Source of the DNA: a virus
Direction: 5' to 3' (one strand)
DNA: 48,041 nucleotides
Virus record (IMG/VR): IMGVR_UViG_3300046355_000078
Location: 1 to 48,041 of that record
The notes under the pieces are model-generated. The model made no database searches. It saw only the letters and a list, made by a program, of their open reading frames with translations, and was not told where the DNA came from. The translations under genes and the position numbers were made by a program. Position 1 is the first letter of the stretch. Every line of letters begins with the position of its first letter. Below, piece after piece: positions 1-48,041 of the stretch.

Positions 1-2453
1 TAGCTGAAGATGCTACTCCTTTTAAACTAGATGTTGGTTCAGGAGACTATTACTTCTCTGAAAATAACTTCTTACCTTCTGGTGGTAATGCTATTAGCTT
101 TACACAGTATTATAGAAACGGTAGTTCAGGTTGGACAACCTCTGTAACTGATACAGTTAACAATACAAACTATGATAACGGTACAGGAACATTAGCATCA
201 TTAACTGCTGGATATGTAACTAAGCATACATTGTATGTTGTAGGAGAAGGAGTGGATGAGAAATACTTCCTTGTATTAGGACAAGCTCAATACTCAAGTG
301 TGGTATTAGCAGAAGGTGCTGCTTTACCTTTGCCTCCTACATATTTTATTGATGGTGTAGTTTCTATTGCTTCTATATACATACAGCAAGGAGACGCTAA
401 CATATTACAAATAGAAGACATTCGTCCTGTAATTGGTTTCAAAGCTAGTGGTGTAAGTGCTACAGCTGTACACGGAAACTTATTAGGACTATCGGCTGAT
501 GACCATACACAGTATCTTCTTGTAGATGGTACAAGACAGATGGCTGGTGATCTTGGTCTTGATGGTAATGATCTTTACAATGTAACTAATATCACTGCTA
601 GTGGTTTAACTGATACCAATACACTTAAAGTAAGTGGTTTAGCTAATGACAATCTGCAGACAAGATTTGTTGTTTCTGATAGCGCTGGTAACTTCTATTA
701 TAGATCAAGTGGAGCAGACGGTACAGCAGGAACTGCAGGTACGGCAGGCACAAGCGCCACTAGTGGTGCAGACGGTGCAACTGGTACAGCTGGTACTTCA
801 GGATCAAGTGGTGCAACAGGATCAAGTGGAGCTACAGGAACTGCTGGTACAAGCGCTACATCTGGAAACAATGGTACTAGCGGAACCAATGGCTCATCAG
901 GCACAACAGGAACATCTGGAACTAATGGGACTTCAGGAGCTAATGGTAGTAGCGGTACTAGTGCTACGTCTGGTGTTAACGGAACTAGTGGAACTAACGG
1001 AACTACTGGTACTAGTGGCACTAACGGTTCATCAGGAACTGCTGGATTAGGTGGTACTTCTGGTACAAACGGATCTTCTGGAACTACTGGTACAACTGGA
1101 ACCAGTGGTGCAAATGGTACTTCTGGAACTAGTGCAACGTCTGGTGCAAACGGTACAAGTGGAATTAACGGAACATCTGGAGTAAATGGTACGTCAGGAA
1201 TAAATGGAACAAGCGGAACCTCTGGAACAAACGGTACATCAGGCATTACAGGAACTTCTGGTACGAACGGAACTTCAGGTACGAATGGAACAAGTGGTAA
1301 TACAGGTACAAGCGGTACTAATGGAACATCAGGTGCTGGTGGAACAAATGGAACTAGTGGAACTAATGGTACATCAGGAGTAAATGGAACTTTTGGTACT
1401 TCAGGAACAAATGGTACATCTGGTGCAAACGGTACAGATGGAACAGCTGGTACTAACGGGACCTCTGGTGTAAGTGGTAACGGTACAGGCGGAACGTCTG
1501 GTACTAATGGTACAAGTGGTGTTAGTGCTAGCCCTGGTGGAACAATAGGAGAAGTTCAATACAATGATGGTGCTGGAGGGTTTGCTGGTGCAGCAAACGT
1601 TGATATAAACAACGGATACTTATCATTGATAGACAATGGTGTAACTCCTACAGCTCCTCCTGCAAGTAACATGTTATTGTTTAGTAGAAGTAGAGGTGGT
1701 CGATTGGTTCCTGCTTTTGTTGGACCTGCTGGTTTAGATACAACTTTACAACCTGCTTTATTTGGTAACACTACATTTGTATGGTTACCAGGTACTGGTA
1801 CAACTACTGCAATTAACTGGGGATCATCATTTACAGCAAGAAACTTAGGAACTGGTGCTGCACAAGCTACCCCTGCAAGAGCATCTACAAATGCTATTAC
1901 ATCAATGAACCGTGCAACGTTTGGTACAGGTACCACTGCTACTGGTGCATCAGGTATTCAAACTTCTAACACTGTAGCGTGGAGAGGTAATGCTGCAGGA
2001 CTTGGAGGATTCTTCTTCTTTGCTCGTTTTGCAATAGAAACATTTGCATCAGATATGAGAGCGTTTGTAGGACTATCAGCAAACAACGCTACTATGGCAG
2101 CAGACCCTTCTACTTTTGCTAACACTGTAGGAATTGGAAAAGATACAGCAGATTCTACTTGGCAGATCATTACAAGAAGTGCTACTACGTTAACTAAAAC
2201 AAACACGGCTATCACTATTAATGCTACAGATATATTAGACTTCTATATGTTTGCTACTCCTAATGGAAGTAACGTAACGTTCAATGTAAGAAATGCTGTA
2301 ACAGGGGCTACGTTATATGCAAATACAGCACTAACAGCAAACTTACCTGCCTCCACCGCATTCTTGTACATGCAAGCTCATACACAGTCTGTAACAGGAA
2401 CCACTGCTAAGCTTTTAGCTCTTAATAGAATGTACTTAGAAACAGATTTATAA
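1..2453 (+). CDS. Tail fibre protein with Thr/Ser-rich collagen-like repeat (5' partial)
   Basis: The reading frame is open from base 3, so the gene runs off the left edge and the ATG at 231 is internal; 816 residues are visible. The N-terminal visible part is globular and contains a DDHTQYLLVDGTRQM segment, a motif typical of T4-type tail fibres near shaft repeats. Bases 712-1533 encode a long Gly-X-Y repeat in which X and Y are almost only Thr, Ser, Asn and Ala, with no Pro until its end. The last 300 residues look like a beta-rich receptor-binding head (WLPGTGTT onward). Two further fibre genes follow on the same strand. Assignment as a fibre is by motif and repeat; the bound receptor cannot be told. 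Confidence 0.85.
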   Translation, partial: AEDATPFKLDVGSGDYYFSENNFLPSGGNAISFTQYYRNGSSGWTTSVTDTVNNTNYDNGTGTLASLTAGYVTKHTLYVVGEGVDEKYFLVLGQAQYSSVVLAEGAALPLPPTYFIDGVVSIASIYIQQGDANILQIEDIRPVIGFKASGVSATAVHGNLLGLSADDHTQYLLVDGTRQMAGDLGLDGNDLYNVTNITASGLTDTNTLKVSGLANDNLQTRFVVSDSAGNFYYRSSGADGTAGTAGTAGTSATSGADGATGTAGTSGSSGATGSSGATGTAGTSATSGNNGTSGTNGSSGTTGTSGTNGTSGANGSSGTSATSGVNGTSGTNGTTGTSGTNGSSGTAGLGGTSGTNGSSGTTGTTGTSGANGTSGTSATSGANGTSGINGTSGVNGTSGINGTSGTSGTNGTSGITGTSGTNGTSGTNGTSGNTGTSGTNGTSGAGGTNGTSGTNGTSGVNGTFGTSGTNGTSGANGTDGTAGTNGTSGVSGNGTGGTSGTNGTSGVSASPGGTIGEVQYNDGAGGFAGAANVDINNGYLSLIDNGVTPTAPPASNMLLFSRSRGGRLVPAFVGPAGLDTTLQPALFGNTTFVWLPGTGTTTAINWGSSFTARNLGTGAAQATPARASTNAITSMNRATFGTGTTATGASGIQTSNTVAWRGNAAGLGGFFFFARFAIETFASDMRAFVGLSANNATMAADPSTFANTVGIGKDTADSTWQIITRSATTLTKTNTAITINATDILDFYMFATPNGSNVTFNVRNAVTGATLYANTALTANLPASTAFLYMQAHTQSVTGTTAKLLALNRMYLETDL
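712..1533 (+). repeat. Pro-free collagen-like Gly-X-Y repeat (GTS/GTN/GSS type)
   Basis: About 270 residues made of triplets such as Gly-Thr-Ser, Gly-Thr-Asn, Gly-Ser-Ser and Gly-Ala-Asn, with Gly at every third position apart from a few breaks. Synonymous Thr, Ser and Gly codons are mixed throughout, so the DNA is much less repetitive than the protein. Such triplets are expected to form a trimeric rod. Nearly every triplet offers one or two hydroxyl side chains. Confidence 0.9.
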
Positions 2454-2466
2454 TCAAAGTTAAAAC

Positions 2467-5247
2467 ATGGCTAAGAATAAGAATTTAGCGGAACTGATTA
2501 ATTACGTTGATGCCAGTACCTCTGGTACATCTGGCAGTGACGTTGTTGTACATGCTCATGGATCCTTAAAGCAGGATGTAGTTGTATCAGCTGTAGTAAA
2601 GGCTGGCACATCTGGCTTATTGATTCCTGCTGTACAGAACACAGACTATCAAGGTCCAATCACTGTCACCTCTACTGGTACATCAGGAGCTGCAACGTTA
2701 GTTGGTAATACTCTTAATATTCCTCAATATCAAAACTCTGGTCCTGGTGGAACTTCAGGTACTGGTGGATCATCTGGTACATCTGCAACTGCAGGTACAT
2801 CTGCTACTAGCGGATCAGCAGGAACAAGTGCTACTAGTGGAACGACAGGTACATCTGGCACTAATGGTTCATCTGGTACTTCAGGTACTAATGGTTCTAG
2901 TGGCACGTCAGGTACATCAGCATCTGCTGGTACATCGGGCAGTTCTGGAACAAGTGGCACAAGTGGTAGCTCTGGTCTTTCAGGCGATAGATATGCTACA
3001 ACATCTTCTACAAGCTTTACATTAGGTAATGCTGGTACACTCACTGTAGGTTTAGGATTAGCGTACACAGCATCTCAGAGTATTAATATTTCTATCAGTG
3101 CTAGTAATCACCAAACCTCTGAGGTAATCTCATATAACTCTGGTACAGGTGCATTAACATTTGGAGCACCTACAGACATTGTAGGAAGCGGATCAGGTAC
3201 ATCTTGGATAGTTAACTTAACAGGAGCAGCTGGAGGAGATGGTTCTTCGGGAACTTCAGGTAGCTCAGGTACTTCAGCTAGTTCTGGTACCTCAGGGACT
3301 AACGGTACTGCTGGTTCTTCTGGTACCAGTGCTACTAGTGGATCTAGTGGAACGTCTGGTACAAATGGAACTTCTGGAAGTAGCGGAACCTCTGCAACAA
3401 GTGGATCTTCTGGTATTTCAAGAACAGCAGGAACATCTGGTACGAATGGTACAACTGGAACATCAGGTACAAATGGTACTAGCGGTAGTTCAGGCACAAG
3501 TGCAACTAGTGGTAGTTCTGCAACATCTGGAACAAGTGCATCTAGTGGATCTAGCGGTACTGCTGGAGTCAATGGTACAAGTGGTAGCTCAGGCACATCA
3601 GGTACAAACGGTACATCAGGATCTAGTGCGACAGCTGGTACTTCAGCATCTTCTGGATCATCAGGTACTACTGGAACAAACGGTTCGAGTGGTACTAGTG
3701 GCACAAGCGCATCTTCGGGTACGTCTGCATCATCTGGTACGTCAGGTTCTTCAGCTACAGCTGGAACTAGTGGATCGTCTGGAACATCTGGATCTTCTGG
3801 TGTAAGTGGCAGTAGTGGAACAAGTGGAGCATCAGGTACATCAGGAAGTAGTGGCACCTCGGGTACTTCAGGTTCTTCAGGTGTAGGAACATTCTCTGGT
3901 ACAACAAACTATGTTCCTAAGTTTACAGCAGCTACTACATTAGGCGATAGTGTAATTTATGATAACGGAACCGCTGTTGGATTTTTTACAAATGCACCAA
4001 CAGCAGATATTCATTTCAAGGTTGCAAGTAATTTAAGTATTAGGAATGAGGCAACTGGAAATAACTCTTCTGTAACTAAATATGATCTCATGTATAATGC
4101 AGCTGGTGTATCATACGATTATACTACTGACATTGATCCGAGTTATTATCTTAAGACATTTTATCATCCTGTAGGATATATTGGACAAAATGGTAGTTCC
4201 ACTAACATTATGTATTTTAATACAGGTTATGATACTGCCACCCTTCAAACATTATCGTTCCAACTAAACGGATATAATAAATTTGAATTAAAACAAAATG
4301 GAGAAGTAGTTATTGGAGCTGATCAACAGGCTACAAGTGTATGGACAAGTTATCCATCTGTACTACGAGGACCTCAACCAGGTACATTTGCAACAGATAC
4401 TATTGGTGGAAACTTAACAATACAAGGCGGAAGAGGTACAGGTACAGGAGTTCCTGGAGATGTAATCATTAAGACAGGAACAGCTGGATCAACTGGTACT
4501 ACTTACAGTACTATGTCTAATAGAGTTGAGGTAAAAAGTAATACAGGTCAAGTAAAATTTAATAACTATACATCAAGTACATCTTTTACAGGAACAGCGA
4601 CTGCTTTATTAGCAGTTGATTCATCTGGAAACATTATTACTAGAGCAACTACTACAGGTTCTTCAGGTACTTCTGGAGCAAATGGTGCTAACGGATCCTC
4701 AGGTACGTCTGGTGCAACTGGTGGAACAGGTAGTTCAGGTACTTCGGGATCATCTGGTCAAGGAACTATCTCAGGTAGTACAAACAACATTGCTAAGTTT
4801 ACTGGAACTACAACCATTGGTAACTCTATTGCTACAGATAACGGATCTACATTTGCTGTAAGTGGTGCAATCACTGCTACAGGAGATGTTACAGCATTCT
4901 CTTCTGATGAAAGACTAAAAGAAAATATTGTAAACATCCCTAACGCATTAGATAAAATATTATCTTTAAATGGTGTTACGTATGATTGGAATGAGAAAGC
5001 ATTGGCATTTGGTTTTGTTCCTGATAACAGAAGACATGATGTTGGATTAATAGCTCAACAAGTAGAGGCTGTACTTCCAGAAGCTATAGCTCCTGCACCA
5101 TTTGATACAGATGTTGATACAGGAAAATCTATAAGTGGTGATAACTATCTAACAGTTAGATATGATAAACTAGTTGCTCTATTAATCGAAGGAGTGAAAG
5201 AGCAGCAAGCTCAGATCGATGAATTGAAAAAACTATTAAATAAATAA
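2467..5247 (+). CDS. Tail fibre with collagen-like repeats and C-terminal peptidase S74 chaperone domain
   Basis: 926 residues. Order: short N-terminal domain with GTSG islands, Gly-X-Y block (2746-2985), small beta domain, long Gly-X-Y block (3232-3892), a beta-rich domain of about 250 residues, a third short Gly-X-Y block (4657-4773), then a C-terminal domain starting SSDERLKENI at about residue 812. That signature belongs to the peptidase S74 intramolecular chaperone of endosialidases and T5-type fibres. The domain helps the fibre trimerise and cuts itself off next to the conserved Ser. The end (KEQQAQIDELKKLLNK) is a coiled coil, also typical. The gene starts 13 bp after the previous fibre and both use the same Thr/Ser triplets. 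Function as a fibre is well supported; the receptor is unknown. Confidence 0.92.
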   Translation: MAKNKNLAELINYVDASTSGTSGSDVVVHAHGSLKQDVVVSAVVKAGTSGLLIPAVQNTDYQGPITVTSTGTSGAATLVGNTLNIPQYQNSGPGGTSGTGGSSGTSATAGTSATSGSAGTSATSGTTGTSGTNGSSGTSGTNGSSGTSGTSASAGTSGSSGTSGTSGSSGLSGDRYATTSSTSFTLGNAGTLTVGLGLAYTASQSINISISASNHQTSEVISYNSGTGALTFGAPTDIVGSGSGTSWIVNLTGAAGGDGSSGTSGSSGTSASSGTSGTNGTAGSSGTSATSGSSGTSGTNGTSGSSGTSATSGSSGISRTAGTSGTNGTTGTSGTNGTSGSSGTSATSGSSATSGTSASSGSSGTAGVNGTSGSSGTSGTNGTSGSSATAGTSASSGSSGTTGTNGSSGTSGTSASSGTSASSGTSGSSATAGTSGSSGTSGSSGVSGSSGTSGASGTSGSSGTSGTSGSSGVGTFSGTTNYVPKFTAATTLGDSVIYDNGTAVGFFTNAPTADIHFKVASNLSIRNEATGNNSSVTKYDLMYNAAGVSYDYTTDIDPSYYLKTFYHPVGYIGQNGSSTNIMYFNTGYDTATLQTLSFQLNGYNKFELKQNGEVVIGADQQATSVWTSYPSVLRGPQPGTFATDTIGGNLTIQGGRGTGTGVPGDVIIKTGTAGSTGTTYSTMSNRVEVKSNTGQVKFNNYTSSTSFTGTATALLAVDSSGNIITRATTTGSSGTSGANGANGSSGTSGATGGTGSSGTSGSSGQGTISGSTNNIAKFTGTTTIGNSIATDNGSTFAVSGAITATGDVTAFSSDERLKENIVNIPNALDKILSLNGVTYDWNEKALAFGFVPDNRRHDVGLIAQQVEAVLPEAIAPAPFDTDVDTGKSISGDNYLTVRYDKLVALLIEGVKEQQAQIDELKKLLNK
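2746..2985 (+). repeat. Gly-X-Y (GTS/GSS) block 1 of second fibre
   Basis: About 80 residues of Gly-Thr-Ser, Gly-Ser-Ser and Gly-Thr-Ala triplets between two globular segments. It has the same composition and codon mixing as the repeat in the preceding fibre. Confidence 0.85.
3232..3892 (+). repeat. Gly-X-Y (GTS/GSS) block 2 of second fibre
   Basis: About 220 residues of Gly-X-Y triplets dominated by Thr, Ser, Asn and Ala, with no Pro. One triplet is broken by an Arg (GISRTAG). Synonymous codons alternate, which would limit recombination between repeat units. Confidence 0.88.
4657..4773 (+). repeat. Gly-X-Y block 3 of second fibre, before the S74 domain
   Basis: About 38 residues of GSSGTSGANGANG-type triplets linking the beta-rich domain to the C-terminal region that carries the S74 chaperone. 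Confidence 0.75.
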
Positions 5248-5249
5248 CT

Positions 5250-6221
5250 ATGGCATTACCTTCTTCAGGACCATTGAGTATTGGTCAAATTCGTACAGAA
5301 TTAGGTTCTGGTAGTGGATCTTTAAGAACATTGAGTTCTTTAGCAGGAAAATCAACACCTGATTCTATATCTGAATTCTATGGATATTCATCTTGGAGTG
5401 CCAGTGGAGGAAACTCAACCATTAACTCAGGAGGATATAGAGTACATGTGTTTACAAGTTCTGGAACTCTTACAGTTTCAGGAAGTAAGTCTTGTGAGTT
5501 TCTTTTAGTTGGTGGAGGTGCAGCTGCTTGGTATCGTGGTGAAGCTGGAGGAGGTGGATCTTTTGATGGATCTGGAGGAGGTGGTGCAGGTGGTTGGGTA
5601 AACACAAGTGTTACTGTAGGTAGCAACGTAACTGTTACTATTGGAGGAGGAGGAACAGGTATTCAACAAGGAGCTCAATCGGGTCCAAATACACAAGGAG
5701 GAAACACAACTGTTTCTGGCGGAGCTAATTTAACAGCTACTGGTGGAGGTAGAGGAGGTAGATTTAATTCATATGATGTAAATGGATCGGGTCCAGGAAA
5801 TGGTGGTTGTGGTGGAGGTCGTGGACGTGGTGGATACGGTGGTGTTGGTGGATTAGGATCTCAAGGTGGAAACGGAGGTTGGAGAACTGGTTGGACAAAC
5901 GGTAACGGACCTGGTGGTGGTGGAGGAACATATCAATCTGGAGGAAACGGATCTGGTGGAAATCAAGGTGGTGGAGGTGGAGCTGGTAATCTTAATTCTT
6001 GGTTAGGATCTACTATTCGTTTAGGTGGAGGTGGTGGTGGAAGTTCATATACAGGAACAGGAGGAGCAGCAGGAGCTGGTGGTGGAGGAGCAGGTAAAGC
6101 ATATCCTCCTTCAGGAGCAGTGTTGTATGGTGATAATGGTTCTGCTAATACTGGTGGAGGCGGAGGTGCTGAAGGTGGAGCAGGTGGATCAGGGATAGTT
6201 TATATTAGATATTTATTGTAA
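5250..6221 (+). CDS. Glycine-rich tail tip / adhesin-like protein
   Basis: 323 residues. The N-terminal 45 residues (MALPSSGPLSIGQIRTEL, then a Ser-rich stretch ending EFYGYS) match a short module seen at the start of many phage tail proteins. The rest starts with a beta-rich segment (YRVHVFTSSGTLTV, then EFLLVGGGAA) and becomes Gly-rich with runs of 4-5 Gly, as in the Gly-rich domain of phage adhesins. By analogy with gp38-type tip adhesins, these runs could pack as polyglycine helices that display variable loops; that is inference. It begins 2 bp after the S74 fibre and may cap it. No catalytic motif is visible. Confidence 0.75.
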   Translation: MALPSSGPLSIGQIRTELGSGSGSLRTLSSLAGKSTPDSISEFYGYSSWSASGGNSTINSGGYRVHVFTSSGTLTVSGSKSCEFLLVGGGAAAWYRGEAGGGGSFDGSGGGGAGGWVNTSVTVGSNVTVTIGGGGTGIQQGAQSGPNTQGGNTTVSGGANLTATGGGRGGRFNSYDVNGSGPGNGGCGGGRGRGGYGGVGGLGSQGGNGGWRTGWTNGNGPGGGGGTYQSGGNGSGGNQGGGGGAGNLNSWLGSTIRLGGGGGGSSYTGTGGAAGAGGGGAGKAYPPSGAVLYGDNGSANTGGGGGAEGGAGGSGIVYIRYLL

Positions 6222-6227
6222 TTAAGT

Positions 6228-6719
6228 ATGGGACATTTTGCAGAAATAGATGAGAATAATATTGTATTAAGAGTAATAGTAGCTGAGCAAGACTTTATTG
6301 ACTCTGGAGCTGTAGGCGATCCATCAAAGTGGATTCAAACTTCATATAATACAAAAGCTGGTGTTCATACATTAGGAGGAACTCCTTTTAGAAAAAACTA
6401 TGCAGCAACGGGAATGATATGGGATCCTGTAAGAGATGCATTTTATGGACAACAACCTACACCAAGTTTTACATTTGATGAAGAAACTTGTACATGGCAA
6501 TTCCCACCTAAACCAGTGAATGATAATAGAAGATATACATACAATTTTGCAGCAGATAAGTGGGAATTATTATTTAATCCTAAACCTTATGAGTCTTGGA
6601 CTTGGAATGAAGATACATACTTTTGGGATCCACCTATTCCTTATCCTGAAGAATATAGTACCACTGAGGAACCTCGTTATATGTGGGATGAAGAAAACCT
6701 GAATTGGGTATTAAAGTAA
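6228..6719 (+). CDS. Aromatic-rich small tail-associated protein
   Basis: 163 residues, starting MGHFAEIDENNIVLRVIVA and rich in Trp, Tyr and Pro. Phrases such as WIQTSYNT, GGTPFRKNYA and repeated W-x-W-[ND]-E-[ED]-T-type units (FTFDEETCTWQF, WTWNEDTYFW, MWDEENLNWV) look like short tandem beta units. Proteins like this sit beside tail-fibre genes in many marine and freshwater phages, with no known function. It is 6 bp downstream of the Gly-rich adhesin. A virion role is inferred from context. Confidence 0.7.
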   Translation: MGHFAEIDENNIVLRVIVAEQDFIDSGAVGDPSKWIQTSYNTKAGVHTLGGTPFRKNYAATGMIWDPVRDAFYGQQPTPSFTFDEETCTWQFPPKPVNDNRRYTYNFAADKWELLFNPKPYESWTWNEDTYFWDPPIPYPEEYSTTEEPRYMWDEENLNWVLK

Positions 6720-6735
6720 ATTTTATTTACATTTG
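6704..6735 (+). promoter_or_regulatory. Bacteroidota-type promoter for the sulfotransferase gene
   Basis: TTG at 6704-6706, a 21 bp spacer, then TACATTTG at 6728-6735, matching the Bacteroidota -33/-7 pattern. The expected transcript starts near 6741, 14 bases before the ATG at 6755. The -33 element lies inside the end of the preceding gene. Confidence 0.65.
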
Positions 6736-6754
6736 TTATTATATAACTACATGT

Positions 6755-7579
6755 ATGACAAAGAAAGTTTTCTATAACGCATCTTTACCTAGATCAGGAT
6801 CTACATTATTACAAAATGTATTAGCACAAAATCCTGATCTCTACACAAGTCCTACATCTGGACTATTTGATATACTAACAGGTACAAGAAATGTATATAC
6901 TAATACAACAGAGTTCGTTGCTCAAGATCAATCCATTACAATTAATGGATATAGAAGCTTAGTAAAAGGAGCATTGTATGGGTATTATGATGGAATTACA
7001 GACAAACCTTATTCCATTGATAAGAACAGAAGCTGGATTGGAGAATATAAGTTTATAGATGCGTTTGATCCAAACCCAAAGATCATATGTATGGTGAGAG
7101 ACTTACGTAGCATCTATGCATCTATAGAAAAGAAATACAGAAGTAATTCGTTATTAGATCATGAGCTTACTAATTGGCAAGACTTACGTGGTGTAACTAC
7201 ATACAAAAGAGTTGTTGAGCTTTCTACATCAAGGTTAATTTCTACATCAACTGAATCTATCTATCAGTCAATATTGGAAGGATATGATAAGAAAATTTTA
7301 TTTATAAAGTTTGAAGAGTTTTGTATCGATCCTATTTCACATTTGAAAAAGATTTATAAATACCTAGAGCTACCTTACTTTGAGCATGATGTAAATAACG
7401 TTGAACAAGTTACACATGAGAATGATCAATTATACGGATCGTTTGCAGATCACATTATTAAGCCAACCATAACTCCTTTACAAGAAGACTATAAACATGT
7501 TCTTGGTTTCCCTGTATGTAAATTAATTACAGACACATACGATTGGTACTATCATCATTTTGATTATAAAATATTTTAG
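6755..7579 (+). CDS. Sulfotransferase family protein
   Basis: 274 residues. The 5'-phosphosulfate loop is SLPRSGSTLL at residues 10-19 and the 3'-phosphate region is VRDLRSIYASI around residue 113; both bind PAPS in this family. The enzyme would move sulfate from PAPS to a hydroxyl on a glycan or on Tyr, Ser or Thr. I chose ATG 6755 over an in-frame ATG at 6704 because the promoter -7 box lies at 6728-6735 and the family motif starts just after MTKKVFYNA. The next gene, 1 bp downstream, is an APS-kinase-like protein that could make PAPS. The acceptor is unknown; fibre glycans are the obvious candidate from the neighbourhood. Confidence 0.85.
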   Translation: MTKKVFYNASLPRSGSTLLQNVLAQNPDLYTSPTSGLFDILTGTRNVYTNTTEFVAQDQSITINGYRSLVKGALYGYYDGITDKPYSIDKNRSWIGEYKFIDAFDPNPKIICMVRDLRSIYASIEKKYRSNSLLDHELTNWQDLRGVTTYKRVVELSTSRLISTSTESIYQSILEGYDKKILFIKFEEFCIDPISHLKKIYKYLELPYFEHDVNNVEQVTHENDQLYGSFADHIIKPTITPLQEDYKHVLGFPVCKLITDTYDWYYHHFDYKIF

Positions 7580-7580
7580 A

Positions 7581-8009
7581 ATGATTATTGTATTATTTGG
7601 TCAACCAGGTTCTGGTAAAACAACCCTTGCTAAAGAGCTATTGAAGTATGATAAATATTATCATATAGATGGTGACGTGTTACGAGAACTATTCTCTAAC
7701 AAAGACTACAGTAGAGAAGGGCGTATGGTGAACCTTAATAGAGCTAGTGATATTGCTACCTATCTAAACACTAGAAGCGATGTCATTCTATCACTAGTGT
7801 ATCCATATAATGAGGCTAGAAAGTATCTAAGCTCTCTAGCCTCTAATGTTAAATGGTTCTTGTTAGTTAGTGACGCAGATAGAAACAAGTCTCAGTTCAA
7901 AGTGAATGACTGGGAAGACCCTCTCTTGTCCGAAAACGTAAACATCATCAACACTGATATATCTATAGAAGACTGCCTAATGAAGATACTACATCTTCTA
8001 CGGAAATAG
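7581..8009 (+). CDS. Adenylylsulfate (APS) kinase-like P-loop kinase
   Basis: 142 residues. Walker A is GQPGSGKTT (residues 7-15), followed by HIDGD (28-32), FSNKDYSREGR (38-48) and a later segment SLVYPYNEARK. This order matches CysC (GxSGxGKST, LDGD, LGFSxxDRxEN, SFISPxRxxR), which phosphorylates APS to PAPS. It is shorter than usual (about 200 residues) and lacks the clear DPKGLYKKAR lid region, so a related small kinase is possible. I chose ATG 7581, one base after the sulfotransferase stop, over an in-frame ATG at 7560. The pairing with a sulfotransferase makes PAPS supply the most likely role. The 3' end overlaps the convergent gene by 47 bp. Confidence 0.72.
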   Translation: MIIVLFGQPGSGKTTLAKELLKYDKYYHIDGDVLRELFSNKDYSREGRMVNLNRASDIATYLNTRSDVILSLVYPYNEARKYLSSLASNVKWFLLVSDADRNKSQFKVNDWEDPLLSENVNIINTDISIEDCLMKILHLLRK

Positions 8010-9021
8010 ACTTGTGACATTCAAACTGTCTAGGAGTATCTTCATGCTCAGGACACCAGTTCCAATCCCCCTTATTAAACTTGAACTTAGGATTGTTCCA
8101 GCATCCATTGCATACGCTCCTGTTCTCTACACGGATACATTCAAACTCGTGATCACTAGTAGTAAAATTTGCAATCATTACAACTTTTACTGATAGTGCC
8201 CAGGCTAACCAACTGATACCGCTACTAAGTCCTATGTAGAACTCACATCCACGGAGGTGATTTATAACACTCTCTAGAGAAGTATCTTCTAGTTTCTCTG
8301 CACCATAATCATTTGCTTCCTTAGATAGCTCTATCACTCTGTATCCTTGATCTTTTAATCTACTAATAAGCTGTGGCCATTTGTCCCAGTGTTTACATTC
8401 AGATGTACTTCTAGTAGAGGTACAAACATACTTCTCACCTTCTAGTAATACTCCTGGTAGATCAACAATCCTTGGTCTAATCTCCTTGTATGGTAGATGT
8501 AGAATAGTACATGCAGATTTTTGTAATGGTATCGTTATAGGATTGATGGGTTCTTTATTACTATCCCAGTGCCATCCTAGCTCTGGCATAGCTACAATGT
8601 TCTCTACAACCTCTCCTGGTTTAACAAACTCAAGCTCAGGATAATCAAACAAGAAGTTCTTGAATGTACTAACGATGACGTCGCACTGGTATTTCTTCTT
8701 GAACTCTAGACAATAAGGCATCCATGCAATGGTGTCTCCTAGTGAGCTACTACCAAATGCAATGAATACACGTTTACCTTTGAGATGTTGCAAGAAGCTT
8801 ATACGATGCTTCAATACACCGTTAGCATTTCTAGCTTCTACAAAGAAGTTACCTATGTAGCGCACATCTATCTTCATCCAGCTATTGTTACCAAGAGTTG
8901 TACTATAGTGCAACTTACGCTCACCATTTATTTCTTCAATAAATGCACAGATATACTCTTCATCACAGTCTGTGATCTCAAAGTATAGTCCATCGATGCT
9001 ATAAAATTTGTAATTAAACAT
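7963..9021 (-). CDS. BAHT-type autotransporter O-heptosyltransferase-like glycosyltransferase
   Basis: 352 residues. Residues 1-90 form a beta-rich N-terminal domain. The rest is a GT-B fold of the heptosyltransferase type (FIAFGSSSLGDTIAWMPY, then IGLSSGISWLAWAL). The C-terminus has Cys304, Cys307, Cys323 and Cys335 in CNGCW, WNWCP and FECHKS, the iron-finger pattern of bacterial autotransporter heptosyltransferases such as TibC and AAH. Those enzymes add heptose to Ser in beta-strand-loop-strand repeats of surface proteins. A phage copy near Thr/Ser-rich fibres suggests that fibres are its acceptor, which is inference. Start overlaps the stop of the upstream GT4 by 8 bp; they are one operon read leftward. 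Confidence 0.75.
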   Translation of the reverse strand: MFNYKFYSIDGLYFEITDCDEEYICAFIEEINGERKLHYSTTLGNNSWMKIDVRYIGNFFVEARNANGVLKHRISFLQHLKGKRVFIAFGSSSLGDTIAWMPYCLEFKKKYQCDVIVSTFKNFLFDYPELEFVKPGEVVENIVAMPELGWHWDSNKEPINPITIPLQKSACTILHLPYKEIRPRIVDLPGVLLEGEKYVCTSTRSTSECKHWDKWPQLISRLKDQGYRVIELSKEANDYGAEKLEDTSLESVINHLRGCEFYIGLSSGISWLAWALSVKVVMIANFTTSDHEFECIRVENRSVCNGCWNNPKFKFNKGDWNWCPEHEDTPRQFECHKSISVEDVVSSLGSLL

Positions 9022-10021
9022 ATGATTCTATATAAGCTTTAGTTGTATCATCACTAGTCCATTTCTTGTTTACAATACTAGCAGCATTGTAGAACTTCTT
9101 GAGCTGTTTACATACTTGAAACCAGCTGTAATTCTCACGTTGATTTAATTGATCATGATAATATCTAAACCATTGTGTGTCTAAAATTACTAATCCTTTA
9201 ACTGCTTCCTCAAGACTTATGTCTTTCATTCTATACATACCTGGTACATCTACATTACATGTACCTACAATAGGTAGTCCACAACTCATTGCCTCTAAGA
9301 TAGATAAGTTAGGATGTCCATACTCTAAGAATGATGGTGCCATGAATATACTGTGTGTCTGATACAGCTCAAGAGTTTCAGCATCTGTAGGATTTGTTAA
9401 CTTTAAAGTTAACTTATCATACTCTAATAGATCCTTATGATGCTCAAAGAATTCGTTATTGCTCTCTGGTCCAGCAATGGTGATAGGTAGTTTATATTTC
9501 TTAGCTACTTCAATTGCTATCCTAAATCCTTTACGATCTATAGATGGATCACCTGCTAATCCATTGTTACATATCATTAATAGTTTCTTAGTCTTTCGTA
9601 CATCTGGTAGGATGGGTTTAAAGAAATCTGTATTAACACCATGTGGTAGATAGAACAGTTTGTCTGTACCATCAAAGTAATCTATGATGTGCTTACTATG
9701 ACAGATAGATATGACAGATCCTTTGATTGCTTCAAGGTTATTCTTGTATACACCACTATCTTTACCATACCATTCAGCATGGTGATCATGTAATGAGTAG
9801 ATGTATGGAATACCTTTATCACGCATGTCAAGAGCTGTGTTATACATGTGACAATGTACAATAGTGTTCTCTTCATACACTACTTCATTCCAGTTCTTTA
9901 TCTCTACATCAATGTCCATCAGCTGTAGATTGCTGGCGTACTCCCAGATGATACGTTCTACAGCCCCCCAACCATTGGGTGGTATACTGATAAGTCCTGT
10001 TGCTACTTGAACTATTTTCAT
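9014..10021 (-). CDS. GT4-family glycosyltransferase
   Basis: 335 residues, GT-B fold. The N-terminus, MKIVQVATGLISIPPNGWGAVE, holds the Gly-rich acceptor loop. The C-terminal half has GLPIVGTCNVDVPGM and the signature EYGHPNLSILEAMSCGLP, with E and EAMSCGLP as the donor-sugar binding element of GT4 enzymes. The family transfers sugars from nucleotide donors with retention. Overlaps the multidomain transferase upstream by 4 bp. The sugar is not predictable. Confidence 0.88.
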   Translation of the reverse strand: MKIVQVATGLISIPPNGWGAVERIIWEYASNLQLMDIDVEIKNWNEVVYEENTIVHCHMYNTALDMRDKGIPYIYSLHDHHAEWYGKDSGVYKNNLEAIKGSVISICHSKHIIDYFDGTDKLFYLPHGVNTDFFKPILPDVRKTKKLLMICNNGLAGDPSIDRKGFRIAIEVAKKYKLPITIAGPESNNEFFEHHKDLLEYDKLTLKLTNPTDAETLELYQTHSIFMAPSFLEYGHPNLSILEAMSCGLPIVGTCNVDVPGMYRMKDISLEEAVKGLVILDTQWFRYYHDQLNQRENYSWFQVCKQLKKFYNAASIVNKKWTSDDTTKAYIESYV

Positions 10022-12633
10022 TTTCTGAATTTTTTATATTGTTTGTCAATCAATGAGTAACCATCTGCTTGTGTTGTTAGACGCTTATGTACTATCCCCA
10101 TTCTATAAGGGCTTCCATAAAATATATGGTTGAAATACATATCAGCTGCATCCCAGTTTTCTAAACGCAACTTCTGCTTTAAAAAGTTACTGACATAAGA
10201 AGGGAACATAATACATTGTAGTCCTATCAAATGATCTGTAATATACATATCTTGATTGACTTCTTCAACTACTGGACTCTGTGGCCATCCAAACTCTAAC
10301 GTATCCTTATCTCCAAAGGACATAAAGCCTACATAGTTATCCTTTAGTTTAGCTGCACATCTCTCCACTGTATCTACAAACTCTTTCATCTCTGTTTCGA
10401 TGATGCAGTCTCCCTCACATACAATCAGATAATCACAATCACTCATCTCACTTAATATCGCATTCCTGAAGGCTTCATAGCAACCGTAGTGTGCTGGCGT
10501 AAGAGCTGTGCCTCTTTCTCTGACTTCATCGTCATTGAATAACTCCATAGAGACTGCTTGTGGTCTGTTACAGTTATGCTTGGGTGGGAGGCTATTATAA
10601 GGGACGTTCTGGTGGAGGATGTAGTCCCATCCGTAAGCTTCGACTTGTTCCAACGAAGCTCTAGATAATCTTTCTCTATCATCGTTTAATGTAGTTTGAA
10701 GGTGTACTAATTTAATCTTAGGTCTGTCTACTCTAGGAATATCTATTTGTTTAATATCTATAGTTCCTATTACCTGATCTACATAATAAAATCTTGAAGT
10801 GTCGTCTTCAACTGATTCTAATTGTATCCTAAATACATCATCAAGTAGTGGAAGGTATAGTTCTCTATCTTTGAATCCATGTATGTGTAGTAGATTACCC
10901 TCTTTATCATATTGGCTTACATGATATTGTGATACATCTTCATTGTATGAATAGAAGTAGAAATACTTAATACCAAACTTCTCATAGTTTACAATACCAA
11001 CATACTCACTGTTAGAAGACTTACCATGACCACTATACTCTAAGAATGTTTCCTCTTCAGGATACTCTACCCACACACCTTTAGTCTTCCAAACTTTCTT
11101 CATCATGTAGTCTTCTAGGAAGTTCTGACATCCTAGATTCTCACATAGTCTATTGTAATCTTCTGGCGTACGTACATCATCTAGAAGTGTAGTGACAAAC
11201 TTGGTGTTAAAGAACATACCATTAGTCTGTATACCCTTACCAAATGGTGTATTTAATGTAGCTAGTACAGCTTGCCATTCTTTATCTAATTGATGGAATC
11301 TACTATTGATTTCATGGAAATCATTTTCATCAAGCTCTATGTCAAAGGTTACATAGAACATCTTTGTATATCCAAGACCTACAGCAGCTTTGCTTGCATT
11401 AACTAAGTTAGTTAGAACAGTGAGTGACTGGTTACTATCACCTTCTATTCTCATCTCTACATTATAATCATCTGTGCTACGAGTGAAACGATTGTAATAA
11501 CTATGGTGTGTAAGAGGGTTGTGTGCATCGTATACATAGTGATCTACCATCCTTTGTATCTGTAATGATACAGGATAGTGACTAACTAACATGATAGGTC
11601 TTTCTAACTTCTTAGCACTCTCGATACATTTGATAGTTAGTTCTTCTCTGATCTTGGTGTTAGGATATGTACCAATGACAGTGAGCTCTTTGTTTTTAGA
11701 CTCTAGTTGTAACATATTCTTTATATTAGTTGCATCTTTAATTGAATCACCAGTTAGATAAGTGACATCCTCGTAGTTGTTGTACTTGTTACAATAGACA
11801 TCTAGATTGTACATAAACTTATGGACATGTTTGTATACTAGTGCTTCTTTAATGGCAATAGGATTAAGCTCTTTGTTACCTCTGTCACCCTTAGATGGGA
11901 ATAAGAATAAGTCAGAGTTCTTCACCCACTCATCAACGTTATCCACCTCACCTTCCACTGTACAGTTCTCAGGAATGTTATCCATCAATGGTTTCCAGTA
12001 GCGTTCAAAGTTACCAGCTTGATTACCTAAGAAGTGGAAGTGTATGTTGTAGTCTTGTAACCATCTAGCTATCTCTAGAGCATACGCCTGGTTCTTTCTT
12101 TCTGTCCACAGTCCTACAATAACTACGCGTTTGATAAATACAATTGGATGATCTATATCTCTCTCATCTACAGGATACTCAATTACCTCCATTGGTACAT
12201 TCAGGTATGAGTATTTGAACATGTTATATGCACTAACAAACACAAAATTATCAGGCATCCATCTCTTCTCATGAGGAGGGAATGAGCTATCGTGTGTAGT
12301 CTCTACAATCTTGTAAGGTCTTCCTTCTTCGTATATCAAACTTGTAAGAGTGTTATCCATAAACATCTCAGGAAACTCTTCCATAGAGATGACATCTGGA
12401 TTGAACTCATCAATGATATCTAAGAGCTCCATCTTGTTCTCACCTAGTGATCTGAACTTCTTACCAACTATGGCTTCCACCTGTTTACGTTGTACCACAT
12501 AGTTCCATGCAAGGAATGCGTATTCTACCACCATGATATCAAAGTGATCCTTGAGTAGTTGTACTTTGTTAAGTGTTACCTGTGGTGCTCCTCCTGTACT
12601 AAAGTGTGGCGAGACAATCAATAATTTCTTCAT
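10018..12633 (-). CDS. Large multidomain glycosyltransferase (GT4 + GT-A-like + GT25-like)
   Basis: 871 residues. Residues 1-290: GT4-like GT-B domain (MKKLLIVSPHFSTGGAPQVT; VVIVGLWTERKNQAYALEIA; LNPIAIKEALVYKH). Residues about 325-600: a GT-A-like segment (ELTVIGTYPNTKIREELT; FYVTFDIELDEND). Residues about 635-871: GT25/LPS-glycosyltransferase-like segment (KLVHLQTTLNDDRERLS; LTPAHYGCYEAFRNA; DYLIVCEGDCIIE, with ED as the metal-binding acidic pair). Such fusions can build a short oligosaccharide in one polypeptide; that is inference. I chose ATG 12633 (MKKLLIV) over the in-frame ATG at 12642. It overlaps the GT9 gene upstream. Confidence 0.78.
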   Translation of the reverse strand: MKKLLIVSPHFSTGGAPQVTLNKVQLLKDHFDIMVVEYAFLAWNYVVQRKQVEAIVGKKFRSLGENKMELLDIIDEFNPDVISMEEFPEMFMDNTLTSLIYEEGRPYKIVETTHDSSFPPHEKRWMPDNFVFVSAYNMFKYSYLNVPMEVIEYPVDERDIDHPIVFIKRVVIVGLWTERKNQAYALEIARWLQDYNIHFHFLGNQAGNFERYWKPLMDNIPENCTVEGEVDNVDEWVKNSDLFLFPSKGDRGNKELNPIAIKEALVYKHVHKFMYNLDVYCNKYNNYEDVTYLTGDSIKDATNIKNMLQLESKNKELTVIGTYPNTKIREELTIKCIESAKKLERPIMLVSHYPVSLQIQRMVDHYVYDAHNPLTHHSYYNRFTRSTDDYNVEMRIEGDSNQSLTVLTNLVNASKAAVGLGYTKMFYVTFDIELDENDFHEINSRFHQLDKEWQAVLATLNTPFGKGIQTNGMFFNTKFVTTLLDDVRTPEDYNRLCENLGCQNFLEDYMMKKVWKTKGVWVEYPEEETFLEYSGHGKSSNSEYVGIVNYEKFGIKYFYFYSYNEDVSQYHVSQYDKEGNLLHIHGFKDRELYLPLLDDVFRIQLESVEDDTSRFYYVDQVIGTIDIKQIDIPRVDRPKIKLVHLQTTLNDDRERLSRASLEQVEAYGWDYILHQNVPYNSLPPKHNCNRPQAVSMELFNDDEVRERGTALTPAHYGCYEAFRNAILSEMSDCDYLIVCEGDCIIETEMKEFVDTVERCAAKLKDNYVGFMSFGDKDTLEFGWPQSPVVEEVNQDMYITDHLIGLQCIMFPSYVSNFLKQKLRLENWDAADMYFNHIFYGSPYRMGIVHKRLTTQADGYSLIDKQYKKFRK

Positions 12634-13546
12634 AAATTTCATTTACTTCTGGATGACATTCAAATGTTTCTTTATTTTCAAGGCAACCTATTAATGGCTG
12701 TACGCCTTGTATAGATCCCCATTCCTTAATACCATACTTCATATTAGAACAACATTGTAAATCACATGTTCCTCTGACGTACTTGTAATCAATGTGTTGT
12801 TTACCATATCTATATGGTGTTCTGAAATCAGGATTGAGTGACGAACCCAAGTGAATAATGGGAGTACTTGTAGTGCCAGCGAGATGTAGTAACCCACTGT
12901 CCATAGTTATAAAACATGCTGCATTATTTATAAGGTGATAACATTCTGATATAGATGTCTGATTCATTAAATTCATTCCATAAGGAATGTCAAAGTTAAA
13001 CACAGGTTTCTCTATATTAAAGAACCCAGTCTCTGAACTATCCTTACCTATACTGATGACATATATTCCATCATCATTAAGCTTCTTAACAAGTTCCATC
13101 CACTTCTCAGCAGCCCATGTTCTATTAGCCCATGTAGTTACAGGATGTATCAGTATATACTTTTGGTGTATACTATTCTTAGGTGATTCGATAGGAATGT
13201 AATCACAATGTAATTCCTTACTGTTCAACATAAAGCCAAGATGAACAGCATGAAACTGACGTATATCCATGGTGTTGTGCTTCATCTCTACACCACGCTC
13301 GTCCTTCTTACCTACAAGATAAAAGGAGTTATGCATAGTGTAATGTTCATTGAAGTAATTCCAATCAATAGATGTGGATTTGTAACTAGCCTCCACGTAA
13401 TCAAGCTTCTTAAATAGCTCTGGCATAGGGCTAACCACAGTTATCTTCTGTTCGTATGATTCAGCCAGCTTTCTTATTGTAGGCGTAGCACAGATAAGAT
13501 CTCCTAATGCAGGACATTCACTAAGGTTTAGACAAACAGGTTTCAT
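12599..13546 (-). CDS. GT9 heptosyltransferase-like glycosyltransferase
   Basis: 315 residues. N-terminus LNLSECPALGDLICATPTIRKL is the GT9 (ADP-heptose:LPS heptosyltransferase) phosphate-loop pattern. The C-terminal half has ILIHPVTTWANRTWAAEKW and FITMDSGLLHLAGTTSTPIIHLG, the GT9 donor-site motif. The C-terminus is Cys-rich (CDLQCC and FECHPE) and resembles the iron-finger end of the BAHT-like enzyme in the same operon. The gene overlaps the FkbM gene upstream by 4 bp. Donor probably ADP-heptose or a related sugar made by the host; this is inference. Confidence 0.82.
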   Translation of the reverse strand: MKPVCLNLSECPALGDLICATPTIRKLAESYEQKITVVSPMPELFKKLDYVEASYKSTSIDWNYFNEHYTMHNSFYLVGKKDERGVEMKHNTMDIRQFHAVHLGFMLNSKELHCDYIPIESPKNSIHQKYILIHPVTTWANRTWAAEKWMELVKKLNDDGIYVISIGKDSSETGFFNIEKPVFNFDIPYGMNLMNQTSISECYHLINNAACFITMDSGLLHLAGTTSTPIIHLGSSLNPDFRTPYRYGKQHIDYKYVRGTCDLQCCSNMKYGIKEWGSIQGVQPLIGCLENKETFECHPEVNEIYEEIIDCLATL

Positions 13547-14187
13547 GCTTTTCTCATTAAGAAGTCAGGAGTCAAATTATCTTTCTCAATTATCTCATAT
13601 CCTAATCCTATTAGGAACCGTACAGCAGTGTCTGTATTATCTTCTAACCAAATCAGTGGTTCGTCTTTCTTAATCAACTCTACCATACCTTCGAATGCAG
13701 AAACTTCATGACCTTCTATATCTATCTTGATGAAATTAACACGCTCATCTAAATGAATATCATCTAGTGCAAACACTATATTCTTATTCTCTCCGTTTGG
13801 TACGATTCTTACAACTCCACTATTTGATTCATGTCCATTGTCAAAAGAGACAATAGATGTCCTGCTACCTACACCTACATTAAGTGCGGCTACATCAGAA
13901 TACCTATCTGTATTCTGTTTCAATAAAGCAAAGTTATCTGGATGGGGTTCGAAAGCTACGATCTTTAGCTTAGGAAAGAAGTGCTTGAACTGCACACAAT
14001 GTCCACCTATGTTGGCACCGATGTCTAACATCAATCCTGTGGAAGGAAAATAAGATTTCCACCTATTAAATATATCAAATTCCCAAAAGTTATTATACTT
14101 AACTATGTCGTCTGATATACACTCAGGACCTTCGAAGATAATCATAGGTGTCCCTTGTATACTTATAAGTCTAGTCCCCCGTCTCAT
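13543..14187 (-). CDS. FkbM-family SAM-dependent methyltransferase
   Basis: 214 residues. SAM-binding motif LMLDIGANIGGHCVQF, acidic motif AFEPHPDNFALL, and FIKIDIEGHEVSAFEG, the FkbM hallmark. FkbM enzymes O-methylate sugars or polyketides; here a sugar hydroxyl on a fibre or surface glycan is likely. I chose ATG 14187 (MRRGTRL) rather than an in-frame ATG at 14235 because a TTG-20-TAACTTTG promoter lies at 14235-14205. It is the first gene of the leftward glycosyltransferase operon. Confidence 0.83.
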   Translation of the reverse strand: MRRGTRLISIQGTPMIIFEGPECISDDIVKYNNFWEFDIFNRWKSYFPSTGLMLDIGANIGGHCVQFKHFFPKLKIVAFEPHPDNFALLKQNTDRYSDVAALNVGVGSRTSIVSFDNGHESNSGVVRIVPNGENKNIVFALDDIHLDERVNFIKIDIEGHEVSAFEGMVELIKKDEPLIWLEDNTDTAVRFLIGLGYEIIEKDNLTPDFLMRKA

Positions 14188-14190
14188 GTA

Positions 14191-14222
14191 TTTGTTGGTT
14201 TGTTCAAAGTTAAATATATTTG
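14191..14222 (+). promoter_or_regulatory. Bacteroidota-type promoter for the DUF6165-like gene
   Basis: TTTG at 14191-14194, 20 bp, TATATTTG at 14215-14222. The ATG is at 14239. Both elements fit the Bacteroidota consensus. It shares bases with the divergent promoter of the glycosyltransferase operon, so only one polymerase could sit there at a time. Confidence 0.7.
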
Positions 14223-14235
14223 TATAAAAAAACAA
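14205..14235 (-). promoter_or_regulatory. Bacteroidota-type promoter of the leftward glycosyltransferase operon
   Basis: On the minus strand TTG at 14235-14233, 20 bp, then TAACTTTG at 14212-14205. The expected transcript begins near 14199, about 12 bases before the FkbM ATG at 14187. It overlaps a plus-strand promoter. Confidence 0.6.
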
Positions 14236-14238
14236 GAT

Positions 14239-14607
14239 ATGTATATAGATGTTAGTACAGGAGAAGTAGCTGATAAGATCAGCATCCTGGTTATCAAGAA
14301 TGAGAAGATCACTGACACAGCTAAGCTAGCTAATGTTCAGAAAGAACTCAGCGCATTGGTTGAACTATTCCCTGCAGAGATACTAATTGACAAGTTGTAT
14401 AGTCAACTATGTCATGTGAATATTCAACTATGGCACATAGAAGATGCTCTTAGAGAAAAGGAACGTATGGGTGAGTTTGATGGTAAGTTTATAGAACTTG
14501 CACGTGAGGTTTACTTCACAAATGATAAGAGAGCAGCTCTCAAAAAAGAAATAAATATTAAGTATGGATCTGATATTGTAGAAGAAAAATCTTATAAACC
14601 ATATTAA
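14239..14607 (+). CDS. DUF6165-like protein
   Basis: 122 residues, MYIDVSTGEVADKISILVIKNEK followed by KLANVQKELSAL, WHIEDALREKERMGEF and a C-terminal KSYKPY. This looks like the DUF6165 family, which is often found beside glycosyltransferase genes and has no known function. Mostly helical, no membrane segment. Start chosen from the promoter; an in-frame ATG at 14155 lies before the -7 box. Family name is from memory and should be confirmed. Confidence 0.72.
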   Translation: MYIDVSTGEVADKISILVIKNEKITDTAKLANVQKELSALVELFPAEILIDKLYSQLCHVNIQLWHIEDALREKERMGEFDGKFIELAREVYFTNDKRAALKKEINIKYGSDIVEEKSYKPY

Positions 14608-14618
14608 TTAAAAATTAA

Positions 14619-14650
14619 TTTGCATAATTAATGCAAGTTACATATATTTG
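14619..14650 (+). promoter_or_regulatory. Bacteroidota-type promoter upstream of the lysis cassette
   Basis: TTTG at 14619-14622, 20 bp, TATATTTG at 14643-14650: a full match in both boxes and spacing. A small inverted repeat, TTGCAT-5-ATGCAA (14620-14636), lies between the boxes and could be an operator. Transcription should start near 14656. Confidence 0.7.
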
Positions 14651-14655
14651 TTACA

Positions 14656-14757
14656 ACTCTCATGGGAGGACTCCGTCTTCTCTATTCTTACCATAAAATA
14701 CTTCATCAACTACATAGCACTCTAACCCATCAAGGGCTGGTAGTGCTATTTTTATTT
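14656..14757 (+). ncRNA. Candidate ~100-nt RNA or attenuated leader
   Basis: The region runs from the predicted start of the promoter at 14643 to an intrinsic terminator at 14714-14757 and ends 10 bases before the first lysis gene. A GGAG-GA-CTCC hairpin lies near the 5' end. An in-frame ATG at 14662 would join this stretch to the downstream gene, so a leader or extended protein cannot be excluded. I do not recognise a known RNA family. Confidence 0.35.
14714..14757 (+). terminator. Intrinsic terminator or attenuator before the lysis cassette
   Basis: Stem ATAGCACT (14714-14721) pairs with AGTGCTAT (14742-14749), with an inner CCC/GGG pairing around the loop ATCAA, followed by TTTTTATTTTAT. 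Stem plus T-tract is a typical intrinsic terminator on the plus strand. Confidence 0.65.
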
Positions 14758-14766
14758 TATACCAAC

Positions 14767-15060
14767 ATGGCCGAATCTACCATTAATCAATTTAAGACCT
14801 GGATATTTCCAAGCCTAGTATCTATTCTAGGTATGATGATTTGGAATGATGTTAATGAGATAAAGAGTGATGTGAAAGCCTTGATGGCTCAGTCAAACAT
14901 TGATAAGACACGCATAGATAACTTAGAGAGGCAAGTATTTAAGACGGCAACTTATAAAACACCATTTCCTTTTGACGTTCCTCCTAAAGAAGTGAAGCCA
15001 CAGCAAGTAGCAATAATGAACAAGGAAGAAGATGATTACTTTGATCGCAAAGATATTTAA
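14767..15060 (+). CDS. Small membrane protein with coiled coil, holin-like
   Basis: 97 residues. One hydrophobic segment (residues about 11-26, WIFPSLVSILGMMIW) is followed by a coiled coil (DVNEIKSDVKALMAQ onward) and a charged tail. The layout resembles XhlA-type lysis proteins. It precedes another membrane protein, a lipoprotein and an M15 peptidase. I chose ATG 14767 because the in-frame ATG at 14662 would make the terminator hairpin coding. Function is inferred from position and shape. Confidence 0.55.
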   Translation: MAESTINQFKTWIFPSLVSILGMMIWNDVNEIKSDVKALMAQSNIDKTRIDNLERQVFKTATYKTPFPFDVPPKEVKPQQVAIMNKEEDDYFDRKDI

Positions 15061-15313
15061 GTACTTTGAACATATATGGGTAGGTAAGGACGGTAAGCCT
15101 TCTATTCGTAGAGTGTTTGCGATCGCATTGGTTACAGATTTTATTAACAATAGTAATTACGCAATACATAAGTGGGAAGTTGGTAAGTCATATGCAGATG
15201 TGGCAATGTTATTAGGAATAGAAGCAGGACTTATCGCTGCACTATTAACCCTCACCACCTACTCTACGACAATGTTTAAACCAACAACTACAGATGAAAA
15301 ATTCTCAGATTAA
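15032..15313 (+). CDS. Putative holin
   Basis: 93 residues. The C-terminal half has a hydrophobic helix (VAMLLGIEAGLIAALLTLTTYST) after an amphipathic segment (RRVFAIALVTDFINNSNYAI). It overlaps the previous gene by 29 bp and the next by 20 bp, giving tight coupling in the lysis cassette. Small phage membrane proteins of this sort before an endolysin are usually holins. No direct motif proves it. Confidence 0.5.
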   Translation: MITLIAKIFKYFEHIWVGKDGKPSIRRVFAIALVTDFINNSNYAIHKWEVGKSYADVAMLLGIEAGLIAALLTLTTYSTTMFKPTTTDEKFSD

Positions 15314-15929
15314 AAACTATGTAACTATAGGTATAATAGGAGTTCTTATGGCAATCATTATGTTGCAAAGAGCATGTACTCCTAGTGTAGGAACCACAGA
15401 TAAAGATACAGTGGTAGTAACAAAGATAGTTTATGTACCAGTACATGACACCATCTACACAGATCCTAAGATAGTAACAAGAGTGCTTCCTGGTAAACCT
15501 TTACCTCCGCAGTACTTACCTGATACAAACTATGCAGATCTCAAGAAGCAATACCAACATCTTGTAATCGAGCACTTGGCTAAGAACGTCTATGAAGATA
15601 AACTTAACCTAGATACATTAGGTAATATTATTATACGAGATACAACACAGTTCAATAGATTGGGTAAAAGAAGTTACCAACTTAACTTACGTATCCCTAA
15701 AAGAGTAGACTCTGTGTACGTAACAAACACTGTACTTGCTCCGCCAAAACGTCAGGTCTATCTGGGAATAGGTGCTAACACCACACAAACATTAGGCACA
15801 TTAGGACTACGAGGCTCAGTGCTGTATAAAGATAAGAAGGATAACATGTTTAGTCCTAGTGTAACAATTAACACAAATGGTTCAGTGATATATGGTATTG
15901 ATACATATTTCAAAATTAAGCTAAAATGA
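15294..15929 (+). CDS. Membrane-anchored lipoprotein-like protein, spanin candidate
   Basis: 211 residues. N-terminal hydrophobic segment (YVTIGIIGVLMAIIML) followed by QRAC, a lipobox-like site at Cys28. A polar, Pro-rich periplasmic linker with a helix (YADLKKQYQHLVIEHL) follows, then a beta-rich C-terminus (VYLGIGANTTQ and VTINTNGSVIYGID). The lipobox is imperfect (Gln-Arg-Ala-Cys). Position between holin-like genes and the endolysin suggests a unimolecular spanin that bridges to the outer membrane, as in some phages of Gram-negative hosts. Assignment is by context. Confidence 0.5.
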   Translation: MKNSQIKNYVTIGIIGVLMAIIMLQRACTPSVGTTDKDTVVVTKIVYVPVHDTIYTDPKIVTRVLPGKPLPPQYLPDTNYADLKKQYQHLVIEHLAKNVYEDKLNLDTLGNIIIRDTTQFNRLGKRSYQLNLRIPKRVDSVYVTNTVLAPPKRQVYLGIGANTTQTLGTLGLRGSVLYKDKKDNMFSPSVTINTNGSVIYGIDTYFKIKLK

Positions 15930-16096
15930 TAAAGAAACTGATTGATTTTATTGTAGGTTTGTTCTGTAAGAAGTGTGCTATAAAGGCTGACGTCGTTATA
16001 GTTAAACCTTCTGAGGAAAAGCAAGAAGCTATTACTAAGAAGAAGAATTTAGAAAAACTTGCAACAGCTGTAAAGAAAAAGAAGAATGGTAAGTAG
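15926..16096 (+). CDS. Small Lys-rich protein in the lysis cassette
   Basis: 56 residues, starting MIKKLIDFIVGLFCKKCAIKA: a short amphipathic or membrane-active helix with a CKKC pair, then a very basic tail (VKKKKNGK). ATG overlaps the previous stop (ATGA), and its 3' end overlaps the endolysin start by 11 bp. It could be a membrane-disrupting or antiholin-like peptide; there is no family match I can name. Confidence 0.55.
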   Translation: MIKKLIDFIVGLFCKKCAIKADVVIVKPSEEKQEAITKKKNLEKLATAVKKKKNGK

Positions 16097-16514
16097 CGCA
16101 CAAGCATTAAAGAAATACGGACAGCCAGATCTCCTTGCTACACAAAGCAAGAACATGGTTATGTGGGACGTGCCTGCAGAACTAGAGATAGGTGTTATCC
16201 CTAAGAGAATCTACTGTAATAAAGACATGGTGGGCCCTTTAACAAAAGCATTCAAGAGTCTTATAGATACAGGACGTGTGAAAGAGCTTAAGACCTGGGA
16301 TGGATGTTTCAACATTCGTAAGAAGCGTGGACTATCATCCATGTCATTACACTCTTGGGGTATTGCTATTGATGTCAATGCTTTCGAGAACGGATTAAAC
16401 CAAATCCCTAAGCTATCTTCAGGGTTTGTTAAATGCTTTAAAGATGCAGGCTTTGATTGGGGTGGCGAATGGCAACGTCTCGATGGTATGCATTTCCAAC
16501 TTAAAACTATATAA
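16086..16514 (+). CDS. M15-family peptidase endolysin (VanY/L-Ala-D-Glu type)
   Basis: 142 residues. Zinc-site motif SLHSWGIAIDVN gives His89 and Asp96; the C-terminal GMHFQ gives His136, with Glu128 and Asp133 just before it. This is the peptidase M15_4 arrangement of phage endolysins that cut peptide cross-links in peptidoglycan. It has no signal peptide, so it would need the holin-like proteins for export. It lies in the middle of the lysis cassette. Confidence 0.9.
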   Translation: MVSSAQALKKYGQPDLLATQSKNMVMWDVPAELEIGVIPKRIYCNKDMVGPLTKAFKSLIDTGRVKELKTWDGCFNIRKKRGLSSMSLHSWGIAIDVNAFENGLNQIPKLSSGFVKCFKDAGFDWGGEWQRLDGMHFQLKTI

Positions 16515-16516
16515 TT

Positions 16517-16648
16517 ATGGCAAAGGCAAAAGGCTCTACAGAATCTAAGAAGATTGTGTTTGGCGTAAGACGCAAAGGTAAACATCAGAAATCATTCGGA
16601 CCTAAGGCCACGCCTAGTAAGAAGAAATATAGAGGACAAGGACGATGA
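16517..16648 (+). CDS. Small basic protein
   Basis: 43 residues, MAKAKGSTESKKIVFGVRRK and then more Lys, Arg and Gly. It is 2 bp after the endolysin stop and overlaps the next gene (ATGA). Very basic and probably nucleic-acid binding or virion associated; similar tiny basic proteins occur at 22032-23954. Confidence 0.55.
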   Translation: MAKAKGSTESKKIVFGVRRKGKHQKSFGPKATPSKKKYRGQGR

Positions 16649-16752
16649 ATACATTCTACAAACTCATAGTAGCAGTCATTGCAGCAGGCATAGCATGCGC
16701 ATATGTCATAACTATAATTAATTTAGTTAGAGTTGCTAACATAAATCATTAA
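16645..16752 (+). CDS. Tiny single-span membrane protein
   Basis: 35 residues. Almost the whole protein is one hydrophobic segment (YKLIVAVIAAGIACAYVITI). It overlaps the stop of the basic protein. As last gene of the lysis cassette it could be a holin modulator; this is a guess from position. Confidence 0.45.
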   Translation: MNTFYKLIVAVIAAGIACAYVITIINLVRVANINH

Positions 16753-16770
16753 TCTATATTTTAACAATCC

Positions 16771-16785
16771 TAACAAAGTTTGTTA
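16771..16785. promoter_or_regulatory. Perfect 15-bp palindrome, possible operator
   Basis: TAACAAAGTTTGTTA: two 7-bp arms around a central G, ending 9 bases before the -7 box of the next gene. The position over the -33 region is that expected for a repressor or activator site. No matching copy was noticed elsewhere. Confidence 0.4.
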
Positions 16786-16794
16786 AAACAATAA

Positions 16795-16802
16795 TATATT
16801 TG
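16795..16802 (+). promoter_or_regulatory. Promoter -7 box giving a near-leaderless transcript
   Basis: TATATTTG ends only 4 bases before the ATG at 16807. No TTG is found at the usual 19-21 bp spacing (a TTTG lies at 12 bp), so recognition might need an activator at the palindrome. The mRNA would begin at or within a few bases of the start codon. Confidence 0.5.
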
Positions 16803-16806
16803 TTAT

Positions 16807-17847
16807 ATGATACCTTTATTCAAACCTGCTACGGCAAAAAAAGATGTTAATAAAACTCCAGGAGATGGTGAGTTAGCTAAGTTAGCTAATCTCAATAGAC
16901 TTGTTGAGAACGTAAACACTATTGTAGCACAGGGTCTACCTGCAGCCTCTCCTATATTTACATATAATGCAACAGGTGGAAGTGTATCTAATTTGCTATT
17001 AGGCTATAGTATTCAGACAGATCGATACACTAATGGTGGAACTGGTAATGTAAGTATTCAATCATATTACGTTCCTTCATTTAATTTATCTGGTAATGTT
17101 TCCGCAACGTCACTTACTTTTTATACAGATTATGTTGGAGATGTAGGTATTAATTATGTTGGTGATTCTGCTTCTATTAGCAGTTTAACTAGTATAAATT
17201 TTCCCAATTTATTAAAACAAATAGGTGATACTAATGGGATTACTGGTTTACCACAATTAACTAGTGTATCGTTTCCATTACTTAATACAGGAACTATAGT
17301 TATTGCAACTTGTAACAATTTAGATACAATAGATGTGTCTAGTATGGTTAATGGTAGAGCTTATTTAAGAGTAACTAATTGCCCATTAATTACATTATCT
17401 GGTATAACACATAATCCTCAATTTTCAGGATTTGATTTTACTAATTGTTCTGGTCTAGGATCATCTATATCAATATCTTCAACTGATATATATACAAGTT
17501 TTAGTGACTGTGATACTTTAACAAGTATATCTTTTCCTAATGCTGTATATTATGATAGTTTTGCTGCTCAAAGTTCTAATAATTTAACAGATATTTCTCT
17601 TGGATCAATTGGGACAGTAAAAGAAGCTGGTAGTTTTACTTTTTATGGATCAGCACTTAATTCTACTAGTGTAACACATATTTTAGATGTGTTGATTTCT
17701 TTAGATGGTACAAATGGTACAACTCTTTGGGGACCTAATGGGGAATTAAATATTTCAGGAGGAACAAATGCTGTACCTAGTGCAGGGGATTTAGTTAAGA
17801 TTGCTACATTGCAAACAAGAGGAGCAACAGTAACTTATAACACATAA
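16807..17847 (+). CDS. Beta-solenoid / LRR-like fibre protein
   Basis: 346 residues. After an N-terminal helical segment (LAKLANLNRLVENVNTIV) come irregular repeats of the type L-T-S-[IV]-[SN]-F-P (SLTSINFPNLL, LTSVSFPLL, LTSISFPNA), resembling BspA-type leucine-rich repeats or a beta-solenoid. It is followed 2 bp later by a collagen-like fibre. It could be a receptor-binding protein. The family cannot be fixed by eye. Confidence 0.6.
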   Translation: MIPLFKPATAKKDVNKTPGDGELAKLANLNRLVENVNTIVAQGLPAASPIFTYNATGGSVSNLLLGYSIQTDRYTNGGTGNVSIQSYYVPSFNLSGNVSATSLTFYTDYVGDVGINYVGDSASISSLTSINFPNLLKQIGDTNGITGLPQLTSVSFPLLNTGTIVIATCNNLDTIDVSSMVNGRAYLRVTNCPLITLSGITHNPQFSGFDFTNCSGLGSSISISSTDIYTSFSDCDTLTSISFPNAVYYDSFAAQSSNNLTDISLGSIGTVKEAGSFTFYGSALNSTSVTHILDVLISLDGTNGTTLWGPNGELNISGGTNAVPSAGDLVKIATLQTRGATVTYNT

Positions 17848-17848
17848 T

Positions 17849-18769
17849 ATGCCTACATTCATAAAAACAGGCTTCTGGGAAAAGGTAGTAAAAGGCTATA
17901 GCGGATGGTTAAATCTTGATGATTTAATTAGATCTCTTAGTTCATCAATTCCTGGTCCACAAGGTCCAGTTGGTCCACAAGGACCTCAAGGTATACAAGG
18001 CATACAAGGTATACAAGGTGAGACTGGAGCTCAAGGAAGTGCAGGTAATTCTGTAACTATTCTTGGATCTTATGCTGATTTGGCTGCGTTTCAAGCTGGT
18101 GCAGGAAGTTCTCCTGGAGCAAACGTAGGAGATGCTTGGATCATTTTAACTGATGGTAGTTTATATTCTTGGAATGGAACAGCGTGGTTTGATGCTGGTG
18201 ATATAAAAGGTCCTCAAGGTGATCAAGGAATTCAAGGAGAGCAAGGACCACAAGGTATTCAAGGTATTCAAGGTATACAGGGGATACAAGGTGTTCAGGG
18301 TGAAAGCGGAACTACAGGACTAGACACTTGGATTAGATACTCTCCAACATTCCAAGCAACTGGCATGACCTTCACTGGTACAGGTGCAACATATCCTACA
18401 TATAATTCTTATTATATCAAAGCAGGATTGTTAGTTAGCTTTGTGATAGAAATTGATTTTACAACTGTCACTAACTTTGGTACTGGTCAATATAAAGTAG
18501 CGTTACCATTTCTTCCTGGATTTGCATACAATCATTTTAATGGTTGGATTTGGGCTGATCCAAATGTCAACCCAGACACAGGAACTGGACATACAATACT
18601 TAATGCTGATACTTCTGGCATCACCACTGTGTTGGATTTACATTATTTAAAACAAGGTGGTGGAGCAAATTCACCTATTAGAGAAGGTTTGTGGTTACAA
18701 GGAATTCCTGTTGATTTAACCACAATTAGTAAAGCATATATTAATGGAACGTATATTTCCGCATCTTAA
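17849..18769 (+). CDS. Collagen-like tail fibre protein
   Basis: 306 residues. N-terminal domain starts MPTFIKTGFWEKVVKGYSGW. Two classic Gly-X-Y blocks (GPQGPVGPQGPQGIQG at residues 36-66; GPQGDQGIQGEQGPQG at 121-154) flank a short globular insert with a DGSLYSWNGTAWFDAG motif. The C-terminal 150 residues are a beta-rich head. The collagen blocks carry Pro and Gln, unlike the Thr/Ser triplets of the fibres at the left end. Fibre role is well supported by the design. Confidence 0.85.
   Translation: MPTFIKTGFWEKVVKGYSGWLNLDDLIRSLSSSIPGPQGPVGPQGPQGIQGIQGIQGETGAQGSAGNSVTILGSYADLAAFQAGAGSSPGANVGDAWIILTDGSLYSWNGTAWFDAGDIKGPQGDQGIQGEQGPQGIQGIQGIQGIQGVQGESGTTGLDTWIRYSPTFQATGMTFTGTGATYPTYNSYYIKAGLLVSFVIEIDFTTVTNFGTGQYKVALPFLPGFAYNHFNGWIWADPNVNPDTGTGHTILNADTSGITTVLDLHYLKQGGGANSPIREGLWLQGIPVDLTTISKAYINGTYISAS
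17954..18045 (+). repeat. Collagen-like GPQ/GIQ block 1
   Basis: Gly-Pro-Gln, Gly-Pro-Val and Gly-Ile-Gln triplets, encoded with near-identical DNA units (ggtatacaa). Expected to form a trimeric triple helix. Confidence 0.8.
18209..18312 (+). repeat. Collagen-like GPQ/GIQ block 2
   Basis: A second run of Gly-X-Y triplets after the small insert, dominated by Gly-Ile-Gln. Two such blocks with a globular break are common in phage fibres. Confidence 0.8.
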
Positions 18770-18791
18770 TAAGATATAAAATAATAATAAC

Positions 18792-19289
18792 ATGGCTATA
18801 CCATCGCAAGAAATAGGTTACGGAACAGAAGAAAAACTGTTGTGGCAAATCTCTAAACAATTAGAGAGTTTGACAGGTGCCACTTATAATAGTAAGAAGA
18901 CATTATTAAATGTAGCAAGTGGTGAAAACGCTGGTGCTAAGATTGAGACATTCTCAGGAGCTTGGATTGGGTTACAGGATAGCTCGCCATTTCTTACAGT
19001 AGACTTATCTCAATCATCAGGAGGAATTATTGAATATTCAATGATTGCTGATACTACTAATCCTATATTTGGTAATTGTACAGGTACTTTGTGGTTTGGT
19101 GGAAACTCTGGAATTTTTGAGAAAAATCAACAGAGTGAGAGTAATAAATCTAATGCTTCAGTAAATAATATCCAAACTTCAATAACAGGTCAGTTGGTAT
19201 CTTTTTCATTTGCTACAGATACTGACGTTACTCAACTTCAAGTGTTGTATACAGTAAAGTTATTTACATTACCATCATATACTCCTTAA
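18792..19289 (+). CDS. Small virion-type protein, paralogue of the next gene at its N-terminus
   Basis: 165 residues. N-terminus MAIPSQEIGYGTEEKLLWQ is followed by ISKQLESLT; the next gene starts with the same module. The remaining 130 residues are beta-rich (AGAKIETFSGAWIGLQ). The shared N-terminus probably docks both proteins to the same virion site, with different exposed parts. No known family recognised. Confidence 0.6.
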   Translation: MAIPSQEIGYGTEEKLLWQISKQLESLTGATYNSKKTLLNVASGENAGAKIETFSGAWIGLQDSSPFLTVDLSQSSGGIIEYSMIADTTNPIFGNCTGTLWFGGNSGIFEKNQQSESNKSNASVNNIQTSITGQLVSFSFATDTDVTQLQVLYTVKLFTLPSYTP

Positions 19290-19293
19290 GATC

Positions 19294-19479
19294 ATGGCAA
19301 TACCTTCAAAACAGATAGGACAACCATCTAGCACTAAGGCAGCATTGCTTTGGCAGATCTCTAAGCAATTAGAGAGTCTTACACGTGTGATGTATAGTAA
19401 TCCTACTTATGTAACTCCTACTACGACAACTACCACTACTATAGCACCGACCACTACAACAACGACTACAGTAGTATAA
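19294..19479 (+). CDS. Short docking module with poly-Thr tail
   Basis: 61 residues. Residues 1-33 repeat the N-terminal module of the gene before (MAIPSKQIG, then ALLWQISKQLESLT). The C-terminus is PTTTTTTTIAPTTTTTTTVV, a mucin-like stretch. It is followed 28 bp later by a glycosyltransferase gene, and then by another poly-Thr protein. The tail is a likely O-glycan acceptor, which is inference. Confidence 0.62.
   Translation: MAIPSKQIGQPSSTKAALLWQISKQLESLTRVMYSNPTYVTPTTTTTTTIAPTTTTTTTVV
19414..19476 (+). repeat. Poly-Thr (PTTTTTTT-IA-PTTTTTTT) tail
   Basis: Two runs of seven Thr separated by Ile-Ala-Pro. All four Thr codons are used in mixed order (act, acg, aca, acc), so this is not a simple nucleotide repeat. 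Confidence 0.8.
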
Positions 19480-19507
19480 TAAAGATTAAACCAATAACTA
19501 ACTACAT

Positions 19508-20524
19508 ATGAGGGAATTAAAGTTTATCTGTGCACAGCCAGATGATACGTATTATACGTGGCAAGTGCATTTATGGATTGAGAGTCTTAAACAAATAGGA
19601 CACTCAGACAAAGCAATCGTTCTTATCTTTATCCCTAACTTCAGGGAGAAGAATGAGAAATGGCAACAAGTAATAGATCTATATCCAGAAACAGAATTTG
19701 TATTCTATAAGGATGTAGATGGTGTAAGTAGTAAACTAGGAGTGTACATTCCTGTTCTTAGGCCGTACGTGCTTATGAAATACTTCTACGAACATCCAGA
19801 GATGAAAGAGAAAGCAGTATTCTATTGCGACTCTGACATACTCTTTACAGATAAATTTAATGTCGATACATTTATTGATGATGAGATTAATTACTTATCA
19901 GATACCAATAGTTATATCAACGCCTCATATTTTGACAGTAAAGTAAATCAAGTGCTTCCTGAAAAGGTGCATGCATATAAAAAAATAGATGTTCTGGCAC
20001 AAGCTACAGAAATGTGTGGTATCACACGTGAGATAGCTGAAGCTAACAATGATCATTCAGGGGGTGCTCAATACCTATTAAAGAATATTGATGGAGCATT
20101 CTGGGAGAAAGTATTAAGAGATTGTATTTCAATACGTACGTATTTATTAAACATCAATCGTTTATACTTCAAGGATGAGAATAGTGGTTTCCAGAGTTGG
20201 TGTGCAGACATGTGGGCAGTTTTATGGGCTCTTTGGTTTAGAGATGCTGAAACGAAGAATATTCCTGAGTTGGAATTCTCGTGGAGTTCAGATCCTATTG
20301 ACAGAGTTCACAGGTTAGGCATCTTACATAACGCTGGTATTGTTAGTAAAGATATGGGTGACTACCCAGCATTCTATAAAGGTGAGTATCATATGGGAGC
20401 TGATCCTACAAAAGATTCTCATTTAGAATACGTGTACAATGATCCAAGAGCTCAACAAAAAGGTACACATTATTACGCAGAACAATTGATTAAATTAAAA
20501 AACAAGTATAACCTTAATTATTAA
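19508..20524 (+). CDS. GT-A-fold glycosyltransferase-like protein
   Basis: 338 residues. Starts MRELKFICAQPDDTYYTWQV; a metal-binding DxD-type motif is at VFYCDSDILF (about residue 116), followed by DHSGGAQYLLKN and HRLGILHNAGI, which resemble the acceptor and late-His regions of GT-A transferases. The overall shape recalls peptidyl-O-glycosyltransferases related to hydroxyproline arabinosyltransferases; this resemblance is by memory and weak. The gene is inserted between two genes that end in poly-Thr tails, so those tails are the natural candidate substrate. Confidence 0.65.
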   Translation: MRELKFICAQPDDTYYTWQVHLWIESLKQIGHSDKAIVLIFIPNFREKNEKWQQVIDLYPETEFVFYKDVDGVSSKLGVYIPVLRPYVLMKYFYEHPEMKEKAVFYCDSDILFTDKFNVDTFIDDEINYLSDTNSYINASYFDSKVNQVLPEKVHAYKKIDVLAQATEMCGITREIAEANNDHSGGAQYLLKNIDGAFWEKVLRDCISIRTYLLNINRLYFKDENSGFQSWCADMWAVLWALWFRDAETKNIPELEFSWSSDPIDRVHRLGILHNAGIVSKDMGDYPAFYKGEYHMGADPTKDSHLEYVYNDPRAQQKGTHYYAEQLIKLKNKYNLNY

Positions 20525-20529
20525 ATAAA

Positions 20530-21027
20530 ATGGCAAATCAGAGAAATCTTAAAGCATTTGTTCGCTACGATGGTAGCGGAAGGGTTGTCGCAGGCAGCCT
20601 TATTCTGAGAAAACAAAAACCTAAAGTTGGAAATTGGCAAGAGATACAAGGGTATGAGTGTTGCAATGGTGCTACACTTACTACTACAGTAGCTACTACT
20701 ATTACTAACTTCCAAGTTAAGTTATTCTGTGGAGGAGCATTAACTGAAACATTAATTTCAGGACAAGACTCTTCATCAGTAGCAGACTTAGTTAGTAAGT
20801 TGAATGCAACTTATTCTTTATTAGGAGCATTTTCTACAACGGGTGGAACAAATCTTACACTTGTAATGACTGGTGCTCAAGTTCAGGCTATCTGTCCTAA
20901 CTCGGCTCCAACGTTTACAGTTACAGCAGTTCCTGTAGTTACTACAACTACAACGACAGTTGCTCCTACTACCACTACGACAACTACTGTAGCACCTACA
21001 ACCACAACTACTACAACAATAGTATAA
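20530..21027 (+). CDS. Small virion-type protein with triple poly-Thr tail
   Basis: 165 residues. An N-terminal basic part (MANQRNLKAFVRYDGSGR) contains a Cys pair (YECCNGATL), followed by a beta-rich domain with ICPNSAPTF. The last 28 residues are three poly-Thr runs split by VAP. It overlaps the next start codon by one base (TAATG). Likely displayed on the virion; the family is unknown. Confidence 0.6.
   Translation: MANQRNLKAFVRYDGSGRVVAGSLILRKQKPKVGNWQEIQGYECCNGATLTTTVATTITNFQVKLFCGGALTETLISGQDSSSVADLVSKLNATYSLLGAFSTTGGTNLTLVMTGAQVQAICPNSAPTFTVTAVPVVTTTTTTVAPTTTTTTTVAPTTTTTTTIV
20941..21024 (+). repeat. Poly-Thr tail with three TTTTTTT-VAP units
   Basis: Three Thr runs of six or seven separated by Val-Ala-Pro. 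Mixed Thr codons. Same design as the tail at 19414-19476. Confidence 0.8.
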
Positions 21028-21440
21028 TGGCTAAATCATTATTTCCAGAAGAAATGTTAAGTAATGCAACTGGTAGCGATCTCTCATTAGAGAGTATCGC
21101 TGCCAAGCTTACTTACTTTCATGAGCAATTACATTTGACTCACTGGCAAACAACTAGTTATGCACAACATCAAGCTACAGGAGCATTGTACGATTACGTA
21201 CATGATTTCAAAGATGGATTGATTGAGAAACTTATGGGCTATACAGGTAAAAGACCTGGAGTTTATAAAATAGAACCTCTTACAGATTGTACAGCTGAAA
21301 AATGTGTATCAGATATAATGTCATTCGCGTCATCATTAAAGATGTATGGAGAGAAAAACTCATATCATGATGTATGTAACTTAGCTGATGCATTATCTGG
21401 AGAAGCGGCTAAAACTAAATATCTACTAACCTTGTCTTAA
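21027..21440 (+). CDS. DUF5856-like, ferritin/Dps-like helical protein
   Basis: 137 residues, all helical. The first helix has IAAKLTYFHEQLHLTHWQT, with SYAQHQATGALYDYVHDF after it; His and Asp spacing resembles Dps/ferritin-like four-helix proteins. A later helix contains MSFASSLKMYG. I think this is the viral DUF5856 group. Iron binding is not shown. It sits right after a virion-type gene and uses the overlapping TAATG start. Confidence 0.6.
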   Translation: MAKSLFPEEMLSNATGSDLSLESIAAKLTYFHEQLHLTHWQTTSYAQHQATGALYDYVHDFKDGLIEKLMGYTGKRPGVYKIEPLTDCTAEKCVSDIMSFASSLKMYGEKNSYHDVCNLADALSGEAAKTKYLLTLS

Positions 21441-21724
21441 TGCAAGTAGAGAAGAGATTCTTTCCCAAAGTAATGTCTGATAATGATGAGATATATTTCT
21501 CACATCTTGAGGGCATTATAGATAGTGTTGATGAATTGTCTACTATGGAAATAGTAAAACATCCTAGACACTATTCATTCAGGATAGCACCTTCTCTGCC
21601 TAAGTATACAAACATGTTAATAGAGGAACTTTTTAAGTTTCACAATAGATTTCATATTAAACTAAATATGTCCAAGAGCATTAAAACAAATGCAGTTATT
21701 TCTTTTGAAATAACAATGGGATAA
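21440..21724 (+). CDS. Hypothetical protein
   Basis: 94 residues, MQVEKRFFPKVMSDNDEIYF, with alternating strands and one helix (TNMLIEELFKFHNRF). Not recognised. Shares the last base of the previous stop codon with its ATG, so it is translationally coupled. Confidence 0.55.
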   Translation: MQVEKRFFPKVMSDNDEIYFSHLEGIIDSVDELSTMEIVKHPRHYSFRIAPSLPKYTNMLIEELFKFHNRFHIKLNMSKSIKTNAVISFEITMG

Positions 21725-21734
21725 TTTACATTTG
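21704..21734 (+). promoter_or_regulatory. Bacteroidota-type promoter for the small-protein cluster
   Basis: TTTG at 21704-21707, 19 bp, TACATTTG at 21727-21734. The ATG is at 21758, giving a leader of about 17 bases. Full consensus match. Confidence 0.7.
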
Positions 21735-21757
21735 TACCAAACCAAATAATTACAATC

Positions 21758-22018
21758 ATGCAAATAGTTAAAGACGACGAAACTTCAGCAACAGAAGTAC
21801 CTCAATACGATCCTAGAAAGAAATATACTTGGTCACCAGACACACAGTTTGTTATTTCTGGAAATGAGTTCGGTGTATTGTTAAACTCATTACGCCAAAT
21901 TGTTTCTACAAGAGAAGCACAAGTTATCTTAAGAGCAGCTGATGCAGCTGAAGTTATAGAAAACTTAATGGCACAGAGTGTAGCAAGTGGAAGTGTTATA
22001 GAACATCCAGAACAATAA
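21758..22018 (+). CDS. Hypothetical protein
   Basis: 86 residues. N-terminal acidic stretch, then WSPDTQFVISGNEFGVLLNSL and a long helix (EAQVILRAADAAEVIENLMA). This shape is common in small phage structural or scaffold helpers, but I cannot name the family. First gene after a clear promoter. Confidence 0.6.
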   Translation: MQIVKDDETSATEVPQYDPRKKYTWSPDTQFVISGNEFGVLLNSLRQIVSTREAQVILRAADAAEVIENLMAQSVASGSVIEHPEQ

Positions 22019-22031
22019 ATTATTAAATAAA

Positions 22032-22217
22032 ATGGCAAAAGCAAAACAATCAGGAGGCAGTCTTTCAGGACTAAAGGCTTCTAACAAACGTGTAGGACCT
22101 GTAGATCCTAAAGGTGCTTGGACAAAAGTTCAAGAGAAAACCTTAGCAGGAGCTAAAGGCAAAGCTGTCTTAAAGAAAGATAAAGAACTTGGTGCTACCA
22201 AGATGGGTAAGAAGTAA
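22032..22217 (+). CDS. Small Lys-rich protein
   Basis: 61 residues, about a quarter Lys (MAKAKQSGGSLSGLKASNKR; KGKAVLKKDKELGATKMGKK). It is the first of seven very basic proteins in a row. Probably a DNA-packaging or capsid-associated protein; the function is inferred from charge only. Confidence 0.6.
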   Translation: MAKAKQSGGSLSGLKASNKRVGPVDPKGAWTKVQEKTLAGAKGKAVLKKDKELGATKMGKK

Positions 22218-22450
22218 TGATCTTTGAACCTAATAATCGATTAGATGTCATCACTCCTAAAGGTGATGGCATCATTTGGTTAGTTACAGATTACGGTCAC
22301 GAAACAGACACAATATACACCATTATAATTAATGCCACTGGGGAGCTCTGGCAATTTACTCATAAAGATATTATAGTAAAACCCAATCTAACATTTAGAA
22401 GAAATGGCAAAGCAGTGGATTCAAAAGGCAACAGCATCAATCAAGCGTAG
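22217..22450 (+). CDS. Hypothetical small beta-rich protein
   Basis: 77 residues (MIFEPNNRLDVITPKGDGII). Predicted beta strands resemble a small SH3-like or OB barrel (IIWLVTDYGHETDTIYTII). Overlaps the previous stop by one base and the next gene by 47 bp in another frame. The overlapping end (GKAVDSKGNSINQA) is probably not conserved. Confidence 0.55.
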   Translation: MIFEPNNRLDVITPKGDGIIWLVTDYGHETDTIYTIIINATGELWQFTHKDIIVKPNLTFRRNGKAVDSKGNSINQA

Positions 22451-22559
22451 AGGTACAGAGGGCAAATGCACTCCTATCACTAAGCCTGGTTGTACAGGTA
22501 AAGCTAAAGCTCTTGCTAAGACATTCAAGGCTATGGCTAAAAAACGTAAAGCTAAATAA
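22404..22559 (+). CDS. Small basic protein, out-of-frame overlap
   Basis: 51 residues, MAKQWIQKATASIKRRGTEG followed by KCTPITKPGCTG and a Lys/Ala-rich tail. Two Cys. It starts inside the preceding gene in another frame. The composition matches its neighbours, which supports it as a real gene. Confidence 0.6.
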   Translation: MAKQWIQKATASIKRRGTEGKCTPITKPGCTGKAKALAKTFKAMAKKRKAK

Positions 22560-22560
22560 C

Positions 22561-22716
22561 ATGGCAATCACACCTGTACCTAACGGACATCTCATCAAGA
22601 AAGATGGAACATCATTAAAGAATGGTGGTAAGATCAAGTGCTGGACAGGATATGTCAAGAAAGGTACTAAAAAGAAAGGTGGCAGAACAGTTAATAATTG
22701 CGTAAAGAAGAAATAA
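22561..22716 (+). CDS. Small basic protein with Cys pair
   Basis: 51 residues, MAITPVPNGHLIKKDGTSLK and a CWTGYVKKGTKKKGGRTVNN segment. Start chosen at 22561, one base after the previous stop; an in-frame ATG at 22513 lies inside the previous gene. Family not recognised. Confidence 0.6.
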   Translation: MAITPVPNGHLIKKDGTSLKNGGKIKCWTGYVKKGTKKKGGRTVNNCVKKK

Positions 22717-22717
22717 C

Positions 22718-22972
22718 ATGGCAAAGAGCGAAGCTTGGCAACGTAAGGAAGGTAAGAATCCTTCTGGTGGCCTAAATGCAAAAGGTAGGGCTTCCTACAA
22801 CAGAGCTAATCCAGGTAAGCCTGGTTTAAAAGCTCCTCAACCTGAAGGCGGTCCTCGCAAGAAATCATTCTGTGCTAGGATGTCAGGCATGAAGAAGAAA
22901 CTAACTAGCTCTAAAACAGCTAACGATCCTAATTCTCGTATCAATAAATCTCTACGTAAGTGGAAGTGTTAA
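22718..22972 (+). CDS. Small basic protein, DUF6321-like
   Basis: 84 residues, MAKSEAWQRKEGKNPSGGLN, then KGRASYNRANPG, KSFCARMSGMKKKL and ending SLRKWKC. This sequence type recurs widely in environmental phages; I think it is the DUF6321 family, but the number is from memory. Basic and Gly-rich, probably nucleic-acid or capsid associated. Confidence 0.7.
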   Translation: MAKSEAWQRKEGKNPSGGLNAKGRASYNRANPGKPGLKAPQPEGGPRKKSFCARMSGMKKKLTSSKTANDPNSRINKSLRKWKC

Positions 22973-22973
22973 C

Positions 22974-23438
22974 ATGGTAAAGAAAGTGTTAAAGAAAGCT
23001 AAAGATGGTAAAGAACTATCAGAAGTTAAAGTGAGACCAGGTTTTGGGCAAAACTTTAAAAGTAACATGAAAAATTTCATGAGTACTGACTCTACTGATT
23101 ACCAAAACACGCCAGCTAAAACCACCGCTGGTAAAGTTCTTCGTGGAGCTAATAAGGTTGCAAGTGTAGCTGCACGAGTTGCAGGATCACCAGTAACAAC
23201 AGCACTTTCTGCAGCAGATGCTGGTGTAAAGTCGGTTCAAAATGCTGTTAAAGCTAGAAAAGAACTTAAAGCAATACCTGAGAAGAAGGCAGGTGGTATG
23301 ATTAAACGTGCCGATGGTTCATACTCTAAACGTGGCTTATGGGACAACATCCGTGCTAACAAGGGATCAGGTAAAAAACCTACAGCTGCTATGTTAAAGC
23401 AGGAGAAGAAGATTAAAGCTCAAACTAAAAAGAAATAA
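22974..23438 (+). CDS. Lys/Ala-rich basic protein
   Basis: 154 residues. Lys-rich ends surround an Ala-rich helix (ASVAARVAGSPVTTALSAAD). The central hydrophobic-amphipathic segment with basic ends recalls internal head proteins; no family recognised. One base from the previous gene. Confidence 0.6.
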   Translation: MVKKVLKKAKDGKELSEVKVRPGFGQNFKSNMKNFMSTDSTDYQNTPAKTTAGKVLRGANKVASVAARVAGSPVTTALSAADAGVKSVQNAVKARKELKAIPEKKAGGMIKRADGSYSKRGLWDNIRANKGSGKKPTAAMLKQEKKIKAQTKKK

Positions 23439-23440
23439 CA

Positions 23441-23797
23441 ATGATAAAGAAAGCTCAATCAGGACTGAAACTTAAAAATAAGGTTAAGTCTGTAGTAAAG
23501 ACAAAGATGCAAGTTCCTGCAGACTTCGAACCTAAATCTAAGTTCCCTCGTACACCAGGTGGTGGAGATAACTATGATGAAACCATCAAACGTGAGAGAG
23601 ACCTTAAGGCAAAAGGAATGATGAAAAAAGGTGGAGCAGTTAAGAAAGCTGAGAAAGGTACAAAGTTTGGTATGCTATCGGTTAAGGCTAAAGTAGATAA
23701 TAATCCTGGCATTACAGCTGCTGATCGTATTGCTGGTGCTAAAGGATTAGCTAAGAAAGGTGCATCTATGAAGAAATGTAAATATGGCTGCAAATAA
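23441..23797 (+). CDS. Lys-rich basic protein
   Basis: 118 residues, starting MIKKAQSGLKLKNKVKSVVK. A repeated pattern of KKGGAVKKAEKG and KKGASMKKCKYGCK suggests DNA or RNA contact. It overlaps the next gene by 14 bp. Part of the basic cluster that ends at the shared terminator. Confidence 0.6.
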   Translation: MIKKAQSGLKLKNKVKSVVKTKMQVPADFEPKSKFPRTPGGGDNYDETIKRERDLKAKGMMKKGGAVKKAEKGTKFGMLSVKAKVDNNPGITAADRIAGAKGLAKKGASMKKCKYGCK

Positions 23798-23954
23798 AAA
23801 GAAAAAGCCTGTGCTAAAAATGCACAAGCCTGCAAAAGCTCCTAAGGTTGCTGCTCCTAAACCATTGGATGGTAACTATATGAGAGAAAGTGATACTCCT
23901 AGTAGACGTAAGAGTCCTATGCTTCCTATGAAGCAGAAGCGACTATCTAAATAG
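23784..23954 (+). CDS. Small basic protein, last of the cluster
   Basis: 56 residues, MAANKKKKPVLKMHKPAKAP then Pro/Ala/Lys-rich sequence and MKQKRLSK at the end. ATG overlaps the end of the previous gene. Very basic. Stop is followed by the bidirectional terminator. Confidence 0.55.
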   Translation: MAANKKKKPVLKMHKPAKAPKVAAPKPLDGNYMRESDTPSRRKSPMLPMKQKRLSK

Positions 23955-23989
23955 TTTTGTTCATTTCATAATTGTGATTCACACCAAGT

Positions 23990-24015
23990 AAAAAGGAGAC
24001 CATTGGCCTCCTTTT
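23990..24015. terminator. Bidirectional intrinsic terminator between convergent gene blocks
   Basis: AAAAAGGAG (23990-23998) pairs with CTCCTTTTT (24007-24015) around a 8-base loop. The A-run and T-run give a U-tract on both strands, so it can end the plus-strand small-protein cluster and the minus-strand operon that ends at 24022. Confidence 0.8.
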
Positions 24016-24021
24016 TCTTTG

Positions 24022-24711
24022 TCATCTATGCCATGCATATGGTTTGGGTATTTGATCGTAATAGGGTTTGTCAAAATGAGGAACTAGTTCTATGACTCCT
24101 TCTTCAGAATGTAACACTGCATCTGTACGTTCTAACACTTCTTTGCTTGGAAGTATACCCATACCAGATATGTGTAGAGTATTCATACCCCATCGATATA
24201 TCATTGTAGGTTCTGAGAACATATGAATATTTGCATTATGTCCAAATGTTATATCAGCATCCTCATCACCACTCTTATCAGGCCAGGTGATCCTGTCTAG
24301 ATAAGCTTTAATGTAGCAATTTCCATTATTGATATTGTCTTCTTTCTTTTCATATTTATTATTAACAAAGAAGTAATGGTGATTACTTCTGTATATCTCA
24401 TGTCCAGGGTTATTTACAATTGCATTAGTTAGTAAGGTTAACCCTCGCTCAGCAATTAAATCATCATCGTCTAATCTGTATACATAATCGTACTTACATT
24501 GTTTGTAGCCCCACTCTAGCTTAGCTGCTATAGATGGAAATCTTTCCTCACAGTTAATGATCTTCACTCTAGGATGATCGTATGTGTATTTCACTTTAGG
24601 ACTATCATTTATTACCACCATCTCAAAGTCTTCACTTTGTCGTAGAAATGATTCAATAGCCTCTTCTAAAAAGTGATGGCGTTGATAAGTTATTGTTAAT
24701 ACAGATATCAT
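24022..24711 (-). CDS. GT2-family glycosyltransferase
   Basis: 229 residues, GT-A fold. ISVLTITYQRHHFLEEAIES opens the nucleotide-binding half; VYRLDDDDLIAERGL holds the DxD-type metal motif at about residue 80. It ends with a His/Tyr-rich tail (KPYDQIPKPYAWHR-like). Last gene of the leftward operon; overlaps the GT32-like gene by 4 bp. Substrate unknown. Confidence 0.85.
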   Translation of the reverse strand: MISVLTITYQRHHFLEEAIESFLRQSEDFEMVVINDSPKVKYTYDHPRVKIINCEERFPSIAAKLEWGYKQCKYDYVYRLDDDDLIAERGLTLLTNAIVNNPGHEIYRSNHHYFFVNNKYEKKEDNINNGNCYIKAYLDRITWPDKSGDEDADITFGHNANIHMFSEPTMIYRWGMNTLHISGMGILPSKEVLERTDAVLHSEEGVIELVPHFDKPYYDQIPKPYAWHR

Positions 24712-25682
24712 TTGTTGATTTGTTTTTTAATTTCATCATATATCCATGTGGATACGTTGTACTTTTGAGTTTCATCTAGTTCATCTAGTAACCAGTCTTC
24801 TTTCATATCTTTAGAATGAAGCCACATATGTGATAGATAAGCGTACTTATTATAAACTTCTTTATAGAAAGACATTGCTGTTTCTCTGTCACATTTATAA
24901 AATCCCCAATCGTAATCGTCTACATTAGGAAGTGTTTTCCACATATCACACATTTCACCACCATACGCACATCTATCCCAAGGAGAAGATGCTGAAATAA
25001 AGTCTTCATACAAATACAATAGTGTAAGACCAAGTGTATAGTCTACATTGATTTGTGTTTGCTTACATGTTTCTAGTGTAAGAGATTGCCAAGATACTCC
25101 ATCTCCAATATATAACTCTTTATCAGCTTCTATTATCTTTGGGTTTGATAGTAGTGTATGAATAAACTTACTCCTTGGTTCAAAGTTTAACCAACAATCA
25201 TTTCGAGGGAATATAGAAATATGATCATATCCTGCTATATCTCTAAAGTCTCCTGGTAAACAATCTTCTGGAGTGAGGTTATTATAATGACACGTATGCG
25301 GATCATATGATCTACATATAATGTTCTTACTAATTTCAGGTATAGGTTTTATAGCAAGATCATCAGTATCTATATAGCTACCACCAAACTTGTATAATAA
25401 TATCAATCTAATTAGATCAGAACGTTCCCTAGGATGTGCATTGACGTAATGTTTTTCTAAATGTTCTTTAGGAACAGGAAGACCTTCAAACAAAGAAAGA
25501 TCCCAAGTACGAACTAATATTCTATACTTGGGATCAAAGTCTTCTTTCTTTAAGCTATTTGATACAATAATTATTTCATGATTGGGATTGAATACTCTTG
25601 TTGAGTATACACAATCGTTTAATATCTTTCTACGAGAATCGCAAATATTACCATCCCAATAGAAAAATATTATATTTACCAT
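24708..25682 (-). CDS. GT32-like glycosyltransferase with DXD sugar-binding motif
   Basis: 324 residues. NIIFFYWDGNICDSRRKILN opens the fold; RSDLIRLILLYKFGGSYIDTDDLAI is the characteristic DXD region of GT32 (Gly_transf_sug) enzymes. A stop-start overlap of 7 bp joins it to the GroES-like gene. It works in an operon that otherwise carries nucleotide and DNA metabolism genes, so DNA, virion or host-surface modification are all possible. Confidence 0.82.
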   Translation of the reverse strand: MVNIIFFYWDGNICDSRRKILNDCVYSTRVFNPNHEIIIVSNSLKKEDFDPKYRILVRTWDLSLFEGLPVPKEHLEKHYVNAHPRERSDLIRLILLYKFGGSYIDTDDLAIKPIPEISKNIICRSYDPHTCHYNNLTPEDCLPGDFRDIAGYDHISIFPRNDCWLNFEPRSKFIHTLLSNPKIIEADKELYIGDGVSWQSLTLETCKQTQINVDYTLGLTLLYLYEDFISASSPWDRCAYGGEMCDMWKTLPNVDDYDWGFYKCDRETAMSFYKEVYNKYAYLSHMWLHSKDMKEDWLLDELDETQKYNVSTWIYDEIKKQINK

Positions 25683-25963
25683 ACAAGAATAACATCAAAC
25701 GGTGATACTAATAACTTATTCTCCCCATTGATAGGAATCACTGGTGCTTTACCTAAAGATGCTGGATCTACCAAGATCTCATCTCCTGCCTTGATGTCTG
25801 TAACTAGATCACCTACAGAGTATACAGTGAGCTTGTTAAGCTTCTGCATCATCTCTTTCTCAAGAGCTTCTTTTGTGTTCTCATCCACAATAAGTTTACC
25901 TTCGTCTTTCTTAGGAAGGTCTAGCAATAATCTATTGCCGCGTAGTAATTTGAAGTCTGCCAT
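25676..25963 (-). CDS. GroES-like co-chaperonin
   Basis: 95 residues. LLRGNRLLLDLPKKDEGKLI and the C-terminal LLVSPFDVILVW match the ends of the Cpn10 barrel; the middle has LTVYSVGDLVTDIKAGDEIL, the usual core. A mobile-loop region (DENTKEALEKEMMQ) is longer and more charged than in GroES. No GroEL in the window, so it would cooperate with host GroEL like T4 gp31. Moderately divergent. Confidence 0.75.
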   Translation of the reverse strand: MADFKLLRGNRLLLDLPKKDEGKLIVDENTKEALEKEMMQKLNKLTVYSVGDLVTDIKAGDEILVDPASLGKAPVIPINGENKLLVSPFDVILVW

Positions 25964-26241
25964 TATGCTATCTCAGTTAAGTTTTTAAATCTTACCATGT
26001 CTTCACCTGTTAAGTGAATCTCTGACTGATATACATCACGCTTACGTGTTACGCCAATCATCTTGTTAGTCTTAACATTGATGTTAGGTGTTTCAATAAC
26101 ACGCTCATGGATGTCATCTAATAATACTAAGAGATCATCAGCATCCATCTGTACTGTACGAATCACTTTATTGATGTTGAAAGAATCTATAAAGTGACTA
26201 CCGTTCTCCTCTTTACGAGAGTAAAAAAATTGATTTGTCAT
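25963..26241 (-). CDS. Hypothetical protein
   Basis: 92 residues, MTNQFFYSRKEENGSHFIDS with VQMDADDLLVLLDDIHERV. Shares its last stop base with the GroES-like start. Not recognised; alternating helices and strands. Confidence 0.55.
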   Translation of the reverse strand: MTNQFFYSRKEENGSHFIDSFNINKVIRTVQMDADDLLVLLDDIHERVIETPNINVKTNKMIGVTRKRDVYQSEIHLTGEDMVRFKNLTEIA

Positions 26242-26648
26242 TGGTTTATTTTATTTAAAAGTTCAATACGTCTTCTATTAACTTCTTCAAATCTGTACAT
26301 ATCGTTCTCTACAGACTCGTGTTCTAACAAAGATAATAGAATAATATTAGATTTATCATACTCTAGCTCAGGATATTTACTCTTAGGGAGGATATGATGA
26401 AAGAATGTTGATAATGGTTCACTTCCCAGATAGTCACCGCTCACCTCAGAGTAGTGTTTACGCTCTTTCCAGATCTCTAAGAACAGGTTTCTCATGGTTT
26501 CTATCTTAGTCTTCTTGACGAACATATCACGCTTAGCTACTAAGAGTCCTCCACGCTTTGGTGTGATGGGCTTACGCTTGATGTGATTCAAGCATAAACC
26601 CTTTCCCCACACCCGATTCTCACAACCCTCTACACTACAGCTCTTCAT
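26238..26648 (-). CDS. HNH / NinG-like zinc-binding nuclease
   Basis: 136 residues. N-terminal Cys-rich finger (CSVEGCENRVWGKGLCLNH, with Cys4, Cys9, Cys18 and His22) is followed by a helix and an HNH-like core (FFHHILPKSKYPELEYDKSN). The order resembles NinG-type recombination proteins. It may act in recombination or packaging. HNH catalytic residues cannot all be assigned by eye. Confidence 0.6.
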   Translation of the reverse strand: MKSCSVEGCENRVWGKGLCLNHIKRKPITPKRGGLLVAKRDMFVKKTKIETMRNLFLEIWKERKHYSEVSGDYLGSEPLSTFFHHILPKSKYPELEYDKSNIILLSLLEHESVENDMYRFEEVNRRRIELLNKINQ

Positions 26649-26985
26649 CCTTTGAATAAGTTATCTCTCGTTGAATATACCAGAGAGCTTTCTGAAGGTC
26701 TTGATTTTTGTTATCCTTCTTATCTGATCTAAGAATATACTTAATAGCATTTCCTAAATTAAATCCTAGCTCATAGTCTTCAATGATATCAATAACTTCA
26801 AACCTATTACCCTGGTAATGATCAGGATGATTAACCATCTCTCTTTCTAGTATCTCTTTCATAACTTTACGTGCTCCGTATGGATCATCTCCTAATGCTT
26901 TTATTTCTTCTTGTAACACTTGTTTTCTTCGAGCAATCTCTGCTTGATTTGCTTGATACATTTCTTCTTCTAATTGATCAATCAT
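26635..26985 (-). CDS. DUF3310 family protein
   Basis: 116 residues. A helical N-terminus, then VNHPDHYQGNRFEVIDIIED and GNAIKYILRSDKKDN, then QDLQKALWYIQREI, the DUF3310 pattern. The family is widespread in phages, once called SaV-like nucleotide kinases, with no settled activity. Overlaps the HNH gene by 14 bp and the HAD gene by 8 bp. Confidence 0.85.
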   Translation of the reverse strand: MIDQLEEEMYQANQAEIARRKQVLQEEIKALGDDPYGARKVMKEILEREMVNHPDHYQGNRFEVIDIIEDYELGFNLGNAIKYILRSDKKDNKNQDLQKALWYIQREITYSKDEEL

Positions 26986-27445
26986 GTTCTGCTGTGTTTT
27001 CTGTTTTTGATAAAATATTACGTTCTTCTAACATTTCTTCAACCTTAACCCAATCTACAAAAGGTTTTGATGATAAATTAAGATCAATTTTTAATGGGCA
27101 TCCTATGGCACTGTCATCTATCATTAAAGGAGCATAACTTTTAGGGGATTCTGTCCATGTAGATTGTGTAGGATTTGTTTGTACTCCATATAAAGGAATA
27201 TCATTATCCATAAACCATTTTATAGCATCATTTAAGAAATGACCATTGGTATCAGGCGTAAGATCTCCTTCAATTTCTTTAAAGGTGATCATGTTGCTTC
27301 TCATAGTAAAGAGGATCAATTGATGACCCTCTTCTACTAATCTCTTTAATACAGGAATTGCTCCTATATCTTTACCTATTTCTGGAAAACTGTGTGTTAC
27401 ACATGTTCCATCAAAGTCTATGTTGATTGCTATAGGTTTTATCAT
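26978..27445 (-). CDS. HAD-superfamily phosphatase-like protein
   Basis: 155 residues. Motif I is INIDFDGTCV (Asp nucleophile and acid) and motif II is LILFTMRS; the late acidic motif is LMIDDSAIG. These fit a small HAD phosphatase, like the C-terminal half of phage polynucleotide kinase-phosphatases. Substrate unknown; a nucleotide or DNA-end phosphate is plausible given the dUTPase and RecA neighbours. Confidence 0.75.
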   Translation of the reverse strand: MIKPIAINIDFDGTCVTHSFPEIGKDIGAIPVLKRLVEEGHQLILFTMRSNMITFKEIEGDLTPDTNGHFLNDAIKWFMDNDIPLYGVQTNPTQSTWTESPKSYAPLMIDDSAIGCPLKIDLNLSSKPFVDWVKVEEMLEERNILSKTENTAEHD

Positions 27446-27882
27446 AATCCTGTAGATCCGTGACCTCCTTCACCACGTTCTGTTTCTGATAATTCATCTA
27501 CTTCTACATACTGTGCCAATGGTACAGGCATGATGATTAACTGAGCAATACGATCACCTACATTATAGATTTTATACGGTTCTTTATAAGCCGCTTGATC
27601 TCTGTTAATCATATTAAATGTAACCATAATCTCACCTCTGTATCCTGAATCAATAACACCAACACAGTTAGCCATTGATAAATCATAGTTACGTACAGAG
27701 GAACGTGGGAACACGAGTCCTACCATTCCTTCTGGTATTTCTACAGCTAATCCTGTACCATAAAATGCCTGATGTCCAGACATATCAACTGATGTAGCTA
27801 CAAGATCTGCACCTGCATCTCCTGGCTTACCAAACTTAGGCTTCTGTGCCTCTTGTACTAACTTCTTAAATTGAATCTTCAT
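27442..27882 (-). CDS. dut: dUTP diphosphatase
   Basis: 146 residues, homotrimeric type. Five motifs: GDAGADLVA (I), PRSSV (II), GVIDSGYRGEI (III), GDRIAQLII (IV) and RGEGGHGSTG (V). Converts dUTP to dUMP and diphosphate, lowering uracil in DNA and feeding dTMP synthesis. It sits between RecA (overlap 17 bp) and the HAD phosphatase in the same operon. Confidence 0.96.
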   Translation of the reverse strand: MKIQFKKLVQEAQKPKFGKPGDAGADLVATSVDMSGHQAFYGTGLAVEIPEGMVGLVFPRSSVRNYDLSMANCVGVIDSGYRGEIMVTFNMINRDQAAYKEPYKIYNVGDRIAQLIIMPVPLAQYVEVDELSETERGEGGHGSTGL

Positions 27883-28909
27883 TTTCTGTTTCGATTGTTT
27901 CGTTTACAACTTCTGTATTATTGATAGCATCAATGATGTCTTGACGTAATTTATCAGAGAACTCATCATTGTCTTCTAGTAATGTTCTGAATTCATCTGC
28001 TGAATATTTAACATCTGCATAAGTGATAGTCTTACCGTATTTACGTAAGATGTCATGATCACCACCTAAGCTCATTATCTCATTGAACTTATCGATACCT
28101 GTACCGAATACGATCTCAAAATCTATTGCTTTGAATGGAGGAGCCATCTTGTTCTTGATAGTCTTAATCTTAGTGATATTACCATAAGCTTCTGTACCTT
28201 CCTTAGCAAGAGTCTTGCTTACCTCGATACGTACATCAGCATAGAATTTCAATGCGTGACCGCCCTGAGTTGTTCTAGGATCACCAAACATCATACCAAT
28301 CTTCTCACGATACTGACTTACAACAATAACACATGTATTGTTTCTAGATAGAGCACCTTTTAACTTAGGATATGAATCACTATTAAGCTTAGCTTTTCTA
28401 CCAATAGAACTATCACCAATGTCACCATCTAGTACCTTCTTAGGAATCAATGAACTATCTGAATCTATGATAACCAGGTCAACTTCTCCAGTCTCGATCA
28501 TATCAAGAGCAATCTGAAAACCCTCCTCGCCATGTGATGGCTGAGCAATTAACATATCAGAGATGTTTACGCCTAATGCAGTAAAGTAATTAGGATCAAC
28601 AGCATGCTCGCCATCTATGTATAACACTTTACCACCTGTCTTCTGACAGTTAGCAGCAGCGTGACCACAGATAGTAGATTTACCTGAACCCTCCCAGCCT
28701 ACAAGTTCGTAAAGTTTCCCTTTAACGAAACCTCCTACGCCTAAAGCAATGTGATCAAATGCAATAGATCCTGTAGAAATAAGATCATATTCATTGTGAT
28801 TCTTATCTCCTAATGATAAGATTGTACCCTCACCATATTTTTTATTGAGAGCATCTAATGCCTCCTGGAATTTGGATTTTCCAGTGTTAACCTCTTGTTT
28901 CTTAGCCAT
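27866..28909 (-). CDS. recA: RecA/UvsX-type recombinase
   Basis: 347 residues. Walker A is GWEGSGKST (71-79), Walker B is VIIDSDSSL, and TCVIVVSQYREKIGMMFGDP is the L1/L2 region. ATP-driven strand exchange and homology search. I chose MAKKQEV at 28909 over an in-frame ATG at 28930, because a near-consensus -7 box (AATATTTG) ends about 30 bases upstream and MAKKQEV fits family starts. First gene of the operon down to 24022. It follows a terminator at 28953-28990. Confidence 0.95.
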   Translation of the reverse strand: MAKKQEVNTGKSKFQEALDALNKKYGEGTILSLGDKNHNEYDLISTGSIAFDHIALGVGGFVKGKLYELVGWEGSGKSTICGHAAANCQKTGGKVLYIDGEHAVDPNYFTALGVNISDMLIAQPSHGEEGFQIALDMIETGEVDLVIIDSDSSLIPKKVLDGDIGDSSIGRKAKLNSDSYPKLKGALSRNNTCVIVVSQYREKIGMMFGDPRTTQGGHALKFYADVRIEVSKTLAKEGTEAYGNITKIKTIKNKMAPPFKAIDFEIVFGTGIDKFNEIMSLGGDHDILRKYGKTITYADVKYSADEFRTLLEDNDEFSDKLRQDIIDAINNTEVVNETIETENEDSI

Positions 28910-28952
28910 TTCATTATGTTTTTTGTTCACTTAAATTTACAAATATTTCATC

Positions 28953-28990
28953 AAAAAAGAAATAGCCTAGACGCAAAACATCTAGGCTAT
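28953..28990 (-). terminator. Intrinsic terminator on the minus strand after the RNR operon
   Basis: Stem of 10 bp: ATAGCCTAGA at 28962-28971 pairs with TCTAGGCTAT at 28981-28990. Read leftward it is followed by TTTCTTTTTTG. It separates the ribonucleotide reductase operon from the recA operon. Confidence 0.75.
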
Positions 28991-29013
28991 CTGAAACCAA
29001 ACACAATTTAAAT

Positions 29014-29124
29014 TTAACACAACGTTAAATCTTTAGTCTCTTTAATCCACTTGGGATTATAAGGACAATTTTTACATTTGTTACCGCAGCATTTGCCTCG
29101 ACTTGCTAAGAATTCTTTAGACAA
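29014..29124 (-). CDS. DUF5522-like tiny Cys-rich protein, non-ATG start
   Basis: 36 residues from TTG at 29124, or 40 from GTG at 29136. It contains SRGKCCGNKCKNCPYNPKW, the CCGxxCxxCPY signature of the small DUF5522-type Cys-rich family, which may bind zinc. The start overlaps the stop of ribonucleotide reductase by 8 bp, and the stop is at 29014-29016, just before the terminator. No ATG is available, so translation probably depends on coupling. Confidence 0.6.
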   Translation of the reverse strand: MSKEFLASRGKCCGNKCKNCPYNPKWIKETKDLTLC

Positions 29125-30982
29125 GCTCGCAGGCACCTCCTCCGCAGGCAACTGATTCATTGAAGTTAACTGTGTCATCTACTTCTTTAATCTTAGTAAT
29201 ATCAATTTCTTTTAATTCACTAATAAGTGAATTGTATTTCTCTTCAGTGATGTCCTCGAAAGGAGCTTGCTGATATGAACCACCCCAATAAGGTAGTACA
29301 GATAAACCGTTATAGAACTCACGGTTGTCCCACATCCAGTCTCCTACCATTTTCCATTCATCTTGTTGAATAGAGATAGTAGCGCTTACGTTATGTGTAT
29401 TGTCACCGTTAACGTGTCCAGAGTTAATCCAATTGGTAGAAAAATGCTTCACACGCTCAAGCGTATCGATAGCTGTTTCAGTACGTAAGATAGAACCTTC
29501 TGGTGCTTTCACTGGAATACGTACACACACTGTATCATTAGGGCGTAATACATCATCTTCACATAGCTCAGGATGATTCTCCATTAAGTACATTGCAATG
29601 TCTTCGTTCTTGTTGAAGCGCATTGTACGTAAGTAATAGTCATTATGCCAAGCATGGATACCAGATGCAGTTCCTAATACTAGAGATGTAGTACCTGAAG
29701 GTTTAACACATGTAATACGTGCTGCTTCATTGATACCAGTCTTCTCTGTAATTAGTTGATTCACCTTCTTAGCAATGTGAGCTGCTATTTCTAGTTTGTA
29801 TTTCATGATTTCTCCTGAACCAATACCAGTCATACCAATACCTAACAATGCATCTTTCTGTGTAGTTGCAGCCCAGATAGGACGCAAGTAGTGAAAGTTT
29901 GTAAATCCTGCTTGTAACGTACCAAAGAATGCAGCTGCTGCTACACGCTCATTAAGATCTTCTTGGCTAGTTACATCACTCACATTCACTTCACATAGAT
30001 TACAGAATTGGTATGGACGTAATGCAATCTCACAACATGGGTTAGTTCCCCAGTCTTGATTGTTACTCCAATACAAACCTGGTTCTCCAGATCCTGATGC
30101 TTCTACACGCTTCCATAATTCCATGAACTGCTCTTCTGTCACTTCACCACGAGGTAACACTGCAGAGTTGTTAGAACGACCACGCTGCTCATTAAGCTCC
30201 CACCAGTTACCATACTTACATGTAATCATCTCTTCGTCCGTGTAATCAAACAAACAGATCATAGCTGATCTACGGATACCACCAGCTAACACTGAGTTAG
30301 CAATGTGACATAGGATATCATGGCATTCTAAGGGAGATAATGTCTCTCCTGGTTGCTTTCTATCTAAGACAGCCTGAACGTGTGTGAGGCAAAGCTTAAG
30401 AGGCTCTGGGCCTGGTGCTTTACCACCTGCTGTTACAAGACGTGCACCTTTTTCACGAATAGCACGGAAATCAAACTTAGGCATGAACCCACCTTCTAGG
30501 TAAGCTTTCATTAACACCTTCACAGCATCAGCCCAGCCCATGATACTATCCTCAATAAGGTAGGTGCGAGCTTTGCCTGGCTTAGTAATATCTGGTAGTT
30601 CACTTACGTGATGTGATTGTACTGAGTATCCTACACCTGTACCTCCTAACAATAAGAACATTGTCTCAGAGAATGAATGGATACTATCAATTGGTAAGAA
30701 ACAACAGTTGTAGATACGGGCGTTGTTTACTTCAGCTGCAGCACCTGCAAACTGTAATGCTCTCATAGAAGGCAAGATTTTCTTGTCTCTAATCATTGGG
30801 ATTGAAGTCTTGATAGATTCCTCTAAATAAGGGTACTTCTTGATCATCATTGTTTCGTAACGATCAACAATCTCATCCCACGTTTCTCTTCGTTTTAGCT
30901 CTGGAATGTACTTTGCGTACTTGCTAAAAACCGTGATAGAACTTAATGCCTGGAGTCCTAAATCTGTACTTGTATTATTCAT
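29117..30982 (-). CDS. nrdJ: Class II (adenosylcobalamin-type) ribonucleotide reductase
   Basis: 621 residues. NNARIYNCCFLPIDSI holds the N-terminal redox Cys pair; GGTGVGYSVQ is the substrate loop; NPCCEIALRPYQFCNLCEVN carries the thiyl-radical Cys; CVKPSGTTSLVLGT is the active-site phosphate loop; and CGGGACELV is the C-terminal thiol pair. This set fits monomeric B12-dependent reductases that convert NTPs to dNTPs. Shorter than the 739-residue Lactobacillus enzyme. Needs host cobalamin. N-terminus MNNTSTDLGLQALSSIT is echoed in the endonuclease gene upstream. Confidence 0.9.
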   Translation of the reverse strand: MNNTSTDLGLQALSSITVFSKYAKYIPELKRRETWDEIVDRYETMMIKKYPYLEESIKTSIPMIRDKKILPSMRALQFAGAAAEVNNARIYNCCFLPIDSIHSFSETMFLLLGGTGVGYSVQSHHVSELPDITKPGKARTYLIEDSIMGWADAVKVLMKAYLEGGFMPKFDFRAIREKGARLVTAGGKAPGPEPLKLCLTHVQAVLDRKQPGETLSPLECHDILCHIANSVLAGGIRRSAMICLFDYTDEEMITCKYGNWWELNEQRGRSNNSAVLPRGEVTEEQFMELWKRVEASGSGEPGLYWSNNQDWGTNPCCEIALRPYQFCNLCEVNVSDVTSQEDLNERVAAAAFFGTLQAGFTNFHYLRPIWAATTQKDALLGIGMTGIGSGEIMKYKLEIAAHIAKKVNQLITEKTGINEAARITCVKPSGTTSLVLGTASGIHAWHNDYYLRTMRFNKNEDIAMYLMENHPELCEDDVLRPNDTVCVRIPVKAPEGSILRTETAIDTLERVKHFSTNWINSGHVNGDNTHNVSATISIQQDEWKMVGDWMWDNREFYNGLSVLPYWGGSYQQAPFEDITEEKYNSLISELKEIDITKIKEVDDTVNFNESVACGGGACELV

Positions 30983-31319
30983 TATTATCTTGTTTTAAAT
31001 AGTTACTAATCCAATCATGAAGTAAATTAATATCATACCAACTGTTTACTGATATAATAAGACAATGGCCAAATGTTTTATCACTTGAAATTGCTATATC
31101 CTCTACAAAACTTGGTATATTATACTTTGCTCTCTTTTCTTTGTCAGGAACAAATACTGGTATAATATCCTCAACAGAACCTCCAGTATATTCTATATGG
31201 TCATATTTATGCAGATTGAATACAGGTTCAAATTTATCTACATCATCTACAAACACTCTTAACTGTGCTGAGTCAAGACTAATGTACTGTGTCTTGATTA
31301 AGTCTTCTATATTACTCAT
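30975..31319 (-). CDS. Hypothetical protein upstream of ribonucleotide reductase
   Basis: 114 residues, MSNIEDLIKTQYISLDSAQL. Mixed alpha/beta, with LIISVNSWYDINLLHDWISN near the end. Not recognised. Overlaps both the reductase start and the endonuclease stop by 8 bp. It may be cargo brought with the endonuclease. Confidence 0.55.
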   Translation of the reverse strand: MSNIEDLIKTQYISLDSAQLRVFVDDVDKFEPVFNLHKYDHIEYTGGSVEDIIPVFVPDKEKRAKYNIPSFVEDIAISSDKTFGHCLIISVNSWYDINLLHDWISNYLKQDNNE

Positions 31320-31863
31320 TGTTTAAATAATTTATTGCGTTCTTCAAAAATTCTACACTGTCATCAAACTGACCTAATCCTTTGTTACACTTTCCACATA
31401 GAATACCTCTAACCTTTCCAGTTGCATGATCATGATCAATATGAATCTCAGAACTTAACTCTCTATTACATATTGCACATTGATTGTTTTGATCATCAAC
31501 CATCTGATTAAACTGTTCTTTTGTTATTCCGTATCTCTTAAATCTACCTGTACTCTTTGCGTAGTTCTTGAATCTTTCTTTTGAACAACTTTTACAAACA
31601 GATGTTTTTCCAGACTTATTGTTATAGTATTCTGAGTCAGGTTTGTGTTGTTTACAATCAATACAACATCTTTGATTATTCTTATCATACAAAACCATTC
31701 CTAAACCTCCTGCATTCAACGAATTAGAGCAAGATTTACAAGCATGATTGTATTTCTTAGCTTTATAAAAATAAGATTTACTTGCAAATTCTCTATCTTT
31801 TTTACAGATTGGACAGGCTAATTTGTAAGTAATTTTACTCAAGGCTTCTAGTCCTAAATCCAT
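31312..31863 (-). CDS. Recombination endonuclease VII-like (HNH) protein
   Basis: 183 residues. N-terminal CPICK zinc-finger-like segment, a CKSC pair, CCIDCKQHKP and CKSC again, then YGITKEQFNQMVDDQNNQCA and the core HIDHDHATGKVRGILCGKCN, the endonuclease VII (PF02945) signature with the catalytic HxDH. Such free-standing genes are often homing endonucleases. Residues 2-12 (DLGLEALSKIT) copy the start of the ribonucleotide reductase nearby. Promoter and terminator upstream are at 31896-31932. Confidence 0.88.
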   Translation of the reverse strand: MDLGLEALSKITYKLACPICKKDREFASKSYFYKAKKYNHACKSCSNSLNAGGLGMVLYDKNNQRCCIDCKQHKPDSEYYNNKSGKTSVCKSCSKERFKNYAKSTGRFKRYGITKEQFNQMVDDQNNQCAICNRELSSEIHIDHDHATGKVRGILCGKCNKGLGQFDDSVEFLKNAINYLNNE

Positions 31864-31895
31864 ATAGTTGATTATTTTAAATGTTGAAAATTAAA

Positions 31896-31921
31896 GGGCT
31901 ACAAATGTAACTTTGTAGCCC
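31896..31921 (-). terminator. Terminator hairpin that contains a promoter -7 box
   Basis: Stem GGGCTACAAA (31896-31905) pairs with TTTGTAGCCC (31912-31921) around TGTAAC. Read leftward it is followed by TTTAATTTTC, an intrinsic terminator for the operon ending at 31952. The lower arm also encodes TACATTTG (31909-31902). Confidence 0.65.
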
Positions 31922-31932
31922 CCAATAAACAA
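31902..31932 (-). promoter_or_regulatory. Promoter for the endonuclease VII-like gene, nested in a terminator
   Basis: TTG at 31932-31930, 20 bp, TACATTTG at 31909-31902, on the minus strand. Full consensus. Transcripts should begin near 31896 and reach the ATG at 31863 after about 33 bases. Confidence 0.6.
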
Positions 31933-31951
31933 TCAATTGCAAAAATTAAGT

Positions 31952-32359
31952 TTAACTATTTTCCTTATCAATAACTGATTCAGTTAGTTTTTCCTCAAGC
32001 ATCTCCATTGCGGTGTATACTGCATCTCTTTCAGCATCTTTTCTACGTGCAGAAGTTGTACCACCCATCTCTCCATTGACTATAGGAACAAACTGTCCTG
32101 TCATTGGTAGATCATACATAAAAGTCATTTCAATAATGATGTTATGCTCATCAAAGAAATAAAACAATGATGCTGGGTTTGCCTTAATGACTGCTACAAT
32201 AGTGTCATCAATATGGGTAGAACCGTGCTCTCTTATCATCTGCTTGAATTCCTCAGTGGCGTCACTTGTGTTATCAATTGACTCTTCTAACTTATTTGTG
32301 TAATGTATTCTTAATGCATCTAATACATTAGGATACTGTTGTAACTCCTCTAGTGTCAT
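31952..32359 (-). CDS. Hypothetical protein
   Basis: 135 residues, MTLEELQQYPNVLDALRIHY. N-terminal helical, central strands (SLFYFFDEHNIIIEMTF) and an acidic end. It could be a small regulator, but no family is recognised. Its start overlaps the upstream gene stop (ATGA). Its stop is followed by the terminator at 31896. Confidence 0.55.
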   Translation of the reverse strand: MTLEELQQYPNVLDALRIHYTNKLEESIDNTSDATEEFKQMIREHGSTHIDDTIVAVIKANPASLFYFFDEHNIIIEMTFMYDLPMTGQFVPIVNGEMGGTTSARRKDAERDAVYTAMEMLEEKLTESVIDKENS

Positions 32360-32913
32360 ATTAATTCTTGTTGTTTAATTGTTGTTAAATTTAATGTTTC
32401 ATTCTCTATTTCAAAACCATCCCATACTTCCATTTCATCATCGAACTCTATACCGAGTCTGTCTTCCCAGTACTGACGCAAGTCTTCAGCCTTCCTAAAG
32501 ATTTTGTGCTGCAAAGCTACCTGATCTTTGTGTAGACCATTCTTTAGTATCTTTAAGACCTTGGGGAATAACTCTTGAAATTCTTTGGAAGTTTTAGAAT
32601 ATTTACCCTGCTTAATAAGAATGAAATCAGCTTTCCATTTGTTGTCTAGTTTATAAACAACCACTACAAAACCATCTTCATAATCATAATCATCAAGCAG
32701 AGACTTAGTTCTTATAGCCTCACTGTCTAAGAACTCTCTAAATTTATCCAGGTTGTCTGGTTTAAACAGGAGATATACAGCATTTTTATACTGTACATCT
32801 CTTCTGTCATCACTCAAATATCCATTTAGATACCCGTTGTCCTTAAGTTTATCTCGATTAATCTTAAGAGTAGGTACAATGAATATACTTGTTATTGTTT
32901 TTCTTAACTCCAT
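32356..32913 (-). CDS. Hypothetical protein
   Basis: 185 residues, MELRKTITSIFIVPTLKINR. Beta strands early (AVYLLFKP, FVVVVYKLDNKWKADFILI) and a helical second half with KILKNGLHKDQVALQHKIFR. It sits between a PD-(D/E)XK nuclease and another unknown; function not recognised. Confidence 0.55.
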   Translation of the reverse strand: MELRKTITSIFIVPTLKINRDKLKDNGYLNGYLSDDRRDVQYKNAVYLLFKPDNLDKFREFLDSEAIRTKSLLDDYDYEDGFVVVVYKLDNKWKADFILIKQGKYSKTSKEFQELFPKVLKILKNGLHKDQVALQHKIFRKAEDLRQYWEDRLGIEFDDEMEVWDGFEIENETLNLTTIKQQELI

Positions 32914-32914
32914 A

Positions 32915-33961
32915 TTATCCTTTAACGTTTACAATACCACCACTTAAATAATTGTTTCGAGATATATTCCATTTGTCATTTGCAATGGCCCACTTCAAGT
33001 TGTCAATAGTTTCTAACACGCCAGGATACTTATATCCCTTAAGTTCGAAACCATCTCTAGCATTTGTCATGTCTTCTGTATCTAGTGTATAGATGAGAGG
33101 ACTAAGATAGTTAGTACTATCGCAGACAATGAACATAGGATATTCAACTTTGTATCCTAGATCTACTAGCTCTTTGAAATGATAATGTGCAGCATGCCAA
33201 TACAAGAATGCTTGGATGTATGCTCTTCTATAAAGATAATATTCTTTGAAGAAACCTTCAACACTCCATGTACATTTAAGATCATACACTTGAATAATTT
33301 TATTCTCATGATCTACAATCACCTTATCCATCATACTCTTGAATAGATGACCATGTACTGTATAACCTTCTACCTGTAATTGGTTATGTACATCAATCTT
33401 GGCAGTCCTGGTTTGATTAACAATAGATGCAGTGATAGGATTGTTTTGCAACTCTTCTACAATGCGCTCAGCATTAGTTACATCTCTTACAGATACAACT
33501 GTCAAACCCTTGGTTCTCACCTCACGTATTTCTTGATAGTACACTTCAGCCTCAGAGCCCATGAACTTCTTCATGACAGCTTCGTACGCAATCTTGTATC
33601 CTGAATCAGCATATGCATCTCTAGATATCTCTTCAAACGTACGTGATACTTCACCAAACTCATCTGTAGCCTCTTTTGTATGTTTGTACAAAGCTTCTAC
33701 AAATTTCAACATACCCTCTGTTGGAGTAGTCTCGCACACAGATGGAAAGAACTTGTCATCAAACAATTCTGGTTCCATCAACTTAGTCTCAACAATTCTA
33801 CCCATAGTGGCAGCTTTTGTTTCATCATCTTCAATCTTCTCTCCAAGTACATATCTACGATAGTACTTCTTGCGGTCCATTGAAAACTCTTTTAGACTAG
33901 AAGAGCTATCCATTAGGATAGCTCGGTAACTTGCTTCTGTTCTATTCGGTCCCTTTATCAT
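32915..33961 (-). CDS. PD-(D/E)XK superfamily exonuclease-like protein (RecE/DUF3799-like)
   Basis: 348 residues. N-terminal SYRAILMDSSSSLKEFSMDR is the entry helix of RecE/Cas4-like nucleases; the core is MMDKVIVD and IIQVYDLKCTW (Asp, then Asp-x-Lys of the D-(D/E)-x-K motif), with YRRAYIQAFLYWHA as the quaternary helix. These enzymes resect DNA ends to feed annealing or recombination, fitting RecA and the Sak4-like ATPase here. Overlaps the gene upstream by 20 bp. Confidence 0.8.
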   Translation of the reverse strand: MIKGPNRTEASYRAILMDSSSSLKEFSMDRKKYYRRYVLGEKIEDDETKAATMGRIVETKLMEPELFDDKFFPSVCETTPTEGMLKFVEALYKHTKEATDEFGEVSRTFEEISRDAYADSGYKIAYEAVMKKFMGSEAEVYYQEIREVRTKGLTVVSVRDVTNAERIVEELQNNPITASIVNQTRTAKIDVHNQLQVEGYTVHGHLFKSMMDKVIVDHENKIIQVYDLKCTWSVEGFFKEYYLYRRAYIQAFLYWHAAHYHFKELVDLGYKVEYPMFIVCDSTNYLSPLIYTLDTEDMTNARDGFELKGYKYPGVLETIDNLKWAIANDKWNISRNNYLSGGIVNVKG

Positions 33962-34196
33962 TTTGTAATTCTATAAATGAGTTAACTATTTCTTCATGCA
34001 TTCTTCTTACTTCCATTGGTACTTGCTTGAACCACCATCTCACCTCTATCTCATACTCTCTACCTTGTTCATCACGTCCTCTTGGATTAATCAACCAGAA
34101 GTTATGTGTCTTACCATCAAACTCTACTGATCCTTCATGCCACACCTCTGTAAACGAGGGTGTTCTATTAATCGATACTTGCACTTTCTTTTCCAT
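33942..34196 (-). CDS. Hypothetical small protein
   Basis: 84 residues, MEKKVQVSINRTPSFTEVWH, strongly basic and aromatic in the middle (YEIEVRWWFKQVPMEVRRMH). Not recognised. Shares one base with the stop of the upstream gene. Confidence 0.5.
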   Translation of the reverse strand: MEKKVQVSINRTPSFTEVWHEGSVEFDGKTHNFWLINPRGRDEQGREYEIEVRWWFKQVPMEVRRMHEEIVNSFIELQNDKGTE

Positions 34197-34330
34197 TATT
34201 CTTCTTCTATACGTAAAACAATACCAGCTTTAAAATTAGCAGCTGCTTCTTGTGATGATTTAGCTTGTACATACATCCACTCTTTATCTTCTCTTCCATG
34301 AGGAAGATATATTACTCTAAACTTTTTCAT
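34196..34330 (-). CDS. Tiny hypothetical protein
   Basis: 44 residues, MKKFRVIYLPHGREDKEWMY, then QAKSSQEAAANFKAGIVLRI. Looks like a small DUF-type fold with strand, turn, helix, strand. It starts inside the HNH gene upstream (14 bp overlap) and ends on the start codon of the next gene. Confidence 0.5.
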   Translation of the reverse strand: MKKFRVIYLPHGREDKEWMYVQAKSSQEAAANFKAGIVLRIEEE

Positions 34331-34724
34331 TTCTTTCTGATTTTGTTTTGAAATTGTGACACGATTCGCATAATACTTGTAAATTATCTACTTCACAAAA
34401 CAGCCTCTCAATGAAATCAGGCAGGTTTTGTGCAGATTTAAGACTTCCTGCTGGGCAAATATGATCCACATTAATCTTCTTATCAGGAAACCAATTCTTA
34501 CAATGGTTGCACTGGTATTCAAACTTCTGTCTCTTTAAAGGTCCTTTGTATGGACGCCTTGCATTAGCCTTGGCTTCAGAGATAGGCTTCCAATATCTTG
34601 ACTTCTGTCTTAATGCACTTCTAATAAAGGACCAAAACGCTGATTCTGTCATAGTTCCAGAGTTCCTTGTTTTAGGAACCCTGGATCTTTTTACTGGTAT
34701 CTTTCTTACTATTCTCTTAGCCAT
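34317..34724 (-). CDS. HNH endonuclease
   Basis: 135 residues. Lys/Arg-rich N-terminus, then QCNHCKNWF, INVDHICPAG and a final CESCHN, the C-x2-C...DH...C-x2-CH pattern of HNH nucleases. Its own promoter lies at 34743-34750. It could be a homing nuclease or act in packaging; not distinguishable. Confidence 0.85.
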   Translation of the reverse strand: MAKRIVRKIPVKRSRVPKTRNSGTMTESAFWSFIRSALRQKSRYWKPISEAKANARRPYKGPLKRQKFEYQCNHCKNWFPDKKINVDHICPAGSLKSAQNLPDFIERLFCEVDNLQVLCESCHNFKTKSERNEKV

Positions 34725-34742
34725 AAGGTGTTATATATGTCA

Positions 34743-34750
34743 CAAATATA
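34743..34750 (-). promoter_or_regulatory. Promoter -7 box for the HNH endonuclease
   Basis: TATATTTG on the minus strand (34750-34743), 18 bases before the ATG at 34724. A TTG lies 24 bp upstream, slightly longer than usual. Confidence 0.5.
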
Positions 34751-34769
34751 CATAGAATTGTAACACTTA

Positions 34770-36209
34770 TTACACAATGACTACTCTACCACCAATTACT
34801 TGCTTCATATCTTCAAGACTAGAGATGATATTCTGCACAGTTTGAGGATTGATAGTAGGGAAGTTGAAGTTGTACTTCTTAGCCTCAGCTGCGAATCCTT
34901 CTTTAACCTTCTCTGCTAAACCCTCAAGCTCCTTGATAGCATAAGAATCATCCAACTGCATAGTATCAAAGTCTAGATCATGCAATATAGATGTAGCCTC
35001 ATCACGTGGTACAGTCATGATTGGTAAATACTCATAACATCTACCCTTATGCTGACCAATACCTACTACCTTCATAGGATTGATTAACACTAACATAGAC
35101 TGATCACCACATCCTACATAATGAATCTGATCTGCAGTGAAGTGTAAACCTGCTGCTGCACAATCCTGTGTAGACCAGTTACACTCTTCCATAGGCATGC
35201 TAACAGGAACACCTACACGAATGTCAAACGTCTTAGTCCAATCATCTGTAAAGCGATTCTCTGCACGATTAGGTAGGTCAAGATACAACTCTGTCAAGTC
35301 ACCAATGAATTCACCATGTTCTTTCTCAACAACATCATTGTATCCACCTTCTCCATCACATGTTGGACATCCGCAATCCTCGTCATCACAATTCTCACCA
35401 TAGCAATAACTACACTCTACCCACTCCTCAGTTGTCAAATCGTCCTCATGCACAAGCTTGTACTGACCATTCTCTAGATATACATCATAGTCATGGGGAC
35501 TCTTCTTCCATACAGCTTTCACCTTGTTGTAGCTGTTGCTTACAAAGTGTACAAGTTCTGCACCACCATGTAATGTAACTACGTTACGCAATGCAACAAA
35601 GAAACCTTGCTTAGTGATTCTGAAGCTATTGTCTTTCAAGAAACGGAATAGCTCATCAGCTACCTCAGCACGTGGATTTAAACAACACCACATCCAGAAA
35701 CGCTTCAAGCCTTCCCAACGCTCATTGACGTCTGAAAAAGGTCCTTCTTCATAATTAGCTAGAAGAATGAACTCTTCAATCAATAATTGAGGCATGCTAC
35801 GATCAATACCTATCATATACAAAGCACCTTCGCGCTCCTCAAACTCATCTGGAGCAAACTCAAGAAGAGTTTTGATACCTGCAGTCAATGCTGCGTTACG
35901 TTTAACTTCTTCCTCAAACTTACGCTTCTCTTGCAAACCTTCAGAAGAACTACATACAGTAAACAACTCAATCTCACTCTTTGCTTCACGAGCAAGATTA
36001 AAGTGATCGATTGTAGCTGGGTGCTTACTGATGATATTACCATCGTTCAAGATGACAGTTAGTACATCATTAACAAACTTGATGTTTGCATAAGGCTTAC
36101 CGCTGCTCTTGATAACATCATTAGATGTTACGACATCATTTATCATGTCTAACACTGCCTTATCACGATCTAATAAGGACTTAAAGAACTCTAAACTTGA
36201 ATTGTTCAT
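34770..36209 (-). CDS. rIIB-like protein with inserted zinc-knuckle region
   Basis: 479 residues. N-terminal segment SNDVIKSSGKPYANIKFVND and the phrase HPATIDHFNLAREA resemble rIIB; the partner rIIA-like gene is directly upstream. Around residue 265-290 comes ECSYCYGENCDDEDCGCPTC, a CxxC-rich DnaJ-like knuckle not present in T4 rIIB, which is about 312 residues. I chose ATG 36209 (MNNSSLEF) over 36266. A hairpin at 36227-36262 would fall in the leader. The rII role in phage exclusion or membrane association is established only for T4. Confidence 0.6.
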   Translation of the reverse strand: MNNSSLEFFKSLLDRDKAVLDMINDVVTSNDVIKSSGKPYANIKFVNDVLTVILNDGNIISKHPATIDHFNLAREAKSEIELFTVCSSSEGLQEKRKFEEEVKRNAALTAGIKTLLEFAPDEFEEREGALYMIGIDRSMPQLLIEEFILLANYEEGPFSDVNERWEGLKRFWMWCCLNPRAEVADELFRFLKDNSFRITKQGFFVALRNVVTLHGGAELVHFVSNSYNKVKAVWKKSPHDYDVYLENGQYKLVHEDDLTTEEWVECSYCYGENCDDEDCGCPTCDGEGGYNDVVEKEHGEFIGDLTELYLDLPNRAENRFTDDWTKTFDIRVGVPVSMPMEECNWSTQDCAAAGLHFTADQIHYVGCGDQSMLVLINPMKVVGIGQHKGRCYEYLPIMTVPRDEATSILHDLDFDTMQLDDSYAIKELEGLAEKVKEGFAAEAKKYNFNFPTINPQTVQNIISSLEDMKQVIGGRVVIV

Positions 36210-36226
36210 TTTGTGATTGTTTATAA

Positions 36227-36262
36227 GAATGTCCAGTAAATTACACAATAAACTGGACATTC
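36227..36262 (-). promoter_or_regulatory. Leader hairpin before the rIIB-like gene
   Basis: GAATGTCCAGT (36227-36237) pairs with ACTGGACATTC (36252-36262), 11 bp with a 14-base loop. Read leftward it is followed by TTATAAACAATC, not a clear U-tract. It may be an attenuator, RNase processing site or weak terminator. Confidence 0.4.
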
Positions 36263-36301
36263 TCAAGTTGAAAATACTATTTAACTAATTGATAATCAGA
36301 A

Positions 36302-38620
36302 CTATGCAGCCTCATCTAAAACTTCCACCACCTCTGGTTTTACCTCTGTGGTGATGTTGTAATTAGGCTTACCCATACGTGCTTTCTTGTAACGACACAT
36401 ATCTTTAAGAACAGTTATCATTGGGTCTACATTAACGCCAGGATAAGTTTTCATGTGATATGCAATTGTTTCTATAAATGGAAACTTTGTAACAAGCTTA
36501 TCTACTTTTAACAACAATGGATATAGTTCTACATCATACTTGTTATTCTCTGAAGCAAACTTATCAATATTGAACGTTTCACATGTAGTTGATGTAGCAT
36601 AATCATTATGATATAGCTTTTTAAATCTAACTAATGTATCCACATCTTTTGTAAGTTCAGGTAACACTTCTCTCATTCCTGGTTTAGCATTAAACGTAGC
36701 ATCATAAACACCCATCATCTTCTTGATAAGTCTTGCTATAACTACACGTCTGAATGGTTTGTTATCACCTTTCAAGAATGTTTCTAGGCTCATAAAGTTA
36801 TGAAGATTGTACATCTCCAACACTTTAATTTCTCTATCAGACATAATTACCAAATTAACATGGTTCTTAAACATACCAAATAGATAATCTAACACTGGAC
36901 GATCAGACTCCTTACCATAAACAGTCAAACTCTTTCTTGTGTGAAGAGTTTTACCACTTAGTATGATAGGTGTAAACTTAGCATTGGATCCTGTATAACG
37001 TTCAGGAGTCTCAGCTATCTTACAATTGACATCACCTTTCTCTTTTACGCCACCATTTTTAGAAGCTTTAGGCTTAGGTTTGTAGTTCTTAGCTTTATCA
37101 GCAGCAATCCATGCTTCTGGTATCTCAATAGCATCAAGATCAATAAACTCTTCAACTATCTTATTGACACAAGATTGAAACTCTGTAATGATCGCTCGCC
37201 ACTGCGTCTTAGGATAGTTGTACAACTTCAATAAATCAAAGTAGGAAGACATATCTGGACTACCAAGAATTGTATTTCTCTTTGCTTTATCTTTAGAGAA
37301 TAAAGTGAAGTCTGTAACCTTCTTGACAAACTTTACAGATTTACCTTTCCATATCTCTTTAATGTAACGACGTTTACGATCACCAAATACACCAGTGAAT
37401 ATAGCAAGCTGAGCACTTGATCTATTTCTACTAATGTTAACTTGCTTATCCCAATGACCTCTAGTTTCAGATAGTCTACTTCTGTAACTATTAAGTTCAT
37501 ACTTTGCTTCATACTCAAACATCATATAGTCTTTAACTTTGAAAAGACTTTCTGCTGTGAAATATGTACATCCTATCAACGTTGGTTTACGCATTGGAAT
37601 CGTAGCATGCTTCAAGATTTCAGTAACTTCCATATCATCACCATTGTGGTTCTTGATATATCTAGCACTTGAACTAAAATACTCAATAGCTGTACGTACA
37701 TCGTCTGTATCTACAATAGTTTCATTGTATTTAGCCATGAATACATTAGCTACAGTTGCAATCTTAGCAAGGATGATCTGCTTAGCTTCCTGAGTGTATC
37801 TCAATGCCTCTCTGTTAGGAGTTGGAAATATACCATCTGTAAGACTAAACTTAAGACCAAGGCGTACATCGATACGTTTGATACCAAGCTTGTCAAAGTC
37901 TAATGGATAGTAAACGTTATCAAGACATACATGCAGATTGTGATCTGGACATAATTCAGACTTCTGATAGTGCTCACTTCTGAAGATGGTGAACTGGTTG
38001 TTCATATCATCAACATCAAAGTATACGCTTTCAAAATATGCTAGCTGCTCTTTAATCTTAGTCTTGAAGTCATAGCTATCTGACCACTTAACAGGGATGG
38101 TAATCTTGATGCCATTACTCTTATCAGTAGGTCCTTCATGTAACAAGTCGATAGAATTTACATCTTCTCCTTCGTACATCATATACTTACGTTCCACACC
38201 ATTCTTACGTGCTGTAAAATAAAAGCTAGATGCGTAAGCTAATGGAGCCTTAAAACCAAGGCCCATCATACCTAATTCTGTAGTGCTATTACGCTTTGTA
38301 CTCTTACCATACTTACTGATAATGTTTTCTACATCATCAGCATCTAAGCCTGTACCAAAGTCCTCAACAGAGAACTCATAGTTATTAGATACCTTAGTGA
38401 GCTTAACAATAATAGGTGTATCAACACCAGCCCTACGATGTGAGTCTAGTGCATTACTAGCACACTCGCGTATTGTTGAACCAATAGCATCTGAATAAAG
38501 ATTCTTACTTAACATCTGCATCAATACTTGTGCAGAGTCTAAGTCTAACGACATACCAATAGTAGCTTGTGTACTATTGACTTCATGTATTAAAGATTGT
38601 GTTTGTTTTTCTAAGATCAT
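36302..38620 (-). CDS. rIIA-like GHKL ATPase
   Basis: 772 residues. GHKL ATP-binding motifs: TIRECASNALDSHRRAG (N-box), VEDFGTGLD (G1) and TELGMMGLGFKAPLAY (G2 and lid). This is the HSP90-like N-domain of T4 rIIA. The rest of the protein is not recognised. I chose ATG 38620 (MILEKQTQ) over an in-frame ATG at 38656, because it is preceded by the leader ACTAGAAATC that is also found at 42256. An 11 bp gap separates it from the UDG-like gene. Confidence 0.8.
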   Translation of the reverse strand: MILEKQTQSLIHEVNSTQATIGMSLDLDSAQVLMQMLSKNLYSDAIGSTIRECASNALDSHRRAGVDTPIIVKLTKVSNNYEFSVEDFGTGLDADDVENIISKYGKSTKRNSTTELGMMGLGFKAPLAYASSFYFTARKNGVERKYMMYEGEDVNSIDLLHEGPTDKSNGIKITIPVKWSDSYDFKTKIKEQLAYFESVYFDVDDMNNQFTIFRSEHYQKSELCPDHNLHVCLDNVYYPLDFDKLGIKRIDVRLGLKFSLTDGIFPTPNREALRYTQEAKQIILAKIATVANVFMAKYNETIVDTDDVRTAIEYFSSSARYIKNHNGDDMEVTEILKHATIPMRKPTLIGCTYFTAESLFKVKDYMMFEYEAKYELNSYRSRLSETRGHWDKQVNISRNRSSAQLAIFTGVFGDRKRRYIKEIWKGKSVKFVKKVTDFTLFSKDKAKRNTILGSPDMSSYFDLLKLYNYPKTQWRAIITEFQSCVNKIVEEFIDLDAIEIPEAWIAADKAKNYKPKPKASKNGGVKEKGDVNCKIAETPERYTGSNAKFTPIILSGKTLHTRKSLTVYGKESDRPVLDYLFGMFKNHVNLVIMSDREIKVLEMYNLHNFMSLETFLKGDNKPFRRVVIARLIKKMMGVYDATFNAKPGMREVLPELTKDVDTLVRFKKLYHNDYATSTTCETFNIDKFASENNKYDVELYPLLLKVDKLVTKFPFIETIAYHMKTYPGVNVDPMITVLKDMCRYKKARMGKPNYNITTEVKPEVVEVLDEAA

Positions 38621-38631
38621 GATTTCTAGTT

Positions 38632-39348
38632 TTAAATGTCTATTTTCTTTAGCCAATCAATAGTGTAACCGTTGTTCTCCTTGATTAGCATGTTAACTTT
38701 TGTAAATACTCCCTCTGTACTCCAATCACCATTCCTATAAGAAGCTGAAGCTGGATGACTAATTGGAAACTGCCAATCAAATCCTGTTAGATACTTTCTA
38801 ACCTTTGATGCTTCTTTACCTAAGAATATTGTAGGAATTCCTGAAAATGCAAATATGTTAGTGAATAGATAATCATTAAATGAATCCCATAATTCTAAAT
38901 GAGCTCCTGCTTTATTGATTTCTGTTGTTAACGCTGCATTATACATGAGCACTCCCTGGTGTGCTAGATAGCTGACATCTGGATCCTTAGCTCTATCAAG
39001 AGCAAACCCATTGTACAATTCTCTTTCTATACCACCATAAAACTGCTCCAAGCTTGGCTGTAATGCACCTGTTGTGCTACAGCCCATCAGTAGACCGTCG
39101 GCTACTGGAACTCCACTCCTTAGTACATGATAAGGACACATGCCTACAATGATAACCTTCACTTCATTAAGGGGTGTTTCTTTAAAGCATCTAAACACAT
39201 CATGAGAGAAAGGGACAATCATCTTGCCCCTTTTACTCTCTGATTTTAAATGTGCATAGATCTTATCGCACTCCTCGCTTTCAATGAATGGTCTCATCTT
39301 GTCATGCCAACTCTCATGAAACATGTCTTTGAAATTGTCCCAAATCAT
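38632..39348 (-). CDS. Uracil-DNA glycosylase homologue with altered active site
   Basis: 238 residues, family 1 UNG fold. VIIVGMCPYH stands where UNG has VxxxGQDPYH: Gln is Met70 and the catalytic Asp is Cys71. VLMYNAALTTEI (UNG: LLLNxxLTV) and HPASASYRNG (UNG: HPSPLSxxRG) keep the His and Asn but change the leucine loop. Uracil excision is therefore doubtful. It might bind DNA or uracil without cutting, or act in replication. It overlaps the DUF932 gene by 4 bp and the phage also has a dUTPase. Confidence 0.85.
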   Translation of the reverse strand: MIWDNFKDMFHESWHDKMRPFIESEECDKIYAHLKSESKRGKMIVPFSHDVFRCFKETPLNEVKVIIVGMCPYHVLRSGVPVADGLLMGCSTTGALQPSLEQFYGGIERELYNGFALDRAKDPDVSYLAHQGVLMYNAALTTEINKAGAHLELWDSFNDYLFTNIFAFSGIPTIFLGKEASKVRKYLTGFDWQFPISHPASASYRNGDWSTEGVFTKVNMLIKENNGYTIDWLKKIDI

Positions 39349-40127
39349 AATGATAATTCTAATTGTTGAGTTAATTGTGGTGCACTAATGATTGCAGGTT
39401 TTCTCTGTGTAATAAGCTCACCTTGAGCATTGACAAAGAAACTGTGAGCACTCATGTGATCTGTCATCCAATTGGTAGGATGTGTCTCCTTCAAAGAGAA
39501 TGTAGTGTGCTGGTATAACTCCCATAAACTGCTCTCAGCGCCATAATTGTGTGTAGGATGCTGTAGTTCCTTACGAATGATATTTAACTCACTAGAGCTA
39601 ATAAATCCTTCTTCTACAATCATACGTCCAATCAATTCACCTTGCTGTCTTTTGGTAAGCTCTACCTGCTTCATCAACTCACGTTGAATCTGCATCTCAC
39701 GGAATGAATCACCTGCACTCTTGATGTACTCAGTGATAGACTGTGGTGTGAATTCTTGGATATCACCCACATGCTTGCGCTTGAATGTACCCATGTCACC
39801 ATTAACCATACCGTTAGCACAAATGAATACATGGATACCAATAGCAAACTTCAAGCTCACTTGCTTGTTGTAGCTATTCTGCCATGCAATCTGGATCTGC
39901 ATCTCACTGTCTGCAACGTTACTAATGGTATACTTACCAGTAGCAACTTGACCTTCACCTGCCCAAGTATAAGCTTGTTTGTCAAGCTTAAAGCCTGACT
40001 TCTCTATACTGTTTAAGGTGGTGTCAATTAACTGTCCGTGACTAACTGGCTTGTAACGCTTAGTCTGCTCTGGTAACTTTACAGCTACCAAGTCTTGTAA
40101 TGTTGTGTTATAAACTGGTCTTTTCAT
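39345..40127 (-). CDS. DUF932 family phage/plasmid protein
   Basis: 260 residues. KRYKPVSHGQLIDTTLNSIE, then GKYTISNVADSEMQIQIAWQ, KFAIGIHVFICANGMVNGD and FKRKHVGDI, the DUF932 pattern (formerly phage/plasmid-like TIGR03299). The C-terminal half is helical. Role unknown. ATGA overlap with the small gene upstream. Confidence 0.8.
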   Translation of the reverse strand: MKRPVYNTTLQDLVAVKLPEQTKRYKPVSHGQLIDTTLNSIEKSGFKLDKQAYTWAGEGQVATGKYTISNVADSEMQIQIAWQNSYNKQVSLKFAIGIHVFICANGMVNGDMGTFKRKHVGDIQEFTPQSITEYIKSAGDSFREMQIQRELMKQVELTKRQQGELIGRMIVEEGFISSSELNIIRKELQHPTHNYGAESSLWELYQHTTFSLKETHPTNWMTDHMSAHSFFVNAQGELITQRKPAIISAPQLTQQLELSL

Positions 40128-40297
40128 GATTGTGATAGTTTGATTTTAATTCCAAAAAATGATGATAATATTCCTTCTAGGTTCTCAATGCCTATGCATT
40201 CAATAGAGTCTCCTTCTGTAGTCTCTAACCATTCTGTCTCTTGTTGTATCTCATACACAAGATCTTCCAGCGCTACTGCTAATTGTTCAATATTCAT
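40124..40297 (-). CDS. Tiny acidic protein between primase and DUF932 genes
   Basis: 57 residues, MNIEQLAVALEDLVYEIQQE and IGIENLEGILSSFFGIKIKL. Acidic helical N-terminus, hydrophobic end. It starts on the primase stop and ends on the DUF932 start, both as ATGA overlaps, which supports it as a real gene. Confidence 0.6.
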   Translation of the reverse strand: MNIEQLAVALEDLVYEIQQETEWLETTEGDSIECIGIENLEGILSSFFGIKIKLSQS

Positions 40298-41307
40298 ATT
40301 AATTCTTTCTCTTTAAGATAATCCTCTATTGCTTGCATACCATGAGCTTTTGCTAAATCAGCCCAATCCTTAATGCCCTCAGATAAATACTTCCTGGGCA
40401 CATTACAATAATCAAATCCAAACATCTGTGTGATCTGTTGTGAATTCTCTACGCCTGTTACATCGCTATCAAAACTGAGAATCTGACTAGCAGAATTACT
40501 CTTGATATACTCAACGTTCTCAGGAGAGAAACAACCTATGCCCTCATTCTGTACAGCACAGCTGCACGGGAATAGTTTCTTCATGACCATGTAGTCTTTC
40601 TTTGATTTGTTGATAAATGCTACATCACATAGTTTGATGTCATCTTTACCATCCATTGCAGTAATGGGTACATTATTTGGTACCCACTTGTTCCTTTTGT
40701 CTTTAGCATGTGGACGATATATCTTCCACTTGTCATCATATAGATAACCAAATCTAAGCTCATCTATACCTGCTGGAAACAGCTGCTTGTTTAGAAATAC
40801 CTTAGACACACTATAGACATTGTTAGCTTTTAGATCTTCTATGTCTAGATGATACTGAGCCCAATACGCCAACTCTTCCTTTGTAAACTTCTTTACTACT
40901 ACCTGGATATTAGAATAAGTCTTAGCCATCTTTACAGGTTGTTTATATTCTGTAATGATACGCTTATACTCTTCTGTATTTGTGGTTTTAGAAAAGCCCA
41001 GTCCAAGATCTCTATCGATAATTTCTAGTGTCTGTCTTAAATCTCTGAGATTAAATAACATTCTAACAAAATCAAAACATGATCCTCGTTTACTAGTGTC
41101 TGCAAAATCAATAAAGGTCAATCTTCCTTGCTTGTTACCAATCATGAAAGATGGATTGTTCTCGTTTCGAAATGGAGAAAAGGTTATAACATTAGGCACC
41201 CAATCAGTATTAGGCATATAATATCTAAAAACATCATACTCACTCACTTTGTCAAGCACCTTCTCTGGAGTGATAATAGAGGGACGCTTCATTCCGTTAA
41301 TTGCCAT
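40294..41307 (-). CDS. DnaG-type primase with degenerate zinc domain
   Basis: 337 residues. CHC2-like fold: VITFSPFRNENNPSFMIG, then LTFIDFADTSKRGSCFDFVR. Normally the domain reads CPFHxExxPSF and CFGCGxxG; here Cys becomes Ser, His becomes Arg, and the later pair is gone. The Toprim region ILSFDSDVTG keeps DSD, but the usual first Glu (EGxxD) reads as Lys (FINKSKKDYMV). Expected role: RNA primers for the DnaB-like helicase. A second in-frame ATG at 41292 (MKRPS) is also possible. Confidence 0.8.
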   Translation of the reverse strand: MAINGMKRPSIITPEKVLDKVSEYDVFRYYMPNTDWVPNVITFSPFRNENNPSFMIGNKQGRLTFIDFADTSKRGSCFDFVRMLFNLRDLRQTLEIIDRDLGLGFSKTTNTEEYKRIITEYKQPVKMAKTYSNIQVVVKKFTKEELAYWAQYHLDIEDLKANNVYSVSKVFLNKQLFPAGIDELRFGYLYDDKWKIYRPHAKDKRNKWVPNNVPITAMDGKDDIKLCDVAFINKSKKDYMVMKKLFPCSCAVQNEGIGCFSPENVEYIKSNSASQILSFDSDVTGVENSQQITQMFGFDYCNVPRKYLSEGIKDWADLAKAHGMQAIEDYLKEKELI

Positions 41308-41330
41308 TTTGGTAGTTTTTAGATAATAAG

Positions 41331-41359
41331 AAAGCCCAATCTAAGATAGACTGGGCTTT
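41331..41359 (-). terminator. Terminator-like hairpin upstream of primase
   Basis: AAAGCCCA (41331-41338) pairs with TGGGCTTT (41352-41359). On the minus strand it is followed by CTTATTATC, a weak T-tract. It lies after the ssDNA-binding-like gene and before primase. Confidence 0.5.
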
Positions 41360-41392
41360 TCTGGTTTCACTAAAACAAATTATGGTACAATC

Positions 41393-42256
41393 TTAATAAT
41401 CTGCTCCTTCTGTAGAAATTACTTTATCAGTTTCTACTAAGTTAGATGTAGAATCATAATCTTGAAGATCTTTGAATGTATAGTAATCTTTACATCCGTA
41501 CTCTCCTGTTACATTAAGAACAAAACGTTCGTGTTGTTGTAACTCTTTAGACTTCTTGAATGAAACTCCTCTGATTACAGCAGCATCGTTATAGTTAACT
41601 AAGCGCATCTTCTTGATAGAATAACCTGGGAAGAATGCTTTGTTGTAAATGTTCTGATAAGACACTGGTCCTTCTTCTTTCTCCACAGTTTTAACTGTAG
41701 CCAAGACACCAACGCTAGCACACCACTCACCACCAATCTCATCTTTCCATTCTTTCAAGTTACCAGCGATAACCTTTTTCCAATCCAAAGTTACTTCGCA
41801 GTCATCTTTAGAGAAATCTAAGTTACCTAACCAAGTACGGAAGAATGTGATTAACTCCTCCTCACCTGTATATGCTACACGATAGTCACGCTTAGCAAAC
41901 CAGGTAGGAAGATTGTCCTCACTAGTAGCCCAGCTACACATACCGATATTATTAACATATTGTTTCTTTGTACCATCCTTGTTAACACGCTTTGTGTCTT
42001 CCAAGAAGAATGTTACCTTATCAATGAAATCACTCTTAACATCTTTTAACCAGATGTCAACACGCACTTTTGCTACACCATCTTTCTCATAAAGATATTC
42101 TGTAGCCTTGCTGTCTTCCTTAAGCTCACGTCCAAGTATATCTTTATACTCTTCTGCTGTTGGGTTGATAGCAATTACGTCTGCTTCAAAGATTCCTACT
42201 TTCTTTGTGAATTCTTTTGTTGTTGTTACTTCTCTTTTCTGTCCTCCAATGGCCAT
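41393..42256 (-). CDS. Conserved phage protein, probable ssDNA-binding protein
   Basis: 287 residues. KVGIFEADVIAINPTAEEYK and VRVDIWLKDVKSDFIDKVTF suggest OB-like beta structure; an acidic C-terminus (STEGADY) is typical of SSBs and gp32. It lies between the Sak4-like ATPase and primase, a usual site for a phage SSB. The leader before the ATG is ACTAGAAATC, the same as before rIIA-like. No motif proves it. Confidence 0.5.
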   Translation of the reverse strand: MAIGGQKREVTTTKEFTKKVGIFEADVIAINPTAEEYKDILGRELKEDSKATEYLYEKDGVAKVRVDIWLKDVKSDFIDKVTFFLEDTKRVNKDGTKKQYVNNIGMCSWATSEDNLPTWFAKRDYRVAYTGEEELITFFRTWLGNLDFSKDDCEVTLDWKKVIAGNLKEWKDEIGGEWCASVGVLATVKTVEKEEGPVSYQNIYNKAFFPGYSIKKMRLVNYNDAAVIRGVSFKKSKELQQHERFVLNVTGEYGCKDYYTFKDLQDYDSTSNLVETDKVISTEGADY

Positions 42257-42282
42257 GATTTCTAGTGTTTATTTGTTAAAAA

Positions 42283-42954
42283 TTATTTGTAATACTCGTC
42301 AATTGTGTCTACTACTGTTTGTAAGTTATTAGGAATCTTGATGTTAGTAAACATTCCATCAGGACTCTTTGCAGGAAACTTCTTAAACCTATTGGTTACA
42401 AAGTTATACGTACAAGTGCCATCTTTATTCTCCTCTACAAATGTGTAAAGACAAATAGTCAATAAGCCCTCTAATACAATTTGGTTATCGATCAACTTAC
42501 CTGCTGTCTTGATCTTGTATCCTGTTACTTCACCACCTTCTTCAATAGTTTCTGGATGTGTGAAATAGAACACTTTCAAATCTTCACGCAATTTACGAGC
42601 TTCTTGAAATAAAGCCACCATATCTCTAGCCATAATGCTAAATTTAGTGAAGCCAACTTCTGTAGCTCGTGACACAATGTTAAAACCCATGATGTAGTTT
42701 GAATCCTCAATCACAATGTTCTTAATGTGTGGTGCTTTCTCAGAGATTACATGCAACAATCGAGTGATCTCGACTGCGTCATCTAACTCTTTGTAGTTTT
42801 TCTTTTCAGCGTTGTACAAAGACTCAGCTCCTTTGAATGGTAACTCTTTCTTTGCTACATTAATGATGTACGTTTCTTCTGGATTTAGGTGTTTTACTGA
42901 CGTTGATTTACCTGTTCCAGTGGACCCTACGATCCCAATCAATTTGCTTGCCAT
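42283..42954 (-). CDS. Sak4-like / AAA_24 P-loop ATPase
   Basis: 223 residues. Walker A VGSTGTGKSTS (residues 10-20), Walker B IKNIVIEDSNYI, and a sensor-like SHPE-type segment (YFTHPETIEE). Phage proteins of this size and order are Sak4-like Rad51-related annealing or recombination ATPases. Fits next to the PD-(D/E)XK nuclease and probable SSB. Confidence 0.75.
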   Translation of the reverse strand: MASKLIGIVGSTGTGKSTSVKHLNPEETYIINVAKKELPFKGAESLYNAEKKNYKELDDAVEITRLLHVISEKAPHIKNIVIEDSNYIMGFNIVSRATEVGFTKFSIMARDMVALFQEARKLREDLKVFYFTHPETIEEGGEVTGYKIKTAGKLIDNQIVLEGLLTICLYTFVEENKDGTCTYNFVTNRFKKFPAKSPDGMFTNIKIPNNLQTVVDTIDEYYK

Positions 42955-42997
42955 GTTATAATATTTAGTTGTTATTTAATACTCTAATTTACGGATT

Positions 42998-44083
42998 TTA
43001 TGTGACATTTACAACATTGATTTTGTCTCTATCGAAGAATTCCAACGCCTTATTTAACCATTTTTCCTCTACAGATTCATCAGTGGACAGTATGTATATA
43101 ACAGCTTTCTTATCTGGATTATTATACTCCATAGCCATACATCTATTTATCTTTTGTGCCAAGTTCTCTGCATTACTATCGAAATAGTTAATTATCACTT
43201 TGTTTAATGGTTTGTATGTAACACCTGTATTACCAATCTTTACAACAGCCATGTGATTACCTTCTCCTTCAGCAAACTTTTTGAAGCCCTCTTTGTCGGG
43301 CGATTTGCTGTGGTGTGATGGAATACCTAGACTGTCTGCACTATCAGTAGTACCACAAAATACAAGAACACGTTCGTCCTTATACTTATCTAAAATAGCT
43401 TTGGTTAATCTAACCTTGGCTATAGATGATTGAATAATCCTCATACGTTTCAGACGTAACATCATTGTGTTCTTGCCTTCACGTTCTAGTTGATCAATTA
43501 CCCATGAACATGCATCAAAGTGCTTCTTCTCAGTTCTAGCTTTACCCTTAATGGTTTGAACTATCTTGTTATCTAGAGGAGTCTTAATCACTGTGATTTT
43601 ATAATCAACAATAACTCCTTCTTCAATAGCTTGTTCAATAGGATAATGAGCTAACACTGGTAAATCTAGTCTTTGATGTAGTTCTGCTTCTGTCCATGAG
43701 GACAGCGTACCTGTCAATCCTAACACTTGATTATTAAACAATGTTAAATCATACGCAGCATCCAGCTGTGCATCAGATAACAAATGTATCTCATCTATAA
43801 TCACTATATCATATTTGTTTGCAATATGTTTGTGCATAGATAGATGTGTTGTATAAGTGATGTTAGAATTCTTATACCCTCTTGTTTCAAAATCTTGTTC
43901 CCAAGAGTCTTTGATCTTAGCATCTGGATAAGCTATCAAGATAGATATATCTTTAGGCATTTGTTCCAAGATGTTAATGGTTGTATAGATTTTACCAAAT
44001 CTAGGACATAGATTGAGGATACCCCATTTCTTTTCCATCCACACCTGTGCAAACTCCTTTTGTCTCTGGTTTCTTAAACTCAT
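42998..44083 (-). CDS. SF2 helicase, UvsW-like, with altered Walker A
   Basis: 361 residues. Motif I is CPRFGKIYTT at 26-35; motif II DEIH is near residue 97; VLGLTGTLSSW is motif III; the C-terminal domain has INYFDSNAENLAQKINRCMA. In motif I the usual Thr or Ser after Gly-Lys is Ile. Residual hydroxyls (Tyr-Thr-Thr) follow. UvsW-like helicases remodel branched DNA and R-loops. It overlaps the DnaB-like gene by 4 bp. Confidence 0.83.
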   Translation of the reverse strand: MSLRNQRQKEFAQVWMEKKWGILNLCPRFGKIYTTINILEQMPKDISILIAYPDAKIKDSWEQDFETRGYKNSNITYTTHLSMHKHIANKYDIVIIDEIHLLSDAQLDAAYDLTLFNNQVLGLTGTLSSWTEAELHQRLDLPVLAHYPIEQAIEEGVIVDYKITVIKTPLDNKIVQTIKGKARTEKKHFDACSWVIDQLEREGKNTMMLRLKRMRIIQSSIAKVRLTKAILDKYKDERVLVFCGTTDSADSLGIPSHHSKSPDKEGFKKFAEGEGNHMAVVKIGNTGVTYKPLNKVIINYFDSNAENLAQKINRCMAMEYNNPDKKAVIYILSTDESVEEKWLNKALEFFDRDKINVVNVT

Positions 44084-45144
44084 GATAAGAAATAAGTTTT
44101 ATTTACTACTGATTGATAATCGGACTCTGTCATCTCTTTAAGACGTGGTAGTTCTTTGAACATACCTATCTGACCTAAGAAACCTAGACCGATTCTAACA
44201 TCGTCTTCACCATAACTATTTTTAATTAGTCGTAATGATCTAAAATACTTAGCGCCATATTCATCTTTAAGCTTATCTAGTTGATAACCACTAGGGTCTT
44301 CCACTTTATATCTCATAGGATCAAATAATGCCACTACAACATCAGCATCGTTCTGTGTGCTTGAACTATCAGCAAAGTCTTCTAGCTGCGGTTCTACATC
44401 ACCATTCTTAATCCTCATAGGGCTAGAGATATCACGATTAAACTGACTGACAACAACAGGCGTATATCCAAAGAAGTCACGAGCATATCTCAGCTCATCA
44501 GACATCTTGTCGATGGACGCTTTCTTTGTAGGATAGTCTTTAGTAGTCTTTAACAAACCAATGTGATCGATAACAACAATAGTGATAGTATTACTATCAT
44601 TAGGTTCATACACTCTATTGTATTTGTCTATCTCACGTATCACACCATTCTCTTCTGCATGCTCTTTGAGCTGTTTAGCTATACCCACTGGGTTCTCTGG
44701 ACCATCAATGATTGTAATAACATCTTTCATCCTGTCAACATATGATTCATATGTTAAGAATAGATCGTGCTCATCATGAGTCATCTTCTCCTTTTGCCAG
44801 CCCAATAGTTTAGGTACAGATATAATCATACCATGATCCATAAAGATCTTTCTACTCACCCACTTTGCAAACTTATATGTTCTACTACGCTCCATGGATC
44901 TATATATAATCTTCAGCTTAATGTCTGTATTATTAGCCTTAGAGATATACCAATCAAATGGATTGAGAACATACGCATCATCAATGAAACTTGTCTTACC
45001 TGAACCAGTTAAGCCACCCACCAATGTGTACATAGACTTACGGATACCAATGTATCTATTGAGTCTATCAAATCCCATAGGAATACCATTGTTCCTACCA
45101 TCAAGTCCATTCTGAACTTCTTTTGCCAAATCTTGAAAACTCAT
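44080..45144 (-). CDS. DnaB-like replicative helicase
   Basis: 354 residues. Walker A GGLTGSGKTSF (about 43-53), Walker B TIVVIDHIGLL, and VVSQFNRDISS plus DFADSSSTQNDADVVV, the RecA-like DnaB C-terminal pattern. Shorter than host DnaB (about 470 residues) because an N-terminal domain is missing. Acts as hexameric helicase with the primase downstream; loader-like gene upstream overlaps by 4 bp. Confidence 0.88.
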   Translation of the reverse strand: MSFQDLAKEVQNGLDGRNNGIPMGFDRLNRYIGIRKSMYTLVGGLTGSGKTSFIDDAYVLNPFDWYISKANNTDIKLKIIYRSMERSRTYKFAKWVSRKIFMDHGMIISVPKLLGWQKEKMTHDEHDLFLTYESYVDRMKDVITIIDGPENPVGIAKQLKEHAEENGVIREIDKYNRVYEPNDSNTITIVVIDHIGLLKTTKDYPTKKASIDKMSDELRYARDFFGYTPVVVSQFNRDISSPMRIKNGDVEPQLEDFADSSSTQNDADVVVALFDPMRYKVEDPSGYQLDKLKDEYGAKYFRSLRLIKNSYGEDDVRIGLGFLGQIGMFKELPRLKEMTESDYQSVVNKTYFLS

Positions 45145-45767
45145 ATATTTGTCCCTCCTACTGGTTTAGTTGATTCTTTAATTGTAATACCTTCTCTAAC
45201 CAACTCAATGAATGGTTCAAAGCTACGTTGTGTGAGATATGTCAAACTGTTCTGCATGTATTTAAGCTTGTTACTGTTGTTCTTTACAGAGTTCTCTTTC
45301 TTCTGTAAGATATCAAACTCTAATGCTCCTATTAGATCATCAGCTGTATACTCTCCTTCTGATAAAATAGCATTGAACTTAAGCTTACAGTTTTCTATAT
45401 CTCTACGTAAAGCTCTTGTACCTGAGAACGTCTTACCTGCATGTTTAAATGTATCAGTACCTGGATAAGCTTTCCACCATCTATCAAAGTCTTCGCTTAC
45501 AGGCTTGTTCTTAATGATCTTTTCAGTGGGTGCTTCTTCTTTGAGAAACTTCAATACATTCTTACCTGTAAGTGTTAGTTTATTCTCTCCTGATACCAGT
45601 CCTTTACGATAAACACCTTGACATATGATTTCAAGCTTAGCATCACCTTTAGACAACTCTTTAATATCATGGCCTTCCTCCACTAGTTTGAGGAGAAAGA
45701 CCATGTCAAGAGTGAATCCAGATTTAAGAAGTTCTTTGAAATGATAAAGTGTTAATTTTACGTTCAT
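45141..45767 (-). CDS. Replication helper / helicase-loader-like protein
   Basis: 208 residues. N-terminal winged-helix-like segment (LYHFKELLKSGFTLDMVFLL), a linker, then SEDFDRWWKAYPGTDTFKHA and LTYLTQRSFEPFIEL, a WWxxYP layout seen in phage primosome and DnaD-like proteins. Directly precedes the DnaB-like helicase. Role as loader is inference. Confidence 0.55.
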   Translation of the reverse strand: MNVKLTLYHFKELLKSGFTLDMVFLLKLVEEGHDIKELSKGDAKLEIICQGVYRKGLVSGENKLTLTGKNVLKFLKEEAPTEKIIKNKPVSEDFDRWWKAYPGTDTFKHAGKTFSGTRALRRDIENCKLKFNAILSEGEYTADDLIGALEFDILQKKENSVKNNSNKLKYMQNSLTYLTQRSFEPFIELVREGITIKESTKPVGGTNI

Positions 45768-46002
45768 AATTTCTAATTATTCTTTTATCTATTTTAGCAA
45801 TTAAACTTTCAGGAATACAAACATTGATTCTAGCTTTCTCTTGTAGAATTTCTAGATCATTAAGATTGATTTTATCGCTCATAAAAACTTCAATTTGAGC
45901 CTTACCAGGATCATTTAATGAGTGATAAAATGCATGCATTTCTTCTTGTAAATATACTAAATCTTTCTGAGCCTCGTGCTCATAATCTTCGATGTGTATC
46001 AT
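45724..46002 (-). CDS. Hypothetical protein
   Basis: 92 residues, MIHIEDYEHEAQKDLVYLQE, all helical, with KARINVCIPESLIAKIDKRI. Not recognised. Overlaps the loader-like gene by 44 bp. Confidence 0.55.
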   Translation of the reverse strand: MIHIEDYEHEAQKDLVYLQEEMHAFYHSLNDPGKAQIEVFMSDKINLNDLEILQEKARINVCIPESLIAKIDKRIIRNYERKINTLSFQRTS

Positions 46003-46205
46003 GATTTTTCTTTTTCGTACTCTCTAAATTTTACATCTAATGTGTGTCCTGTGTTATTCCAGAACTGGTCACAATAAAACTTACCCTCTTCACGAGGTGA
46101 TTCAGCAAAGAACGATTGTCTCCACGGATTCTCTGGTGCTGTGAACCTATAGCAGTCATACTTCATAGGACACTTCTTGTCTCTACACATTGCGATATCA
46201 GCCAT
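45999..46205 (-). CDS. Small Cys-rich protein
   Basis: 68 residues, MADIAMCRDKKCPMKYDCYR, then FFAESPREEGKFYCDQFW. A C-x4-C-x5-C...C pattern suggests a small metal knuckle. This type is common among small early genes of phages; no activity known. Confidence 0.65.
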   Translation of the reverse strand: MADIAMCRDKKCPMKYDCYRFTAPENPWRQSFFAESPREEGKFYCDQFWNNTGHTLDVKFREYEKEKS

Positions 46206-46431
46206 CGATTTCTATTTCTTTAATAACCTTGCTGTAATCATTTTTCTTTTCTTGAAGATGCTCAACATATGCTTCAGCAGCCTCCCTGCTATAAAATGTT
46301 TTTATTGTGCCTCCTAGTTCGCCACCTTTTATATACACTTCATATTCAGTATGTATATGCTTATTATGAGCAGGTATTGAAGGATTATAACTAAATCTAG
46401 CTTCTCTAATTTCTGTTACTGTTACTTTCAT
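46198..46431 (-). CDS. Hypothetical small protein
   Basis: 77 residues from ATG 46431 (MKVTVTEIREARF), with strand-helix pattern ending in EAAEAYVEHLQEKKNDYS. I chose 46431 rather than in-frame 46458 because AAACAACAAGACA precedes the ATG exactly as at 46618. Not recognised. Confidence 0.6.
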   Translation of the reverse strand: MKVTVTEIREARFSYNPSIPAHNKHIHTEYEVYIKGGELGGTIKTFYSREAAEAYVEHLQEKKNDYSKVIKEIEIDG

Positions 46432-46618
46432 TGTCTTGTTGTTTTGATATTTGTTCAAGGTATTCCCATTTTACTATTTTAACGATTAAACCACATCCCG
46501 TGATAGAACATCTCCATTCTGCACAATATGGATCTTGGCAATTACATCTAAAACAATATACCTTCTCACCATTGGAAGTTATTCCCTCAATATCCTTACC
46601 TTTAATCGGAAGTTCCAT
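46406..46618 (-). CDS. Small Cys-rich protein
   Basis: 70 residues. CFRCNCQDPYCAEWRCSITG has five Cys, likely a zinc site. C-terminus KQQDNESNSNRN overlaps the next gene by 26 bp; the same DNA makes that gene's leader. Not a known family to me. Confidence 0.6.
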   Translation of the reverse strand: MELPIKGKDIEGITSNGEKVYCFRCNCQDPYCAEWRCSITGCGLIVKIVKWEYLEQISKQQDNESNSNRN

Positions 46619-46955
46619 TGTCTTGTTGTTTAGCTATCTCAATAAGTTTATCTATACAAGCATTCTCTGCTTCTTCGTATGTTTTAAACGCTTCGCTTGT
46701 CCATAAACCATATTCAGCTATGTAAACATTTGGCAAAATTCTACGAGGATGAATATGAGCACCATACATCTCCCTAAACCATCTAAATACTTGTTGTTTA
46801 AGTGGGGCAGGAATATCCATTCCGTGTCTATAAAATGATATCTCTAACTCTTTATTAAAAAGATAATTAGCTAAACATTTCTCATCAAACCCTAATTCCT
46901 TCAAGGCTAATGCTTGCTCGTATGAGCAGAACTCTTTTTCTAAGTTTTTTTCCAT
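46602..46955 (-). CDS. Conserved Bacteroidota-phage type protein
   Basis: 117 residues. FCSYEQALALKELGFDEKCL, then PLKQQVFRWFREMYGAHIHP and YEEAENACIDKLIEIAK. Similar proteins, with this exact order of phrases, are frequent in Bacteroidota and their phages, so it supports the host assignment. Function unknown. Confidence 0.7.
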   Translation of the reverse strand: MEKNLEKEFCSYEQALALKELGFDEKCLANYLFNKELEISFYRHGMDIPAPLKQQVFRWFREMYGAHIHPRRILPNVYIAEYGLWTSEAFKTYEEAENACIDKLIEIAKQQDNGTSD

Positions 46956-46959
46956 TGTC

Positions 46960-47181
46960 TTATATGTCTATGTGAATAAGGAAACTAATCTTACGACTTA
47001 ATGTAGGATACTTCTCAAGTAACCATAATGTCAAAGGATCTTGCTCATCATCACCAATGTGAAACTCTAAATAACTATGAACGTTATGTCCTGTATGAAC
47101 ATCAAATCCAGCCACTATGTACTGATGTAACCCTTCAGGTATCTCTGATAGCTTAATTACTGATTTAGTTATTGTTTTCAT
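46960..47181 (-). CDS. Hypothetical small protein
   Basis: 73 residues from ATG 47181 (MKTITKSVIKLSEIPEG). The site is preceded by AAGACA, as at 46431, 46618 and 46955; an ATG at 47193 (MAKTM) is also in frame. Beta-rich with WLLEKYPTLSRKISFLIHI at the end. Not recognised. Confidence 0.55.
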   Translation of the reverse strand: MKTITKSVIKLSEIPEGLHQYIVAGFDVHTGHNVHSYLEFHIGDDEQDPLTLWLLEKYPTLSRKISFLIHIDI

Positions 47182-47395
47182 TGTCTTTGCCATAAGTTTC
47201 GTTGTAATAATCTTTTGGTGAATGATTCATTCCATCTATTAGTCCTTCTTGATATCCTCTACTTATCTGCTCTTTCTCCATTTGTTTGGCTTGGTTAATT
47301 TTAGATTTTAAGTGTTCGTTTCCAGCTTCAATTTCTACCTGAAAAGTATAACTATTTTTTACTAACCATTCTACTGCCGTTTGTTTAGTTTCCAT
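47165..47395 (-). CDS. Conserved Bacteroidota-phage type small protein
   Basis: 76 residues, METKQTAVEWLVKNSYTFQV, then INQAKQMEKEQISRGYQEGL and YYNETYGK. Very similar short proteins (TAVEWL...AKxMEK...YYNETF) are common in flavobacterial and Bacteroides phages. Function unknown. Confidence 0.7.
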   Translation of the reverse strand: METKQTAVEWLVKNSYTFQVEIEAGNEHLKSKINQAKQMEKEQISRGYQEGLIDGMNHSPKDYYNETYGKDNENNN

Positions 47396-47606
47396 TTTGC
47401 TTTATAATTAATATTCCTGATTTAGTATATCTTCCTGGTTCTAACTTACCATGCCATTCTTCATGACTAACTTCCATAGCAAATGGTTTGTATGGTTCGT
47501 ATGGCAAAACTTTAACTTCTTCTGTTATTGTAAACTTCAAATAAGCCCAGAAAATCATAAATAAAATCATTATGATTATAGTAACTTCTATAATGTATTT
47601 TCTCAT
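47385..47606 (-). CDS. Small membrane protein
   Basis: 73 residues, MRKYIIEVTIIIMILFMIFW is one transmembrane segment, followed by a polar domain with HEEWHGKLEPGRYTKSGILI. I chose ATG 47606, which overlaps the upstream stop (ATGA), over an in-frame ATG at 47633. Unknown role. Confidence 0.55.
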   Translation of the reverse strand: MRKYIIEVTIIIMILFMIFWAYLKFTITEEVKVLPYEPYKPFAMEVSHEEWHGKLEPGRYTKSGILIIKQNGN

Positions 47607-47725
47607 AAGTTTATAATGTTTGCAATGAACCATCTCATCAAGCCACCAACTAGCAAGCCTACGAGGAGGCTCACTAGTGATGTTTGAATTAATAGATGAC
47701 TCATCTTCTTTTGAAGATTTGTCAT
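47603..47725 (-). CDS. Tiny membrane protein
   Basis: 40 residues, MTNLQKKMSHLLIQTSLVSL, then LLVGLLVGGLMRWFIANI. One Gly-rich transmembrane helix. It starts on the stop of the gene upstream and ends on the next start. Confidence 0.5.
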   Translation of the reverse strand: MTNLQKKMSHLLIQTSLVSLLVGLLVGGLMRWFIANIINL

Positions 47726-47943
47726 TAGTCTATCAGTTTAGAAATGAAACTTTGCTGTATGATATCCTCTGGGTTCTTACGAGCTCTAGCATAAGCTACA
47801 TCTAGCTCGACTTTAGTGAACAAGAATGGATGTACACCTGCATCATTTTTCAATAACACAGCTTCATACACTTCATTAGCTCCTTTTTTCTTAAGCTGAT
47901 TAGTAACTTCTACTACTTTTCCTACACGAGTTTTAATTGACAT
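47725..47943 (-). CDS. Hypothetical small protein
   Basis: 72 residues, MSIKTRVGKVVEVTNQLKKK and FLFTKVELDVAYARARKNPE. Basic, alpha/beta. First complete gene of the leftward block. Not recognised. Confidence 0.55.
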   Translation of the reverse strand: MSIKTRVGKVVEVTNQLKKKGANEVYEAVLLKNDAGVHPFLFTKVELDVAYARARKNPEDIIQQSFISKLID

Positions 47944-47973
47944 ACTGTTTTTGTTTAAACGTTAAAAATAAAA

Positions 47974-48041
47974 TTAAAAATAAATACGAATGTGATCCTT
48001 ACAGATAGTCACACGAGATGGCTTACAATCAAATGTAGAAC
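47974..48041 (-). CDS. Possible 3' end of a gene running off the right edge
   Basis: On the minus strand a frame open from the edge encodes about 21 residues (ending TICKDHIRIYF) before TAA at 47976-47974. The piece is short and the same DNA holds a promoter-like TACATTTG, so the call is weak. Confidence 0.35.
   Translation of the reverse strand, partial: STFDCKPSRVTICKDHIRIYF
48030..48037 (-). promoter_or_regulatory. Possible -7 promoter box at the right edge
   Basis: TACATTTG on the minus strand, 87 bases before the ATG at 47943. The -33 box would lie beyond the window. A TGTGA/TCACA pairing lies in the leader. Conflicts with the partial CDS reading. Confidence 0.3.

What the first reader, a model, noticed from the sequence alone, without database searches (positions are those of the whole stretch)
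6704..14235. Candidate phage-encoded fibre glycosylation and sulfation system
A sulfotransferase, an APS-kinase-like protein, a BAHT-like O-heptosyltransferase, GT4, a three-part glycosyltransferase, GT9 and a FkbM methyltransferase lie directly beside fibres made of hundreds of Thr/Ser-rich Gly-X-Y triplets. The genes are seen; the idea that they build sulfated, methylated glycans on the fibres is inference. Related precedent: BclA-type collagen proteins with O-glycosylated Thr, and glycosylated Thr stabilising proline-poor worm collagen.
Basis: partly seen in the sequence, partly recalled or inferred. Interest (0 to 1): 0.85.

Follow-up and report, generated by a model that had tools for sequence, protein, structure and literature searches.

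The report
Phage enzymes for sugar-coating collagen-like fibres
A freshwater phage carries, beside its collagen-like tail fibres, a set of sugar-adding enzymes led by a relative of the bacterial adhesin O-heptosyltransferases; across many phages this enzyme goes with threonine/serine-rich collagen-like repeats and was found in none of 41 phages carrying the proline/glutamine-rich kind, which suggests that phages sugar-coat these fibres, although no one has yet looked at the protein.

Summary
The genes are real. Window 6755-14607 encodes a sulfotransferase, an APS-kinase-like protein, a TibC/Aah-type O-heptosyltransferase (BAHT), a GT4, a multidomain GT, a GT9, an FkbM methyltransferase and a DUF6165 protein, beside two fibres with about 154 strict Gly-X-Y triplets (X = Thr/Ser, Y = Ser/Asn, no Pro). 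The BAHT is the firmest call (NCBIfam above cut-off; TibC E 8.5e-43; AlphaFold model matches TibC, TM 0.84).

I ran the co-occurrence test. Viral contigs picked only by a Thr/Ser-type Gly-X-Y DNA pattern carry a BAHT in 28 of 62; those picked by a Pro/Gln-type pattern in 0 of 41 (p 3e-8). A generic GT family does not differ. The one named isolate with a BAHT (Microcystis phage Mel-JY01) has 202 such triplets next to it, unannotated. Gammaproteobacterial relatives sit beside lipoproteins with (Gly-Ser/Thr-Ser) tails. These BAHTs form a clade lacking TibC's ring-forming thumb. Sister phages without the cassette also lack the repeats.

Best reading: the BAHT starts O-glycosylation of the fibre repeats; the other enzymes extend and decorate it. 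Sugar identity, sulfation and methylation are inferred; no direct evidence of modification exists.

The parts
3..2453 (+). collagen-like fibre A (5' end beyond window), 77 strict Gly-X-Y triplets, Thr/Ser-rich, Pro-free; proposed acceptor
   Evidence: Pfam Collagen 6.5e-30
2467..5247 (+). collagen-like fibre B with C-terminal Peptidase_S74 chaperone domain, 77 strict Gly-X-Y triplets; proposed acceptor
5250..6221 (+). glycine-rich fibre-tip-like protein (Gly_rich_2)
   Evidence: 1.4e-7
6228..6719 (+). phrog_7759 protein, unknown function, follows fibres in some relatives
   Evidence: 1.2e-29
6755..7579 (+). PAPS-type sulfotransferase (ORF listed from 6704; homologues start at the ATG at 6755)
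   Evidence: Sulfotransfer_3 9e-16; phrog_27463 2e-38; TPST1 3.9e-7; alignment
7581..8009 (+). APS-kinase-like P-loop protein, probable PAPS supply; starts 1 base after the sulfotransferase stop
   Evidence: APS_kinase 8e-11; PDB APS kinases; co-occurrence 9/9
7963..9021 (-). BAHT-type O-heptosyltransferase, proposed initiating enzyme
   Evidence: TIGR04414 219.6 bits > 200; TibC 8.5e-43; AF2 pLDDT 90.1; Foldseek TibC 1.2e-27, TM 0.84
9014..10021 (-). GT4-type glycosyltransferase; fused to the BAHT in some relatives
   Evidence: fusion
10018..12642 (-). multidomain glycosyltransferase: N-terminal GT4-type domain (GTa) plus two further, probably GT-A, domains (GTb, GTc); GTa is fused to the BAHT in several relatives
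   Evidence: weak fold match to GT-A/GT25-type enzymes
12599..13546 (-). GT9 glycosyltransferase
   Evidence: PF01075 1.6e-18
13543..14187 (-). FkbM-family methyltransferase (ORF listed to 14235; homologues start at the ATG at 14187); optional part of the cassette
   Evidence: TIGR01444 2.3e-22
14239..14607 (+). DUF6165 protein, divergent from the operon, conserved with the BAHT in most relatives
   Evidence: PF19662 2.6e-7, above cut-off

Best explanation
This is a phage-encoded O-glycosylation cassette for the phage's own collagen-like fibres. The BAHT-like enzyme transfers a sugar, most likely heptose from an NDP-heptose of the host, to Ser/Thr hydroxyls in the Gly-(Thr/Ser)-(Ser/Asn) repeats in the infected cell's cytoplasm before assembly. 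GT4, the multidomain GT and GT9 extend the glycan; FkbM and the PAPS-fed sulfotransferase are optional decorations that differ between relatives. Shown: the genes, their families, the conservation of the core, the gene fusions, the statistical and positional pairing of this BAHT clade with Thr/Ser-type Gly-X-Y repeats, the pairing of sulfotransferase with kinase, and conservation of the catalytic base, phosphate-binding, sugar-binding and iron-finger residues. Inferred: that the repeat is the acceptor, which residue is modified, the sugar, the order of steps, the roles of methyl and sulfate groups, and the benefit (stiffening of proline-free triple helices, protease resistance, or tuning of surface properties).
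For: (1) Fibre-first test: contigs of 30 kb or more chosen by a Thr/Ser-type Gly-X-Y DNA pattern carry a BAHT in 18/39, then 10/23 in a second batch; Pro/Gln-type in 0/27, then 0/14, the second batch scored in one search with the positives. Total 28/62 vs 0/41, p 3.3e-8; at 80 kb or more, 15/20 vs 0/8. (2) Specificity: generic GT2 (PF00535) is found in 14/50 Thr/Ser and 14/41 Pro/Gln contigs, so one set is not simply richer in glycosyltransferases. (3) In the window's wider clade 26/28 BAHT+ records have the repeats, and the two misses have the BAHT within 4 kb of a contig end. (4) Sister phages G032 and G034 have the fibre locus but no BAHT, GT4, multidomain GT, GT9, FkbM or DUF6165 homologue, and only Pro/Gln-type Gly-X-Y with Thr/Ser 0.05-0.07. 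(5) Mel-JY01, the only named isolate with a match among 50,697 phage records, has 202 Gly-X-Y triplets (Thr/Ser 0.79) ending 1.7 kb from its BAHT fusion; the 735-kb phage LR756501 has 65 repeat matches. (6) Four of the five nearest cellular BAHTs lie beside short Thr/Ser Gly-X-Y ORFs; in the other 46 of 50 cellular loci none was seen in the stretch fetched. (7) BAHT is fused to GT4 or to GTa in several lineages. (8) D96, K210, W271 and the four iron-finger Cys are invariant in 41 phage BAHTs; TibC needs the equivalents (PMC4358343).
Against: No biochemical evidence. Contigs in the pattern test are related to unknown degrees, so the p-values are uncorrected; on a tree of the window's clade there are too few independent gains and losses for significance. 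LR756504 has a divergent BAHT and no such repeats in 636 kb. More than half of the Thr/Ser contigs show no BAHT, although many are fragments. In 5 of the 18 positives whose distance was worked out the BAHT lies over 40 kb from the pattern match. The adenine-contacting Arg286 of TibC is replaced in most phage BAHTs, so the donor may not be ADP-heptose. Fibre-side GTs of other phages have been read as host O-antigen modifiers (PMC7029224).
Confidence: 0.72

Rival explanations
1. The cassette modifies the host's surface glycan (LPS, capsule) during infection, for superinfection exclusion or to stop progeny binding to debris; its place beside the fibres only reflects a shared host-interaction island.
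For: GT9, GT4 and FkbM families are typical of LPS/EPS loci; pelagimyophage fibre-side GTs were read this way (PMC7029224); genes in such islands vary between relatives.
Against: It does not predict that one GT clade tracks the Thr/Ser composition of the fibre repeats (28/62 vs 0/41) while generic GT2 does not. The characterised BAHTs modify proteins (PMC4358343). No flippase or polymerase was seen in the cassette. Chromosomal relatives sit beside repeat lipoproteins.
Confidence: 0.15
2. The pairing is a by-product of host or phage lineage: Thr/Ser-type Gly-X-Y fibres and the BAHT both happen to be common in the same large aquatic phages, without an enzyme-substrate relation.
For: Contigs are not independent and the tree-corrected test is underpowered; the two pattern sets may differ in hosts.
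Against: The pairing recurs in viral records of very different size (30-735 kb) and probably different hosts (a cyanophage; a clade whose helicase is nearest crAss-like phages), in bacterial chromosomes, and both are jointly absent in one subclade nested within the BAHT+ phages. The window has a second, Pro/Gln-type collagen away from the cassette.
Confidence: 0.1
3. Only the GT part concerns the fibre; the sulfotransferase and kinase are a separate module acting on another target (host glycan, lipid or tyrosine). This is compatible with the main part of the best explanation.
For: They are absent from most BAHT+ relatives and lie at either end of the cassette; cyanophages carry related sulfotransferases; the best PDB match is a protein-tyrosine sulfotransferase.
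Against: All 9 records with the sulfotransferase also have the BAHT, and in those inspected the pair flanks the GT cassette.
Confidence: 0.35

Closest known systems
Bacterial autotransporter heptosyltransferases TibC and Aah (BAHT family, TIGR04414, PDB 4rap)
   Same: Fold (TM 0.84), catalytic Asp, phosphate-binding Thr (Ser in a few) and Lys, sugar-binding Trp, four-Cys iron finger; encoded near a large repetitive surface protein
   Different: The beta-hairpin thumb needed for the active TibC dodecamer is missing; Arg286 replaced in most phage copies; separate clade (100/100); partner is a Gly-X-Y fibre rather than a beta-helical autotransporter; often fused to GT4-type domains
Mycobacteriophage virion glycosylation (Che8, Rita; as cited in PMC11256854)
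   Same: Phage-encoded glycosyltransferases that modify the phage's own virion proteins
   Different: There the acceptor is the major capsid protein and the glycan is demonstrated; here collagen-like fibres, a BAHT-type initiating enzyme and a sulfotransferase, all unproven
BclA-type glycosylated bacterial collagens and glycosylated-Thr cuticle collagen
   Same: O-glycans on Thr in Gly-X-Y triplets
   Different: Those are cellular and mostly Gly-Pro-Thr; here Thr/Ser fill X, Ser/Asn fill Y, there is no Pro, and the initiating enzyme is of another family
Collagen glycosyltransferases COLGALT1 / LH3 (GT25-type)
   Same: Best PDB fold matches of the second and third domains of the multidomain GT (E 2e-8 to 8e-7)
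   Different: Model confidence is low (pLDDT 67, TM 0.23-0.28); Pfam GT25 reached by one of 15 members only at E 0.03; no membership claimed
Prophage collagen-like proteins of pathogenic E. coli (PMC3368898, title and abstract only)
   Same: Collagen-like sequences in phage-encoded proteins
   Different: No glycosylation cassette is mentioned in the abstract

Membership tests
BAHT (TibC/Aah) O-heptosyltransferases | Score above the curated equivalog cut-off TIGR04414 | tested here: met
   219.6 vs 200 bits
BAHT (TibC/Aah) O-heptosyltransferases | Catalytic Asp110 and donor-binding Thr226, Lys230, Trp305 | tested here: met
   D96, K210, W271 invariant in 41 phage copies; T206 in 37 of 41, Ser in 4 (residues)
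BAHT (TibC/Aah) O-heptosyltransferases | Iron-finger Cys339/342/358/370 | tested here: met
   C304, C307, C323, C335 in 41 of 41 (residues)
BAHT (TibC/Aah) O-heptosyltransferases | Donor-contacting Arg286 | tested here: not met
   V252 in the window; Arg in 5 of 41 phage and 51 of 51 cellular copies
BAHT (TibC/Aah) O-heptosyltransferases | Beta-hairpin thumb that joins dimers into the dodecamer | tested here: not met
   Segment median 22 residues (20-36) in phages and 23 in repeat-linked Gammaproteobacteria vs 32 in the others; F265/V266 region gapped in the window
BAHT (TibC/Aah) O-heptosyltransferases | Neighbouring autotransporter substrate | tested here: not met
   Neighbours are collagen-like and S74-type fibres
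BAHT (TibC/Aah) O-heptosyltransferases | Heptosyltransferase activity | not testable with these tools
   needs an enzyme assay
PAPS-dependent sulfotransferases | Family profile and PAPS-binding motifs | tested here: met
   PF13469 9e-16; conserved SLPRSGSTLLQ-like and MVRDLR..S-like motifs
APS kinases | Profile above cut-off and P-loop / DGD / APS-site motifs | tested here: inconclusive
   Pfam met (42.6 vs 21.1 bits), NCBIfam cut-offs not met (45.3 vs 127); GQPGSGKTT, IDGD, YSREGR..NL, YPYNEAR conserved
GT25 collagen galactosyltransferases | GT25 profile match or confident fold match | tested here: inconclusive
   Foldseek top hits LH3/COLGALT1 on a low-confidence model; Pfam E 0.03 in 1 of 15
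Phage virion-glycosylation systems | Glycan on a virion protein | not testable with these tools
   needs mass spectrometry of virions

The most novel reading that the evidence does not exclude
A thumbless clade of BAHT enzymes, shared by phages and some Gammaproteobacteria, is a dedicated O-glycosyltransferase for Gly-(Thr/Ser)-(Ser/Thr/Asn) repeats. It builds extended, in some phages sulfated and methylated, glycans on proline-free collagen-like phage fibres: a phage counterpart of glycosylated collagen.
Probability: 0.4. Interest if true: 0.87.

Novelty: new variant of a known kind. Interest (0 to 1): 0.76.

Why it matters
Few phages are known to glycosylate their own virions, and I found no paper in the searched library linking BAHT-type enzymes to phages or to collagen-like repeats. 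If true, it explains what some glycosyltransferase clusters beside phage fibres do (often read as host-surface modifiers), gives a protein-modifying enzyme with a simple repetitive acceptor, suggests how proline-free collagen-like fibres could be stabilised or tuned, and points to a directly testable isolate, Microcystis phage Mel-JY01. The sequence rule (Thr/Ser Gly-X-Y plus BAHT) lets the prediction be extended to metagenomic phages.

Tried and rejected
PDB sequence search with the whole multidomain GT and its alignment: no relative. AlphaFold of its second and third domains: low confidence, used only as a lead. PDB search for DUF6165: nothing. Tree-corrected test of joint gain and loss in the 115-kb clade: too few independent pairs, inconclusive. 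The generic 'GT-rich phage' explanation was tested with PF00535 and rejected. The idea that Asn-Gly-Thr/Ser in the repeats are N-glycosylation sequons was set aside: no family scan of the cassette hit an N-glycosyltransferase. A tblastn match of fibre B in G032/G034 was not confirmed by phmmer with its C-terminal part; the long fibres at that place lack Gly-X-Y runs. Paper searches for phage sulfotransferases and for Mel-JY01: none held. The 2023 mycobacteriophage virion-glycosylation paper is not held.
Full report
OBSERVATION. The window is a 48,041-base virus record, a fragment of a phage whose same-clade relatives run to about 111-119 kb. Family scans give sulfotransferase, APS-kinase-like, BAHT, GT4, GT4-plus-unknown, GT9 and FkbM. 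The BAHT passes NCBI's equivalog cut-off (219.6 vs 200 bits) and matches TibC at 8.5e-43. Relatives move several starts inward: sulfotransferase 6755, kinase 7581, FkbM 14187, DUF6165 14239. The minus-strand genes overlap at their ends, as in an operon reading FkbM, GT9, multidomain GT, GT4, BAHT. Two fibres upstream carry 154 strict Gly-X-Y triplets with X = Thr/Ser, Y = Ser/Asn and no Pro. A third collagen, at 17849-18769, is of Pro/Gln type.

THE CASSETTE IS CONSERVED. A scan of viral contigs with the BAHT gave 35 loci. In 32 the GTa domain of the multidomain GT lies near or is fused to the BAHT; in the other three the locus is cut by a contig end. GT4, GT9 and DUF6165 are frequent; FkbM, sulfotransferase and kinase are optional. 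In several lineages BAHT is fused to GT4 (L022, L033, L034, L037), to GTa (L030, L031, G021, G022, G028, G033, G035, G050) or to GTc and GTa (L036), which argues that these enzymes act on one product. Sulfotransferase and kinase occur together in all 9 sulfotransferase-bearing records; the kinase alone in 2 of 50, one of them cut by the contig end (p 2e-8).

THE CASSETTE GOES WITH THR/SER GLY-X-Y. Nearly every BAHT locus with enough flank has a Thr/Ser-rich Gly-X-Y ORF within 10 kb. Across 50 records of the wider clade, 26 of 28 BAHT+ and 5 of 22 BAHT- have a repeat match, and two of those five are weak. The two BAHT+ misses have the BAHT within 4 kb of a contig end. G032 and G034, about 114 and 111 kb and nested in the BAHT+ clade, have none of the cassette genes, and their only Gly-X-Y is of Pro/Gln type. 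To avoid choosing by the enzyme, I drew contigs by fibre DNA pattern: Thr/Ser type 28/62 with BAHT, Pro/Gln type 0/41. Generic GT2 is about equally frequent in both. Of the first 18 positives, 12 have the pattern match within 13 kb of the BAHT, one at about 20 kb and five at over 40 kb (worked out).

INDEPENDENT CASES. The only named isolate with a match in 50,697 phage records is Microcystis phage Mel-JY01. Its BAHT is the C-terminal part of a 1,226-aa fusion annotated as FkbM, with a GT4-type N-terminal part. Just upstream an unannotated ORF (2-3049) has 202 Gly-X-Y triplets at Thr/Ser 0.79, and short repeat ORFs follow. The 735-kb phage LR756501 has 65 repeat matches, one about 5 kb from its BAHT; LR756504 (636 kb) has a divergent BAHT and no repeats, a real counter-example. 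In bacterial genomes four of the five nearest BAHTs (36-40%; Gammaproteobacteria, Acidiferrobacterales, Arenicellales) sit beside short Thr/Ser Gly-X-Y ORFs. In the three inspected, these are lipoprotein-like with (GSS/GTS)n tails, and the surroundings look chromosomal, not phage. The other 46 cellular loci show no such repeats, and the plasmid BAHTs inspected lie beside AIDA-type autotransporters.

STRUCTURE AND PHYLOGENY OF THE BAHT. The AlphaFold model (pLDDT 90.1) matches TibC at TM 0.84, far ahead of WaaC. Residues that TibC needs (PMC4358343) are kept: D96, T206 (Ser in a few), K210, W271 and four iron-finger Cys. Two features differ: Arg286 is replaced in 36 of 41 phage copies, and the thumb that builds the active dodecamer is missing in most phage copies and in the repeat-linked gammaproteobacterial copies. 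A tree splits repeat-linked plus phage BAHTs from the autotransporter type with 100/100 support; one MAG contig without seen repeats (L566) falls with the first group. Thumb loss and repeat linkage coincide on that one split, so this counts as a single event, not as repeated evidence.

MECHANISM. The best-supported reading is cytoplasmic O-glycosylation of fibre repeats, started by the BAHT and extended by the GT4, multidomain and GT9 enzymes, with optional methyl and sulfate groups. Acceptor, sugar and order are inferred. The loss of Arg286 makes ADP-heptose as donor uncertain. The second and third domains of the multidomain GT resemble GT-A enzymes; the top matches are the collagen-modifying LH3 and COLGALT1, but on a low-confidence model, so this is a lead only.

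LIMITS. All evidence is comparative. Contigs are not independent, and a tree-corrected test had too little power. Many contigs are fragments, so absences are soft. Hosts are unknown; the helicase is nearest crAss-like phages at about 30%. The paper library searched excludes most subscription journals.

Noticed in passing
Microcystis phage Mel-JY01 PP395634.1 2-3049 (+) and 9143-9983 (+) (L558): Large Thr/Ser Gly-X-Y fibre ORF missed in the deposited annotation, which lists hypothetical proteins on the opposite strand instead.
   Followed up: partly
Mel-JY01 PP395634.1 146571-147170: Annotated prolyl 4-hydroxylase in a phage that also has collagen-like repeats.
   Followed up: no
L564:11186-11809(-), L567:8497-8922(-), L565:7505-8029(-): Lipoprotein-like bacterial proteins with (Gly-Ser/Thr-Ser)n tails beside a thumbless BAHT in Gammaproteobacteria; possible cellular version of the same modification.
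   Followed up: partly
L290:50-433(-) and L293:729-1112(+): A 128-aa nucleotidyltransferase (CTP_transf_like; weak ATP-sulfurylase match, E 0.045) next to the APS-kinase-like gene; possible sulfate-activation partner.
   Followed up: partly
L199:10716-11588(-); equivalent at 18974-19846 of G034: A 291-aa protein between the fibre locus and the p15294 homologue in phages lacking the cassette; looks GT9-like by eye but has no Pfam match.
   Followed up: partly
LR756504.1 457373-458215 (L563): Divergent BAHT in a 636-kb phage with no Thr/Ser Gly-X-Y repeats: what does it modify?
   Followed up: partly
window 16807-18769: Second fibre group: a leucine-rich-repeat (BspA-type) protein and a Pro/Gln-type collagen, away from the cassette.
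   Followed up: no
window 34770-38656: rIIA/rIIB-like lysis-inhibition genes in a phage whose helicase is nearest crAss-like phages.
   Followed up: no
G082:C1:81369-82532 and G016:C1:17433-18530: A second, divergent BAHT-like gene in phages that already have one.
   Followed up: no
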